Shown: in pieces, positions 1-55,317 of the stretch | How the letters are laid out: each line of letters begins with the position of its first letter | How positions within the stretch are numbered: the first letter of the stretch is position 1 | Assembly (NCBI GenBank): GCA_030765845.1 | Contig: JAVCDJ010000165.1 | Location: forward strand, 1-55,317 | Direction: 5' to 3' | DNA length: 55,317 nucleotides | From: Candidatus Stygibacter australis | GTDB lineage: Bacteria; Cloacimonadota; Cloacimonadia; Cloacimonadales; TCS61 | Made by a program: the position numbers and the translations under genes | Notes under the pieces: generated by a model | Seen by the model: only the letters and a program-made list of their open reading frames with translations | The model's database searches: none | Told to the model about the DNA's origin: nothing

Positions 1-501
1 AAAAACCTGCGCTGGCTGCGTTTTACCACTCTTTATCCTCACTCCCTTGCGCAATTGCTCTACCTGCTCCTGCAGTAATTGTCCCTTCACAGCTACTTTG
101 TAAACCTTTGCCAGTTTATAGCGAGGATGCATTATTTTATTAGCAAAATCTCCGTCACTGGTGAATAATAGCAGTCCTTCACTATTATAATCCAGTCTCC
201 CTATCGCAAATAAATGTACTCCAAAATCCGGCAGTAATTCATAAACCATTTTCCTGCCAAAATCATCTCGCGTTGATACCAGGTAATTTTTCGGCTTATT
301 TAGCATCAGATATATCTTATCAGCTATCACCTCTATCAACTTGCCATTATTACTCACTTTATCATTCTCTGAATCTATCATAGTTGCCAGATCGGTGGTC
401 ACCTCTCCATTTACTGCAATCCTGCCTTCACGCACCAGATCTTCTACCTGACGCCTCGATCCCAGATTACATCTCGCCAGGTATTTATTTATTCTTATCA
501 T
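1..501 (-). CDS. RsuA/RluB-family rRNA pseudouridine synthase (partial, C-terminus outside window)
   Basis: The frame is open from an ATG at 499-501 (minus strand) to the window edge, giving 167 residues, so the C-terminal part is missing. Residues 1-48 look like an S4 RNA-binding domain (RINKYLARCNLGSRR...). The catalytic motif GRLDYNSEGLLLFTSDGDF lies at about 101-119, with the presumed nucleophile Asp104. In this family the enzyme isomerises a uridine in 16S or 23S rRNA to pseudouridine. The visible part cannot separate RsuA, RluB, RluE and RluF. The start lies 7 bp after the stop of the lipoprotein gene upstream, so the two are probably cotranscribed. Confidence 0.93.
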   Translation of the reverse strand, partial: MIRINKYLARCNLGSRRQVEDLVREGRIAVNGEVTTDLATMIDSENDKVSNNGKLIEVIADKIYLMLNKPKNYLVSTRDDFGRKMVYELLPDFGVHLFAIGRLDYNSEGLLLFTSDGDFANKIMHPRYKLAKVYKVAVKGQLLQEQVEQLRKGVRIKSGKTQPAQVF

Positions 502-508
502 TACTATT

Positions 509-1006
509 TTACCATTGCTCCAGGGTATTTTTCATTATCTCATTAAATAATTTCTCATAAATTGCTTCCTGGGCTTCTTCCTCTGAATGATATTCTGATT
601 CCTCATTCGTCTCTGAATACACTTCAGATAATATCAGACTATCCTTCTCCCAGATAACTTCGCCAGTGGTCATATCTGTAAAATTCAATCGGAATAGCAG
701 CTTCACGTTATATTCCTCTATTCCACTCTCATCATAGGTGTCTATCTTGCGGCTGTAATCCATTATCACGCCTTCCAGCATGCAATCTGGTGACAGGGAT
801 ACCACCCTCAATCTGCCATCTGAATTATATTCCGAATTAAGATAAATCCATAATTCCTCTTCCAGTTCAAACTGGTCAGATTTATTTTCAAAACGCTCTA
901 TTGCTATCGTCTTCAAATGCGGTAAACTATTCGAATATACCGAATATGAACAGCTATTAACTATCATCAGCAATAATATCAATCCTATCATCAAATATTT
1001 ATACAT
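509..1006 (-). CDS. LptE-like LPS-assembly lipoprotein
   Basis: This is a 165-residue protein with a lipoprotein signal peptide. A hydrophobic stretch (LMIGLILLLMIV) ends in the lipobox VNSC, predicting lipidation at about Cys19. The mature part has the features of the LptE family: a Y-S-x-Y-S start, a LKTIAIERFENKSDQ strand, a second DxxLEGxIxDYSRK segment and an alternating TGEVIWE strand near the C-terminus. LptE plugs the LptD barrel and helps deliver LPS to the outer membrane, so this implies a diderm envelope. An AGAGG sequence precedes the ATG. The family call rests on pattern resemblance rather than on an invariant residue. Confidence 0.75.
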   Translation of the reverse strand: MYKYLMIGLILLLMIVNSCSYSVYSNSLPHLKTIAIERFENKSDQFELEEELWIYLNSEYNSDGRLRVVSLSPDCMLEGVIMDYSRKIDTYDESGIEEYNVKLLFRLNFTDMTTGEVIWEKDSLILSEVYSETNEESEYHSEEEAQEAIYEKLFNEIMKNTLEQW

Positions 1007-1126
1007 CTATAACCTCTAAATAATGTCTTTTTCTCTGATTACATCTCCTGTCAAGATATATCACTAACCCTTGTAAAACCTTACGAATGGTCTTGACCTC
1101 CGTAATGGTTGGCACTAATACTCTCT

Positions 1127-1660
1127 TTACTTCTTCAGCAACTCTTTTAACTGTTGCTTATAAAGATGCCTTATCTGTAAAAGATCATTCTCATATATCC
1201 CCTGCTTAAAATCTGGAAATGCCCAGTCCGCGGCGATATATCTTCCCTTTCTGTAAAACATCGTAATATCTGCATAGATCCCTTCACTCAAATATATCTT
1301 CTGATAATTATATTTTGCCGATGCCAGCACCAGTTTATCATAATCCAGATATCCTGGATCAAGGTTAACTTTTCGCTTACCTGATTCAGCTAATTCTTCT
1401 TCTATCTGATTAGTTGCCAGCTTGATCTCTGCCAGACTGCCCGGATTTATCAGCATACTATATGAATTAATACTCCTGAAAATCGGTTTTCCCATTTCGG
1501 GTTCATAGTAATCAGTGAGATCAAAAAAATATTCCTGGCTCTGATAATCGCCTATGCCCCAGCGCTCCTGCACCTTTTCCATTGCTTTGCGATACATATT
1601 GCGCTCATGATACAAAAATCCGATCACAAGTTTCACCTGCTGCACTTCCTGTGGTTTCAT
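1127..1660 (-). CDS. DUF4416 family protein
   Basis: This 177-residue protein matches the DUF4416 pattern: a KLVIGFLY start, a central GSLAEIKLATNQIE, then KRKVNLDPGYLDYDKLVLAS, IYLSEGIYADITMFYRKG and a WAFPDF ending. The biochemical role of the family is unknown. It has no signal peptide or membrane segment, so it is probably cytoplasmic. The start ATG overlaps the stop of the acetyltransferase-like gene by 4 bases (ATGA), which implies translational coupling. The 120 bp downstream, before the lipoprotein gene, holds no gene. Confidence 0.85.
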   Translation of the reverse strand: MKPQEVQQVKLVIGFLYHERNMYRKAMEKVQERWGIGDYQSQEYFFDLTDYYEPEMGKPIFRSINSYSMLINPGSLAEIKLATNQIEEELAESGKRKVNLDPGYLDYDKLVLASAKYNYQKIYLSEGIYADITMFYRKGRYIAADWAFPDFKQGIYENDLLQIRHLYKQQLKELLKK

Positions 1661-2475
1661 TTCTTCCTCCTCTGCCGGGCAAAATCATGTGCCTCTTCCA
1701 GAAGTATCTCCGGTACTCCAAACACCTTCTCGATCTGCTTAAACCAGTTGGCATCCATCCTCTTTTTCTTTATCCCGTCTCTACTCACTTCCCTGAAATA
1801 ATTATTGTGAATATAAATCATCCCCTCGCGTTCCTGACGCGTTAAACAGATTCCATTCATCCCCGGTTGCTCAAAAGATTTCAGCCAGAACTTTAAAAAT
1901 TCTTCCCGGTTGCAGACTCTATCTTTGAATGTATATCGCCTCTTTTTCTGTCTGCCATTAAAGGTTATCAAACTATATTTTACTCCATCATATTCAAGGA
2001 TCACTCCACTGCTCTCTGTCCGGTAAACCTGCTGCCTTCGCCCGGATAATTGCAGCGGTGTCAGCAGCAGATAGCCCGGATCACACCACCAGTGGACTCC
2101 ATCAAGCAGCACTACCAGTCCGCAATGGACATCTTTACCCCATTTCATATCTGCCGAAACAGGATAACAAATAAATCCTGAATTTGCCAGAATAGTCTCC
2201 AGAAAAAAAGTCAGCGAATAACAGGTGCCCCCTAATCCAAATTCCTGATATTCCTGCCAGATAGTATCAGGTAACCTGATTTCCACCTCACCATTACCAA
2301 ATCTGCGCCCGTATTTGATCAATTTAGACACATTCTCATAGGGTATGGATCGAAAGGCTTGCAATACCTGGTTCAAACCATTGAAATCGGGTTTGATCTC
2401 CGCAATACCATGATGCGCCAGAAACTTCTCGGCAATTCTCCGGTATTGCTCTATCTCAAATACAGCTATTTCCAA
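1657..2475 (-). CDS. Arylamine N-acetyltransferase-like / transglutaminase-fold protein
   Basis: The 272 residues have the layout of the arylamine N-acetyltransferase family. IPYENVSKL lies near residue 44, and GLGGTCYSLTFFLETIL carries the presumed catalytic Cys85. VHCGLVVLLDG carries His117 and WWCDPGYLL carries Asp132, completing a Cys-His-Asp triad. Classical members acetylate arylamines from acetyl-CoA; related bacterial proteins form amides during natural-product synthesis. The substrate here is unknown. The C-terminal third is lysine- and arginine-rich and diverges from textbook members. It lies between a zinc-ribbon gene (5 bp upstream) and DUF4416 (4-base overlap), in one operon. Confidence 0.7.
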   Translation of the reverse strand: MEIAVFEIEQYRRIAEKFLAHHGIAEIKPDFNGLNQVLQAFRSIPYENVSKLIKYGRRFGNGEVEIRLPDTIWQEYQEFGLGGTCYSLTFFLETILANSGFICYPVSADMKWGKDVHCGLVVLLDGVHWWCDPGYLLLTPLQLSGRRQQVYRTESSGVILEYDGVKYSLITFNGRQKKRRYTFKDRVCNREEFLKFWLKSFEQPGMNGICLTRQEREGMIYIHNNYFREVSRDGIKKKRMDANWFKQIEKVFGVPEILLEEAHDFARQRRKK

Positions 2476-2480
2476 TTAAA

Positions 2481-2699
2481 CTAATCCGCTAAAAAATCAA
2501 AGATATTTCCCAGCAAATTCGATTGACGCTTATAAAACTCCGTATATCCGCATCTCTCACAACTTATCGTGATAAATTTCTTATTCTGCAGATCAAACAA
2601 CTTGGCAAGATAAGACCCGGTAGCCCGCATCTCATCCTTCACATAACTCGTATCCCCACACTTGGGACACACATAACTGATTAATTCTCTATCTTCCAT
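2481..2699 (-). CDS. Small zinc-ribbon protein (DUF2082-like)
   Basis: The 72-residue protein has two CxxC knuckles, Cys11/Cys14 (CPKCGDTSY) and Cys47/Cys50 (CERCGYTEFY), separated by a conserved EMRATGSYLAKLFDLQNKKF segment. It ends in LLGNIFDFLAD. This is the pattern of the predicted nucleic-acid-binding zinc-ribbon family formerly called DUF2082. The exact role is unknown. It is the first gene of the minus-strand operon, so its promoter should lie in 2700-2760. Confidence 0.85.
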   Translation of the reverse strand: MEDRELISYVCPKCGDTSYVKDEMRATGSYLAKLFDLQNKKFITISCERCGYTEFYKRQSNLLGNIFDFLAD

Positions 2700-2756
2700 C
2701 TATGCCTCCTCCTCTCCTCTTCCAATTTCAACCTGTTTCCTGTCAAGCACTTTGCC

Positions 2757-2838
2757 CCTCCCATCTAAGTGCATGTGCCCCGCCTGGTATTTCCAGGTGG
2801 GGCGCAGATAACGACCGATATCAACCAATCTCTGAAAC
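2757..2838. repeat. Dispersed hairpin repeat, family 1, copy 1
   Basis: A strong stem-loop is visible: GCCCC (2777-2781) pairs with GGGGC (2799-2803), and CCTGG (2783-2787) with CCAGG (2793-2797), around a 5-base loop. On the minus strand the copy reads GGTCGTTATCTGCGCC then CACCTGG, a core shared with copies at 10842-10910 and 21482-21556. The arms differ between copies but pairing is largely kept in copies 1 and 2. It is probably a REP-like or MITE-like element; no mobility gene is nearby. Confidence 0.6.
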
Positions 2839-3259
2839 AGAATTGCTGAGGTGAAAAACATCGATTGCTGCTGATAACTGCCGTAGTTCTTATTTTCATT
2901 GACAGGATAGTAATTAAATATAATTAGTGCTATTGGTTTAATGGTGATGGGTAAACAGCAATCGGTGAGGGAAGTTTTAAGAGGTGAACGGTTTTGAGTA
3001 ATGGGAGTTTGGAAGTGTTTTTTTGCTATTGAAGATTTGTGAACAGAACGAATATTGTGAACTCAGTAATAAATATATAAAATATAAGAGCTTGGGACTA
3101 TGTGAATAAGAAGTATTATGAACCTATTTACCTTAGTTATCACGAACATTTTCGGTTAACTATAATATATTATGTGAAGTTTTTTGTGAGAAACTGGTAT
3201 TGATGTTAGTGGCAAGCAGGTTGCCGAAAAACTACATGAAGTAAAAAAGGAGAAATTCT
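2839..3259. other. Gene-free stretch upstream of the lipoprotein cluster
   Basis: Apart from the repeat at its left end I see no coding signal here. The sequence becomes strongly AT-rich towards the first lipoprotein gene. TTGACA (2899-2904) and TATAAT (2919-2924) are both present, but only 14 bp apart, which is short for a housekeeping promoter. The plus-strand promoter of the lipoprotein genes should lie in this interval but cannot be placed with confidence. Confidence 0.4.
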
Positions 3260-3751
3260 ATGCAATTATTACTCATCAAACAAATAGAAAGAAAATTAAT
3301 CAATTTTTCGTTGATCATTACCATTGTTCTGATAATATCGGGATGTAGTAGTTCACGATATGTATGTTTTACTGCGGCAAACACAGGAATACCAGTTTTA
3401 CTCAGTAAAATAGATCGCATCAATAATAATCAAGATCCTGGTCTTTGCGAAACAGTGAAGTATACCGATGATCAAATGATTTATGCCACAACATTATATC
3501 GAAAAAGAATAATTTCAGAAAACACAGTAATAACACATCTCGATTCAACAAATATTGATGCCAAAATTTTAAAGAACACACTGGGAGACAAGAACCTAAA
3601 CGTTAATGTAATAGAATTAGAAGTAAATAATTTATGGAGTGGTGTGTATCTTCTTGTCTTTCTTGCTAAAGAAGAATACTATGTGAAGATGACTGCTATT
3701 TCACAAGAAGCCTCTGATTTAGTAAAAACTCCCATACTAAATAAGGAGTAA
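3260..3751 (+). CDS. Putative lipoprotein 1 of a three-gene cluster
   Basis: This 163-residue protein of unknown family has a long n-region, a hydrophobic segment (INFSLIITIVLII) and a lipobox SGC, so it is probably lipidated at about Cys29. The mature part is short, mixed alpha/beta, and rich in Asn, Ile and Lys. AAGGAG lies about 8 bases upstream of the ATG. The gene is AT-rich and on the opposite strand to the flanking operons. Two more small lipoprotein genes follow at 5 and 4 bp spacing, so the three form one transcript. No function can be assigned. Confidence 0.75.
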   Translation: MQLLLIKQIERKLINFSLIITIVLIISGCSSSRYVCFTAANTGIPVLLSKIDRINNNQDPGLCETVKYTDDQMIYATTLYRKRIISENTVITHLDSTNIDAKILKNTLGDKNLNVNVIELEVNNLWSGVYLLVFLAKEEYYVKMTAISQEASDLVKTPILNKE

Positions 3752-3756
3752 GCATC

Positions 3757-4245
3757 ATGGAACATCTATGTAGAGTAAAAAAAATACGTAAATTAATCAT
3801 GATATGTTCGTGCTTCTGTATTTGCTTGTTCATATGCGGATGTGCTGTTGGTAGTAAAAGTTTTGTCGAAGCACCTACTGTTCTGTATCCAGTGTCATTT
3901 TCTGGTTCTGTTAGAAATAATGATGGTAGTATTTTATATGAGGATGAGTTTGACGTAGTCGGAACATTTTACTATAAATATAAATCAGTTCATATGCTTA
4001 TGGAAACTATTCCTTTGACGAAAGTAAAAATGGATATATCTCAAGAGTTAAACAGCCAGATAAAAGAGGTACATGGAGAAGCAATAATAAATTTGGAGAT
4101 TCTTTGCTATAAAAACCCCTGGAATCAAAGTTCAGGATTTCTGAGTTTAGGAATCTTACCTGGATATTGTTCTGTTGAAGTTAAAGGAGATATTGTCAGA
4201 CGAAAAGTTTTAAACGAGGAAATTCCTAATAGAGATAGAGGATGA
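3757..4245 (+). CDS. Putative lipoprotein 2 of a three-gene cluster
   Basis: The 162-residue protein has a hydrophobic, Cys-rich leader (IMICSCFCICLFICGC) ending in a lipobox at about Cys29. The mature part includes HGEAIINLEI and a GFLSLGILPGYCSVEVKGDIV segment. That ending resembles small envelope lipoproteins whose C-terminus forms a beta-hairpin, but I do not recognise a named family. The AAGGAG ribosome site overlaps the stop region of the preceding gene, showing tight coupling. The base composition matches the other two lipoprotein genes. Confidence 0.7.
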   Translation: MEHLCRVKKIRKLIMICSCFCICLFICGCAVGSKSFVEAPTVLYPVSFSGSVRNNDGSILYEDEFDVVGTFYYKYKSVHMLMETIPLTKVKMDISQELNSQIKEVHGEAIINLEILCYKNPWNQSSGFLSLGILPGYCSVEVKGDIVRRKVLNEEIPNRDRG

Positions 4246-4249
4246 AAAC

Positions 4250-4675
4250 ATGATGAAAATATTGATGATGATTATAAATGTAATAATAATTCTTATCTTA
4301 TGTACAAGTTGTTCAGTAAATCCATTCCCATCAATAATTTGGCCAGAATTACAGGAATTAACGGAACAGCAGAAAGCAGTTAAGATAATTTTTAATAATC
4401 CGGATGATAACCTGAAATTGAAGAAAAATTGTGAAGTTGTAGATGTTGTATATTATTTTGTAGATGTTGTAGAAGGTTATACTGAAAGCCAATTACGTAT
4501 ACATGCGGTGAAAATGGAAGGCAACGTTGTTGAAATTATGGATATTGGTGGAATTTATACAACTATTAGAAACACTTCCTCTGGAAAATACATTACTATA
4601 TCTACATCGTCGACATCTACCCATAAATATCAAGTAGCAATTATCTATAAATGTCCAGGAGATTGCTTTGAATAA
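4250..4675 (+). CDS. Putative lipoprotein 3 of a three-gene cluster
   Basis: The 141-residue protein has leader MMKILMMIINVIIILILC and lipobox CTSC (about Cys21). The mature part (AVKIIFNNPDDNLKLKKNCEVVDVV ... ESQLRIHAVKMEGNVVEIM ... YQVAIIYKC) has the order of elements seen in RcsF/DUF4156-type lipoproteins: an early strand, a Cys, a helix, a strand ending near G-N-V-V, and a late Cys. That comparison is tentative. Start at 4250 gives a 4-bp gap to the previous stop. The gene ends beside the decayed GH66-like remnant on the other strand. Confidence 0.65.
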   Translation: MMKILMMIINVIIILILCTSCSVNPFPSIIWPELQELTEQQKAVKIIFNNPDDNLKLKKNCEVVDVVYYFVDVVEGYTESQLRIHAVKMEGNVVEIMDIGGIYTTIRNTSSGKYITISTSSTSTHKYQVAIIYKCPGDCFE

Positions 4676-4944
4676 TAGCATTCTCATAACCATAAATATC
4701 AACTAGATATCCCGTATAATCGTGCCACCCATTCTCGGCTTGCATTCACAAGATCAACCACTTCCTACGTCTTATCTAATTGCCGATACCTGATTTTCGC
4801 ACCAGCCGGCATTGTCCCGTTAAAACTGAATCTCACACTCTCTCCCGGATGATAAACCGCCTTATCAGTACTCAAATCCACCGAAAAATCACCCTCAGCA
4901 GAGCAGATATTGAACATACAAAATATTCCAATCAATAAGAACAT
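4676..4944 (-). pseudogene. Decayed remnant of a GH66-like (dextranase-family) gene, N-terminal part
   Basis: From an ATG at 4942-4944, preceded by AAAGAAA, the minus strand encodes 59 residues before a TAG at 4765-4767. These are a signal-like segment (MFLLIGIFCMFNICSA) then VDLSTDKAVYHPGESVRFSF and PAGAKIRYRQLDKT. This is the typical opening of GH66 dextranase/cyclodextran-forming enzymes. Past the stop, similarity continues in frame (EVVDLVN) and then in another frame (WHDYTGYLVDIYGYENA) down to about 4676, a further GH66-like segment. So the gene carries a stop and a frameshift and has lost the rest of its length. Family assignment is from memory of the motif order. Confidence 0.6.
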
Positions 4945-4983
4945 AATTTTTCTTTAAGTCATATTATCTTCGGATCACTAATT

Positions 4984-5553
4984 TTATAGTTTCTTCAGTA
5001 GCCACCCCATATTCTCACCCAATATCTTCATTGTCCTGATCCCTTCCTCATCATCATTAACCTCTCCAGGAGCACGCCCGATCCCCATATTCCAGTAAAC
5101 AGAACCCGGCACTATCATCTGATTGATAAAAAAGAGCTTATTGATAGCATCAAAAGCATTAACGCTCCCTGCCCGACGTACTGCTACGACAGCTGCTCCC
5201 ACCTTGCGCTTGAACATATAGTCATTAGCGATCCCCACCAGTCCAGCCCGATCTATCAAAGCCTTGATCTCAGAACTCACATTACTGAAATACGTAGGAG
5301 AACCAATAATAATAGCATCAGCTTCCGCCATCTTACCAAGCAAATCATTCACCCCATCACCCTTTATGATGCACTTTCCATCCTTATTCTTAAAACACCC
5401 ATAGCAGGCTTTACAACTCTTGATATCCATCCCGGCCAGCTCAATCAGCTCAGTCTCAATCCCCACATTCTCCATTTCCCCCAAAACGATCCGCGCCAAT
5501 GCCGCAGTATTACCATCCTTCCGCGCACTTCCAACTATTGCAATAGCTCTCAT
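4984..5553 (-). CDS. Iron-sulfur-type flavodoxin-fold NAD(P)H:FMN reductase
   Basis: The 189-residue protein begins with a flavodoxin-fold phosphate loop (AIVGSARKDGNTAALA). Next is a compact cysteine motif at Cys47, Cys50, Cys53 and Cys61 (CKACYGCFKNKDGKC) that in iron-sulfur flavoproteins binds a [4Fe-4S] cluster. GSPTYFSNVSSEIKALIDR then matches the FMN-contact region. The family moves electrons in anaerobes, often to oxygen-detoxifying partners or quinones; the partner is not shown here. A GGAGAT ribosome site precedes the ATG. Confidence 0.85.
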   Translation of the reverse strand: MRAIAIVGSARKDGNTAALARIVLGEMENVGIETELIELAGMDIKSCKACYGCFKNKDGKCIIKGDGVNDLLGKMAEADAIIIGSPTYFSNVSSEIKALIDRAGLVGIANDYMFKRKVGAAVVAVRRAGSVNAFDAINKLFFINQMIVPGSVYWNMGIGRAPGEVNDDEEGIRTMKILGENMGWLLKKL

Positions 5554-5579
5554 AATATCTCCTTTTTATTAATTATTCT

Positions 5580-6041
5580 GTTAACAATGTAAACCCGGTT
5601 AACCCGGTAAACGTTTTTCTTTGTAATTTTGTTTCTCATTATTTTGATTTTTATTTCTTGCTTCTTTCCGTACTCGGTATAATCTTTCTGTGAATCCGCC
5701 TTTCTATTCAAAATCATCTGCCAATCCCTCTACATGGGTATTCAATAGGGCACAGGCTACTTTTATCAAAACTAATACCGCATTTGCTGAGTATTCGGGA
5801 TATTGTTTCTTATCCGGGCGGTTTTTGATTATCCAGTCTGCCACATCATAAACCAGTTGTGCCATCTGGAAACTCATCATCTTGCGATATCCCCCCTGGT
5901 TTCCTAGCAGTTTTGACATGTTTCCTCCTAGAAAAATTATTCCTATAAGTCAACCCAACCTTTTTACAAATCTCAGTCAAACCCTTTATGTTATCAGCAC
6001 AAGGTACTCCTTTTCCCGTTAACCAGGTTAACATTGTTAAC
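5580..6041. repeat. Imperfect inverted repeats flanking the four-helix-bundle mini-gene
   Basis: The arms at 5580-5603 and 6018-6041 are inverted copies matching at 22 of 24 positions. Each begins GTTAACAATGT and ends GGTTAAC when read inward. They enclose 414 bp that hold one small gene (5704-5919, minus). The arms contain repeated GTTAAC palindromes, so they could be operator-like sites instead of element ends. No target-site duplication is obvious. Confidence 0.5.
5704..5919 (-). CDS. Short four-helix-bundle-suffix-like protein, internally deleted
   Basis: The 71-residue protein has a strong start signal: AGGAGG lies 4 bases before the ATG. Residues 6-30 (GNQGGYRKMMSFQMAQLVYDVADWII) match the beginning of the four-helix-bundle suffix domain family. 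Residues 45-71 (SANAVLVLIKVACALLNTHVEGLADDF) match its last helix (ANALICLI...LL..QL..LE). The middle helices of the usual protein are absent, so it is either a deleted remnant still read in frame or a minimal helical-hairpin protein. It is flanked by inverted repeats. Function is unknown. Confidence 0.5.
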   Translation of the reverse strand: MSKLLGNQGGYRKMMSFQMAQLVYDVADWIIKNRPDKKQYPEYSANAVLVLIKVACALLNTHVEGLADDFE

Positions 6042-6228
6042 GAAAAATTATCAAATCTTTCTGCAACTACACAAAATTATCAACTATCGTTAGATTTACT
6101 AATATCTGCTTATCCGGATAATTGTCCCAAAAACAGCAGAATTTTGCCTTATTTACCATTCCACTTCAATAACACGATATATAACAGATACTTATCCTTC
6201 TTAGATGTCACCAGGTGGAATAGAGGTT

Positions 6229-6280
6229 GAACAACAAAGCACGTAGTGACATTTTTATGTGAGATAGTGCTTTGTTGTTG
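6229..6280. repeat. 52-nt hairpin repeat, family 2, copy A
   Basis: A perfect 13-bp stem, AACAACAAAGCAC (6230-6242) with GTGCTTTGTTGTT (6267-6279), encloses a 24-base loop with a small inner ACAT/ATGT pair. Nearly the same sequence occurs inverted at 18943-18994, including the loop (GTA.TGACATTTTT). It lies in a long gene-free stretch, has no U-tract, and is more likely a dispersed palindromic repeat than a simple terminator. Confidence 0.65.
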
Positions 6281-6468
6281 TGGGTTATAGGCACTTGATG
6301 GGGTGAAATGGGGTGGGGTGGATGTGTTTTTATTCTTAAATAAGTGTACTATTTCAGGGTTGTAAGTGGGGTTTAACGTAGATCAAACTTTCCAGTTTGA
6401 TCTTAAATTAAGGACTTAATCTGGAAAGATTAAGCTACAAGATTAAGCTAACTTTCTAAGATGTTTAT
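6281..6468. other. Gene-free stretch with two related small hairpins
   Basis: No gene is visible. Two small stem-loops share a CTTTCCAG core. One is GATCAAACT-TTCC-AGTTTGATC (6381-6402). The other is CTTAATC...GATTAAG (6414-6433), followed by a direct repeat of GATTAAGCTA. They lie just past the 3' end of the yedF-like gene (minus strand) and could help end that transcript, though no clear U-tract follows. Confidence 0.4.
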
Positions 6469-7065
6469 TTATATTTTTATTACTCCCTCATCCTTCAGGA
6501 GGTGATCTGCGATGTCGTACATGTTGCTGACTTTGCCGATGGCGAGTTTTTCTGAGACGCCAAAGAAATTGAGGCAAGTGCCGCAGACGAGGATATCTGT
6601 ACCACGATCTGCCAGGATTTTGAGATTAGGCAGGGAATCTGAGTCATTCAGGCAGAGATATACGCCTGAATTCATAAATAATAAGCGATTGGGGGGCGTA
6701 TCCAGTTCTGTGAGGGTAAATGTGAAAGCTTTCATCAATTTTCTGCCCAGGTCGTCTGAGCCGATGCCGAGGCTGTCTGAACTGATGAACACTGTTTTTC
6801 CTGCTGTGCTGGCAGCTTCATTCTGCCTGGGTACTATGGTTTCTGCTTTTTTGATTGTGGCATAGATAGTGAAATCACCGATAGTTTCTTTGACCTGGTC
6901 AATTTTTTGACCGGATTTTTCGAGAAAACTGCTAATATTATCCCGGGCAGCTTTATTATCAACGAGAATTTCCAGTTTATCAAATCCTCCCTGTTCCAGG
7001 GCTTTTTTTGTTCTTAATACTGGCTTGGGGCAATCGAGTCCCCTGGCATCAATTACTTTTTTCAT
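6469..7065 (-). CDS. yedF: YedF-like protein (TusA-like domain plus DsrE-like domain), selenium/sulfur metabolism
   Basis: Starting at the ATG at 7063-7065 gives 198 residues. An upstream in-frame ATG at 7080 exists, but GGAGG sits at the right distance from the downstream one. The TusA-like N-terminal domain has the persulfide-carrier motif DARGLDCPKPVLRTKKAL with Cys12. The C-terminal domain (KTVFISSDSLGIGSDDLGRKLMKAF ... ILVCGTCLNFFGVSEKLAIG) is DsrE-like. This two-domain order matches the YedF family that co-occurs with selenium use. It overlaps the DUF3343 gene by 17 bases and closes a three-gene operon with a cysteine desulfurase-like enzyme, suggesting persulfide or selenide transfer between the partners. 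Confidence 0.85.
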   Translation of the reverse strand: MKKVIDARGLDCPKPVLRTKKALEQGGFDKLEILVDNKAARDNISSFLEKSGQKIDQVKETIGDFTIYATIKKAETIVPRQNEAASTAGKTVFISSDSLGIGSDDLGRKLMKAFTFTLTELDTPPNRLLFMNSGVYLCLNDSDSLPNLKILADRGTDILVCGTCLNFFGVSEKLAIGKVSNMYDIADHLLKDEGVIKI

Positions 7066-7309
7066 ATTCTTTTCCTCCATCAGTAAATTTTATTAAGTAA
7101 ATATTATCATATTTGATCTGGTTTTTATTGCAGATCAGTTTTATCTTAGCAGTATCTAACCCACGCACCAGCAGAGCAAAGCCGCATTCTGCAGAGATCT
7201 CGCGGGGAGTGGGGATAAGTTCGAAATCGAGTTTCAGCTCTTTAAATATATCTTCTGCTGCCATGGCAGAATGAGTGCTGTGAAAGGTGATCACTATCTG
7301 GAGGTTCAT
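7049..7309 (-). CDS. DUF3343 putative Se/S carrier protein
   Basis: The 86-residue protein matches the DUF3343 pattern: a start reading VITFHSTHSAMAAEDIFKEL, then LIPTPREISAECGFALLVRG with a single Cys42 in the expected place. The family is proposed to carry selenium or sulfur and usually sits beside YedF and a cysteine desulfurase. It overlaps both neighbours: the ATG overlaps the desulfurase stop by 4 bases, and its 3' end overlaps yedF by 17. Its function in the pathway is inferred from context. Confidence 0.85.
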   Translation of the reverse strand: MNLQIVITFHSTHSAMAAEDIFKELKLDFELIPTPREISAECGFALLVRGLDTAKIKLICNKNQIKYDNIYLIKFTDGGKEYEKSN

Positions 7310-8436
7310 TTATGCAGATCCTTGAGCAGTTTGACGGCACTATCAATTTCAGCGGCAGTATTGAAGTAGCCGGGAGATAGGCGCAGAGTACCGCCCTGTT
7401 CGTAAGTGCCAAGCTGCTTATGGGCAGCGGGAGCACAGTGCATGCCCATGCGGCAGGCGATATCTGCTTTATCAAGTTCCCAGGCGAGATCAGAAATGCT
7501 ATATCTGAGCGAAGTGAATGAGACCACACCTGCCTGCAAATTGGGATCAATAGGACTGTGGATAATGATATCGTCAATATTGGCAAGTTCCTGGAGTAAT
7601 TGGCTGGTAAGTTGCAATTTTCTGGCAGCGATCGCATCAATTCCGGTATCGAGAATAAATTGCAGACTTACCTGCAATCCCGCCAGACCAGGAAGATTGG
7701 GAGTTCCTCCTTCCAGCAGGTCAGGCATTTCATCCGGCTGATATTCAGTGGAGCTGCGGCTGCCCGTGCCGCCTGGCATCAAGGATAACAACTCTATTTC
7801 TTCCGACACGTATAAACCTCCTGTGCCCATGGGACCCAGCAGACCTTTGTGACCAGGAAAACAGATGATGTCAAAATCAGCGGCATCAACCGGATTTGAG
7901 CCCAGCACCTGGGCAGCATCAAGGATCACGGGAATATCATATTTATGAGCCATCCGGGCAATTTTATTATAAGGCAGCAAATAGCCATTTACATTGGAAG
8001 CAGCAGTGAGGATGAGCAGATCAGGTTTTTGTTCAAGCTGGAAAAGCAGGTGCTGCCAGTCAATATCATAATCAATTATTTTAATGAAGTCAAGTGAGAT
8101 ATTCATTTGTGATTCCAGCTGACGCAGGGGTCGCATTACGGAATTGTGCTCAAAGGGTGAAGTGAGTACCTTGAACCCTGGTTTTACAATGCCTTTGAGG
8201 GCAATATTCAAAGCCTGGGTCGTATTCATCGTAAAGCAGATATTAGATGAATTATCGGTATTGAGTAGTTTTGCCAGCAGTTTGCGGGTTTGATAGATGA
8301 TCCGGGAAGACTGCCGGGCAGTGGAATAAGAAGAGCGTCCTGCATTAGCCCCGATATCAGTGATAAATCTGCTGACAGTATCAGCCACACCCGGAGCTTT
8401 GGGGAAGCTTGTGGCAGCATTATCAAGATAGATCAT
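7306..8436 (-). CDS. Class V aminotransferase / cysteine desulfurase-like enzyme
   Basis: The 376-residue PLP enzyme starts YLDNAATSFPK. It has a PLP-Asp in PVILDAAQVLGS (Asp173), the Schiff-base lysine in FPGHKGLLGPMGTGGLYV (Lys197), and a catalytic-loop cysteine in RMGMHCAPAAH (Cys334). This arrangement fits the small cysteine-desulfurase-family branch often linked to selenium genes, more than IscS. It would release sulfur or selenium from cysteine or selenocysteine as an enzyme-bound persulfide for the two downstream proteins. It is the first gene of the operon; the 265 bp to divergent upp should hold both promoters. Confidence 0.9.
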   Translation of the reverse strand: MIYLDNAATSFPKAPGVADTVSRFITDIGANAGRSSYSTARQSSRIIYQTRKLLAKLLNTDNSSNICFTMNTTQALNIALKGIVKPGFKVLTSPFEHNSVMRPLRQLESQMNISLDFIKIIDYDIDWQHLLFQLEQKPDLLILTAASNVNGYLLPYNKIARMAHKYDIPVILDAAQVLGSNPVDAADFDIICFPGHKGLLGPMGTGGLYVSEEIELLSLMPGGTGSRSSTEYQPDEMPDLLEGGTPNLPGLAGLQVSLQFILDTGIDAIAARKLQLTSQLLQELANIDDIIIHSPIDPNLQAGVVSFTSLRYSISDLAWELDKADIACRMGMHCAPAAHKQLGTYEQGGTLRLSPGYFNTAAEIDSAVKLLKDLHK

Positions 8437-8701
8437 TATAAAACCTCCAGTTTATCAATCAGCCTAATGCCAAACCGGAGGACAAATACGATTATAGCAT
8501 TATAGCTGAAATTATTTCTTTATGACCAAACCTGCCAGGTCTGGGTTCCATTATTCAAAGTCACCTGCGATAATATTCAACCATAGTTAAATCTCCTTAA
8601 AAATCAGTTCCAAAAAACGCGCTTAAAGATGAGTTGTCCACTTTTTTATTATTGCCAGTTTTATAAGAGATATTTTTTTATCAGTCAGTTCAGGAGGTAG
8701 C

Positions 8702-9325
8702 ATGATAAATATCATAGATAATAGTTTCATGACATCGCTGGTTGATCAATTACGCCATACAGGAACGGAACCGGCAGAATTCTATCGCATCACATTATTG
8801 ATCTCGCAATTACTCACTTATGAAGCGCTTAAGGGTGAAGAATATGAGCATAAGGACATTCCCATGTGGACTGGGGATAAATATTCAGCTTCGGTTTTTG
8901 ATCAGAAGAAAATAGTGATCATGCCCATTTTGAGAGCTGGAATTGGGATGCTGGATGGAGCAAGGCATCTGCTGCCTGCTGCTCAGGTGCAGATATTGGG
9001 AATGTTTCGCAATGAAGATACTTTGCAGCCCGTGTGGTATTATAATAAACTTCCTAAAGATATGAAAGATCAGCATGCGATCTTGATAGACCCGATGCTG
9101 GCAACAGGTGGAACCCTTGTGGATGCTGTGCTGGAGCTGAAGAAGCATAACTGCGAAAGAATTACTATTCTGGCAATAGTAGCATCACCGGAAGGGATTA
9201 AGCGGTTGGAAAAGGAAGCGCCGGGTGTGCAGGTATTTGTGGCAGCCAAAGATGATCATTTGAATGAAAATGGCTATATCCTGCCTGGTCTGGGAGATGC
9301 TGGAGACCGGATATTTAATACCTGA
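8702..9325 (+). CDS. upp: Uracil phosphoribosyltransferase
   Basis: The 207 residues match UPRTase length and motifs: VIMPILRAGIGMLDGARHLLP, the PRPP-binding loop ILIDPMLATGGTLVDAV (about 127-143), and the uracil-binding C-terminal segment GYILPGLGDAGDRIFNT. The enzyme makes UMP from uracil and PRPP in pyrimidine salvage. AGGAGG lies 6 bases upstream of the ATG. It is transcribed away from the selenium operon and towards the ferredoxin gene. Confidence 0.97.
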   Translation: MINIIDNSFMTSLVDQLRHTGTEPAEFYRITLLISQLLTYEALKGEEYEHKDIPMWTGDKYSASVFDQKKIVIMPILRAGIGMLDGARHLLPAAQVQILGMFRNEDTLQPVWYYNKLPKDMKDQHAILIDPMLATGGTLVDAVLELKKHNCERITILAIVASPEGIKRLEKEAPGVQVFVAAKDDHLNENGYILPGLGDAGDRIFNT

Positions 9326-9433
9326 TCGAATAATGAATAAAAATATTATGAAAAAAACTTTACAAAAAAAACTCTATTATCAAAGAGGCTCTATGTCGTC
9401 TGGACAATAAAGACATAAAAGAAGGAGGTAATA

Positions 9434-9601
9434 ATGGCAGTAAAAATAAGTGATGCTTGTGTTGGATGCGGAGCATGCGTGGCAGTATGCCCAGTTGAAG
9501 CATTATCAATGGTTGATGACAAAGCAGTATGTGACGGAGATACATGTGTAGATTGTGGAGCATGCGTTAGTGAATGTCCCGTAGAGGCTATTACATTATA
9601 G
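9434..9601 (+). CDS. 2[4Fe-4S] ferredoxin, clostridial type
   Basis: A 55-residue protein starts at an ATG (9434) with GAAGGAGGT just upstream. Two complete cluster motifs are present, CVGCGACVAVCPVEAL and CVDCGACVSECPVEAI, each CxxCxxCxxxCP. There is no extension or insert, the usual size for low-potential ferredoxins of anaerobes. A textbook terminator follows 24 bases after the stop. It lies 108 bp downstream of upp; the gap includes an AT-rich segment that may hold its own promoter. Confidence 0.95.
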   Translation: MAVKISDACVGCGACVAVCPVEALSMVDDKAVCDGDTCVDCGACVSECPVEAITL

Positions 9602-9624
9602 CTTATTCCAATGCAAATGAAATG

Positions 9625-9653
9625 GAGCCGGCATCTGCCGGCTCTTTTTTTTT
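9625..9653 (+). terminator. Rho-independent terminator after the ferredoxin gene
   Basis: A perfect 9-bp stem, GAGCCGGCA (9625-9633) with TGCCGGCTC (9636-9644), is followed by nine T residues. It ends the ferredoxin transcript. Confidence 0.93.
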
Positions 9654-9730
9654 ATCAACGAAAAACACTAAAGGCGCGAAAAGGAAAATAGAAGAATTTC
9701 TTTTTAGTGCTTTTAGCGTATTTCGTTGAT
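9654..9730. repeat. Inverted repeat between convergent genes
   Basis: ATCAACGAAA (9654-9663) is perfectly inverted at 9721-9730, and pairing continues imperfectly inward (AACACTAAAGGCGCGAAAAGG against its degenerate complement). The whole forms a 77-bp cruciform between the ferredoxin terminator and the 3' end of the M42 peptidase gene. It may serve as terminator for the minus-strand gene or be a small repetitive element. Confidence 0.55.
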
Positions 9731-9732
9731 GA

Positions 9733-10764
9733 TTACTTCATTCCCAGGTAGAGTGACAGGAGTTTTAGGGTAGCTGATACGGCATTGATATGTGAGCGTT
9801 CATAGCCGTGTGATGCTGCCACTCCGGGACCTATCAAGCCATGACGAATATCATATCCGGCGCGTAATGATGCTTCCACATCACTGCCATAATAGGGATA
9901 AATATCCACCGCATAATCCAGCTTGTTATCTTCTGCCAGGTCAATCAGACGATTTGTGATTTCATAATCATAAGGTCCACCGGAATCCTTGGCACAAATG
10001 GAAACTACCAGTTCATCAGTGGAAAGATCATCTCCTACAGCCCCCATATCTACCGAGATCATTTCCGTGGTATCAGCAGGCAATCCGCTGCTGCCGCCAT
10101 GACCCACTTCTTCGTAAGTAGTAAATAAGAGAGTCAGCTTTCGGGAAATCTTCAATTTACCTTCAATGATCATTTTAGCCAGCGCAAGTAGGATAGCTGC
10201 TGAGAGTTTATCATCCAGATGACGGGATTTAATAAAGCCGGATCCAGTTACCCTTGTACGGGGATCAAAGGAGACAAAATCTCCGGCAGAAATGCCCAGT
10301 TTTTGCGTATCTTCTACTGATTTCACGATCTCATCAATTACCAGTTCCACTGTGCTGTCATTCCTTTTTTCTGTGGACAGGTCTTTATTCACGTGGGCAG
10401 CAGGTTCGCAAAGGTGCATTGTTCCGGAATATTCTTTGCCTTTACGGGTATGAATGGTCACATTTTCATTTTCAATATTCTGAAAGGGGAAGCCGCCTAT
10501 TGTGGTGAGACGCAGTCTGCCATTAGATTTTATGGCGCGAACCATACCGCCTAATGTGTCAATATGAGCTGCCAGCACCAGATGATCTTCTTCTCCACCT
10601 AATGTAACCAGCACAGAACCTTTATTGGTCTTTTGAGGTTCGCATCCCATATCGGTGAGGGTTTCCATCAGGTAATCCGTTACTTTGTGCGTGAAACCGG
10701 ATGGACTAGGGATCGAACAGAGGGTTTTCATCTGCTCAACTGCATATTTAGTAAAAGAATTCAT
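9733..10764 (-). CDS. M42-family metallo-aminopeptidase
   Basis: The 343 residues carry the M42 di-metal site in order: His67 and Asp69 (LAAHIDTLGG), Asp184 (SRHLDDKLSAA), Glu218/Glu219 (TTYEEVGHGG), Asp239 (ISVDMGAVG) and His319 (ASHGYERSH). Members form large tetrahedral cytoplasmic complexes that trim peptides from the N-terminus, or act as glucanases in a few cases. No signal peptide is present. A GGAGG-like site precedes the ATG. The gene stands between two repeat sequences and is probably monocistronic. Confidence 0.92.
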   Translation of the reverse strand: MNSFTKYAVEQMKTLCSIPSPSGFTHKVTDYLMETLTDMGCEPQKTNKGSVLVTLGGEEDHLVLAAHIDTLGGMVRAIKSNGRLRLTTIGGFPFQNIENENVTIHTRKGKEYSGTMHLCEPAAHVNKDLSTEKRNDSTVELVIDEIVKSVEDTQKLGISAGDFVSFDPRTRVTGSGFIKSRHLDDKLSAAILLALAKMIIEGKLKISRKLTLLFTTYEEVGHGGSSGLPADTTEMISVDMGAVGDDLSTDELVVSICAKDSGGPYDYEITNRLIDLAEDNKLDYAVDIYPYYGSDVEASLRAGYDIRHGLIGPGVAASHGYERSHINAVSATLKLLSLYLGMK

Positions 10765-10841
10765 AATTTACCTCCATTAGTTTAAAGATTTGATGACAAG
10801 TAAAAAACGTCAATATTTATTGCAGGTAAGGCATAATCCCT

Positions 10842-10910
10842 GCTGTAATCGGTTGATTATGGTCGTCATTTGCGCCGCACCTGTGAGTACACCGGCGCTG
10901 CACATATGAC
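10842..10910. repeat. Dispersed hairpin repeat, family 1, copy 2
   Basis: The plus strand reads AATCGGTTGATTATGGTCGTC then ATTTGCGCCGCACCTG, with GCGCCG (10872-10877) inverted as CGGCGC (10893-10898). Its left part matches copy 1 well beyond the hairpin (GATTGGTTGATATCGGTCGTT on the minus strand of 2804-2838). It abuts the stop codon of the RelA/SpoT gene, so it may form the 3' end of that transcript. Confidence 0.6.
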
Positions 10911-13084
10911 TAATTAACTTCAATAATGCTTTTTATGGATAATAGGGATTTTTTAAATCTTTGCAACTGTTTTTTATCCTTAATTTCCAGAACAAATTCA
11001 ATCTCTTCATGATCTCCCGAAAGCCGAGAAGAGCTGGTGAGAGTGGTGATCTTGTGTTTAGCAAGCAGTGAAGTGATCTCATAATTAAGCTTGGGACGAG
11101 GTCTGGCAATGATCTTTAATCTTGCTACCTGATAGTTATCAGGAGAATTTTTCTGCCAGTGCAGGTGCATCAATCTTTCAGGCTCTCTGAGGCAAAGCTG
11201 CTGAAATGCAGGATTTCCGCAATCCTTTTTATGCACACTTAAGCCTCTTCCCCGCGTGATATAGCCAATGATATCATCACCGGGCAGCGGAATACAACAC
11301 CTGGCAAAATGCACCATCAGATTTTCCAGTCCTTCGATCTCAATAAAGGACTTTGATTCTTCACTGGAATACTCCCGATCTTGACCAGGTAAAGTCGCGC
11401 TTTCAGGGGGTTCTTTATCAGGCATAAGGATTTCCAGCACCTTATCCATCATCAGATTGCCCTGTCCCAGATCAGCAAAGAAGTTCTGAGCACCGGAATA
11501 TTTCAATTTATGTGCCAGTTCTGTGATAACCTGATCATTGAGTTTCAGTTCATTCTTTTTCACTTCTTTTTCAAAAATACTCTTTCCCAGTGATACAGCA
11601 TCTTCTAATTCCTGCCGTCTGAACCAGGCACGAACCCGCTGCCTTGCCCGGGGTGAACTAAGAATCTCGATCCAATCCCTGCCGGGTGTCACATTCCTGG
11701 CAGTTTTCACTTCCACCAGATCACCGTCATTTAATTGATATTTCAGTGGCACATGCTTGCCGTTAACCCGTGCAGACTGGCAATGCAGACCAACATCAGT
11801 GTGCACTGCAAAGGCAAAATCAAGCGGAGTTGAACCAATTGGCAGCTCTACATAATCATCATCAGGAGTTTTCACGATGATTTTATCGCGAAACAATTTA
11901 TCCTTAAGTGCAGTGATAAATTCTTCCGGCTGTTCCTGCTGATAAAGTTTCAGCAGGTCACGCAGCCAGTTTACCTGATCATCAAAAGCCCTATCCAGTT
12001 TATTTGCAGAAGACGTATCAATACTCCTGAGATCGGCAAATTCCTTATATTTCCAGTGAGCTGCTGAGCCTTCTTCTGCAATCTGGTGCATTTCCTGAGT
12101 ACGGATCTGGATCTCGATTTTCCGCCCTTCAGCAGATACTATCACCTGATGAAGTGACCTGTAACCATTAGGTTTCGGCTGGGTTATATAATCCTTATAT
12201 GTATTGGGCAAAGGCTGGTAGTGAGTGTTTATTATGCCCAGAGCAGAAAAACAGTCTTCAATATTTTCTGTGATGATCCTGATTGCATAATAATCATTAA
12301 TATCATTATAATTGAGATTATTCTGCACCTTTTTCCGGAATATTGACCAGAAATGTTTGCTGCGTCCTGTAACCTGGGCAGCAATTTTCTCAGCAGCCAA
12401 TAATTCACTAACTTCAGCACAGAAATATTTGATAAATTCATCTCGGATAGACTTTTTATCTTTCACAACATGATGAAGTTCGCGATATATGGAGGGATAA
12501 AGGTATTTCAGGCAAAGATCTTCCAGTTCTCTTTTGATACTGATCAATCCAAATCTGTTTGCCAGGGGGACATATATCTCCAGAGTTTCCTGAGAGATAT
12601 CTTTTTGCTTATGCTTGCTTAAATGCTCCAGGGTGCGCATATTATGCAGCCTGTCAGCAATTTTGATGAACACAACCCGCACGTCATTAGTAATCGCCAG
12701 CAGCAGTTTCCGATAGTTTTCCGCTTTCCGTTCAGATTTCCCGGTGGAGTATGGCAGATAGCCAATTTTTGTTACCGCATCCACCAAATATGCTATTTCT
12801 TCACCAAAATTTTCCGAAATAACCTCAGTGGTTATATCAGAATCTTCCACCACATCATGCAGAATACCGGCAATCACGGTTTGAGTATCAAATCCCAATT
12901 CAGCAATTATCACCGCAACCGTCAGCGGATGAATGATATAGCTTTCTCCAGATACCCGTTTCTGAGTCTGATGTGCCTCGTCAGCAAGCAATACAGCTTT
13001 TCGAATAGCTCCCAGATCAAGATGAGGGTTAGCAGATACCAGCACGGTACAAAAATTCTCTCTGCTGATTTCCTGATATTCCAT
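10910..13084 (-). CDS. Bifunctional RelA/SpoT homologue, (p)ppGpp synthetase/hydrolase
   Basis: The 724 residues contain all expected domains. The HD hydrolase domain has His52 and the pair His76-Asp77 in AGILHDVVEDSD, and RLHNMRTLEH later. The synthetase follows (GRSKHFWSIFRKK, DYYAIRII, PKPNGYRSLHQV, IEIQIRTQEMHQIAEEGSAAHWKYK). After it come a TGS domain (IIVKTPDDDYVELPIGSTPLDFAF), a cysteine-containing HFARCCIPLPGDDIIGYITRGRG region and a C-terminal ACT domain. Both catalytic halves keep their key residues, so it probably both makes and degrades the alarmone. It lies 6 bp after the AhpD-like selenoprotein gene, an operon partner not usual for this gene. Confidence 0.95.
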   Translation of the reverse strand: MEYQEISRENFCTVLVSANPHLDLGAIRKAVLLADEAHQTQKRVSGESYIIHPLTVAVIIAELGFDTQTVIAGILHDVVEDSDITTEVISENFGEEIAYLVDAVTKIGYLPYSTGKSERKAENYRKLLLAITNDVRVVFIKIADRLHNMRTLEHLSKHKQKDISQETLEIYVPLANRFGLISIKRELEDLCLKYLYPSIYRELHHVVKDKKSIRDEFIKYFCAEVSELLAAEKIAAQVTGRSKHFWSIFRKKVQNNLNYNDINDYYAIRIITENIEDCFSALGIINTHYQPLPNTYKDYITQPKPNGYRSLHQVIVSAEGRKIEIQIRTQEMHQIAEEGSAAHWKYKEFADLRSIDTSSANKLDRAFDDQVNWLRDLLKLYQQEQPEEFITALKDKLFRDKIIVKTPDDDYVELPIGSTPLDFAFAVHTDVGLHCQSARVNGKHVPLKYQLNDGDLVEVKTARNVTPGRDWIEILSSPRARQRVRAWFRRQELEDAVSLGKSIFEKEVKKNELKLNDQVITELAHKLKYSGAQNFFADLGQGNLMMDKVLEILMPDKEPPESATLPGQDREYSSEESKSFIEIEGLENLMVHFARCCIPLPGDDIIGYITRGRGLSVHKKDCGNPAFQQLCLREPERLMHLHWQKNSPDNYQVARLKIIARPRPKLNYEITSLLAKHKITTLTSSSRLSGDHEEIEFVLEIKDKKQLQRFKKSLLSIKSIIEVN

Positions 13085-13090
13085 ATTTTA

Positions 13091-13669
13091 TTATCCGGTT
13101 ATCCCAGCCAATTTTGCCAGTTCATCCTTATCCCAGCTTGCTTCCAGCTTCACACCTAATCCTGTTGCCAGGCGATTGACGAAATTGAAATAGGATGCAG
13201 TTAAATTTATCAATAAAATCTGCTCATCAGTAAAACCAGCCTCCCTCAATTCCACTATATTGCTTTCCTGGATATTAAAAGGAGATATGGTCAATTGTCG
13301 GGCATATTCCAGCATCAATTTATCTGCTGTGGAAATCTGGGAGTTGGCATAATCTGCAGCAATCTGCCAGGCAAGATCAGCAGCTATCCCACTTCTGCGA
13401 AGAGCTTCGCAGTGATGCAATACTCAGTAACCGCACTTATTAGCAGCCGAAACAACAACTGCGATCATTTCCCGCTGACTTCTACTGAGCACTTCTTTCG
13501 CAAATACGATAGAGCGATACATTTGCAAATGTGCCTGCAGAGTTTCCGGTAAAAGACTATGGATTTTCAGTATATTTGCTACTTTGCCCTGTGGTCCGGA
13601 TAATTGCTTATACAATTTTGCCAGTTTTTTATCTGCCTTTTCTTCTGAAATAACTTTTATAAATGCCAT
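13091..13669 (-). CDS. AhpD-like (carboxymuconolactone decarboxylase-fold) selenoprotein with in-frame TGA as Sec82
   Basis: The gene appears as two ORFs split by one TGA at 13424-13426, in the same frame. Reading through gives 192 residues with the motif NKCGYUVLHHCEAL (Cys79, U82). Family members have CxxC followed by V.HH..AL, so the TGA stands exactly where the resolving or peroxidatic Cys is expected. A perfect stem-loop follows the TGA at SECIS-like distance. The start at 13667-13669 (MAFIKV) is favoured by GAGGTG 5 bases upstream; an in-frame ATG 24 bases earlier lacks one. The rest (LMLEYARQLTISPFNI ... GFTDEQILLINLTASYFNFVNRLATGLGV) is typical for the peroxidase-related branch. It probably reduces peroxides. 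The same chromosome region holds selenium-metabolism genes. Confidence 0.85.
13395..13412 (-). promoter_or_regulatory. Candidate bacterial SECIS stem-loop
   Basis: In the mRNA, CUGCGAA pairs with UUCGCAG around the loop GCUC, a perfect 7-bp stem with a G as first loop base. The loop begins 19 nt after the UGA, inside the 16-37 nt window described for bacterial SECIS elements, which are read by SelB. The stem also encodes H-C-E-A-L-R-R within the protein, as expected for coding-region SECIS elements. Confidence 0.7.
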
Positions 13670-13816
13670 ATTCACCTCAATGTCCAGCCACAATATTCAA
13701 AATTCAGAGTCAAGAAATATAACAAAATAATAATTTTACTTGCCTGCTTTTGACCAATTTGAAATATATCGAATTGACAGATAAAGCTGAAAATCAGTAT
13801 CCAATAGGAGGAAATA

Positions 13817-14896
13817 GTGGCTGTATTTATTAAAAAACCTGTTCAGAAGCGAAGTGCTATGCAAAAATTATTGAAAAAGCAGATACCGGAGAATTTAGTA
13901 ATAGAGATCAATAATTTAATGGCAGATAGACCGATCCTGGAAGTTTCTGCCTCAGAATTCAAGGCAATTTGTCAAAAATATGATGCTGTTACAATGGCCA
14001 AAAGTCAACGTCGTTTCATGGGCTATTATCACCTCTATCTACAGGAATGTCTTGAAGATAAGAAACTTACAGATCAGGAAATTGCTGAACTTGCCAGACT
14101 GCGTTTGCTGCTTGGTTTATCTGATCGAGTGATCAAGGAAATCCATTCCTCAGTAATTGAGAGACTTTTCAGCAAAGAAGTGGGTCGCAAATATAATGAC
14201 GGAAATCTCAGTGATGAAGAGCAGATATTCCTGAATAAACTCAGCCAGAACCTGTTGCTTTCCAGAGAAAGAACAGACGAGATCATAGCCAAACAGGCAA
14301 GAATAAGGGTTGATGAAAAGCTGGATGAGATCATGGAAGATGGTAGAATAACCCCTGAGGAAGAAGAAGATTTTCGGGCATTAGTACAAAACCTGGGCTT
14401 AAGACCCGATATTGGAATGCAAACTCAGGAAATCTACGAAAAATACAAAATATACTGGCAATTAGAAAATGATCCTCTTCCATTAGTGACCACTGACATC
14501 CAGTTGAGAGACTCCGAGAAAGCCTGTTTTACTGCTCCCGGCAAATGGTACGAATCTAATATTAGTACACGGGTTAAGAATTTTAATACTCTTTCAGGTC
14601 AGATAAAGCTTCCAGGCGAGGAATCATGGCATACCGGTTATCCAGGAGAAGTGGAAGATCCTAATGAGAACTGGGAATTCATTGATACCGGCAAAATGAT
14701 CCTGACCAATTTTCATTTGGTATTTGTTGGAAGAGAGGGAAGAAAATCTATTGATCTGAAAGATGTTATTAATTTCGTACCCTATTCAGATGGAATTCGT
14801 ATTGAACGTGAAAATGGCATACCTGTAATTCTGGAATTACCCAAAAAAGCAGATTATCTGTCGGTTTTAATTAATAGAGTGATCGGCGAGATATAA
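13817..14896 (+). CDS. Protein with helical N-terminal region and C-terminal PH-like domain
   Basis: The start is GTG at 13817, with AGGAGG 6 bases upstream, giving 359 residues. Residues 1-225 are charged and helical, with repeated acidic segments ([67 protein letters not shown]). Each resembles a TerB/EF-hand-like helix pair. The C-terminal part ([16 protein letters not shown] ... [47 protein letters not shown]) matches a bacterial PH-like domain. No signal peptide or membrane segment is seen. It is 17 bp upstream of pgi, so probably cotranscribed. The function is unknown. Confidence 0.75.
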
Positions 14897-14913
14897 ACCT
14901 TAGGAGATATTAC

Positions 14914-16572
14914 TTGAAATACAATATCAATCCGGCTGAAACTGCAGCCTGGCAGAAGCTTAATATCTATTTTCAGTCCATGAAAAATTTCGATCTTAAA
15001 AAAGAATTTGATCATGATCCTGATAGATTTCATAAATTCTCTCTTACCTGGAATGACCTGCTAATAGATTATTCCAAGAATCTGATAAATTCAGAAACAA
15101 TGGAGTTATTGCATGATCTGGCTATCGAATGTCAGCTTGCTGATGCTATAAATGAGATGTTTTCCGGTGAACATATCAATGTGACTGAAAACCGGGCTGT
15201 GCTGCATACCGCCCTGCGAAATCAAAGCAAAGAGCCAGTATTTATTGATAGCAAAGATGTGATGCCTGCTATCAGAACTGAATTGGCTAAAATGAAACTA
15301 TTCACGGACAAACTCCGTTCCGGAGAATGGCTGGGGTTCACAGGAAAAAAAATCACTAATGTAGTAAATATCGGCATTGGTGGAAGCGACCTGGGTCCTA
15401 AGATGGTCTGCGAGGCATTAAAATTTTACGGCTCATCAGACCTTGATGTGCACTTCGTTTCCAACGTGGATGGAACTCATATAGCAGAAACTCTCAAGGA
15501 TCTTGATCCCGAAACCACACTGTTCATCATAGCTTCCAAAACATTTACTACTCAGGAAACCATGACCAATGCCCATACTGCCAGAGACTGGTTCCTTAGT
15601 AGTGGTGGAAAATCAGATAATATCAGCAGTCATTTTGTGGCTGTATCTACCAATGAAAGCGCAGTTTCAGATTTTGGCATTGATCCTGCCAACATGTTTG
15701 TATTCTGGAACTGGGTAGGGGGCAGATATTCACTCTGGTCTGCTATTGGTTTGCCCATAATGTGCTATGTTGGATATGATAATTTTAGTCAGCTGCTAAA
15801 GGGTGCCTGGCAGATGGATGAGCATTTCCGAAATGCTGAATTCTCTGCTAATATCCCCGTGATCTTAGCCCTGATCGGCATCTGGTATAATAATTTTTGG
15901 AGCGCTGATACTATTGCCATCCTGCCTTATGAGCAATATCTGCATCGTTTTGCTGCCTATCTGCAGCAGGGTGATATGGAGAGCAACGGCAAAGATTGCG
16001 ACCGCAACGGGCAAAAGATCAATTATAATACCGGTCCCATCATCTGGGGTGAACCGGGAACTAACGGTCAGCACGCATTTTATCAATTGATCCATCAGGG
16101 AACCAGGCTCATACCCTGTGACTTTCTGGCTGGAGCTCAAACCAATAATCCTCTGGGAGATCATCATCAAAAACTGCTGGCAAATTTCTTTGCTCAAACA
16201 GAAGCCTTAATGAAAGGTAAAACTGCCGAAGAAGCTCGTCAGGAAATGATGCGCCAGGGAAAAACTGATGCTGAAATTGAAGCATTATTACCTTATAAAG
16301 CCTTTAAAGGTAATAAGCCCACAAATTCCATCCTTTATCAGAGACTCACCCCCAGAACCCTGGGTTCACTGATTGCCATGTATGAGCATAAGATTTTCGT
16401 TCAGGGTGTGATCTGGAATATCTACAGCTTTGATCAATGGGGCGTAGAATTGGGTAAACAGCTTGCCGGCAGGATTTTACCGGAATTATCCGGTAATGAA
16501 AAGATTAGTTCTCATGACGATTCCACCAATAGCCTGATAAATGCTTATAAATCAATGAGAACTAAAGCATGA
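14914..16572 (+). CDS. pgi: Glucose-6-phosphate isomerase
   Basis: The 552-residue enzyme starts at TTG (14914) with TAGGAG upstream. Diagnostic segments are [71 protein letters not shown] and a late [14 protein letters not shown]. The enzyme interconverts glucose-6-phosphate and fructose-6-phosphate in glycolysis. Length and motif order match the long bacterial form. It lies 11 bp before comEC. Confidence 0.97.
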
Positions 16573-16583
16573 TCTGATAAAAT

Positions 16584-18911
16584 ATGATTATACGCTCAGC
16601 TCCCTGCACTCTGATACTGCCGGTACTGGGTTGGGTAGGCGGGTTGGTTGCCGGGCAGTTCTTTGAACTTTCAGCTGCTTTGCTGATTGCCGTTATCTCT
16701 ATAAATATTATCATCCTTATCCTCTCAAAATATAATAATATTTTACTACTCCTATTAATTTTCTGGCTCGCTTTTTTTAGAATGGAACTGGCAGATATCA
16801 GACCTGCCCACCATCTTGACAATATTCTGAAACCAAGCCAGAAAGTAGAAACCAGATTAACAGGTATGATAAAAAGAGAAATCCGCAAAGATGAATATTC
16901 CGGTAATTACCTGGTAAAAGTCCTCAGCCTCGATGAACAAAAAGCCAGAGGCAATATCTACCTGAAAGCAGATAATTCTTTTTACTCAGGGGATAAGATA
17001 CAGGGAACCGTTGTGCTGGAAAAACCAGAAGGCGCTCGAAATCCGGGACAGCCAGATAAGAGATCCTACTATCAATTGAAAGGGATCAGCGGGTTTGCTG
17101 AAGCTAAAATTTCTATGACCCGTGATACTGATCATCAGCCGGACTTGTTTTATCGATTGGCACATGCTATCGAAGACAGGCTCAATAAACGGCTGGGAAG
17201 TGCTGCCCCTTTTGCCCTGGCTGTCACTCTGGGAAAAACCTCAGCTACGAACTGGGATTTCCATAAGAATATCCGCAGAGCAGGACTTAGTCACCTCTTT
17301 GCTGTAAGCGGACTGCATGTGGGCATCATCGCCCTGATCATGTACAGCATATTAATGACCTTCTTTCCTTATAAAGCAACTCGCATCGCTATGATCATCA
17401 TGCTGCTGATATATGGATTTTTGTGCCACTGGACTCCTTCCGTATCCCGCGCGATCATCATGCTGGGACTTTATACCCTGTGCCAATTGCTGGAAAGACC
17501 AGTTAATCTCAATCAAATATTGCTCCTGAGTCTTTTACTGATTACGCTTATTGCTCCATATCACCTGTTCTCCCCCGGCTTACAGCTCAGCTTTGCTGCC
17601 ACACTGGTGATCATCAATCTTGCTTCGCTTATAGAGCTGCAGTTATTTTACAGACGACTGGTAATGAGGAATATAATGGCTGGCAGGATTTTACAGACAA
17701 TATTACTCACTACTGCCATTATCCTGTTTATCTCACCCATCAGCCTGGCAAATTTCGGTACATTCTCTGCTAATGGTATTATCTGCATTATCCCGGCTTC
17801 CATTCTATTCAGTCTGCTTCTGCCACTCGCTTTCACACTCATCATCCTGCCCTGGGGATGGCAGCCATTTGCCCACAGCTTTAAATTCCTGCTTTACCTA
17901 TTTTACAAATGGCTCGGGATTTCAGCGAATCTTCCATTCTATATGCAAAACTTCAAAATTGAGTTCTGGCAGACTGGCTTGATCTATCTTATGCTTTTGA
18001 TGACAGCAGTCTGCTATAAAAACCGGAGTAAGATCAAAGCACTGATCTTTCTCTTGCTCATTCCCTGCATATTATTAATACCTTATATCCATTATGATAA
18101 CAGAGATGAATTTAAGATCACCTGTATTGATTGCGGTCAGGGTGATCTAAGCTTTGTGGAACTGCCCTCCGGTGAAAAACTTCTCATAGATACCGGACCA
18201 AATGATCATCAACGGGGCACTGCCAGCACCAGTTTACTTCCCTGGCTCTCCCAAAGGGGTATTAGCGAGCTTAATTATGTAATAGTAACACATGCTCATG
18301 ATGATCATTATGGCGGATTAGTGGCGATATTTGAAACTCTCAGAGTGAACGCCGTTGTCACTAGTGATCAGTTCTGGCAGGATCTTAATGATATTGAGCT
18401 GAAAACTGCCTTTGCCAGAGAAAAATCCCAGCTCATTACTATCTCTGATACCACCAGCCTCTGGCTGGGAAACACCAGATTACAATTCCTGCTCCCGGAC
18501 TCATCATTTACTGCCAATAATCAGAACAATAAATCTCTGGTTATCAAGCTTTCTCACGATGATTTCTCCGCCTTATTTACCGGTGATATTGAAGAAGAAG
18601 CTGAAAACTGGCTTTTGACAAATTATTATGACCTGCTGGATAGTGATTTTTTGAAAGCTCCACATCATGGCAGTATTTCTTCTAATACAGTGGATTTCAT
18701 CCAGGCAGTGAGTCCCAAAGTCTGCTTTATCCCTGCCGGAAAAAATAACAGGTTCCGCTTTCCTCATCAGATTGTAGTGCAACGCTATGATTTTCTTGAT
18801 GATCATCTGGTGATAGCTGCCTATGATGGAGCCCTGGTGTTACATATTAGTGACACTAAAACGCTGTGCGAGATCATGCTCCGAGACACCACTTTCAGCA
18901 TTGATAATTAG
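16584..18911 (+). CDS. comEC: ComEC/Rec2 DNA-uptake channel protein
   Basis: The 775-residue membrane protein has N-terminal hydrophobic segments and an OB-like region (LTGMIKREIRKDEYSGNYLVKVLS). Next is the polytopic competence domain with HLFAVSGLHVGIIALIMYS and PSVSRAIIMLGLYTL. The C-terminal metallo-beta-lactamase domain carries THAHDDHYGG at about residues 569-578 and a later APHHGS. ComEC carries single-stranded DNA across the inner membrane during natural transformation. The ribosome site is weak, so the start is uncertain by a few codons; the gene follows pgi by 11 bp and may be coupled. Confidence 0.93.
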   Translation: MIIRSAPCTLILPVLGWVGGLVAGQFFELSAALLIAVISINIIILILSKYNNILLLLLIFWLAFFRMELADIRPAHHLDNILKPSQKVETRLTGMIKREIRKDEYSGNYLVKVLSLDEQKARGNIYLKADNSFYSGDKIQGTVVLEKPEGARNPGQPDKRSYYQLKGISGFAEAKISMTRDTDHQPDLFYRLAHAIEDRLNKRLGSAAPFALAVTLGKTSATNWDFHKNIRRAGLSHLFAVSGLHVGIIALIMYSILMTFFPYKATRIAMIIMLLIYGFLCHWTPSVSRAIIMLGLYTLCQLLERPVNLNQILLLSLLLITLIAPYHLFSPGLQLSFAATLVIINLASLIELQLFYRRLVMRNIMAGRILQTILLTTAIILFISPISLANFGTFSANGIICIIPASILFSLLLPLAFTLIILPWGWQPFAHSFKFLLYLFYKWLGISANLPFYMQNFKIEFWQTGLIYLMLLMTAVCYKNRSKIKALIFLLLIPCILLIPYIHYDNRDEFKITCIDCGQGDLSFVELPSGEKLLIDTGPNDHQRGTASTSLLPWLSQRGISELNYVIVTHAHDDHYGGLVAIFETLRVNAVVTSDQFWQDLNDIELKTAFAREKSQLITISDTTSLWLGNTRLQFLLPDSSFTANNQNNKSLVIKLSHDDFSALFTGDIEEEAENWLLTNYYDLLDSDFLKAPHHGSISSNTVDFIQAVSPKVCFIPAGKNNRFRFPHQIVVQRYDFLDDHLVIAAYDGALVLHISDTKTLCEIMLRDTTFSIDN

Positions 18912-18942
18912 CCTAAAATAACCCCTTCCTAAAACCAAAGAA

Positions 18943-18994
18943 GAACAACTTAGCACTATCTAACAAAAAAATGTCAGTACGTGCTTTGTTGTTC
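18943..18994. repeat. 52-nt hairpin repeat, family 2, copy B
   Basis: GAACAACTTAGCAC (18943-18956) pairs with GTGCTTTGTTGTTC (18981-18994) with two mismatches. On the minus strand this copy repeats copy A (6229-6280), including the loop. An outer imperfect pairing (ACCCCTTCC near 18921 with GGAAAAGGGG near 19007) extends the structure. It lies 31 bp past the comEC stop and may also stop that transcript. Confidence 0.65.
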
Positions 18995-19182
18995 CTCCTT
19001 GATGCCGGAAAAGGGGCTAACTTATTTGTTTTTATAGGTCTTATAGGTCACCTGGGATATATAGGGAGATTTATGGGTGATTTTGGGCTGGGAATAATTG
19101 CTGTTGCTAAAAATTATCAGTGTTGTAAAAAATGACCGGAAATAAAAGTGTCCTGATTTTGGGACAGTAAATAAGGGAAATT

Positions 19183-21129
19183 ATGAGATCAATCAGGAAT
19201 ATTGGAATTATAGCACATGTGGATGCTGGCAAGACCACAATAACGGAACAGATGCTATATTTGACCGGTGAGTTACGCAAGCCTGGCAGTGTGGATAACG
19301 GGACGAGTGTGATGGACAATCTGAGCGTGGAGAAGGATCGCGGTATAACTGTTAAAGCAGCAGCTATTCAATTTGCATATGAGAATGCGCTTATCAATCT
19401 GATTGATACTCCCGGGCATGCTGATTTCATTGGAGAGGTGGAAAGGTCTTTATCCGGTCTGGATGGAGCGATCATAGTTCTTTCTGCTGCTGAAGGTATT
19501 GAAGCACAAACCCCCTTATTATGGCATTTCCTGCAGCTCCTCAAAATTCCTGCGATTATCTTTATCAATAAAATTGACCGCATGAATTCTGATGTGGAGA
19601 AAGTGATAGAAAATATCAATCAGGAACTTACTGACCGCATCATTGTGATGCAGAAGCCCGTGCTGGAAGCAAAACCGGAAGCAAGCATAGAGTCCTGGCA
19701 GACAGACAATACAGAAACTATCTGTGAGCAGGATGATGAGCTTATAATGAAATATCTGGAAGGGATAGAAATTTCGGATGCGGAATTAGATAACAGTTTA
19801 AAGAAATCTTGCCAGGCAGGTAAACTGTATCCGGTGCTGATGGGCGCTGCCAAAAACGGAGTGGGGATAAAAAAGCTACTTGATGGTATAGTCAACTATC
19901 TTCCAGAGCCAGAGATTTTTGAAAAAACCACTAAATTTTCCGGTAGGATATTTAAGATAAGCTTCCATCCAACTCTGGGTAAATTGTGCTATATAAGGGT
20001 ATTTAATGGCAACCTGAAACCGCGTGACATTTTATTCAATGCCACTCGCGATGTTGAGGAAAAGGTGAATGCCGTATTTGTGTCCAAAACCAGGTCTCCT
20101 CAGATGACAGATGAATTGCAGGCAGGAGAAGTAGGAATTGTCACTGGATTAAAAACATCTCAGACCGGAGACTATCTGGGCGTTCTGCCGTCAGAGATTA
20201 CTCCGGAGCTGACGGTTTCACCCTTTATGGTCCAGATAAATGCTGAAAACCCCAGCTATTATTCAGCTTTGGCAGAAGCACTTGCTATTCTGAACATCGA
20301 AGAGCCTAATCTTGATTTCAATTGGGATAAAGAAGAACGACATTTGAGCCTTAAGGTGATGGGTTATATCCATATCCAGATTTTGGAGCAAACTATAAAA
20401 GACAGGTTCAATATAGATGCAAAACTTTCTGATCCGGAAATAATCTATAAAGAGACACCTTTACGCATTGCTGAAGGTTATGATGAATATACCATGCCCA
20501 AACCCTGCTGGGCAATTGTGAGATTTAAAATTATGCCAGGAGCAAGGGGCAGCGGAGTTGTTTATAATTCTATAGTTTCTGTTGATAAGATCGCAGTAAA
20601 ATATCAGAAAGAAGTCCGTCGCGCCATTCACGGAGCACTGGATCAGGGTATATTAGGCTGGGAAGTTACTGATATTATCATCACCCTCACCTACGGCGAA
20701 GATCATGAGATCCACAGTCGTCCCGGTAATTTTGCTATTGCCACTAATATTGCACTCATGAAAGCACTTGAAAAAAGTAAAACAACTCTTCTGGAACCGA
20801 TCCTTTCTATCAGCATTACCATAGCAGAAGAACTAAGCGGAAAGATCATGAGTGATATCCTGATGATGCGGGGCAGCTATGAGCCGCCAGTAAGCAAAAA
20901 CGGCTATGCAATGATCAAAGGCAAAGTCCCGGCTGCTACTTCTGCTGATTACCAGATAGCATTAAGTTCTATTTCCGGGGGTAAATCAGCGTTTCAGACG
21001 AGTTTTTATGGCTATGAGGCATGTGATATAGATTTAGGAAGAACGAGGTCCTATAAAGGAGTGAACCCTCTTGACCGGGCGAAGTATATCCTCAAGATGA
21101 GGGGAGCGGTGACGGAGGGGAAGATTTGA
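19183..21129 (+). CDS. TetM-like translational GTPase (ribosomal protection / EF-G-like family)
   Basis: The 648 residues have all GTPase motifs: G1 AHVDAGKTT (11-19), G2-region RGITVKAA, G3 DTPGH (75-79) and G4 NKID (129-132). EF-G-like domains follow (GRIFKISFHPTLGKLCYIRVFNG; LNIEEPNLDFNWDKEERHLSLKVMG). The length is close to TetM/TetO (about 640) and shorter than EF-G (about 700). The C-terminal third differs from classical Tet proteins, and no mobile-element genes are nearby. It could be a chromosomal relative that is not a resistance factor. AAGGGA precedes the ATG; a small TGTCC...GGGACA hairpin lies about 20 bp upstream. Confidence 0.8.
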   Translation: MRSIRNIGIIAHVDAGKTTITEQMLYLTGELRKPGSVDNGTSVMDNLSVEKDRGITVKAAAIQFAYENALINLIDTPGHADFIGEVERSLSGLDGAIIVLSAAEGIEAQTPLLWHFLQLLKIPAIIFINKIDRMNSDVEKVIENINQELTDRIIVMQKPVLEAKPEASIESWQTDNTETICEQDDELIMKYLEGIEISDAELDNSLKKSCQAGKLYPVLMGAAKNGVGIKKLLDGIVNYLPEPEIFEKTTKFSGRIFKISFHPTLGKLCYIRVFNGNLKPRDILFNATRDVEEKVNAVFVSKTRSPQMTDELQAGEVGIVTGLKTSQTGDYLGVLPSEITPELTVSPFMVQINAENPSYYSALAEALAILNIEEPNLDFNWDKEERHLSLKVMGYIHIQILEQTIKDRFNIDAKLSDPEIIYKETPLRIAEGYDEYTMPKPCWAIVRFKIMPGARGSGVVYNSIVSVDKIAVKYQKEVRRAIHGALDQGILGWEVTDIIITLTYGEDHEIHSRPGNFAIATNIALMKALEKSKTTLLEPILSISITIAEELSGKIMSDILMMRGSYEPPVSKNGYAMIKGKVPAATSADYQIALSSISGGKSAFQTSFYGYEACDIDLGRTRSYKGVNPLDRAKYILKMRGAVTEGKI

Positions 21130-21262
21130 ATCCGCCAAAGGCGGACAAGTTTTGAATTTTGAATGGGAATGTAATGTAAGAATAAAGAGGATTTGAGCAA
21201 CGAACAAGTACTAACAAAACGAAGTGGAGAGATAGCAAAATTATATTTATTGCTTTTTTACA

Positions 21263-21428
21263 CCGTAGGAGTTAAGTAATTGTAGTAATATTCTATCCCA
21301 TGGGCACCCTTTACCCCATAGGGGTTATTTAACCGGATAATGGGGATAAATTTCCTGATACATATCCCCTACAGGGAAAATCTTTTTGTCGGGTTGTGTT
21401 TTTTTCTACAAATAGCAAACTCCTACGG
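21263..21428. repeat. MITE-like element with 11-bp terminal inverted repeats
   Basis: CCGTAGGAGTT (21263-21273) is perfectly inverted as AACTCCTACGG (21418-21428). TTGTAG / CTACAA follows a few bases inside each end. The interior has smaller palindromes (ACCCCATAGGGGT near 21312) and no ORF of note. The 166-bp size, terminal repeats and AT-rich flanks fit a miniature non-autonomous element or palindromic intergenic repeat. The 130 bp before it, after the GTPase stop, hold nothing I can identify. Confidence 0.55.
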
Positions 21429-21481
21429 AGTAAAAATTAGAGATGGAATTTTAGTTTTATAGATTTATCAAGCAATTTTTT

Positions 21482-21556
21482 AATCGAATGAGAGTAGTCC
21501 TCATCTTTGCTGCACCTTTGGGTACACTGTTGCTGCCCATTTGACTTAGATGGGTT
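21482..21556. repeat. Dispersed hairpin repeat, family 1, copy 3
   Basis: The plus strand reads AGTCCTCATCTTTGCTGCACC then GGGTACACTGTTGCTGCCCAT and TTGACTTAGATGGG. It aligns over about 65 bases with copies 1 and 2. CACTTAGATGGG of copy 1 (minus strand) corresponds to GACTTAGATGGG here. Base changes have weakened the stem, so this copy looks older. Confidence 0.55.
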
Positions 21557-21576
21557 TAGGATAATATGAATGTAAT

Positions 21577-21625
21577 CCAGAGCTGGAAGCTCTGGGTACT
21601 TAGAATTCAGACCAGGGATGGTCTG
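21577..21625. repeat. Pair of small adjacent hairpins
   Basis: CCAGAGCT-GGA-AGCTCTGG (21577-21595) and CAGACCA-GGGA-TGGTCTG (21608-21625) are perfect stem-loops 12 bases apart, both with purine loops. The CTGGAAG core recalls the hairpins at 6381-6433. They lie past the end of the OmpA-family gene on the minus strand. Confidence 0.5.
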
Positions 21626-21640
21626 TATACGCAAAAAGAG

Positions 21641-21666
21641 AAGAGCCGGAACTAGTTCCGGCTCTT
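21641..21666 (-). terminator. Terminator of the giant surface-protein operon
   Basis: A perfect 26-bp palindrome (AAGAGCCGGAAC and its complement) lies 24 bp past the OmpA-family stop codon. On the minus strand it is followed by CTCTTTTT, giving a U-rich tail. It probably ends the transcript of the OmpA-family gene and perhaps the whole surface-gene block. Confidence 0.75.
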
Positions 21667-21690
21667 TGATCTCTCTCTCTCACTCGATAA

Positions 21691-23982
21691 TTACTGCTCC
21701 AGGATCTTCACCTCAATCCTTCGATTCTTAGCTCTACCTTCAAAGGTATCATTAGAAGCGATTGGATTTGCAGCGCCATATCCTGTAGCGATCAGTCTAT
21801 CTTCGGAAATACCAGCTGAGATGAGGTATGAAACCACAGCTTCAGCGCGTTTTTGCGAAAGGTCAATATTATCATTTTTATTACCGGTATTATCAGTATA
21901 ACCACAAACTTCGAGTTTCATTTTGGGATTAGCGATCATCTGAGCAGCAAGTTTGTTCAGAGATGGGTAAGATTCTCTGGAGAGAATGGCATTACCAGAT
22001 TCAAAGTAGATATTTTCCAGGATACCGGTTTTCATACTTTCGACTTCCAGGATCTTAATTTCGATACGGCGGTTTTTCTCTCTACCTTCCTTAGTGTCAT
22101 TAGGAGCTATAGGATTAGCTTCACCATAGCCTTTTGCCTGTAAGACAGTGGGATCAATACCCTTTTCAATCAGGTAGTCCACCACAGCCTGAGCTCTTTT
22201 CTGGGAAAGCGTGAGATTATTGTTTTCATTTCCGACGTTATCAGTATAGGCAGCAATTTCGATCTTAACGGCAGGATTATCAAGCAATAATTCAGCGAGC
22301 ATATCAAGACATGCTTCACTGTAAGAATTGATTGATGCTTTACCCGTTGCGAAGCCAACACATCCCAGGACGCCTTCTTTGATCGAGCCACTTTCGAGTA
22401 TCTTGAGCTCAATACGACGATTCTTAGCGCGTCCTTCTTCAGTTTTGTTTGTAGCAATTGGATAATCATATCCATAACCTACGGCAAGAACATTATCCGC
22501 AGAAATACCTTTATTCACGATATAATCTTTAACCGCTTCAGCACGATAGAGAGCAAGATTTTTATTGTACTGTTCACCACCAGTATCATCAGAATGTCCC
22601 GCGATCTCAATCTTTGTATCACCATATTCTGCCAATACAGCGGCGACATTATCAAGAGTTTGATATGATTCGGGTCTAATTACGGCGCTATCATAATCAA
22701 AATTAATACTGAAGCGTGAGAAATCAAGCTTTGTGAGCATGATATTGAAATCATTAATATCTCCCTCACCAATATCTATATAGCCTTTTTCTACGAAATA
22801 GTCATCGGCATTTACCAGATATTCATAAGTTTCATTTTTTTCAAGATAGACTTCATAATATCCGTCAGCATCTGTTATCAATGATTCAGAATAGTCTTCA
22901 TCACCCACAATTCTCCAATCCATCCGGGCAGAGACAGGTTTTCCCATCTCATCCATCAGGTTACCTGATATCTGAACTATCGTGACCTCTTCTATGATCT
23001 CTGGTTCAATATAAGTTGTATCTACAATCGTCTCATAGATAACAACTGGCTCCGGAGCTGGTCTTTGTTCATCATCCCAGGGACGGAATACAAATGAGAA
23101 CTGGTGAGTATCGCTAAAGAGTTCGTCATATTCCTCATTTATAAATGCGTAATTAAATTCTATCCAGCGTATTTTGATTCCAAATCCTGCCGTGAAGTGA
23201 CCGTTCCTTAAACCCAATCTGAGCCCACCCTTAGTGTTATTCAGGAAACTATCTTCTTCATAAACAGGCATGATCCAGTTCCAGTATTCAGCACCAAGTG
23301 CAAGCCCTAAATCTTCACCGGATTCACCATTCAGATCAGCTACAACAGTAAGATATTCATAAGGCATCCAGGCAGTTCCAATATTATACTGCATTGGCAC
23401 TGCTTCTCCAGCTATCTCAGATGAATATAGATCACGCAGCATCAAAGCAAGTCTCAGGTTGTATTTTGTGATCATATAACCAAATCCCAGATCCATACCA
23501 AAACCGGTTTCAGTATCTTCATCTATAGTTGAGAGATAATATTTGAGTGTAATACCGGCATCTACGGCTTTAAAACTATTAGCATAACTGAGAGCGATGT
23601 TGTTTTCACTGCTGTCAAAATCACCAGTAAATTGATTATTTACATCATAACCTTCTATGTCATTCACACCAGCACTCATCAAGCTAAGGGCAAGAACACC
23701 AAAATCAAATTTTTGCCCGAGAGCAAAATAATTAAGGTCACGATCGAGTCCGAGATCATTCATGGTAGTAGCAAATTCATAGGTGTTCAGTAAATTCAAG
23801 TTTGCCGGATTCCAGTAAGCGGCATTGATATTATCTATACTGGCAGTAACAGCACCGCCCATACCCATAGCTTTGGCATCAGTACCCATTCTCATATAAG
23901 AGGCAGCGTGATTATTATCAGCAAAAAGCAACCAGGAAACCATCAGGATAACAAAGATAATTATTGTTGTCTTTTTCATCAT
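21691..23982 (-). CDS. PorV-like outer-membrane barrel with three tandem OmpA domains
   Basis: The 763-residue protein starts with a signal peptide (about 1-27). Residues 28-305 resemble the PorV/UPF0164 barrel family, opening ASYMRMGTDAKAMGMGGAV and NINAAYWNPANL. A small carboxypeptidase-regulatory-like beta domain follows (about 335-420). Three OmpA domains then come in series (about 422-535, 540-648, 652-763), each with a peptidoglycan-binding pattern (HSDDTG/YTDNVG/YTDNTG ... RAxAVxxYL ... GYGxxxPIAxN.T..GRAKNRRIE). One OmpA domain is usual. AGGGGG precedes the ATG. It is 8 bp after the 2,575-residue giant and ends the surface-gene block, so it may anchor or export the giants. Confidence 0.88.
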   Translation of the reverse strand: MMKKTTIIIFVILMVSWLLFADNNHAASYMRMGTDAKAMGMGGAVTASIDNINAAYWNPANLNLLNTYEFATTMNDLGLDRDLNYFALGQKFDFGVLALSLMSAGVNDIEGYDVNNQFTGDFDSSENNIALSYANSFKAVDAGITLKYYLSTIDEDTETGFGMDLGFGYMITKYNLRLALMLRDLYSSEIAGEAVPMQYNIGTAWMPYEYLTVVADLNGESGEDLGLALGAEYWNWIMPVYEEDSFLNNTKGGLRLGLRNGHFTAGFGIKIRWIEFNYAFINEEYDELFSDTHQFSFVFRPWDDEQRPAPEPVVIYETIVDTTYIEPEIIEEVTIVQISGNLMDEMGKPVSARMDWRIVGDEDYSESLITDADGYYEVYLEKNETYEYLVNADDYFVEKGYIDIGEGDINDFNIMLTKLDFSRFSINFDYDSAVIRPESYQTLDNVAAVLAEYGDTKIEIAGHSDDTGGEQYNKNLALYRAEAVKDYIVNKGISADNVLAVGYGYDYPIATNKTEEGRAKNRRIELKILESGSIKEGVLGCVGFATGKASINSYSEACLDMLAELLLDNPAVKIEIAAYTDNVGNENNNLTLSQKRAQAVVDYLIEKGIDPTVLQAKGYGEANPIAPNDTKEGREKNRRIEIKILEVESMKTGILENIYFESGNAILSRESYPSLNKLAAQMIANPKMKLEVCGYTDNTGNKNDNIDLSQKRAEAVVSYLISAGISEDRLIATGYGAANPIASNDTFEGRAKNRRIEVKILEQ

Positions 23983-23990
23983 GTACCCCC

Positions 23991-26900
23991 TTAATCCTTT
24001 ATTACCAGTTTGACGACGCTCTCCAGGGCTTTTGCCCCATAGTCATCTTTTCCGGTTACGTGCGCGAAATACACACCACGAGCCAGCTTAGTACCGGCAG
24101 TGGAGCCATTCCATCCTTTAGTATAGCCCATCCAGTTAATCTCATTCGCCCCTCGTCCATGGAAGTCCTCTGAGCACACTTTCCTGCCGGCAAAATCATA
24201 TATCTCGATCGATACATCAGCAAGTGGAGTCACGGTATTGATCACAAAATTTGTACCAGTAGATGTACTAAAAGGATTAGGATAGCAGTGAATATCATCG
24301 CTACCCTCGTAAATTACAGTTACCTTGAATACTGCCGTGGAATCTGACAACAGGTCAGAGGCAGTAATTTCAAAGCTATTTTCGCCAGTCCAATTAGGCA
24401 ATCCATAGAAAGTAGCTGTTTTAAGATCAGGCAGGAAAGTAAATGGAATGATCTGAATATCAGGATCACTTGTATCAGTAGTATTTACAATATCAATAGT
24501 AACCTCAGTAGCCACGTTATTATCTACATCAGTGATATAATCATTGAAATCAACATCAAGCTGGCTATTTGTAGCCACCTGGAAATCATTAACAAAGGAG
24601 ATCGCCGGTGCATCATTAACAGGATCAATCCATACGAAGAAAGTATCACGAACTGAATACATGAATCTATCCCAGCAAACAACCTTTACGGGCCATTGCT
24701 GCGTAGTGTATTCATCCTGCATGGATATGATATGCAGGCTGTCATTATCAATAGTAACAGCAAAATCCAGCGATGCAGATGCTACACTGAATTGCAGTTC
24801 ACTTTGAGGAGTGTTATCGAAGAAGAAATCTTGCAGACCGACACTGACAGTCTGGAAATCTTCAATTAAACCCTGATCTTGCAAAGGAATTGCCAGAGTT
24901 GGGAAATCATTATTTATCACACCATCAAATACAGTGGGGAAGAATGGAGCTGGAGCATGGAATTCAAATTCATCGAGCTCCACGACAGCCTGTTCATATT
25001 CAGTAGATATATATTTAAATTCCAGATTTACCATGGCTCCGGTTCCAATGATTGACTGAGTGGTATCTGGCAGATCATAATTGATGAAAGTTTCACGGAA
25101 CGAAAAGTGATTACCCGATCTTGCAAATCGTGTGGTATCTATAATAGTCCCATCAAAGTTAAACCCTAAAAATTCCAGGATTTCAGGATCAAAGAGTAAC
25201 CAGAACTCGAAACCAAATACTTCCCAATTTTCTATCAATAGATTTACATTAACCGGCAAATCAAAATCTTCACCGGGTTCCAGACCATCAAGGTTTGGCA
25301 AGGTGATAACAACATCTCCGGTAAGTGGTGGGAATTCAGCAGTTAACAGGGTGAAATTAACAATATCGGTTCTGGAATCAATTCCATCAGAAACACGGAA
25401 GAGAACATTTTCATTAACACCCCACGTATCATCTACGATAGTGATAGTGAGACCATCTATGATAAATTCATCAATATAATCATTACCTTCATAGGTTAGG
25501 GTGAGGGAATCTCCATCCACATCATAGATATACTCAGAGAAATCAAATGTTTCCACCGAATCCTCAATGGCGATAATGAAAGCAGGTAAATTGATCACTG
25601 GAGCATCGTTTACTGACTGGACAACAATTAAAACGGAATCAGTATCAGTAAGTCTGGAAAAATTATCATCAACAGTAAATTGGAGAGTTTCCTCACCATG
25701 CCAGTTAAGATCTCCCAGAATAGTTATGGCTAGTCCATCAATGATCACCAACATGTTTTCATTACCTGTTACAGTAAGAGTAAGAGGGTTATTATCAACA
25801 TCATCTACAAAGCTGGTGAAATCAATTGTCAGTGGAGTATCCTCTAATGCCTCAAACTGATCCGGTAATTCGATAGTCGGGGCATCATTGATCGGAAGAA
25901 CAACAACCCTCATATTATCATTATCACTATATTGAGGATCACTGACAGAGAATTCGATCATACCAAAGCCAGTCCAATCAGTCAGGGCAGAAATCGTAAC
26001 ATTAAGACTATCGATCTCTACAGTAAGAGAATCATCCAGTCCACCTACTTCAACCAGTATAAGATCAGAATAATTATTATCAACATCAGAGATATAATCT
26101 GAGAAATCCAGCGTAATTGACCCACCTTCATTAACGTTTACGCTTTCAGGCAGGTTAATAACGGGTGCATCATTCACAGGAGTAACTACTACCAGCACAT
26201 CATCAGAATCCTGAAGTCTGGCACCATCCTCGAAAACGGTGAAGGTAATTGTTTCATTGCCATACCAGTTGGCATTAGTCGAGAATAAAACATTCAATTC
26301 AGTAATACCTACTATGATATTCGTATTTCCAGAGACCATAAGCGAAAGGTCATCAATTGGAGTATCAACATCAGAGATATATGAGAGGAAATCTCTTTCA
26401 TGAGTATTATCCTCATTAAATCTGAATTGGTCTGGTAAATTGATATCTGGAGCATCATTAATGGGGGTAACGATCACATTCACTATATCATCATCAGTAG
26501 CACGAGTTAGATCGTCACTTACAATGAAAGTGATATCTTCATTACCATTCCAGTTTGCTCCGGCACTAAATGTTACCATAAATTGATCAATATTTACATT
26601 AATATTAACAGCATTCTGTGAAGAAAGCACAAGATTATCACCGTCAACATCATTTATAAATGGTTCAAAATTAACTTCTAAACTTAGATCTTCACCAAAA
26701 GTATATGTCGCGGGTAAATCAATAGTAGGAGCATCATTTACAGAAGCAATGATAAGATCAACATTATCTGAGCTAATTCCCCCAGCATTATCATCAACCT
26801 GGAAGCCAATATTGACCGTTCCATTAAAGTTAAGGGCTGGTGTAAATGTTACCTGAGTACCCGAAACATTGATGCCCACATTAGGATAGGTTCCCACGGC

Positions 26901-29900
26901 AGTAATAGTAATATCTCCAATGAGATTATCTATCAGAGTAATATATTCAGTAAAATCTTCGACTAAAGGTGTATCTTCCACAGCATTAAAGGCAGCAGGC
27001 AGATTAAATATTGGCGGGTCATTGACTGGTGTAACAGTTACAGGTGCATTTTCAGAAGCATATAACTCACCATCAGCAACAGTAAATTCATGGGGTTCAG
27101 AGCCAAACCAGTTTTCATTAGAAATAAAAGTTACCTGATAAGCATTTACAATGGTCTGAATATTATCACCTTCAGAAACATTAATTAAGAGATCTTCTGA
27201 ATCAATATCTGAGATATAAGGCGTGAAATCTACAACCAATTGTCCATCTTCAGCAAAAGTGAACCCCTCATCAGGCACATTAATCTGGGGAGGATCATTC
27301 ACGGGAGTAACTACTACCAGCACATCATCAGAATCAAGTAATCTTCCGGTCGTCTGGTCACTTACATAGAAAGTGACCGTTTCTGCACCAAACCAGTCAG
27401 GATTTCCTATGATATGTACTTCCAGTGGATCTTCAACACCGTAAGTAATATTCAGATTTTGAGTAGCATCATGGAAGATCGTGATCTCATCATTATCGCC
27501 ATCACTGGCATAATTACTGAAATCTGAGATATATTCAACATCTTCCATTAGATCAAATTGATCAGGAAGAACGATTACCGGTGCGTCATTAACAGGAGCT
27601 ACATTTACCACAAAACCATCAGATGCTGTTAAGCTATCTATGTCAGTGGCAGTAATTATAATACCCGCCTGTCCAAACCAGTCATCCAGAGACGAGATAG
27701 TAAGGATAGTACCATTTATTTGCGCAATCACCTGAGCCGGGTCAAACTGGGCAGAATAAACCAGATCATCACCATCCTGATCGAAGAAATATTGCTCAAG
27801 GTCAACATTGAAATCAGCAAAATCCTCAAGTTTATCAATATCTGGAATATCAAGAATTACTACAGGTGGATAATTAACTGAAATAACAGTTATCAGAGTA
27901 GAATCAGCTACCATAAGTCCGGCGCTATCGGTAGCATAAAAGAATATAGTTTTTTCACCAAACCAGTTTTGCTCCGGAGTGAGAGTTACGCTGCCATCAA
28001 CTATAGAAATATTGAAAACCATATCGCCTGGTTCCAGATAGGAATAAACCAGGTAATCAGTAACAACTTCATTGAGTTCAGGATCGGTATCATAATCAGC
28101 AAATACATTGTTTAAATTTATGGAGTTATCGGTGCTATTTTCCATTATTTCAAGATCTAGCAGAGGATTTTGAACATAAGGTGGTGTATTAACTGGAGTA
28201 ATATAGACCATCACAGTATCAATACCAATTGCTCTACCCATCCCATCATTTACAGAATATACCAGAGCATCATTTCCATTCCAATTTGATAAAGCCGATA
28301 AAGTTACAATTGTGCCGTTAATTTCAGAGAACACAAATTCCGAGAAATTAACAAGGTTAACAGTGAGAATATCCTGATCAACATCAAAGATGAACTGATT
28401 GAAATCAACTATTAGATCATTATTTTCAGGGAATGTGAATCCATCATCAGGAAGATCTATCACAGGAGTATCATTAACCGGGGTTACTACAACGATGAAG
28501 GCCTGTTCCAAGTAAATTAATCCATCATTAACTGAAATGGTAAATTGTTCTTCACCGAACCAATCCTGAGCAGCAGTAAATGTTGCAATGTTATTCACAA
28601 ATACTACATCAATATTGGGTTCAGCAGCATTTGCATACAGGTTGATAAATAGAGAGTCACTATCAATATCAGATACATATCCACTTCCGAGATTGAAATC
28701 AACTAGCAGAGATTCATCTTCCTGGAATGAGAAACCTTCATAAGGAAGGTTAATTACAGGAGCATCATTTACGGGATTAAAAGTGACAGTAGTTATATCC
28801 GAATTATAATAGTCATATCCGGGAGCATAAATCGTGAAGGTGATAACTTCTGAACCAAACCAGTCCTCTACCGCAGAAAAAGTGACCTGATTAGTGAGAG
28901 AATCAATTTCTACGATAACATTATCGTTTCCTTCGGCAGATAAATTAACCTGAATATTGTAATCATTATAAATGTATTGATTGAAATCTATAGTTTGTGA
29001 GGAATCCTCATTGAATGAGAAGAGATCAGGTAAGTAGATAACTGGCATTATAGTATCATCGGTAATGATAATATCTACTAAATCAAACGAAGTAGCGCGA
29101 TCTTGACCATCATCTACCGTGAAAGTGATTCTTTCTACGCCCAACCATTCATTAGTGATAAATGTGACCATCAGACCATTAATTTCAATACCGATATTCT
29201 GATTCCCTGAATGTGTGAGAATAAGATCATCTCCATCAAGATCAAAGACATAATTTACAAAATTGACATTATAATTCTGATTAGGATTGAAGACAAATTC
29301 CAGAGGCAGATTGATCTGAGGTGGATCATTTACGGGGATCACACTTACATCAACAACATCGAAACCAGAGAATTCACCATCAAAAACTGTAAAAGTCATA
29401 GTCTCAAAACCATACCAGTTGTAATCAGGATTGAAAGTAACCATCAACTGATCAATATTAACGAAAATATTCTCATTGCCGGTAACTGATAATGAAAGTG
29501 AATCGCTGTCATCAGTGATATACTGATCAAAATCAAGCTCCAAAGGCTGGTCTTCATAAAAAGAAATTACTGGTGGCAGATCAATGAGCGGAGGATCATT
29601 AATCGGTATAACAAAAACTTCAGTTGTATCTGATGCAATTGCTCTACCCTGATTATCATCCACGGTGAAAGTGAGGATCTCTGAACCAAACCAGTCTGGT
29701 ATTGCACTGAATGTAACTATGAGTTGATCAATATCTATCAGTACATTCATATTGCCGGATACCGAAAGAGTAATAGTATCCAGATCAATGTCATTTATAT
29801 AGGGAGCAAAATCAACCATTAAAGATTCGTCTTCATGCAATGTGTAAGAATCATCTATATCAATAGTAGGCGGATCATTAACAGGACTAACAATAACATC

Positions 29901-31718
29901 CACATTATCATCTGCCATAAGAGTTTCATCATATACAGTGAATGTGATCATCTCAGAACCATTCCAATCTGGCAGAGGGATAAATTCAACTATAAGTCCA
30001 TTGATATTTACCTGAATATTTACACCTTCTGCAATAAGGGTTAGAGAATCACTATCTACATCATATACGTAATCCATTGCCTCAAAATCGACTATAAGAT
30101 TTTCATCTTCAACTATTTCAAAGTAATCTGGTAATTGAATTACCGGACTATCAGGAACAGAAATAACATTGATTGTGACTGCATCAGTATCCGAAAGTCC
30201 GGCAGTATCGATAACCGTGAATGTTATTAATTCTGAACCAAACCAGTTACCAGGAGCAGTTACATTATAAACAGCAAAGGCAATGGTCTCAAAATTCAGG
30301 TCAATATTACCAGAAAAAGATATTGATAAATCAATATCATCCACATCAATGACATAATCGGAAATATCAAGAATCAGAGATTCATCTTCATAAAAGCTGT
30401 ATTCTTCCTGGGGGATATTAATTACAGGTGCATCATTTTGTGGTTCAACAACGATCTCAACAAAGTCGTTATCAGTTAAGCGTGAAACCCCATCTGAAAC
30501 AACGAAATTCAAAACTTCCGAACCATTCCAGTTATTAAGTGGTATCAGAGTTACAAAGAAGCCATCAATATCAGCATAGATATTATCATTATCCATTACT
30601 GAAAGGACAAGTTGATCACTATCAATATCAGAGATATATTGGGTTAGATCAATAGTTTCCTCAACATCTTCAGTCATGATAAATTGATCAAAAGGAATTT
30701 CGATCACTGGAGGATCATTCACGGAATTAACAGTTACCAGGACTTCTTGAGTATTGGTAGCGCCATAAATATCTGTAGCCTCGAAAGTCACTGTTTCTGA
30801 GCCAAACCAGTTTGCAGCGGCAGAGAATTGAACTACCAGCCCGGCAATATCAATAATGATATTTTCTGTTTGGAAGACAGTGAGATCATCAATGGCATCA
30901 CCTTCTGGATCAGAAATATATGTATCAAAATATTCAATTAAATCACTATCTTCATCAAAACTGAATCCCAGAGGAGGGAATTGAAATTGAGGTGGATCAT
31001 TTTCCGGCAAGACAGTAATTTCAACCAGGGTCTCATCACCAATAAGTGAACCATCTGATGCCTGATAAGTAAATTGATCATTACCAAAGAAATTAAGATC
31101 AGGTTGATAACTAAACGAGCCATCACTATTAAATTCCAAAACACCATTTACTGCATTGTTAACTAATATTGCCGTTAAATCAAGCCCATCCGGATCATAA
31201 TCATTAGCCAGAACTCCATTATCAGCACTTACTTCAAGAAGCATGTCTTCATTGACATTATAGGCATCCTGCACAGAAACAGGGGGCAGATCAGCAGGAG
31301 CATAGAGCTGGTAAGGATCATAAAGCGAACCAGCAGCAGAGTTATCAGCGAAATAGATCGGGTAATCTCCTTCGCAATCATAAACCACATCTGCAGCAGC
31401 ATCATAGATCATAAATGTAATAAGTTCCTGATCACCAGATTCGGCATTACTGCGAACAGTAAGATACCACATAGCATAAGGACCTACCTGGTCCCAGACA
31501 GCAATTGCCCGGCAATCATCTACACCGCCGGGTCCAAATGCTGCCAGAATGTTATCGGGATTTTCGTTATTAAACTCTTGCCCATATAAGGAAACCTCAG
31601 TGTATACCTGCATATTGTACTGATTACCAGTCATAGGAGTCCATAGTGGTGGATCAGCGAATACCAGGCAGGTAAGTACTAAAGCTAAAGCAAATAATAA
31701 TATTTTTTGTTTATACAT
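23991..31718 (-). CDS. Giant cadherin-like repeat surface protein with cohesin-like domain (2,575 aa)
   Basis: It has a signal peptide (1-21). Next is an N-terminal module (PLWTPMTGNQYNMQVY ... NPDNILAAFGPGGVDDCRAIAVW) related to those of the neighbouring giants. About 23 tandem domains of 80-100 residues follow, each beginning VNDxP and containing xxEDxxLxxDF...YISDxD...NWFGxExITFTV, typical of calcium-binding cadherin-like domains. At about 2135-2274 sits a different domain (DVVITLPNLDGLEPGEDFDLPV ... WLLFDPEILEFLGF ... GAMVNLEFKY) with the cohesin pattern. The end (CYPNPFSTS ... ARGVYFAHVTG ... VKLVIKD) is a type IX-style sorting tail. GGAGGT lies upstream of the ATG. It is probably an exported adhesin or scaffold. 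Confidence 0.9.
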   Translation of the reverse strand: MYKQKILLFALALVLTCLVFADPPLWTPMTGNQYNMQVYTEVSLYGQEFNNENPDNILAAFGPGGVDDCRAIAVWDQVGPYAMWYLTVRSNAESGDQELITFMIYDAAADVVYDCEGDYPIYFADNSAAGSLYDPYQLYAPADLPPVSVQDAYNVNEDMLLEVSADNGVLANDYDPDGLDLTAILVNNAVNGVLEFNSDGSFSYQPDLNFFGNDQFTYQASDGSLIGDETLVEITVLPENDPPQFQFPPLGFSFDEDSDLIEYFDTYISDPEGDAIDDLTVFQTENIIIDIAGLVVQFSAAANWFGSETVTFEATDIYGATNTQEVLVTVNSVNDPPVIEIPFDQFIMTEDVEETIDLTQYISDIDSDQLVLSVMDNDNIYADIDGFFVTLIPLNNWNGSEVLNFVVSDGVSRLTDNDFVEIVVEPQNDAPVINIPQEEYSFYEDESLILDISDYVIDVDDIDLSISFSGNIDLNFETIAFAVYNVTAPGNWFGSELITFTVIDTAGLSDTDAVTINVISVPDSPVIQLPDYFEIVEDENLIVDFEAMDYVYDVDSDSLTLIAEGVNIQVNINGLIVEFIPLPDWNGSEMITFTVYDETLMADDNVDVIVSPVNDPPTIDIDDSYTLHEDESLMVDFAPYINDIDLDTITLSVSGNMNVLIDIDQLIVTFSAIPDWFGSEILTFTVDDNQGRAIASDTTEVFVIPINDPPLIDLPPVISFYEDQPLELDFDQYITDDSDSLSLSVTGNENIFVNIDQLMVTFNPDYNWYGFETMTFTVFDGEFSGFDVVDVSVIPVNDPPQINLPLEFVFNPNQNYNVNFVNYVFDLDGDDLILTHSGNQNIGIEINGLMVTFITNEWLGVERITFTVDDGQDRATSFDLVDIIITDDTIMPVIYLPDLFSFNEDSSQTIDFNQYIYNDYNIQVNLSAEGNDNVIVEIDSLTNQVTFSAVEDWFGSEVITFTIYAPGYDYYNSDITTVTFNPVNDAPVINLPYEGFSFQEDESLLVDFNLGSGYVSDIDSDSLFINLYANAAEPNIDVVFVNNIATFTAAQDWFGEEQFTISVNDGLIYLEQAFIVVVTPVNDTPVIDLPDDGFTFPENNDLIVDFNQFIFDVDQDILTVNLVNFSEFVFSEINGTIVTLSALSNWNGNDALVYSVNDGMGRAIGIDTVMVYITPVNTPPYVQNPLLDLEIMENSTDNSINLNNVFADYDTDPELNEVVTDYLVYSYLEPGDMVFNISIVDGSVTLTPEQNWFGEKTIFFYATDSAGLMVADSTLITVISVNYPPVVILDIPDIDKLEDFADFNVDLEQYFFDQDGDDLVYSAQFDPAQVIAQINGTILTISSLDDWFGQAGIIITATDIDSLTASDGFVVNVAPVNDAPVIVLPDQFDLMEDVEYISDFSNYASDGDNDEITIFHDATQNLNITYGVEDPLEVHIIGNPDWFGAETVTFYVSDQTTGRLLDSDDVLVVVTPVNDPPQINVPDEGFTFAEDGQLVVDFTPYISDIDSEDLLINVSEGDNIQTIVNAYQVTFISNENWFGSEPHEFTVADGELYASENAPVTVTPVNDPPIFNLPAAFNAVEDTPLVEDFTEYITLIDNLIGDITITAVGTYPNVGINVSGTQVTFTPALNFNGTVNIGFQVDDNAGGISSDNVDLIIASVNDAPTIDLPATYTFGEDLSLEVNFEPFINDVDGDNLVLSSQNAVNINVNIDQFMVTFSAGANWNGNEDITFIVSDDLTRATDDDIVNVIVTPINDAPDINLPDQFRFNEDNTHERDFLSYISDVDTPIDDLSLMVSGNTNIIVGITELNVLFSTNANWYGNETITFTVFEDGARLQDSDDVLVVVTPVNDAPVINLPESVNVNEGGSITLDFSDYISDVDNNYSDLILVEVGGLDDSLTVEIDSLNVTISALTDWTGFGMIEFSVSDPQYSDNDNMRVVVLPINDAPTIELPDQFEALEDTPLTIDFTSFVDDVDNNPLTLTVTGNENMLVIIDGLAITILGDLNWHGEETLQFTVDDNFSRLTDTDSVLIVVQSVNDAPVINLPAFIIAIEDSVETFDFSEYIYDVDGDSLTLTYEGNDYIDEFIIDGLTITIVDDTWGVNENVLFRVSDGIDSRTDIVNFTLLTAEFPPLTGDVVITLPNLDGLEPGEDFDLPVNVNLLIENWEVFGFEFWLLFDPEILEFLGFNFDGTIIDTTRFARSGNHFSFRETFINYDLPDTTQSIIGTGAMVNLEFKYISTEYEQAVVELDEFEFHAPAPFFPTVFDGVINNDFPTLAIPLQDQGLIEDFQTVSVGLQDFFFDNTPQSELQFSVASASLDFAVTIDNDSLHIISMQDEYTTQQWPVKVVCWDRFMYSVRDTFFVWIDPVNDAPAISFVNDFQVATNSQLDVDFNDYITDVDNNVATEVTIDIVNTTDTSDPDIQIIPFTFLPDLKTATFYGLPNWTGENSFEITASDLLSDSTAVFKVTVIYEGSDDIHCYPNPFSTSTGTNFVINTVTPLADVSIEIYDFAGRKVCSEDFHGRGANEINWMGYTKGWNGSTAGTKLARGVYFAHVTGKDDYGAKALESVVKLVIKD

Positions 31719-31801
31719 CCCGTACCTCCAAATTTATTTTTTTTTTCATTTTCATTCCTTTTAATAATTCACTTATACTTTTTTATAATAATTTTATGTG
31801 T

Positions 31802-31827
31802 GTCCGGACTGCCGCAGCAGCCCGGAC
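31802..31827 (-). terminator. Hairpin downstream of the 2,353-aa giant
   Basis: On the minus strand GTCCGGGCTGC pairs with GCAGTCCGGAC around TGCG (one G-T pair), starting 14 bp past the stop codon. The following sequence is AT-rich but lacks a clean U-tract, so termination may be partial and allow read-through into the next giant. Confidence 0.6.
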
Positions 31828-31841
31828 AATCTGGTGAATGA

Positions 31842-34800
31842 TTATTTGATCATCACCATTTTACGGGTCGCTGAAAATTGAGAAGAATTAAGCGAATAGA
31901 AATAGATGCCACTGGCAACCTGATTTCCATTATCATCTGTACCGTCCCAGATGACGCTATGTGATCCAGCTTCCCTTGGTTCTCTCACGAGAGCCTTTAT
32001 CTTCTCTCCTCTCAAATTGAAGATATTTATGGTCACGAAATCCTGAGCAGCTAATTCGAATGAAATAGTGGTAACAGGATTAAACGGATTTGGATAGTTT
32101 TGGTTGAGAACATTTGCGGTAACAATTTGATCATCCTCTTCATCAACAGGATAGAAAGCAGCCTGGAAAGGTTCAAATGGGGTACCGATTTTAGTATCAG
32201 CCTGGAATGAGATCATATCGAGGCAGGTACTTTCACAATTATTTTCGTCTATAAGGCGAATATAAAGAGGGTCACCGGTAGTAATACCTACGATAGTGAA
32301 GTACCAAAATCCCTGTTCAAGATATGAGCTTTCCTGCCAGATACCATGAGCACGGCAAATTCCTTCAGCATCAAAGATACCCATTGCTCTATCATCTGCC
32401 CACTCATAGATTTCATTATCATACTGAGCACTAAGCATCAGGATCATATTATCCGAAGTACCAGATAAGATTTCCCATTCTGCAGGAGAATTATCTGGCA
32501 TTGATTGAGCATGACCATTTCTATCTCTTGTAATCAATGGATAAAGTGGGTATATCAGAATATCAGGGTTAGTCATTTGAACTTTGTATCCTATTCCCGG
32601 TGCCATTATCTTCAAATCACCAAACCAGATACCGCTGCCTACTTCCGGGAAATATTCAGCAGACTGGGTTTGATTTTTTACAATATGAACATTATCCAGT
32701 ATTGAATTTAAAGCAGAAGTTAAAGAATCTTCAGTGGGAGGATAATATCCTATCCAATTCCAATCTGCTATCATCTCAATCGGAGTGTCAGACATTATCC
32801 GGTTTCCCGTAAGAGAGAATACAGAGACCGAATCATCAACGTTAACCAGGTATCCACCGCCATCTATAATAAATTCCAGATCTCCAAACCATCCAGGGAT
32901 TTCTGGATAATAATCAGCAGTTTGTGTTTGATATTTAACAGTATTTACATTTTCGCCAAGTGTATCACTGAATACATATTCCAGTGAATAGTCTTCAGGC
33001 TGGACATAAAATGAGATCCAGTTCCAGTTTGTCATAAGGCTCATCGTTTGAGTTATATTGTAAGTTACATCAACCATGAAAGTATCTGTAACAGAGGCAC
33101 GAGTGACATTATCATCGGCAGTAACAATAACCTCAGAAACTCCATTCCAGTTGATGATAGAAGATATGGTAAGAATTCCATCTAATTCAGTAACGCTAAT
33201 TTGCTCGTCATTAAAATCAACCTGATAAGTTAACATATCTCCATCGACATCATAGAAATGAGGTGAAAGATCAATATCAAAATCAGAGAAATTGATTTCA
33301 ACAAACTGGTCAGGAATAGGAACTAAGACAACAGGTGCATCATTTACGGGAATAATCTCGAAGTTTACAAGATCAGAAGCATTTTCCCCATAAGTATCCG
33401 TAACAGTGAAAGTGATATCCTCATCACCATTCCAGTCAGGATCAGGAGCTGTGACTACTGCAAAATGAGTTACTGGATCAATATCAACCAGTAAATCCGT
33501 ATTACCGGAATATTGCCAGGTCAGAGTTTCATCTTCATCATCCACATCATTTACATAGTAATCAAGATCAATGGTATTGAAGAGATTCCCTTCCTGGACC
33601 TGTTGATCAGGAATCTGGAAAGCGAAATATGGTGGATCATTAACAGGATTAACTACTACATTAACAGTATCTGTGACTACAAAACGACGCGATTCATCTG
33701 CAAGTGAGAAAGTGATAACTTCAGTTCCAAACCAGTTCAAGTCAGCAGAGAAAGTGACAATTGTGCCGTTAATAACTACGATAACATTTTCACCGTCAGC
33801 AGATGTCAACGTAAGATTTGCTAGATCAGTATCTACATCAAAGACATAACCCATATCTATAAAATCAAGGATCAAAATAGTATCTTCATCAAAGGTGAAT
33901 TCTTCGGGAAGAAGAAGCATAGGAGGATCATTAACAGCAGAAATAGTCAAAATAAATGTATCCTCTGCAGTAAGTCTATTGATCCCGTCATCTGCTGTAA
34001 CTGTAATATTCACTGATCCATTAAGATTAGGAACAGAGTAGAAATAGAGTAGATTATCCTGTATATCGAGTGTTACTATTGTGTCACTGGCTACTGCTTC
34101 ATAAGAGAGAACATCACCATCAATATCATCAAAATACAGGTCGAGATCAATACTGTAAGTATCGAAGTCTTCAAGTTTACTCTGATTAGGAATTGGAGCT
34201 GCAACATAAGGAGGATCGTTGAGTGGATTAACAGTAACCTGGAAAGTATCAGCAATTGCAGCTCTAACTACTTGATCGGAGATATGAATAACAACCTCAG
34301 TATCTCCCGTCCAGTCATTTACAGAATTAATCTGCATCAAAGAACCATTAAGCGTCACTGTGAGGTGATCACTGATATAATCAGCGTAGAAATATAACTG
34401 ACTGTTATCAACATCAGCATAATTCGGAGCCATATCATACTGGTAAGGCTCAAAGTCTTCATCAAAAAAGAGATCTTCTAATGGAGTTATTATGACTGGT
34501 GGATCATTAACCGGCATAATCAAAACGTGGAATGTATCAGTAACAGTAGCTCTACCCATTTGATCATCTGCTGTGATATATGCATCGAAGGATCCAAACC
34601 AATTTTCGATAGCTGTTATTGTCATAATATTATCTTCAATAATAATCACACCACCAGGATCAGAGACCTGAGCTGAATAAACCAGGGGATCTCCATCTAT
34701 ATCAAAGAAATTAGAATCAAGATTAACTGGATCAGAGACAGTATCTTCATCGATAGTGATATCTCCTAATGGAACCTGAACAACAGGAGGATCATTAACT

Positions 34801-37800
34801 GGGTCAATAAACACATCGAAAGTATCGGTAACCACTGCTCTATTTTGCAGATCATTGGCAATAACTTCGATCGTAGTAGTTCCATACCAGTTATCAAGAG
34901 AATTTAGATTAAGGAAATTCTGGTTTATGCTGGCTGAAATATCATCTTCATTATAGTTTACATAATAGGTAAGATTCTGGTCAACGTCATTGAAATGATA
35001 GTCCAGATCAATATCAAAGGCTACGAAGTCTTCCTGCAGATACAAATCTTCAAGAGGAATAATTAATTCGGGAGGATCATTTACAGGAGTAACAACAAGA
35101 TCAAACTGATCTGAGACAGATAACCTGTTGATTTCATCGCTGGCAGTTACTTCAATAGTTGTAGTACCAAACCAGTCAGAAACTGCTGATAATTCCAGAA
35201 CAGCTCCAATCAAGTTAATATTGACTTCTTCTGATACGAAATCGACGCTATAAGTAAGCGGGTCTCCGTCAACATCAATAAAATATCCGGTAAAATCAAT
35301 CTGGAAAGTAGCAAAGTCCTCTGCTTTAGTAACATCATTGAAATATGTAACTATTTCTGGAGGATTATTGACAGGCTGAACAATGACATCAAAGGTATCG
35401 CTGACAGTTACCCGATCATTTCCATCTTGAGCAGTAACGGTAACCGAGGTTGTTCCATTCCAGTTAGTTTCAGGTTCAAAATACAGCATATTTGAGATAA
35501 TATCCACATTAATAGCAGTATTTTCAAAAGAAGCTGCATATTCCAGAATATCACCATCTACATCATCAAAATAATAATCCAAGTCAAGACTATGAGTACC
35601 AGAATCTTCCAGAATATACTGATCAGGGATAGGAGTTACAGTTGGCGGGTCATTAACCGGCAGTACAATAACATCAACAGAATCGGATGAATTTTCTGGT
35701 CCATTGATATTGGAAACTTCAAAGGTGATCTGTTCCTGACCATTCCAGTCCGGATAAGCCCCAAACGTGACAACAAATTCATTTATTTCAACTGTGATAT
35801 AGTTTGCATTTTGGTAAGTTAGTTGAATATCGAAATTATCAGGATTGCTTATATAGGGAGCAAAATTAACAGGAAGAGATTCATCTTCATCAAAAGTGAA
35901 GTTTTGAGGTAATATAATAGTTAATTCATCTGCCTGTGGAAGAACAATAACCTGAACCTGGTCAGAATTAGTGAATTCTTCATCAGAAATACTGAAAGTA
36001 ACAAGCTCTTGACCATTCCAGTTTTCTACATTAGAAAAACTAACCATCAAACCCACAATATCGATCAAGACATTGGTATTACCAGTAGCTTCAAGAAAAA
36101 GACTATCGCTGTCAACATCAGTAACATACTGAGAAAAATCTACATCTAAGATATTATCTTCATAAAATTCAAAGGTTTCTGGTAAAGCAATAACCGGTTC
36201 ATCATTAACAGGGGCAATATAAACCCAGAAATCATCAGTTACAGTAACTCTATTTCCATCACTGGCAGTAACAGAAACTTCTGTATCGCCAGATTTATTT
36301 AAACGTGAATAAATTGTGAGAGTATTTTGATCAATAGAAGCATTTATAAGGTCTATATCATACTCAACGTCATAACTAAGAGAATCATCATAGTCAACAA
36401 AGTGCTGGTTTAAATCAATAACTATTGCTTCAAAATCCTCATCAACATATTGATCGTCTATCGGAACATCTACATACGGTGGATCATTAACAGGCTGGAC
36501 AATTACATCGAATTGATCAACTGCCGGATCATTACCAGGGATGTTATCTGAGGCGTAAACGGTTACGTTAGCTGTACCATACCAGTTAAATACAGAGCTA
36601 ATAGCAAGAATGCTGTCATTTACAGTAATGCCAATCTGGTTATCGTTAAAATCAACTGAATATGTAATGGGATCATCTTCCGGGTCACTAAAATGAGTGC
36701 TTAGATCAAGATCAAAAGGCAGGAAATCCTCATTCACGTTTTGATCATCAACAGGTGAAGCAAGAACAGGAGGATCATTAACAGGATTCACTTGAACAGT
36801 AAGGGTATCGTTAGTTGTTAAACGACCGAATTCATCCTGTGCAGTTACCGTAACATCAACTGAGCCATTCCATTGAGGAAGAGAAGCAATCGTCATGATT
36901 TCTCCAACAATATCAACAATTATAGAATTATTCTCATTTAAAGAAGCAGAGAATAATAGTGTGTCATTATCAACGTCAATAAAGTGATCATAGAGATTAA
37001 TATCGAATGCTGGGAATGCTTCTTCTAATATATAGTCAGGAATCTCCAAATATACATAAGGGGGATCATTAACGGGAGTTACAATTACATCAAAAGAATC
37101 AGAGACATCATTAAAAAGGTCTGCCGCAGTAACAGTAACCGTGGAAGTACCATACCAGTCAGCAATTGGTTGGAAATAAAGGAAATCATTATCAATCCAG
37201 ACATTCAAATCATTAGACTCGAAATCAACTGAAAAATCAAGTGGATCGTTATCGTAATCTACAAAGTAATAATTAAGGTTTCTGGCAATTTGGTCATCAT
37301 CTTCGTTCATATATGTATCAGGAAGATCGACCAGTAATATGGGAGGATCATTTTCTTCCAGAACTGTGATCTGGAAAGTATCAGATGCTATGAGACGGTT
37401 ATAATCATCCTGCGCAGTAATAGTCACGTCAGTAATCCCATGCCAGTTTTCTACAGAAGAAATAGTCATGATATTTTCATCAATTGCAATAGTGACATGA
37501 TTAAAATCATAATTAGCAGAAAAATGAAGATCATCTCCGTCAACATCAATGAAATGATCATCAAGGTCAGTTATCTGATCTTCGAAGTCTTCTATAAGCT
37601 CGATATCCGGCAAAGGTAAGATTACTTCTGGAGCGTCATTTACTGGATTAACTGTGATAAAAACTGTGTCATAAACAGTGTATTCCAGATCTTCTGCTGT
37701 AAAAACAACAGTTTCTGAGCCGTTCCAATTCTCCTGGAATGTGGAAATTGTTACATTTGCCAAGCTGTCTATGACAATATTTAGATTGATGTTATCCAAA

Positions 37801-38903
37801 ACATTGTATTCAAGAGAATCGCCTTCAATATCTGAGAAGGCAAAATCAAGGTTTATGTGATTGTCCACTGTATCTTCATTGAAATTGAAATCGGCAATCG
37901 GATTTTCTACATAGGGTGGATCATTAACTGGGGTAACTTCAATTTGAACAATATCACTATCGATCAATCTGACAGGACTGTCATTGATTGTAAATGTGAT
38001 ATTTTCGATACCATTAAAATTTAGTTCAGGTGTGAAAGTGACATAAAAACCAACAATATCAACATCAACATGTACATTGCCACTAAAATTTAAAACAAGT
38101 TCAGTATTATCACTATCGTAAATATATTGCGTGAAATCCACTCCATAGACAGTGTCTTCTGGGAAAATGAAACTATCTGGTAAATTAATAATCGGCGGAT
38201 CGTTAACATTCTGAACCTGGATTTCCACAACAGCAATATTGGTTTGATACACACCATCAGTAGCATAATATTCAAAGAAATCGCTACCGAAATAATTTGG
38301 ATATGGTCGATAAGTAAATGAGCCGTTATCAATTAATGTAAGATAACCATGGCTAACATCTTGATCCAAAACTACCTCGAATTCATCAATATAAACCTGC
38401 GAAATGAAATCATTTATTAATACTCCTGATGCTGGCAATATAGTTAAAAGTGAATCTTCATAAGCTCCATAGAAATCATCTATTACATAAGGAATCGTGA
38501 GCAGGAAAGCACTATTATAGGAGCCAATAATAGTATTATCTGCAAACATTGAGCTTTCACGGCAATCCAGAACTTGATCACTATCTGCATCATAGACTTT
38601 ATAAGTAATGAGCTCAGTATCAGGTTCTGCATTACTTACGATAGTCATGTACCAGAGCTGAAACTGGTTGTATTCATTCCAATACGCAATAGCACGACAA
38701 TCTGTAACGCCACCTGGTCCAAAGGCAGCAACGATGTTATCTGGATTTGAGTTTGTGAAATATTGAGCCATGAATTCTACCTGAGAATAGACTTGCATAC
38801 TATACTGAGTACCAGGAATTATTTCCCAATCTGGTATTTCAGCAGACACATTCACGCACAAAATCATGATAACACTAAGAACAACAATTTTTAACATCTT
38901 CAT
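31842..38903 (-). CDS. Giant cadherin-like repeat surface protein (2,353 aa)
   Basis: The start at 38903 (MKMLKIVVLSVIMILCVNVSA) is chosen because GAGGGGG lies 9 bases upstream; a longer in-frame ATG at 38936 lacks a ribosome site. After the signal peptide comes the N-terminal module (PDWEIIPGTQYSMQVY ... NIVAAFGPGGVTDCRAIAYW) and about 19 cadherin-like VNDPP domains. Two related segments follow (LMTNWNWISFYVQPED..., MIADWNWIGYYPPTED...) sharing VKYQTQ/VKNQTQ and GDL motifs. Next is another CRAHGIW-type module and a sorting tail (LNQNYPNPFNPVTTISFEL ... WDGTDDNGNQVASGIYFYSL ... MVMIK). It is an exported, probably surface-held protein; ligands are unknown. Confidence 0.9.
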   Translation of the reverse strand: MKMLKIVVLSVIMILCVNVSAEIPDWEIIPGTQYSMQVYSQVEFMAQYFTNSNPDNIVAAFGPGGVTDCRAIAYWNEYNQFQLWYMTIVSNAEPDTELITYKVYDADSDQVLDCRESSMFADNTIIGSYNSAFLLTIPYVIDDFYGAYEDSLLTILPASGVLINDFISQVYIDEFEVVLDQDVSHGYLTLIDNGSFTYRPYPNYFGSDFFEYYATDGVYQTNIAVVEIQVQNVNDPPIINLPDSFIFPEDTVYGVDFTQYIYDSDNTELVLNFSGNVHVDVDIVGFYVTFTPELNFNGIENITFTINDSPVRLIDSDIVQIEVTPVNDPPYVENPIADFNFNEDTVDNHINLDFAFSDIEGDSLEYNVLDNINLNIVIDSLANVTISTFQENWNGSETVVFTAEDLEYTVYDTVFITVNPVNDAPEVILPLPDIELIEDFEDQITDLDDHFIDVDGDDLHFSANYDFNHVTIAIDENIMTISSVENWHGITDVTITAQDDYNRLIASDTFQITVLEENDPPILLVDLPDTYMNEDDDQIARNLNYYFVDYDNDPLDFSVDFESNDLNVWIDNDFLYFQPIADWYGTSTVTVTAADLFNDVSDSFDVIVTPVNDPPYVYLEIPDYILEEAFPAFDINLYDHFIDVDNDTLLFSASLNENNSIIVDIVGEIMTIASLPQWNGSVDVTVTAQDEFGRLTTNDTLTVQVNPVNDPPVLASPVDDQNVNEDFLPFDLDLSTHFSDPEDDPITYSVDFNDNQIGITVNDSILAISSVFNWYGTANVTVYASDNIPGNDPAVDQFDVIVQPVNDPPYVDVPIDDQYVDEDFEAIVIDLNQHFVDYDDSLSYDVEYDIDLINASIDQNTLTIYSRLNKSGDTEVSVTASDGNRVTVTDDFWVYIAPVNDEPVIALPETFEFYEDNILDVDFSQYVTDVDSDSLFLEATGNTNVLIDIVGLMVSFSNVENWNGQELVTFSISDEEFTNSDQVQVIVLPQADELTIILPQNFTFDEDESLPVNFAPYISNPDNFDIQLTYQNANYITVEINEFVVTFGAYPDWNGQEQITFEVSNINGPENSSDSVDVIVLPVNDPPTVTPIPDQYILEDSGTHSLDLDYYFDDVDGDILEYAASFENTAINVDIISNMLYFEPETNWNGTTSVTVTAQDGNDRVTVSDTFDVIVQPVNNPPEIVTYFNDVTKAEDFATFQIDFTGYFIDVDGDPLTYSVDFVSEEVNINLIGAVLELSAVSDWFGTTTIEVTASDEINRLSVSDQFDLVVTPVNDPPELIIPLEDLYLQEDFVAFDIDLDYHFNDVDQNLTYYVNYNEDDISASINQNFLNLNSLDNWYGTTTIEVIANDLQNRAVVTDTFDVFIDPVNDPPVVQVPLGDITIDEDTVSDPVNLDSNFFDIDGDPLVYSAQVSDPGGVIIIEDNIMTITAIENWFGSFDAYITADDQMGRATVTDTFHVLIMPVNDPPVIITPLEDLFFDEDFEPYQYDMAPNYADVDNSQLYFYADYISDHLTVTLNGSLMQINSVNDWTGDTEVVIHISDQVVRAAIADTFQVTVNPLNDPPYVAAPIPNQSKLEDFDTYSIDLDLYFDDIDGDVLSYEAVASDTIVTLDIQDNLLYFYSVPNLNGSVNITVTADDGINRLTAEDTFILTISAVNDPPMLLLPEEFTFDEDTILILDFIDMGYVFDVDTDLANLTLTSADGENVIVVINGTIVTFSADLNWFGTEVITFSLADESRRFVVTDTVNVVVNPVNDPPYFAFQIPDQQVQEGNLFNTIDLDYYVNDVDDEDETLTWQYSGNTDLLVDIDPVTHFAVVTAPDPDWNGDEDITFTVTDTYGENASDLVNFEIIPVNDAPVVLVPIPDQFVEINFSDFDIDLSPHFYDVDGDMLTYQVDFNDEQISVTELDGILTISSIINWNGVSEVIVTADDNVTRASVTDTFMVDVTYNITQTMSLMTNWNWISFYVQPEDYSLEYVFSDTLGENVNTVKYQTQTADYYPEIPGWFGDLEFIIDGGGYLVNVDDSVSVFSLTGNRIMSDTPIEMIADWNWIGYYPPTEDSLTSALNSILDNVHIVKNQTQSAEYFPEVGSGIWFGDLKIMAPGIGYKVQMTNPDILIYPLYPLITRDRNGHAQSMPDNSPAEWEILSGTSDNMILMLSAQYDNEIYEWADDRAMGIFDAEGICRAHGIWQESSYLEQGFWYFTIVGITTGDPLYIRLIDENNCESTCLDMISFQADTKIGTPFEPFQAAFYPVDEEDDQIVTANVLNQNYPNPFNPVTTISFELAAQDFVTINIFNLRGEKIKALVREPREAGSHSVIWDGTDDNGNQVASGIYFYSLNSSQFSATRKMVMIK

Positions 38904-38960
38904 TTTAATAAACCCCCTCGAACGAGTTATTTTCATCTGGTTTCATTTGGCTCTTCATTT

Positions 38961-38988
38961 GGCTGATAGCCTTTGCAGGCTATCAGCC
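38961..38988. terminator. Strong hairpin between two giant genes
   Basis: GGCTGATAGCCT (38961-38972) pairs perfectly with AGGCTATCAGCC (38977-38988) around TTGC. It begins 10 bp past the stop of the large upstream giant and ends about 57 bp before the next start. No U-tract follows, so it may be an attenuator or mRNA-processing/stability structure that sets the ratio of the two giants. Confidence 0.55.
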
Positions 38989-38998
38989 ATTTACTTAA

Positions 38999-41900
38999 TT
39001 ATTTTAAGATGATCAATTTACGGTGTAATGAAGTTTCACCAGATTTGAGATAATAGAAATACAAACCTGCAGAAACCGAATTACCAAACTTATCAGTCCC
39101 ATCCCACTCAATAGTATGGAATCCAGCTTCCTGAACCTCATTAACAATATCACACACCTTTTGTCCTCTTATATTATAGAGGGACAATTTGACATCTCCT
39201 GAAACGGGTAAACCATACCTTATGCAGGTATTAAAATCTCTCTCTCCTGATTTTAGATTAAATGGATTGGGGTAGTTCTGGTTTAATGAATAACTGGAAG
39301 GAACATCAAGATCTTCGTTGCCTTCAGTTATAAGGAATTCTACAGTAAGCAGATTATAAGGATCACCTAATTTGCTATCTGAATCAAAGATCAACTCATA
39401 ATCACTTATATATTCATTGCCTTCTGCATCATAATAAGCAAAGTGAAGAGGTTCATTTTCCAAATTACCAACGACAGTGAAATACCAGAAACCGCAATCT
39501 AATTGAGGTACATATTGCCAGTAACCATTGCTTCTACAATTACCATCAAGATCAAATACGGCACATGAAATATCATTCAGTGGCAGAATATTGCCAGAAG
39601 GAGTTGTCATCTGTGCCATTACGATCATATTGTTTTCAGTACCCGGCATTATTTCCCAGCGCCTGTTTAACGTATTGTCAGTGCTGTTATTTGAATCCTG
39701 ACTATCATCCCGGTGCTTCTGCCTTGTGAATATCTCAGGATAAGTTAAAGTATCAGGACTTGCTAATTTTACTTTGTAACCAACTCCTGCCTGCATTACG
39801 TCAAGATCTCCAAGCCAAATATTCCATTCTGGATAGTAATCAGCGGAATGCTGCTGATCTTTAACAGTTTCCACATTATCCAGGATAGTTGCCAGGGCAC
39901 TATTCAAACTGTCAGGAGTTTGTGGATAATAAGCTATCCAGTTCCAATCCTCAGTCATCTCAATTGGAGTAGCAACTGGAATAACAGAACCAATAACTGT
40001 GAAATCCTGGAATTCCTGGTTCATCTGAACCAGATAACCCTGACCATCGGTAACATATTCCAAATCACCCATCCAATCATTATATTCAGGAATATATTGA
40101 GCTGATTGGGTCTGATATTTAACTACATTAACATTATCATCTAAAGGACCAAAGACACCACTTAAGCTTGTATCTTCAGGATGAATATAGAATGATATCC
40201 AGTTCCAGTTTTCAATCAAATCAAGCACCTGATTACCACCCATAGCAACAAAGACCATGAAAGTATCACTAACTGCTGAACGATACATACCATCTTCAGC
40301 AGTTACCACTACCTCGGTTGTGCCATACCAGTTAAGTATTGAGGATATTGTCAGCCATTCCTGGTTGATCATTGCTGAAATCTGGAAAGTTTCATAATCT
40401 ACTATATAGGTTAATTCATTATCCACATCCTGGAAGTAATCACTAAGATCGACATCGAATGGATCAAAATCTTCTATAAGATAATAATCAGGTATTTCCT
40501 GAACTAACACGGGATCATCGTTAACTGAATTTACAATAACATTCACGCTATCAGTAGCAATTAACCTTGTCTGCATATCATCTACAGTGAAATAGATAAC
40601 TTCATTTCCATACCAGTTTTCTGGTACTGAGAAAGTTACTACCAGTTGATCGATACTGATATTGATATTAATATTACCTTCTGCAGTCAGTTCTAATTCC
40701 GGTGAATCGACATCGGAAATGTATGATGCAAAGTCTTCGATCAATTGCGAATCTTCATTAAAGGTGAAGAAATCTGGTAATACAATCTCCGGGGGATCAT
40801 TAACATTGATCACTTCGATTGTAACGGTAACTGCAGGAGAATTTACTTCTCCATCATAAGCCATATAATCAAAGAAATCATAACCAACAAATCCCGCATC
40901 AGGCGTATAAATAAATGCACCTGAAGCCTGCAGATCCAAATTACCGTGTTGTACATCACCGTTCGGTGCTAGAACAGCAGTTAATAACTCTGGATAATTA
41001 TCATCAGAATCGTTAACAAGAACACCATTTATCGCACCTACAACAAGAATCTCATCTTCCAGTACAGAATAGTTTTCTGGATAAGCAACTGGAGTTTGAT
41101 TATCGTAAGATGAAACACTCACTATAGTATCATCCGTATCTGTTCCACCCTGATCATCAGTTACGATTAGAGTAACATTGGTAGTTCCTGTTGGGAAGGT
41201 AGCAGAAACAATTTCACCTTCCATTGACTCTCTATTTCTGTCTCTGGATGCAATGCCGGTTTCCCAGCTCCACAACCAGGAAACTATCTCACCATCAAGA
41301 TCATATGAGCCGCTACCATCGAGCGTAATAACTGCAGTATCAGTAGTATCAGCAATCCCATTATAAGGGTCACCAGCATCAGCTACAGGATTATCATTAA
41401 CAGAATTGATTGTAATATAAGCATAAGTAATATCTGAATAAACCTGACCATCAAAGGCAACATAAGTAAATTGATCACTTCCGAAATAATTCAATTGAGA
41501 AGTATATTCAAATGAACCATCAGAATTTAAACTAATTGAACCATACGTAGTGCCTTCATCCAATATTGCGGTTAGTATTTCTGGATAACCGTCATCACTG
41601 TCATTAGCAAGAACACCCTGAGCAGAAAGCACTGTGAGAACAACATCTTCATCAGTTTCATATTGATCCATCTCGGTAACAGGTATCTGATTATTATATG
41701 CAGCTATTCCCACCAGGGCTGTATCTGTATCAATTGCACCTTCTGAATCAGTTATTGTAAGAGTTACTATTGTAGTATTAACTGGGAAGCTTGCAGAAAC
41801 AATTTCACCATTAGCGGATCCTCCAGACCATGTCCATAGGTAACTAACAATGGAATTTTCAGCATCAAAACTTCCTGAAGCATCCAAAGTGATCACTGCG

Positions 41901-44900
41901 GAATCAGTCTCATCGGCCTGGGCATTATAGGGACCTCCAGCATCAGCTACAGGTTCGTCATTAATCGAATTTATTGAAATCGTAACTAGTGTTGATGTTG
42001 AAATCACCTGTCCATCGTAAGCAACATAGGTAAATGAATCAGAACCATAGTAATTACTCATTGGAATATAAGTAAATGAACCATCAGAATTTAAACTTAT
42101 TGAACCATAAATAGTGCTGTCAGCCAATATTGCTGTTAGTATTTCAGGGTAACCATCATCTGTATCATTAGCTAAAACTCCCTGAGCAGTATCAGCAATG
42201 AGAATTGTGTCTTCATCAATATTGTAATTATCAGGTAAAGCTACAGGGATCTGGTTATCGTATTGAGCAACTCCAACGTAGGTGCTATCAGTATCGGAAT
42301 CACCACTATCATCGGTTACTGTTAAAGTGACAGTCGTAGTTCCTAATGGGAATACTGCTTCCAGAATCATTCCAGTAGCTACATTATTATCATCCCATGT
42401 CCACTGATAAAGCACTATTGACCCATCAATGTCATCGCTCTCACTCGCGTCGAGCGTAATTGTAGCATATCCCGTGTTATCTGCCTGAGTTTGATAAGGT
42501 CCTCCAGCTTCGGCAACTGGTAGATCGTTTACAGATTCTACATAGATTGTTACCTGCACCACATTAGAAAAGGTTTGACCATCAAATAAATAATATCTGA
42601 ACATGTCTGTTCCATAATAATTGCTATCAGGGATGTAAGTGAATGCTCCATCCCATCCATCAATTTCATAAACCAGGGTACCATGAGTAGTACTATCAGC
42701 TAAGATCGCAACTAAACGACCAGGATATCCATCATCCGTATCATTGACCATTATACCTGTTGAAGAAGTAACAACAAGATTTTGATCTTCTAAAGTATAG
42801 AACGAATCAGCTACAGCAACTGGTGTAATATTAATATAATCTGAAATTCCTACATAACTTGAGTCTCTATCTGTTGCACCATTATTATCCGTAACGGTAA
42901 GATATACTGTTGTTGGTCCTACAGGGAATGATGCTGTAGCATTAACACCAGTAATTGATAGAGTATCATTCCATGACCACAGGTAAGAAATTATTTCACC
43001 ATCAAGATCATAAGAAGCAGAAGCATCAAGAGTAACTTCTGCAAATCCTGAAAGATCTGCCTGTCCTGGATAAGGTCCATCTGCATCAGCTACCGGGGCA
43101 TCATTTACAGCAGTAATATTAATTAAGACTAATGCTTCTTCAGAATAATCAAGACCATCAAAGGCTATGTAACGGAATCTATCCTGACCATTGAAATTCA
43201 TAACAGGTATATAACTAAATGATCCATCAGAATTGAATTCAAGGCTACCGTGTATTACAGAATCAGTCAGGACAGCCGTCAGAGAATCAGGCCAGCCACC
43301 TGGAACTGTATCAATATCATTTGCCAGAACACCATTTTCTGAAATAACAAGTAGTTGAGTGTCTTCTGCAATTGAATAATTATCACCTATAGCGACTGGT
43401 GGCTCATTAGTCATAGATATGATTTCAACCGTGAAATCAGCTGAACCAATACCATCATCATCATCAGTAACAACAAGAGTCATATTATGAATTCCAACAT
43501 CAAAGGTATAGGTAAATACTGCTGTTTCAGATATGATATTATCATTTAATAACCATTGATAGGAAACGATCTCACCATCAAAATCATAGGATTCTGATCC
43601 ATCTAATGCAACATCTGCCATTCCAGATAAATCAGCCTGAGCTATATAAGGACCTCCTGGAACAGCTACTGGTAACATATTTGTATAGGCATTAATCGTG
43701 AGATATAATGTATCTCCTGGAGCTGAATAAGTGTATTCTTGAACAAAGCACATGAAGTCAGCACTTTCATCCCAGACTGAGAAATAGATAATCTCTGAAT
43801 AATCACCGAGTATTTCGAAAGTTGTAAGGCCTTGAGTTCCATTATTGATTACTTCACCTTCACCACGAGGAATACCATTGAGATCAAATACACCCACCAT
43901 ATCACCCGAAGCTGCAGGATAATCATCAATATACACGGTACACACCGCAGTAGTATAATCATCCCAGATATTCGGATTTATATACCAGGGATAATCTGGA
44001 AGATCTGGTCTTGCATATCTTGTAGCAGCAATGGGCAATTCATCAGGAGGATAACCAATATCGTACCCGGGATTTGTATATGTGCTAAAGGCAACACTGA
44101 GTACTTCATCTACACTGGCATCCCAGACGGCAAAACGAACCTGTTCGATAGTTTCACCCTGAATATTCATTGTTACATGGGCACTGATCTCGCGATTTCT
44201 TCCATCATCTATGTGATAAACACTTGCAACTGCTCTACACTGGTTACCCACAAAAGCACCTACTTCATCTCCAATTGCTGCAGGTTCTTCATCAATTGTA
44301 ACTATTCCATAAGCTATTGTACTATTTGTGTAAGTAACAATATCCCATGGTTTGGGGAAAATCTGTGATGGTTCTGCCTGTGCTCCAACAGTAACAATAG
44401 CTTCATCAGAATCTGTTGCTCCATAATTATCGGTAACAGTAAGCTGAACATTATAAATACCTATCGGGAATACAACAGAAACGAATTCACCAATGGCACT
44501 AATACGCGCTCCATTAAATGAAGATGCATTGATTTGAAGTTCGTTAGGTGGATAACCAATATCTCCACCAGGATCAGTCATATAAGTATTACTTACAGAA
44601 TATACCTGGTCTGTACTGCTATCCCAAACAGCAAATTGAACTTGTTCAACTTCTTCACCCTGAATATTCAGAGTTACTAGAGAAGTTAAATCTCTCCGAG
44701 TTTTTGAGTTTCTTTTTCTACTGTTATCCAATGTTATATCAGCTACACCTCGACATTCATTACCAACAAAAGCAGCAACCTGATCGCCCATTCCGGCCGG
44801 TTCTCCATCAATGGTTACGATACCGTAAGCAATAGTACTGTTAGTATAAACTACAGGTTCCCAAGGTCTTGGGAAAACAACGACTCCGCCGCCATCCCAG

Positions 44901-47900
44901 TTCCAATAGTAACTGACAATAGTTCCATCAGTATCATAAGATCCCGATCCATCAAGGGTAACTTCTGCATATCCATCTTGAGCCTGTTCAAAATAATCTT
45001 CACCTGCATCTGCTACAGGACTGAGATTTTCTGCAATCACACTAACTGTTGTTACGTCGGTAGCTGTATCTCCATCATTATCAGTAACTGTTAATGTAAC
45101 TTCATAGTCTCCAGGTAGAAAATCATAACTTGGAAATTCACCATATATGCAGGTTTCTTCTGTTGATTCTGTATACGCTGCTATCGGTAGAAGATTGGGA
45201 GGATAACCAATATCATAACCTGGATTGGTCATTGTAGTATAATAAACCGAAATTACTTCAGCTTCACTAACATCGTAAACTGCAAAGTGAACCAATTCCA
45301 CTGATTCTCCCTGAATATTCAAACTCACTATCGAATTTCTACTATTATCGGTTACAAAACCAATACCCCTGCATTCATTACTTACGAATGCTCCCACTTC
45401 ATCACCTGGAGAAGCTGGTTCTCCATCTATTGTAACTTCACCATATGCAACTGTTGTATTTGTATAATTAACTATATTCCAAGGTCTTGGGAAAGCAGTT
45501 CTTACTAATGATGTCTTACTAAATCTTGAATTTGTAATAACTGCTATGGGTAATAGATCTGGTGGAAGACCAATATCATTTCCAGGACTGGTTTGTGTGG
45601 AATAGCTCACATTATATACTTGATCACTACTCTGATCCCAGACTGCAAAATGAACTGTTTCTACGGTTTCACCCTGGATATTCATTGTTATAATAGAATT
45701 ACGAGAATTATCTACAACAACCCCAATCCCTCTACATTCGTTACTTACAAAGGCACCAACTTCATCACCTGGGGATGCAGGTTCACCATCTATGGTTACT
45801 TCACCATAAGCCACGGTGCTGTTTGTGTAGAAAACTATATCCCAAGGTCTTGGGATATTGCCTGAACTACCTGGTGTACCACCCCAACACCATTCATAAC
45901 TTACGATTTCACCATCAATATCATAACTTCCGGATCCATCGAAATTAACTGTTGCCACTCCCGTCTCCGTAGAAGCAATCTCTTCATAAGGACCACCGGC
46001 AACGGCAATTGGTGGATTATTATATTCTGTTACAGTTACTGTAGTTAAATCTGTATCAGTGGCACCTCGGTCATCAGTAACAGTAAGAGTTACGAAGTAA
46101 TTACCTACTGGATAATAAACCAACGGATTTTCACCATATACGCAATTATAATTAATCTCTGTAACTGCTGCAATTGGTAACAAATCAGGAGGCAGACCAA
46201 TATCATTACCTGGATTAGTCTGAGTGGAATAATTAACTGTTAAAATTGCATCTTCACTTGCATCATAAACTGCAAAATTAACCGTTTCAATCGTTTCACC
46301 CTGAATATTCAGCGTTGCTATTGACGTTCCTTCAACCATAGCTATATTGCCAACTCCACGGCATTCACCATTTATAAACGCACCAACCTCATCATCTAAA
46401 GTTGCATTTTGTCCATCAATAGTGACTCTTCCATAAGCTACAGTACTATTTGTATAATAAACTGGCTCCCAAGGTCTTGGGAAATTCCTGCTACGACTAT
46501 TACCTAGAGACGTTCTATTTGAGGTAGCTGCTATCGGTAATAGATTCGGAGGATATCCCAGATCTCCACCAGGATTACTTTGAGTTGAATAGATAACACC
46601 ATATACAGCATCTGCACTTTGGTCATAAACTGCAAAGTTCACAGTTTCAATCGTTTCACCCTGGATATTAAAGGTCACAATTGCCTCTGTTCTATTAAGT
46701 GTCACAAAACCGACTCCCCGGCATTCATCATCAGCAAATGCACATACTTCGTCTCCGATTTCTGCTGAAACTCCATCAATTGTAACTCTTCCGTAAGTAA
46801 CTGTGCTATTAGTATAATTCATTACATTCCAGGGACGAGGGAATACGTAGCCATACGAACCAGTTGTCGATATCGCATTTATTGGTAGAAAATCTGGGGG
46901 ATAACCTATATCATTACCCGGATTAGTTTGAGTATAATATGATACAGACCAAACCTGATTTTCACTATAATCGTAAACAGCAAAGTTTACTGTCTCTTCA
47001 ATTTCTCCCTGGATATTAAAGGTTGAATATGAACTATTATTATCAACAAAAACTGATCCAACGGCTCTACATTCACCTTGTACAAAAGCACCTACTTCAT
47101 CGCGAATTGTGGCATTTTCCCCATCAATTGTAACACGAGAATAAGCAATAGTACTATTTGTGTAATTTACAACATTCCATGGACGCGGGAAGATGGTACT
47201 ACCATCACCAGCCCAGCACCATTCATAACTTACAATTGATCCATCCAGATCATATGATCCGCTACCATCAAGCTGAACACCTGCTACTCCACCTTCCTGA
47301 GCCTCGGCTTCATAAGGGCCATCAGCATCAGCTACAGGTGGATAATTATAATCAGTGATTGTTACTGTAGTTTGATCAGTTGCAGTTGCTCCATCATCAT
47401 CAGTCACAGTCAAAGTCACTTCATAAGTACCTGTTGGGAAGAAGACATCAACATTCTCACCATATACACAGTTCAATGTTTCATTTGGGACCTCAGTGGA
47501 TGCAGCAATTGGCAATAAATAGGGTGGATAGCCAATATCATGTCCTGGATCAGTCATTGTTGTATATATTACCTGTAATACTTCATCTTCACTACTATCC
47601 CAGACCGCAAAATTGACAATCTCAACTACTTCACCTTGAATGTTTAGACTCACTATTGAAGTTCTTGCAACATCAGTCACAACACCATTTCCCCTACATT
47701 CACCATTAACAAAAGCACCTACTTCGTCTCCAGGAGATGCAGGAATTCCATTGATTGTCACCTCTCCATAGGCTACGGTACTATTTGTATAATTCACTAC
47801 ATTCCATGGACGCGGGAATATTGTCCGATTAATTGATCCTGAAGCAGCAATTGGTAGAAGATCCGGTGGATAACCAATATTACCACCCGGATTTGTGTAA

Positions 47901-50900
47901 GTAGCAAATGTAACACCAATCACCTCTCCCACACTTAAATCCCAAACTGCAAAATTGACTACTTCAACCGATTCACCTTGAATATTCATAGTAACAATCG
48001 ACTGACCACCATTATCTACTACATTTCCAATTGCTCTACATTCATCTTCAACAAAAGCACCAACTTCATCGCCAGGAGATGCAGGGATTCCATCGATTGT
48101 AACCTCACCATAAGCAACAGTGCTATTAGTGTAATTTACAACATTCCAGGGGCGTGGGAAGACTTGATACCCAGGTGTATTACCAACTGAATATCCTGCT
48201 AATGGTAATAAATCTGGTGGATATCCAATATCATTTCCAGGATCTGTTATTGTGAAAAATGAGACCATACAAATCTCATCTTCACTCACATCATAAACTG
48301 CAAAATGTACTATTTCTGGTTCTTCTCCCTGAATATTCATTGTCACCATGCCATCACTATTAATTATACTTACATATCCCAAACCTCGGCATTCTCCATT
48401 TATAAATGCTCCTACCTCATCATATTCGGCTGCATTTTCACCATCAATAGTTACAATACCATAGGCTATAGTACTATTAGAATATACTTCTGGTGACCAT
48501 GGTCTTGGATAGTATTCCGAACCTTGACCATACCAGCACCATTCCCAACTGACTATTTCTCCATCAAGATCATAAGATCCACTTCCATCAAGACCGATTT
48601 CACCTAATCCATTTATTTCTGCTTCTTCCAGATATGGACCATCAGCATCCGCTACAGGTTCATAGTTGAATTCTGTAATTATTACTGTTGTTGTTTCACT
48701 ATCTGTGGCTCCATCATCATCTGTGACAGTAAGGGTTACTTCATATTCACCAATTGGGAATATCACATCAAGGGTTTCACCACTGAAACAGTTGGCAAGC
48801 TCCTGAAAAACTTCTGTTGCTGCTGCTATAGGTAATAGGTCTGGTGGATAACCAATATCATTTCCAGGATTTGTCATCGTTGTGTAAGAAACATCTAAGA
48901 CTGTATCTGCACTATAATCATATACTGCAAAGGATACTGTCTCTGCTAACTCACCCTGGATATTAAGACTGCTTATTGATTGACCGGAGAGCAGGGATAT
49001 ATCTCCTACTCCTCGACATTCACTTCCCACAAATGCTCCTACTTGATCTTCTTCTGTTGCCAGTTCGCCATCTATTGTTACGTTACAATATGCCACGGTA
49101 CTATTAGTATAATTGACCACATTCCAAGGACGTGGGAAACTTTCTCTTGAAAGAGAGAATTTGCTGCTTCTTCCACTGATCGCATTAATAGGTAAAAGAT
49201 CTGGCGGATAACCAATATTTCCACCTGGAGCCGTAAGGGTAATATAGGCGACGCTATAGACTTCATCCATACTTGCATCATAAACAGCAAATTGTACTGT
49301 TTCAATGCTTTCTCCCTGAATGTTCATTGTAGATATAGTCATGCCTTCATAAATAGCAATATTTCCTATACTTCTACACTCTCCATCCACAAATGCACCT
49401 ACTTCATCATTAACAGAGGCAGAATTTCCATCTATCGTTACCTGGCAATAAGCTACTGTACTATTTGTATAATTCACTACATTCCAGGGACGTGGGAAGA
49501 TCTCTACTTCCTGACCGATACCTGAATAAGCATAGATCGGTAATTCTGCTGGCGGATAACCAATATCTCCACCTGGATTAGTTGAGGTATAATACGTTAC
49601 ATTGCATATTGTACTCTCACTTATATCATATACTGCAAAATGTACGGTCTCTACTTCTTCACCCTGAATATTGAGCGTTACTAAAGCTTCAGATCCTTCT
49701 CGACGCACAAAACCTACTCCACGGCATTCTTCACCTACAAAGGCTCCTACTTCATCATCATCCATAGCTGCAAGTCCATCTATGCGTACTTCACCATAAC
49801 AGATCGTACTATTACTATAGATCTCCGGTAGCCATGGACGTGAATAGTATAATCCACCTTCTCCAATCCAGCACCATTCCCAGCTTACTATCTCACCATC
49901 TACATCATGAGATCCACTTCCATCAAGATTTACTGTTCCAAGTTCGCTCTCTGGATCAGCTACTTCTTCATAAGGTCCGCCGGCATCTGCTACTGGTGCT
50001 TCATTATATTCCAGAACGGTTACGGTTGTTGTTTCACTATCTGTGGCGCCATCATCATCTGTTACTGTCAATGTTACTTCATATTCACCAATTGGGAATA
50101 TCACATCAAGGGTTTCACCACTGAAACAGTTGGCAAGCTCCTGAACTACTTCCGTTGCTGCTGCTATTGGTAACAGATCTGGTGGATAACCTATATCATT
50201 TCCGGGATTAGTCATTGTCGTGTAAGATACATTTATGACGGCATCTGCACTATAATCATATACGGCAAAGGATACTGTCTCTGCTGACTCACCCTGAATA
50301 TTAAGACTGCTGATCGATTGACCTGAAAGGAGTGAGATATCTCCGACTCCTCGGCATTCACTTCCTACAAATGCTCCTACTTGATCTTCTTCTGTTGCCA
50401 GTTCGCCATCTATTGTTACATTACAATATGCTACTGTACTATTAGTATAATTGACTACATTCCACGGAAGTGGGAAGTCTTCTCTTAGTGTGAAAATGCC
50501 TCGACTGCTGCTGGCTGCTACTGGTAATAAATTCGGTGGATAACCGATATCATTGCCCGGATTCGTCAAGGTACTGTAGGATACTCCATATACGGAATTA
50601 GCGCTTAGATCATAAACGGCAAAGTTTACGGTCTCAACGCTCTCGCCCTGAATAGTTACTGTAGATATTGCATCTGATCCACTCATCACTACATTGCCAA
50701 CTCCACGACATTCACTATCTACAAATACACCTACTTCATCACCGGCTGCTGCTGCTGAACCATTGATAGTTACATCGCAATACGCTACCGTACTGTTGGT
50801 GTATGTTACCATATTCCAGGGACGTGGGAATACATCGGGTCCTGTACCTCCATTACTTAGTGCTGCTATTGGCAACATGTTTGGAGGATAGCCTATGTCT

Positions 50901-53900
50901 CCACCGGGATTCGTCAAGGTACTGTAGGATACTCCATATACGGAATTAGCGCTTAGATCATAAACGGCAAAGTTTACGGTCTCAACACTCTCGCCCTGAA
51001 TATTAAGGCTGCTGATCGTCTCGCGACTATTATCAACAACTACACCTACTCCTCGACATTCGTTTTCTACAAAGGCTCCTACTTCATCACCGAATGAAGC
51101 AGGACTGCCATCTATCGTTACAAGGCAATATGCCACTGTACTATTTGTATAATTCACTACATCCCAGGGACGCGGGAAGATCTCGGTTTCCTGACCTTCA
51201 CTTGAATAAGCATAGATCGGTATTTCTGCTGGTGGATAACCTATATCTCCACCTGGATTAGTTAAGGTATAATAAGTTACTGTACATATTGTACTCTCAC
51301 TTATATCATATACGGCAAAATGTACGGTCTCTACTTCTTCTCCCTGAATATTAAGCGTTACTAAAGCTTCAGATCCTTCTCGACGAACATAACCTACTCC
51401 ACGGCATTCTTCACCTACAAAGGCTCCTACTTCATCATCATCCATAGCTGCAAGTCCATCTATGCGTACTTCACCATAACAGATCGTACTATTACTATAG
51501 ATCTCCGGTAACCATGGACGTGAATAGTAAACTGCACCTTCTCCAATCCAGCACCATTCCCAGCTTACTATCTCACCATCTACATCATAGGATCCTGTCC
51601 CGTCTAATCCTACAGAGGCAAATGTTCCACCTTCCTGGGTTGATTCCTCATAAGGTCCACTGGCATCTGCTACTGGTGCTTCATTATATTCCAGAACGGT
51701 TACAGTTGTTATTTCACTATCTGTGGCTCCATCATCATCCGTTACTGTCAATGTTACTTCATATTCACCAATTGGGAATATCACATCAAGGGTTTCACCA
51801 CTGAAACAGTTGGTAAGCTCCTGAACTACTTCGGTTGCTGCTGCTATAGGTAACAGATCTGGTGGATAACCTATATCATTTCCAGGATTAGTCATTGTTG
51901 TATAAGATACATTTATGACGGCATCTGCACTATAATCATACACTGCAAAGGATACTGTCTCTGCTGACTCACCCTGAATATTAAGACTGCTGATTGATTG
52001 ACCGGAAAGGAGTGAGATATCTCCGACTCCTCGGCATTCACTTCCTACAAATGCTCCTACTTGATCTTCTTCTGTTGCCATCTCGCCATCTATTGTTACA
52101 TTACAATATGCTACTGTACTATTAGTATAATTGACTACATTCCACGGAAGTGGGAAGTCTTCTCTTAAGGTGAAACTGCCTCGACTGCTGCTTGCTGCTA
52201 CTGGTAATAAATTCGGTGGATAACCGATATCATTGCCGGGATTAGTCAAGGTACTGTAGGATACTCCATATACGGAATTTGCGCTTAGGTCATAAACGGC
52301 AAAGTTCACTGTCTCAACGCTCTCGCCCTGAATAGTTACTGTAGAGATTGCATCTGATCCACTTATCACTACATTGCCAACTCCACGACATTCACTATCT
52401 ACAAATACACCTACTTCATCACCGGCTGCTGCTGCTGAACCATTGATAGTTACATCGCAATACGCTACCGTACTGTTGGTGTATGTTACCATATTCCAGG
52501 GACGTGGGAATACATCGGGTCCTGTACCTCCATTACTTAGTGCTGCTATTGGCAACATGTTTGGAGGATAGCCTATGTCTCCACCGGGATTCGTCAAGGT
52601 ACTGTAGGATACTCCATATACGGAATTAGCGCTTAGATCATAAACGGCAAAGTTTACGGTCTCAACACTCTCGCCCTGAATATTAAGGCTGCTGATCGTC
52701 TCGCGACTATTATCAACAACTACACCTACTCCTCGACATTCGTTTTCTACAAAGGCTCCTACTTCATCACCGAATGAAGCAGGACTGCCATCTATCGTTA
52801 CAAGGCAATATGCCACTGTACTATTTGTATAATTCACTACATCCCAGGGACGCGGGAAGATCTCGGTTTCCTGACCTTCACTTGAATAAGCATAGATCGG
52901 TATTTCTGCTGGTGGATAACCTATATCTCCACCTGGATTAGTTAAGGTATAATAAGTTACTGTACATATTGTACTCTCACTTATATCATATACGGCAAAA
53001 TGTACGGTCTCTACTTCTTCTCCCTGAATATTAAGCGTTACTAAAGCTTCAGATCCTTCTCGACGAACATAACCTACTCCACGGCATTCTTCACCTACAA
53101 AGGCTCCTACTTCATCATCATCCATAGCTGCAAGTCCATCTATGCGTACTTCACCATAACAGATCGTACTATTACTATAGATCTCTGGTAACCATGGACG
53201 TGAATAGTAAACTGCACCTTCACCAATCCAACACCATTCCCAGCTTACTATCTCACCATCTACATCATAGGATCCTGTCCCGTCTAATCCTACAGAGGCA
53301 AATGTTCCACCTTCCTCGGCTGATTCTTCATAAGGTCCGCTGGCATCTGCTACCGGGGGATTATTATATTCTGTGACGGTTACGGTTGTTGTTTCACTAT
53401 CTGTAGCTCCACCATCATCCGTTACTGTCAATGTTATTTCATATTCTCCGATCGGGAAATATACACTTAGCATTTCTCCCGTCAAACAGCTTTCTGTTGT
53501 TACTTCAGTTGTTGCTGCAATAGGTAACAGATCCGGAGGATAACCCAGATCTCCGCCTGGAATTGTCTGGGTCGTGTAAGATACATTTAAGACTGCATCT
53601 GCACTATTATCATATACTGCAAAGGATACTGTCTCAGGATTATCTCCCTGAATATTCAAGGTTGTTATTGCCATTGTACCGTCATTAGTTACGGTTCCTA
53701 CTCCACGGCACTCTCCATCTACAAAGGTTCCTACTTCGTCGCCTGTTGCTGCTAATTCTCCGTCTATGGTTACTTCACAATATGCTACTGTGCTATTTGT
53801 ATAGGTTACAAAATTCCAGGGACGTGGGAAGTCTTCTCTTAGTGTGAAACTGCCTCGACTACTGCTTGCTGATATTGGTAATAAATCCGGTGGATAACCT

Positions 53901-55317
53901 ATATCTCCGCCTGGAATTGTCTGGGTCGTGTAAGATACATTTAAGACCGCATCTGCACTATTATCATATACTGCAAATTCTACTGTCTCGGAATTATCTC
54001 CCTGGATATTGAGCGAACAGATCGCCTGACTGCCACTTATAGTTACGGTTCCAATTCCACGGCATTCGCTATTTACAAAAGTTCCTACTTCATCTCCGGC
54101 TTCTGCTGGTGATCCATTGATAGTTACTTCGCAATATGCTATAGTACTGTTGGTGTATGTTACCATATCCCATGGGCGTGGGAATGAAACTGTTCCCGTT
54201 CCGCCACTGCTGGTTGCTGCTATTGGCAACATGTTTGGTGGATAACCTAGATCTCCACCAGGAATTGTCTGGGTGGTATAGGATACTCCATATATCGTCG
54301 ATGCACTTGCATCATATACATTAAATTCTACTGTCTCGGGATTATCTCCCTGGATATTTATCGAACAGATCGCCTGACTGCCGTTTACAGTTACGGTTCC
54401 AACTCCACGGCACTCGCTATCTACAAAGGTTCCTACTTCATCACCGGCTTCTGCTGGTGATCCATTGATAGTTACTTCGCAATAAGCTACTGTACTGTTG
54501 GTGTATGTTACCATATCCCAAGGACGTGGAAAGATCGTTAGCTCTTCTCCACCGCCGCCGCCTGTACTTACGGCATAGATCGGAAGCAGGTCTGGAGGAT
54601 AACCTAGATCATTTCCTGGTGAGGTTTGAGTATTAAATGTTACTGTACATAACTCGCCAGCACTTATATCATATACTGCAAAATTCACGGTCTCTACTTC
54701 TTCTCCCTGAATGTTCAAGGTAGTTATTGCTGTTGTGCCGTCATTCACTACGTAGCCAATACCACGGCATTCTTCTCCTACAAAAGCTCCTACTTCATCA
54801 TCTGTAGCTGCTAATTCACCATCAATGGTTACTTCTCCATAAGCTACGGTGCTATTGGTGTAATATACTACATCCCAGGGTCTCGGGAAGCTTAATCCAC
54901 CTTCTCCGATCCAGCACCATTCCCAGCTTACTATCTCACCATCTACATCATAAGATTCTGTTCCGTCAAGTCCCACAAATGCTCCTGTTCCGCCTTCAAG
55001 AACTGATTCTTCATAAGGTCCGCCGGTATCGGCTACCGGGGGATTATTATATTCTGTGACGGTTACGGTGGTTGTTTCACTATCTGTAGCTCCACCATCA
55101 TCCGTTACTGTTAATGTTATTTCATATTCTCCGATCGGGAAATATACACTTAGCATTTCTCCCGTCAAACAGCTTTCTGTTGTTATTTCGGTTGTTGCTG
55201 CAATAGGTAACAGATCCGGAGGATAACCCAGATCTCCGCCTGGAATTGTCTGGGTCGTGTAAGATACATTTAAGACTGCATCTGCACTATTATCATATAC
55301 TGCAAAGGATACTGTCT
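38999..55317 (-). CDS. Giant surface protein with PKD domains interrupted by PRPW/YTNST modules (partial, N-terminus outside window)
   Basis: The frame is open to the window edge (at least 5,439 residues), so its start lies beyond. Eight PKD domains (GGPYEE ... LDGSGSYDxDGEIVSWEWCW / FPIGEYEVTLTVTDDDGATDSETTTVTV) are each split after WEWCW. The insert is 1-4 modules of about 115 residues (FPRPWNVVNYTNSTVAYCNVTIDG ... GDEVGAFV.xECRGVG ... LNIQGE.xETVxFAVYD ... PGNDIGYPPDLLPIAA). Two free modules follow. Then come five intact PKD domains alternating with five VCBS/cadherin-like domains (GVLANDxDDGYPE), two VNDxP domains, NWNWISFY repeats, a final module and a sorting tail (LNQNYPNPFNLKSG ... 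WDGTDKFGNSVSAGLYFYYL). It is probably an exported adhesin; the ligand is unknown. Confidence 0.92.
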   Translation of the reverse strand, partial: TVSFAVYDNSADAVLNVSYTTQTIPGGDLGYPPDLLPIAATTEITTESCLTGEMLSVYFPIGEYEITLTVTDDGGATDSETTTVTVTEYNNPPVADTGGPYEESVLEGGTGAFVGLDGTESYDVDGEIVSWEWCWIGEGGLSFPRPWDVVYYTNSTVAYGEVTIDGELAATDDEVGAFVGEECRGIGYVVNDGTTAITTLNIQGEEVETVNFAVYDISAGELCTVTFNTQTSPGNDLGYPPDLLPIYAVSTGGGGGEELTIFPRPWDMVTYTNSTVAYCEVTINGSPAEAGDEVGTFVDSECRGVGTVTVNGSQAICSINIQGDNPETVEFNVYDASASTIYGVSYTTQTIPGGDLGYPPNMLPIAATSSGGTGTVSFPRPWDMVTYTNSTIAYCEVTINGSPAEAGDEVGTFVNSECRGIGTVTISGSQAICSLNIQGDNSETVEFAVYDNSADAVLNVSYTTQTIPGGDIGYPPDLLPISASSSRGSFTLREDFPRPWNFVTYTNSTVAYCEVTIDGELAATGDEVGTFVDGECRGVGTVTNDGTMAITTLNIQGDNPETVSFAVYDNSADAVLNVSYTTQTIPGGDLGYPPDLLPIAATTEVTTESCLTGEMLSVYFPIGEYEITLTVTDDGGATDSETTTVTVTEYNNPPVADASGPYEESAEEGGTFASVGLDGTGSYDVDGEIVSWEWCWIGEGAVYYSRPWLPEIYSNSTICYGEVRIDGLAAMDDDEVGAFVGEECRGVGYVRREGSEALVTLNIQGEEVETVHFAVYDISESTICTVTYYTLTNPGGDIGYPPAEIPIYAYSSEGQETEIFPRPWDVVNYTNSTVAYCLVTIDGSPASFGDEVGAFVENECRGVGVVVDNSRETISSLNIQGESVETVNFAVYDLSANSVYGVSYSTLTNPGGDIGYPPNMLPIAALSNGGTGPDVFPRPWNMVTYTNSTVAYCDVTINGSAAAAGDEVGVFVDSECRGVGNVVISGSDAISTVTIQGESVETVNFAVYDLSANSVYGVSYSTLTNPGNDIGYPPNLLPVAASSSRGSFTLREDFPLPWNVVNYTNSTVAYCNVTIDGEMATEEDQVGAFVGSECRGVGDISLLSGQSISSLNIQGESAETVSFAVYDYSADAVINVSYTTMTNPGNDIGYPPDLLPIAAATEVVQELTNCFSGETLDVIFPIGEYEVTLTVTDDDGATDSEITTVTVLEYNEAPVADASGPYEESTQEGGTFASVGLDGTGSYDVDGEIVSWEWCWIGEGAVYYSRPWLPEIYSNSTICYGEVRIDGLAAMDDDEVGAFVGEECRGVGYVRREGSEALVTLNIQGEEVETVHFAVYDISESTICTVTYYTLTNPGGDIGYPPAEIPIYAYSSEGQETEIFPRPWDVVNYTNSTVAYCLVTIDGSPASFGDEVGAFVENECRGVGVVVDNSRETISSLNIQGESVETVNFAVYDLSANSVYGVSYSTLTNPGGDIGYPPNMLPIAALSNGGTGPDVFPRPWNMVTYTNSTVAYCDVTINGSAAAAGDEVGVFVDSECRGVGNVVMSGSDAISTVTIQGESVETVNFAVYDLSANSVYGVSYSTLTNPGNDIGYPPNLLPVAASSSRGIFTLREDFPLPWNVVNYTNSTVAYCNVTIDGELATEEDQVGAFVGSECRGVGDISLLSGQSISSLNIQGESAETVSFAVYDYSADAVINVSYTTMTNPGNDIGYPPDLLPIAAATEVVQELANCFSGETLDVIFPIGEYEVTLTVTDDDGATDSETTTVTVLEYNEAPVADAGGPYEEVADPESELGTVNLDGSGSHDVDGEIVSWEWCWIGEGGLYYSRPWLPEIYSNSTICYGEVRIDGLAAMDDDEVGAFVGEECRGVGFVRREGSEALVTLNIQGEEVETVHFAVYDISESTICNVTYYTSTNPGGDIGYPPAELPIYAYSGIGQEVEIFPRPWNVVNYTNSTVAYCQVTIDGNSASVNDEVGAFVDGECRSIGNIAIYEGMTISTMNIQGESIETVQFAVYDASMDEVYSVAYITLTAPGGNIGYPPDLLPINAISGRSSKFSLSRESFPRPWNVVNYTNSTVAYCNVTIDGELATEEDQVGAFVGSECRGVGDISLLSGQSISSLNIQGELAETVSFAVYDYSADTVLDVSYTTMTNPGNDIGYPPDLLPIAAATEVFQELANCFSGETLDVIFPIGEYEVTLTVTDDDGATDSETTTVIITEFNYEPVADADGPYLEEAEINGLGEIGLDGSGSYDLDGEIVSWEWCWYGQGSEYYPRPWSPEVYSNSTIAYGIVTIDGENAAEYDEVGAFINGECRGLGYVSIINSDGMVTMNIQGEEPEIVHFAVYDVSEDEICMVSFFTITDPGNDIGYPPDLLPLAGYSVGNTPGYQVFPRPWNVVNYTNSTVAYGEVTIDGIPASPGDEVGAFVEDECRAIGNVVDNGGQSIVTMNIQGESVEVVNFAVWDLSVGEVIGVTFATYTNPGGNIGYPPDLLPIAASGSINRTIFPRPWNVVNYTNSTVAYGEVTINGIPASPGDEVGAFVNGECRGNGVVTDVARTSIVSLNIQGEVVEIVNFAVWDSSEDEVLQVIYTTMTDPGHDIGYPPYLLPIAASTEVPNETLNCVYGENVDVFFPTGTYEVTLTVTDDDGATATDQTTVTITDYNYPPVADADGPYEAEAQEGGVAGVQLDGSGSYDLDGSIVSYEWCWAGDGSTIFPRPWNVVNYTNSTIAYSRVTIDGENATIRDEVGAFVQGECRAVGSVFVDNNSSYSTFNIQGEIEETVNFAVYDYSENQVWSVSYYTQTNPGNDIGYPPDFLPINAISTTGSYGYVFPRPWNVMNYTNSTVTYGRVTIDGVSAEIGDEVCAFADDECRGVGFVTLNRTEAIVTFNIQGETIETVNFAVYDQSADAVYGVIYSTQSNPGGDLGYPPNLLPIAATSNRTSLGNSRSRNFPRPWEPVYYTNSTVAYGRVTIDGQNATLDDEVGAFINGECRGVGNIAMVEGTSIATLNIQGETIETVNFAVYDASEDAILTVNYSTQTNPGNDIGLPPDLLPIAAVTEINYNCVYGENPLVYYPVGNYFVTLTVTDDRGATDTDLTTVTVTEYNNPPIAVAGGPYEEIASTETGVATVNFDGSGSYDIDGEIVSYEWCWGGTPGSSGNIPRPWDIVFYTNSTVAYGEVTIDGEPASPGDEVGAFVSNECRGIGVVVDNSRNSIITMNIQGETVETVHFAVWDQSSDQVYNVSYSTQTSPGNDIGLPPDLLPIAVITNSRFSKTSLVRTAFPRPWNIVNYTNTTVAYGEVTIDGEPASPGDEVGAFVSNECRGIGFVTDNSRNSIVSLNIQGESVELVHFAVYDVSEAEVISVYYTTMTNPGYDIGYPPNLLPIAAYTESTEETCIYGEFPSYDFLPGDYEVTLTVTDNDGDTATDVTTVSVIAENLSPVADAGEDYFEQAQDGYAEVTLDGSGSYDTDGTIVSYYWNWDGGGVVVFPRPWEPVVYTNSTIAYGIVTIDGEPAGMGDQVAAFVGNECRGVADITLDNSRKRNSKTRRDLTSLVTLNIQGEEVEQVQFAVWDSSTDQVYSVSNTYMTDPGGDIGYPPNELQINASSFNGARISAIGEFVSVVFPIGIYNVQLTVTDNYGATDSDEAIVTVGAQAEPSQIFPKPWDIVTYTNSTIAYGIVTIDEEPAAIGDEVGAFVGNQCRAVASVYHIDDGRNREISAHVTMNIQGETIEQVRFAVWDASVDEVLSVAFSTYTNPGYDIGYPPDELPIAATRYARPDLPDYPWYINPNIWDDYTTAVCTVYIDDYPAASGDMVGVFDLNGIPRGEGEVINNGTQGLTTFEILGDYSEIIYFSVWDESADFMCFVQEYTYSAPGDTLYLTINAYTNMLPVAVPGGPYIAQADLSGMADVALDGSESYDFDGEIVSYQWLLNDNIISETAVFTYTFDVGIHNMTLVVTDDDDGIGSADFTVEIISMTNEPPVAIGDNYSIAEDTQLLVISENGVLANDIDTVPGGWPDSLTAVLTDSVIHGSLEFNSDGSFSYIPVMNFNGQDRFRYIAFDGLDYSEEALVLINITAVNDAPVADADGPYPGQADLSGFAEVTLDASASYDLDGEIISYLWSWNDTLSITGVNATASFPVGPTTVYLTVTDNNGATDRDSSYVGISDYINITPVAVADSFYTLEDQNLVVTSSTGIMVNDTDDGYPGRLVAILADSTTHGTLVYEIDGWDGAFTYIPDSNYYGTDMFRYYLFDGQTFSNVVQVTIYVESVNDLPVAEAGGPYQTQADNTGYATITLDASESDDIDGSIVLYQWTWDDNNVATGMILEAVFPLGTTTVTLTVTDDSGDSDTDSTYVGVAQYDNQIPVALPDNYNIDEDTILIADTAQGVLANDTDDGYPEILTAILADSTIYGSISLNSDGSFTYIPMSNYYGSDSFTYVAYDGQVISTSTLVTISINSINDEPVADAGGPYNAQADETDSAVITLDASGSFDAENSIVSYLWTWSGGSANGEIVSASFPVNTTIVTLTITDSEGAIDTDTALVGIAAYNNQIPVTEMDQYETDEDVVLTVLSAQGVLANDSDDGYPEILTAILDEGTTYGSISLNSDGSFEYTSQLNYFGSDQFTYVAFDGQVYSDITYAYITINSVNDNPVADAGDPYNGIADTTDTAVITLDGSGSYDLDGEIVSWLWSWETGIASRDRNRESMEGEIVSATFPTGTTNVTLIVTDDQGGTDTDDTIVSVSSYDNQTPVAYPENYSVLEDEILVVGAINGVLVNDSDDNYPELLTAVLAPNGDVQHGNLDLQASGAFIYTPDAGFVGYDFFDYMAYDGEVNSPAVTVTIEVINVNDPPEIVLPDFFTFNEDSQLIEDFASYISDVDSPELELTAEGNININISIDQLVVTFSVPENWYGNEVIYFTVDDMQTRLIATDSVNVIVNSVNDDPVLVQEIPDYYLIEDFDPFDVDLSDYFQDVDNELTYIVDYETFQISAMINQEWLTISSILNWYGTTEVVVTAEDGMYRSAVSDTFMVFVAMGGNQVLDLIENWNWISFYIHPEDTSLSGVFGPLDDNVNVVKYQTQSAQYIPEYNDWMGDLEYVTDGQGYLVQMNQEFQDFTVIGSVIPVATPIEMTEDWNWIAYYPQTPDSLNSALATILDNVETVKDQQHSADYYPEWNIWLGDLDVMQAGVGYKVKLASPDTLTYPEIFTRQKHRDDSQDSNNSTDNTLNRRWEIMPGTENNMIVMAQMTTPSGNILPLNDISCAVFDLDGNCRSNGYWQYVPQLDCGFWYFTVVGNLENEPLHFAYYDAEGNEYISDYELIFDSDSKLGDPYNLLTVEFLITEGNEDLDVPSSYSLNQNYPNPFNLKSGERDFNTCIRYGLPVSGDVKLSLYNIRGQKVCDIVNEVQEAGFHTIEWDGTDKFGNSVSAGLYFYYLKSGETSLHRKLIILK
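50040..53390. repeat. 1,680-bp in-frame tandem duplication inside the giant gene
   Basis: Two consecutive units of 1,680 bp (560 codons) each encode one interrupted PKD domain with four inserted modules. The segment 50685-51505 is identical to 52365-53185 over about 821 bp as read, whereas the rest of the unit carries scattered differences. The next unit upstream of these in the gene (about 53390-55060) has a 1,683-bp period and is more divergent. The array continues past the window edge. Confidence 0.85.

Follow-up and report, generated by a model that had tools for sequence, protein, structure and literature searches.

A giant cell-surface protein of Candidatus Cloacimonadota in which successive PKD domains are split by graded numbers of tandem modules

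Split Ig-like domains occur in the RTX adhesins FrhA of Vibrio cholerae and MpIBP of Marinomonas primoryensis, where they keep a ligand-binding domain away from the axis of the protein (PMC10865825). Giant Ig-repeat adhesins are represented by that of Mobiluncus mulieris, a protein of 7651 aa with its domains joined end to end (PMC10619420). A third comparable system is the cellulosome-like scaffoldin described from Candidatus Stygibacter, which contains tandem cohesins and CBMs (PMC8542988). Here we describe a gene in an uncultured lake bacterium of the Candidatus Cloacimonadota that encodes a giant cell-surface protein. Its C-terminal part lies in the window, i.e. the whole stretch of 55,317 nucleotides that was analysed. 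The genome of the window (G000) was compared with those of another species in its genus (G001, GenBank JAIPGP) and of another genus in its family (G015, JAIPGO), both of them MAGs of Cloacimonadota that carry the label Tobar13.5m. The translated ORF was segmented by hand and with profiles of a recurrent module and of both halves of the PKD domain, resulting in the following features:

38999-55315, minus strand: giant ORF of 5438 aa, the C-terminal part of a larger gene; 5' end open at the contig end
55058-55315, minus strand: block 0, a module end (55181-55315) and a C-terminal PKD half (55058-55162), cut by the contig end
53375-55048, minus strand: block 1, PKD split by four modules (insert 53498-54889); half-PKD cysteines present
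51695-53365, minus strand: block 2, PKD split by four modules (insert 51827-53206); cysteines 695 and 1170 at both lips
50015-51685, minus strand: block 3, PKD split by four modules (insert 50147-51526); DNA 97.6% identical to block 2
48677-50005, minus strand: block 4, PKD split by three modules (insert 48809-49846); its orthologue is the first complete block of G015:C29
47357-48667, minus strand: block 5, PKD split by three modules (insert 47489-48511); three also in the G001 and G015 orthologues
46031-47347, minus strand: block 6, PKD split by three modules (insert 46154-47191); three also in the G001 and G015 orthologues
45035-46021, minus strand: block 7, PKD split by two modules (insert 45161-45856); two also in the G001 and G015 orthologues
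44387-45028, minus strand: block 8, PKD split by one module (insert 44519-44875), without the cysteine pair; one also in the G001 and G015 orthologues
43703-44359, minus strand: two in-line modules, not nested, between PKD 8 and PKD 9 (44021-44359 and a divergent one at 43703-43990)
41111-43681, minus strand: five unsplit PKDs (43418-43681, 42842-43105, 42266-42529, 41702-41962 and 41111-41398)
39008-39274, minus strand: C-terminal T9SS type A sorting domain (TIGR04183, 30.1 bits, cut-off 23)

Written from the N- to the C-terminus, with n and c standing for the N- and C-terminal PKD halves and M for the module, profile search and direct reading give the order [M]c-nMMMMc-nMMMMc-nMMMMc-nMMMc-nMMMc-nMMMc-nMMc-nMc-MM-(nc)x5. 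The split site in the eight PKDs lies after W-x-W, and the domain resumes before the G-E...FPxGxY half. An initial annotation of this DNA had counted 4, 4, 4, 3, 3, 3, 2 and 1 modules followed by five unsplit PKDs, which both approaches reproduce exactly, and had placed the break at the same point in each of the eight, between the WEWCW side and the C-terminal half, as direct reading bears out. Its range of 43680-55317 does hold the eight split blocks, but most of the five unsplit PKDs fall outside it; likewise its counts are right, but it overlooked block 0 at the contig end and the two in-line modules after PKD 8. A Pfam scan showed that Big_9/cadherin-like domains alternate with the five unsplit PKDs.

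The inserted module is an all-beta unit of about 112 residues with the consensus FPRPW..V.YTNSTVAYG.VTIDG..A..GDEVGAFV..ECRG.G...LNIQGE..E.V.FAVYD.S....V.Y.T.TNPG.DIGYPP.LLPIA. One copy scanned alone gave no Pfam match beyond noise, and no relatives were detected by sequence in NCBIfam, among PDB sequences or in the PLSDB plasmids; by structure, the one hint is a resemblance to an uncharacterised protein of a marine virus (A0A0F7L4H0, TMt 0.63). The cysteine of the ECRG motif is invariant in all aligned copies, though many copies have no second cysteine with which it could pair. The module is present in 57 of the 125 Cloacimonadota genomes searched. The loci fetched were mostly short flanks around the best matches and might not reveal a rare, weak instance; within them, this gene of G000, G001 and G015 is the only one with nested modules. 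A second giant gene of the same three genomes (G000:C217, G001:C29 and G015:C138) has 8-12 copies of the module arrayed linearly at a period of 113 residues, none of them nested in a PKD, and so offers a natural control for nesting. A contig binned as Desulfobacterales (JAOZRQ010000290.1) also encodes a module with 52% identity to the query, reflecting either horizontal transfer or a misbinned contig.

Several lines of evidence indicate, with high confidence, that the PKDs are nested, each being one fold with modules inserted in it. When the insert was removed from four blocks, the joined halves matched the PKD_4 profile (PF18911) with 43.6-46.5 bits against a cut-off of 27, covering positions 1-85, 3-84, 1-85 and 2-84 of 85. 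These scores exceed that of an unsplit PKD from the same protein (39.9 bits), while the halves alone reach 17.6 and 25.9 bits. An AlphaFold2 model of block 8, made with 73 unaltered rows, has a pLDDT of 91.6 and a pTM of 0.75, and the module and both halves have confidently placed strands. In Foldseek searches with this model, solved PKDs of 85-95 residues align over about 215-219 query columns, i.e. across the insert; the matches include the collagenase G PKDs (TMt 0.76-0.79, with 4aqo at 0.79; probability 1.00), 4tn9 (TMt 0.77) and AAVR (about 0.66). The split domain is hence a PKD both by its full-length match to PF18911 and by the beta-sandwich fold of the block 8 model. The four-module block 2, modelled with 18 rows, gave a moderate pLDDT of 79 and a pTM of 0.36, a model that does not show the shape of the loop; a weaker result of this kind is to be expected for beads on flexible linkers with that number of rows. 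The Foldseek search with this model returned generic multi-Ig chains only. The splice of the halves, the structural comparison and the cysteine co-variation described below all uphold the earlier proposal that the PKD folds with the modules looped out, and the modelling of one block in particular yielded the single PKD fold that it had predicted.

Across the 19 complete blocks from the three genomes, cysteines in the N-terminal half (WEWCW) and just before the C-terminal half (NC..GE) are either both present (14 blocks) or both absent (5 blocks), with no mixed case (Fisher p 8.6e-5, uncorrected for shared ancestry). Given that this pair lies at the two lips of the insert, a disulphide between the PKD halves probably pins the neck of the loop in most blocks, the exceptions being the five without the pair. 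Furthermore, since an insert starts and finishes at the same PKD, inserts of 2-4 modules would form closed loops rather than free branches. Accordingly, the earlier picture of a comb with side branches is right in placing the modules off the axis, but the multi-module inserts have to close at the PKD from which they started.

The staircase of module numbers is, with confidence nearly as high as that for nesting, a conserved feature. The corresponding loci read [M]c-3-3-3-2-1-MM-five PKDs in G015:C29 and [>=3]-3-3-2-1-MM-five PKDs in G001:C101, so that the counts expected in homologues recur as 3-3-3-2-1 in the former and 3-3-2-1 in the latter, orthologous block by block with the steps of the window. 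In the module tree most copies group by position across genera, an example being module 2 of window block 5 with module 2 of G001 block 1 and module 2 of G015 block 2, and the PKD halves pair diagonally, with 84-90% identity to G001 and 73-86% to G015. Orthologous blocks show a pS of 0.61-0.77, which is near saturation, together with a pN/pS of 0.15-0.32, showing that they are kept as protein by purifying selection. A monotone order of the eight counts would arise by chance in 2 of 1120 orderings; however, the steps are not independent because blocks 2-4 are recent duplicates, and the block-by-block orthology in two other genomes is the better evidence.

Two alternatives would remove the nesting or the staircase altogether. 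Any repeat array can be cut in two phases, and between the module strings c runs directly into n over about 85 aa, so that each C-terminal half together with the N-terminal half of the next block could be a single, perhaps circularly permuted, domain in a plain string of domains and modules. Yet this pairing yields no full-length PKD_4 match, n precedes c in the protein's unsplit PKDs, and the AlphaFold2 and Foldseek results place n together with c across the module. At its start the array has an N-terminal half (in G001:C98) and at its end a C-terminal half, as nesting requires, whereas the linear reading leaves an unmatched n at its start and an unmatched c at its end. Moreover, the cysteines that agree in every n-c pair disagree at c-n junctions, for instance that of blocks 7 and 8 in all three genomes and the last one of G001:C98. 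The linear reading, which the initial annotation had itself named as the alternative, is thereby largely refuted and very improbable. More improbable still is that the staircase stems from repeats collapsed or expanded during assembly. All three assemblies do break inside the gene, and the number of blocks in the window could reflect repeat assembly, blocks 2 and 3 being 97.6% identical; but the orthologous 3-3-2-1 steps are common to the three assemblies, and the neighbouring PKDs of these blocks are 57-70% identical in amino acids, i.e. diverged enough to be assembled reliably. For these conserved steps an assembly artefact was rejected.

Pieces of the N-terminal part of the gene, one per genome, comprise 840 aa at the end of G000:C37, 5164 aa in G001:C98 and 494 aa at the end of G015:C50; those of G001:C98 and G000:C37 have a signal-like start as read by eye. 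The upstream giant ORF adjoining the N-terminal piece is 62% identical over 1,772 residues between G000 and G001, the two genomes compared for it, and the 2364-residue ORF downstream of the C-terminal pieces is common to G000, G001 and G015 (64-65% identity). From the single-copy N-terminal pieces, the matching upstream ORF and the common downstream ORF, we infer that the N- and C-terminal pieces are one gene broken in all three assemblies, from each of which its middle is absent. The ends of G001:C98 and G001:C101 do not overlap, leaving a gap of undefined size between these contigs. In G001:C98 there are four units of about 945 residues with one module each, the later ones being 49, 38 and 35% identical to the first. 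By eye these units contain cadherin-like and cohesin-like parts, and they constitute a second, larger level of repetition. They are followed by in-line modules, an unsplit PKD and then split PKDs, such that the number of modules per PKD rises as 0, 2, 3 and at least 1. Since the number in G001 rises before it falls, the module profile is probably a spindle, with its rising half known from this one genome, and not a distal brush. The earlier suggestion of a protein bushier at its cell-distal N-terminal end, made from a window without the N-terminus, is accordingly not supported.

Its companion suggestion that the C-terminus is the cell-side end agrees with the C-terminal sorting domain, whose TIGR04183 score lies above the cut-off, and with the presence in the genome of SprA (TIGR04189, above cut-off). 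Together these mark the protein as a type IX substrate and point to type IX export and C-terminal anchoring. After the giant gene the window contains two more giant ORFs (23991-38936; 2364 and 2575 aa) with Big_9/cadherin-like repeats; a C-terminal type IX sorting-type domain is clear in the first of them and weak in the second. Beyond both lies a gene with an OmpA domain (21691-23982).

In light of these observations, the best explanation of the whole, which we regard as fairly likely, is a type IX-secreted giant with an axis of split PKDs and looped modules for lateral display. The gene product would be a very large surface protein from a bacterium of the Cloacimonadota resembling Candidatus Stygibacter, with a chain of PKD and cadherin-like beta-sandwiches, evident from the sequence, that could serve as its load-bearing thread. 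In the central stretch, the loop between the W-x-W strand and the following strand would hold 1-4 modules while the PKD folds as one, a step strongly supported by the models. The multi-module inserts would then stand off the axis as closed loops, with the neck pinned by a disulphide in most blocks, and their copy number would drop stepwise toward the cell-side end and rise from the N-terminal side, as in the one orthologue. In this manner a module that is adhesive and possibly binds glycans might be displayed laterally in many copies, outside the pulling path and without lengthening the axis. Adhesive display as such is a function that the context mildly favours. Only tentatively do we propose the more specific picture of a conserved spindle of disulphide-pinned closed rings with 1-4 adhesive modules each, in which the position along the fibre sets the size of the loop and the bulk is programmed by the gene and shielded from force.

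Two further readings bear on function rather than on architecture. The array may have grown through whole-block duplication in its middle, for which there is partial evidence: the PKDs of adjacent blocks are 94% identical between blocks 2 and 3, 87% between blocks 3 and 4 and down to 57% between blocks 7 and 8, i.e. decreasing toward the C-terminal edge; block 4 resembles blocks 2 and 3 less one module; the modules flanking both edges of the array group together in the tree (99/96); and the two-module block of G001 has been homogenised. Judged from these comparisons, the 4-4-4 part of the window is younger than the conserved steps. Growth by duplication in the middle would make the outer blocks the older ones with fewer modules, and the gradient may be a simple record of it, young in the middle and old at the edges. 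It is a serious though somewhat doubtful possibility that the gradient has no function at all, unequal crossing-over having amplified and homogenised the middle and left old short blocks at the edges. Against this, 3-3-2-1 is the same in two genera despite near-saturated synonymous differences, where neutral turnover would be expected to blur the counts, and crossing-over accounts for the origin of the gradient while remaining compatible with a function. The other reading, which we consider unlikely, is that the protein is not an adhesin but a scaffoldin, part of the proposed cellulosome-like complex of Candidatus Stygibacter, with looped modules binding polymer and cohesin-like domains of the N-terminal half docking enzymes. 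In its favour, 39 dockerin and 20 cohesin matches lie above cut-off in the genome, a Stygibacter scaffoldin of 3,755 aa has been reported (PMC8542988) and its likely counterpart on G000:C10 has the same module, and the N-terminal half of the G001 orthologue contains a cohesin-like stretch; however, this stretch scores 20.7 bits, just below the cut-off of 24.1, and the part of the gene in the window has no cohesin match. The G000:C10 ORF, probably the counterpart of that scaffoldin, has 3779 aa, many cohesin matches and three clear module copies near its C-terminus. Returning to lateral display, the reported polymer-binding complex, the dockerin and cohesin matches, the sub-threshold cohesin of the N-terminal half and the recurrence of the module in other giant proteins make adhesion to a polysaccharide or protein polymer the leading guess for what the module binds.

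The literature searches recovered no described adhesin with such a graded insertion, in agreement with what had been supposed from the sequence alone, and no serial, graded, multi-module splitting of PKDs kept in orthologues; nor did the open-access set searched yield a paper on domain insertion in a PKD. Single split Ig-like domains in RTX adhesins (PMC10865825) are nevertheless known, so that the principle of a split domain is not new, whereas its serial, graded, multi-module form looks new. Bacterial surface proteins have been seen to grow in length by end-to-end duplication, and the present case adds growth in girth by duplication within a domain. Should the loops prove closed and pinned, bearing of load (the PKD axis) would be separated from display (the modules). 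As a case of repeat-array evolution, one gene in three genomes reveals which parts are old (the edges) and which are young (the centre).

Compared with the systems described above, the protein shares with PKD_4 (PF18911) and the collagenase G PKD (4aqo) the complete profile and the fold once the insert is set aside, but is split where ordinary PKDs are continuous. Like the giant Ig-repeat adhesins it is very long, has expanded by duplicating Ig-like domains and is probably stiffened by intramolecular cross-links, though none of those has been described with a tandem array nested inside each repeat (PMC10619420). With the Candidatus Stygibacter scaffoldin, probably from the same genus, it has in common that it is a giant, non-catalytic and C-terminally anchored protein in which the module and cohesin-like domains recur; that scaffoldin was described without the nested PKD blocks found here (PMC8542988). 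It is not an RTX adhesin, its C-terminus being a T9SS type A sorting domain and the Pfam matches of its C-terminal half including no RTX family. As in FrhA and MpIBP, a complete inserted domain interrupts an Ig-like domain, with ligand binding by the module here putative; but where those RTX adhesins have one or a few single ligand-binding domains inserted, at least eight consecutive PKDs are split in the present protein, by up to four tandem modules in graded number, with a likely disulphide at the neck and secretion by the type IX system.
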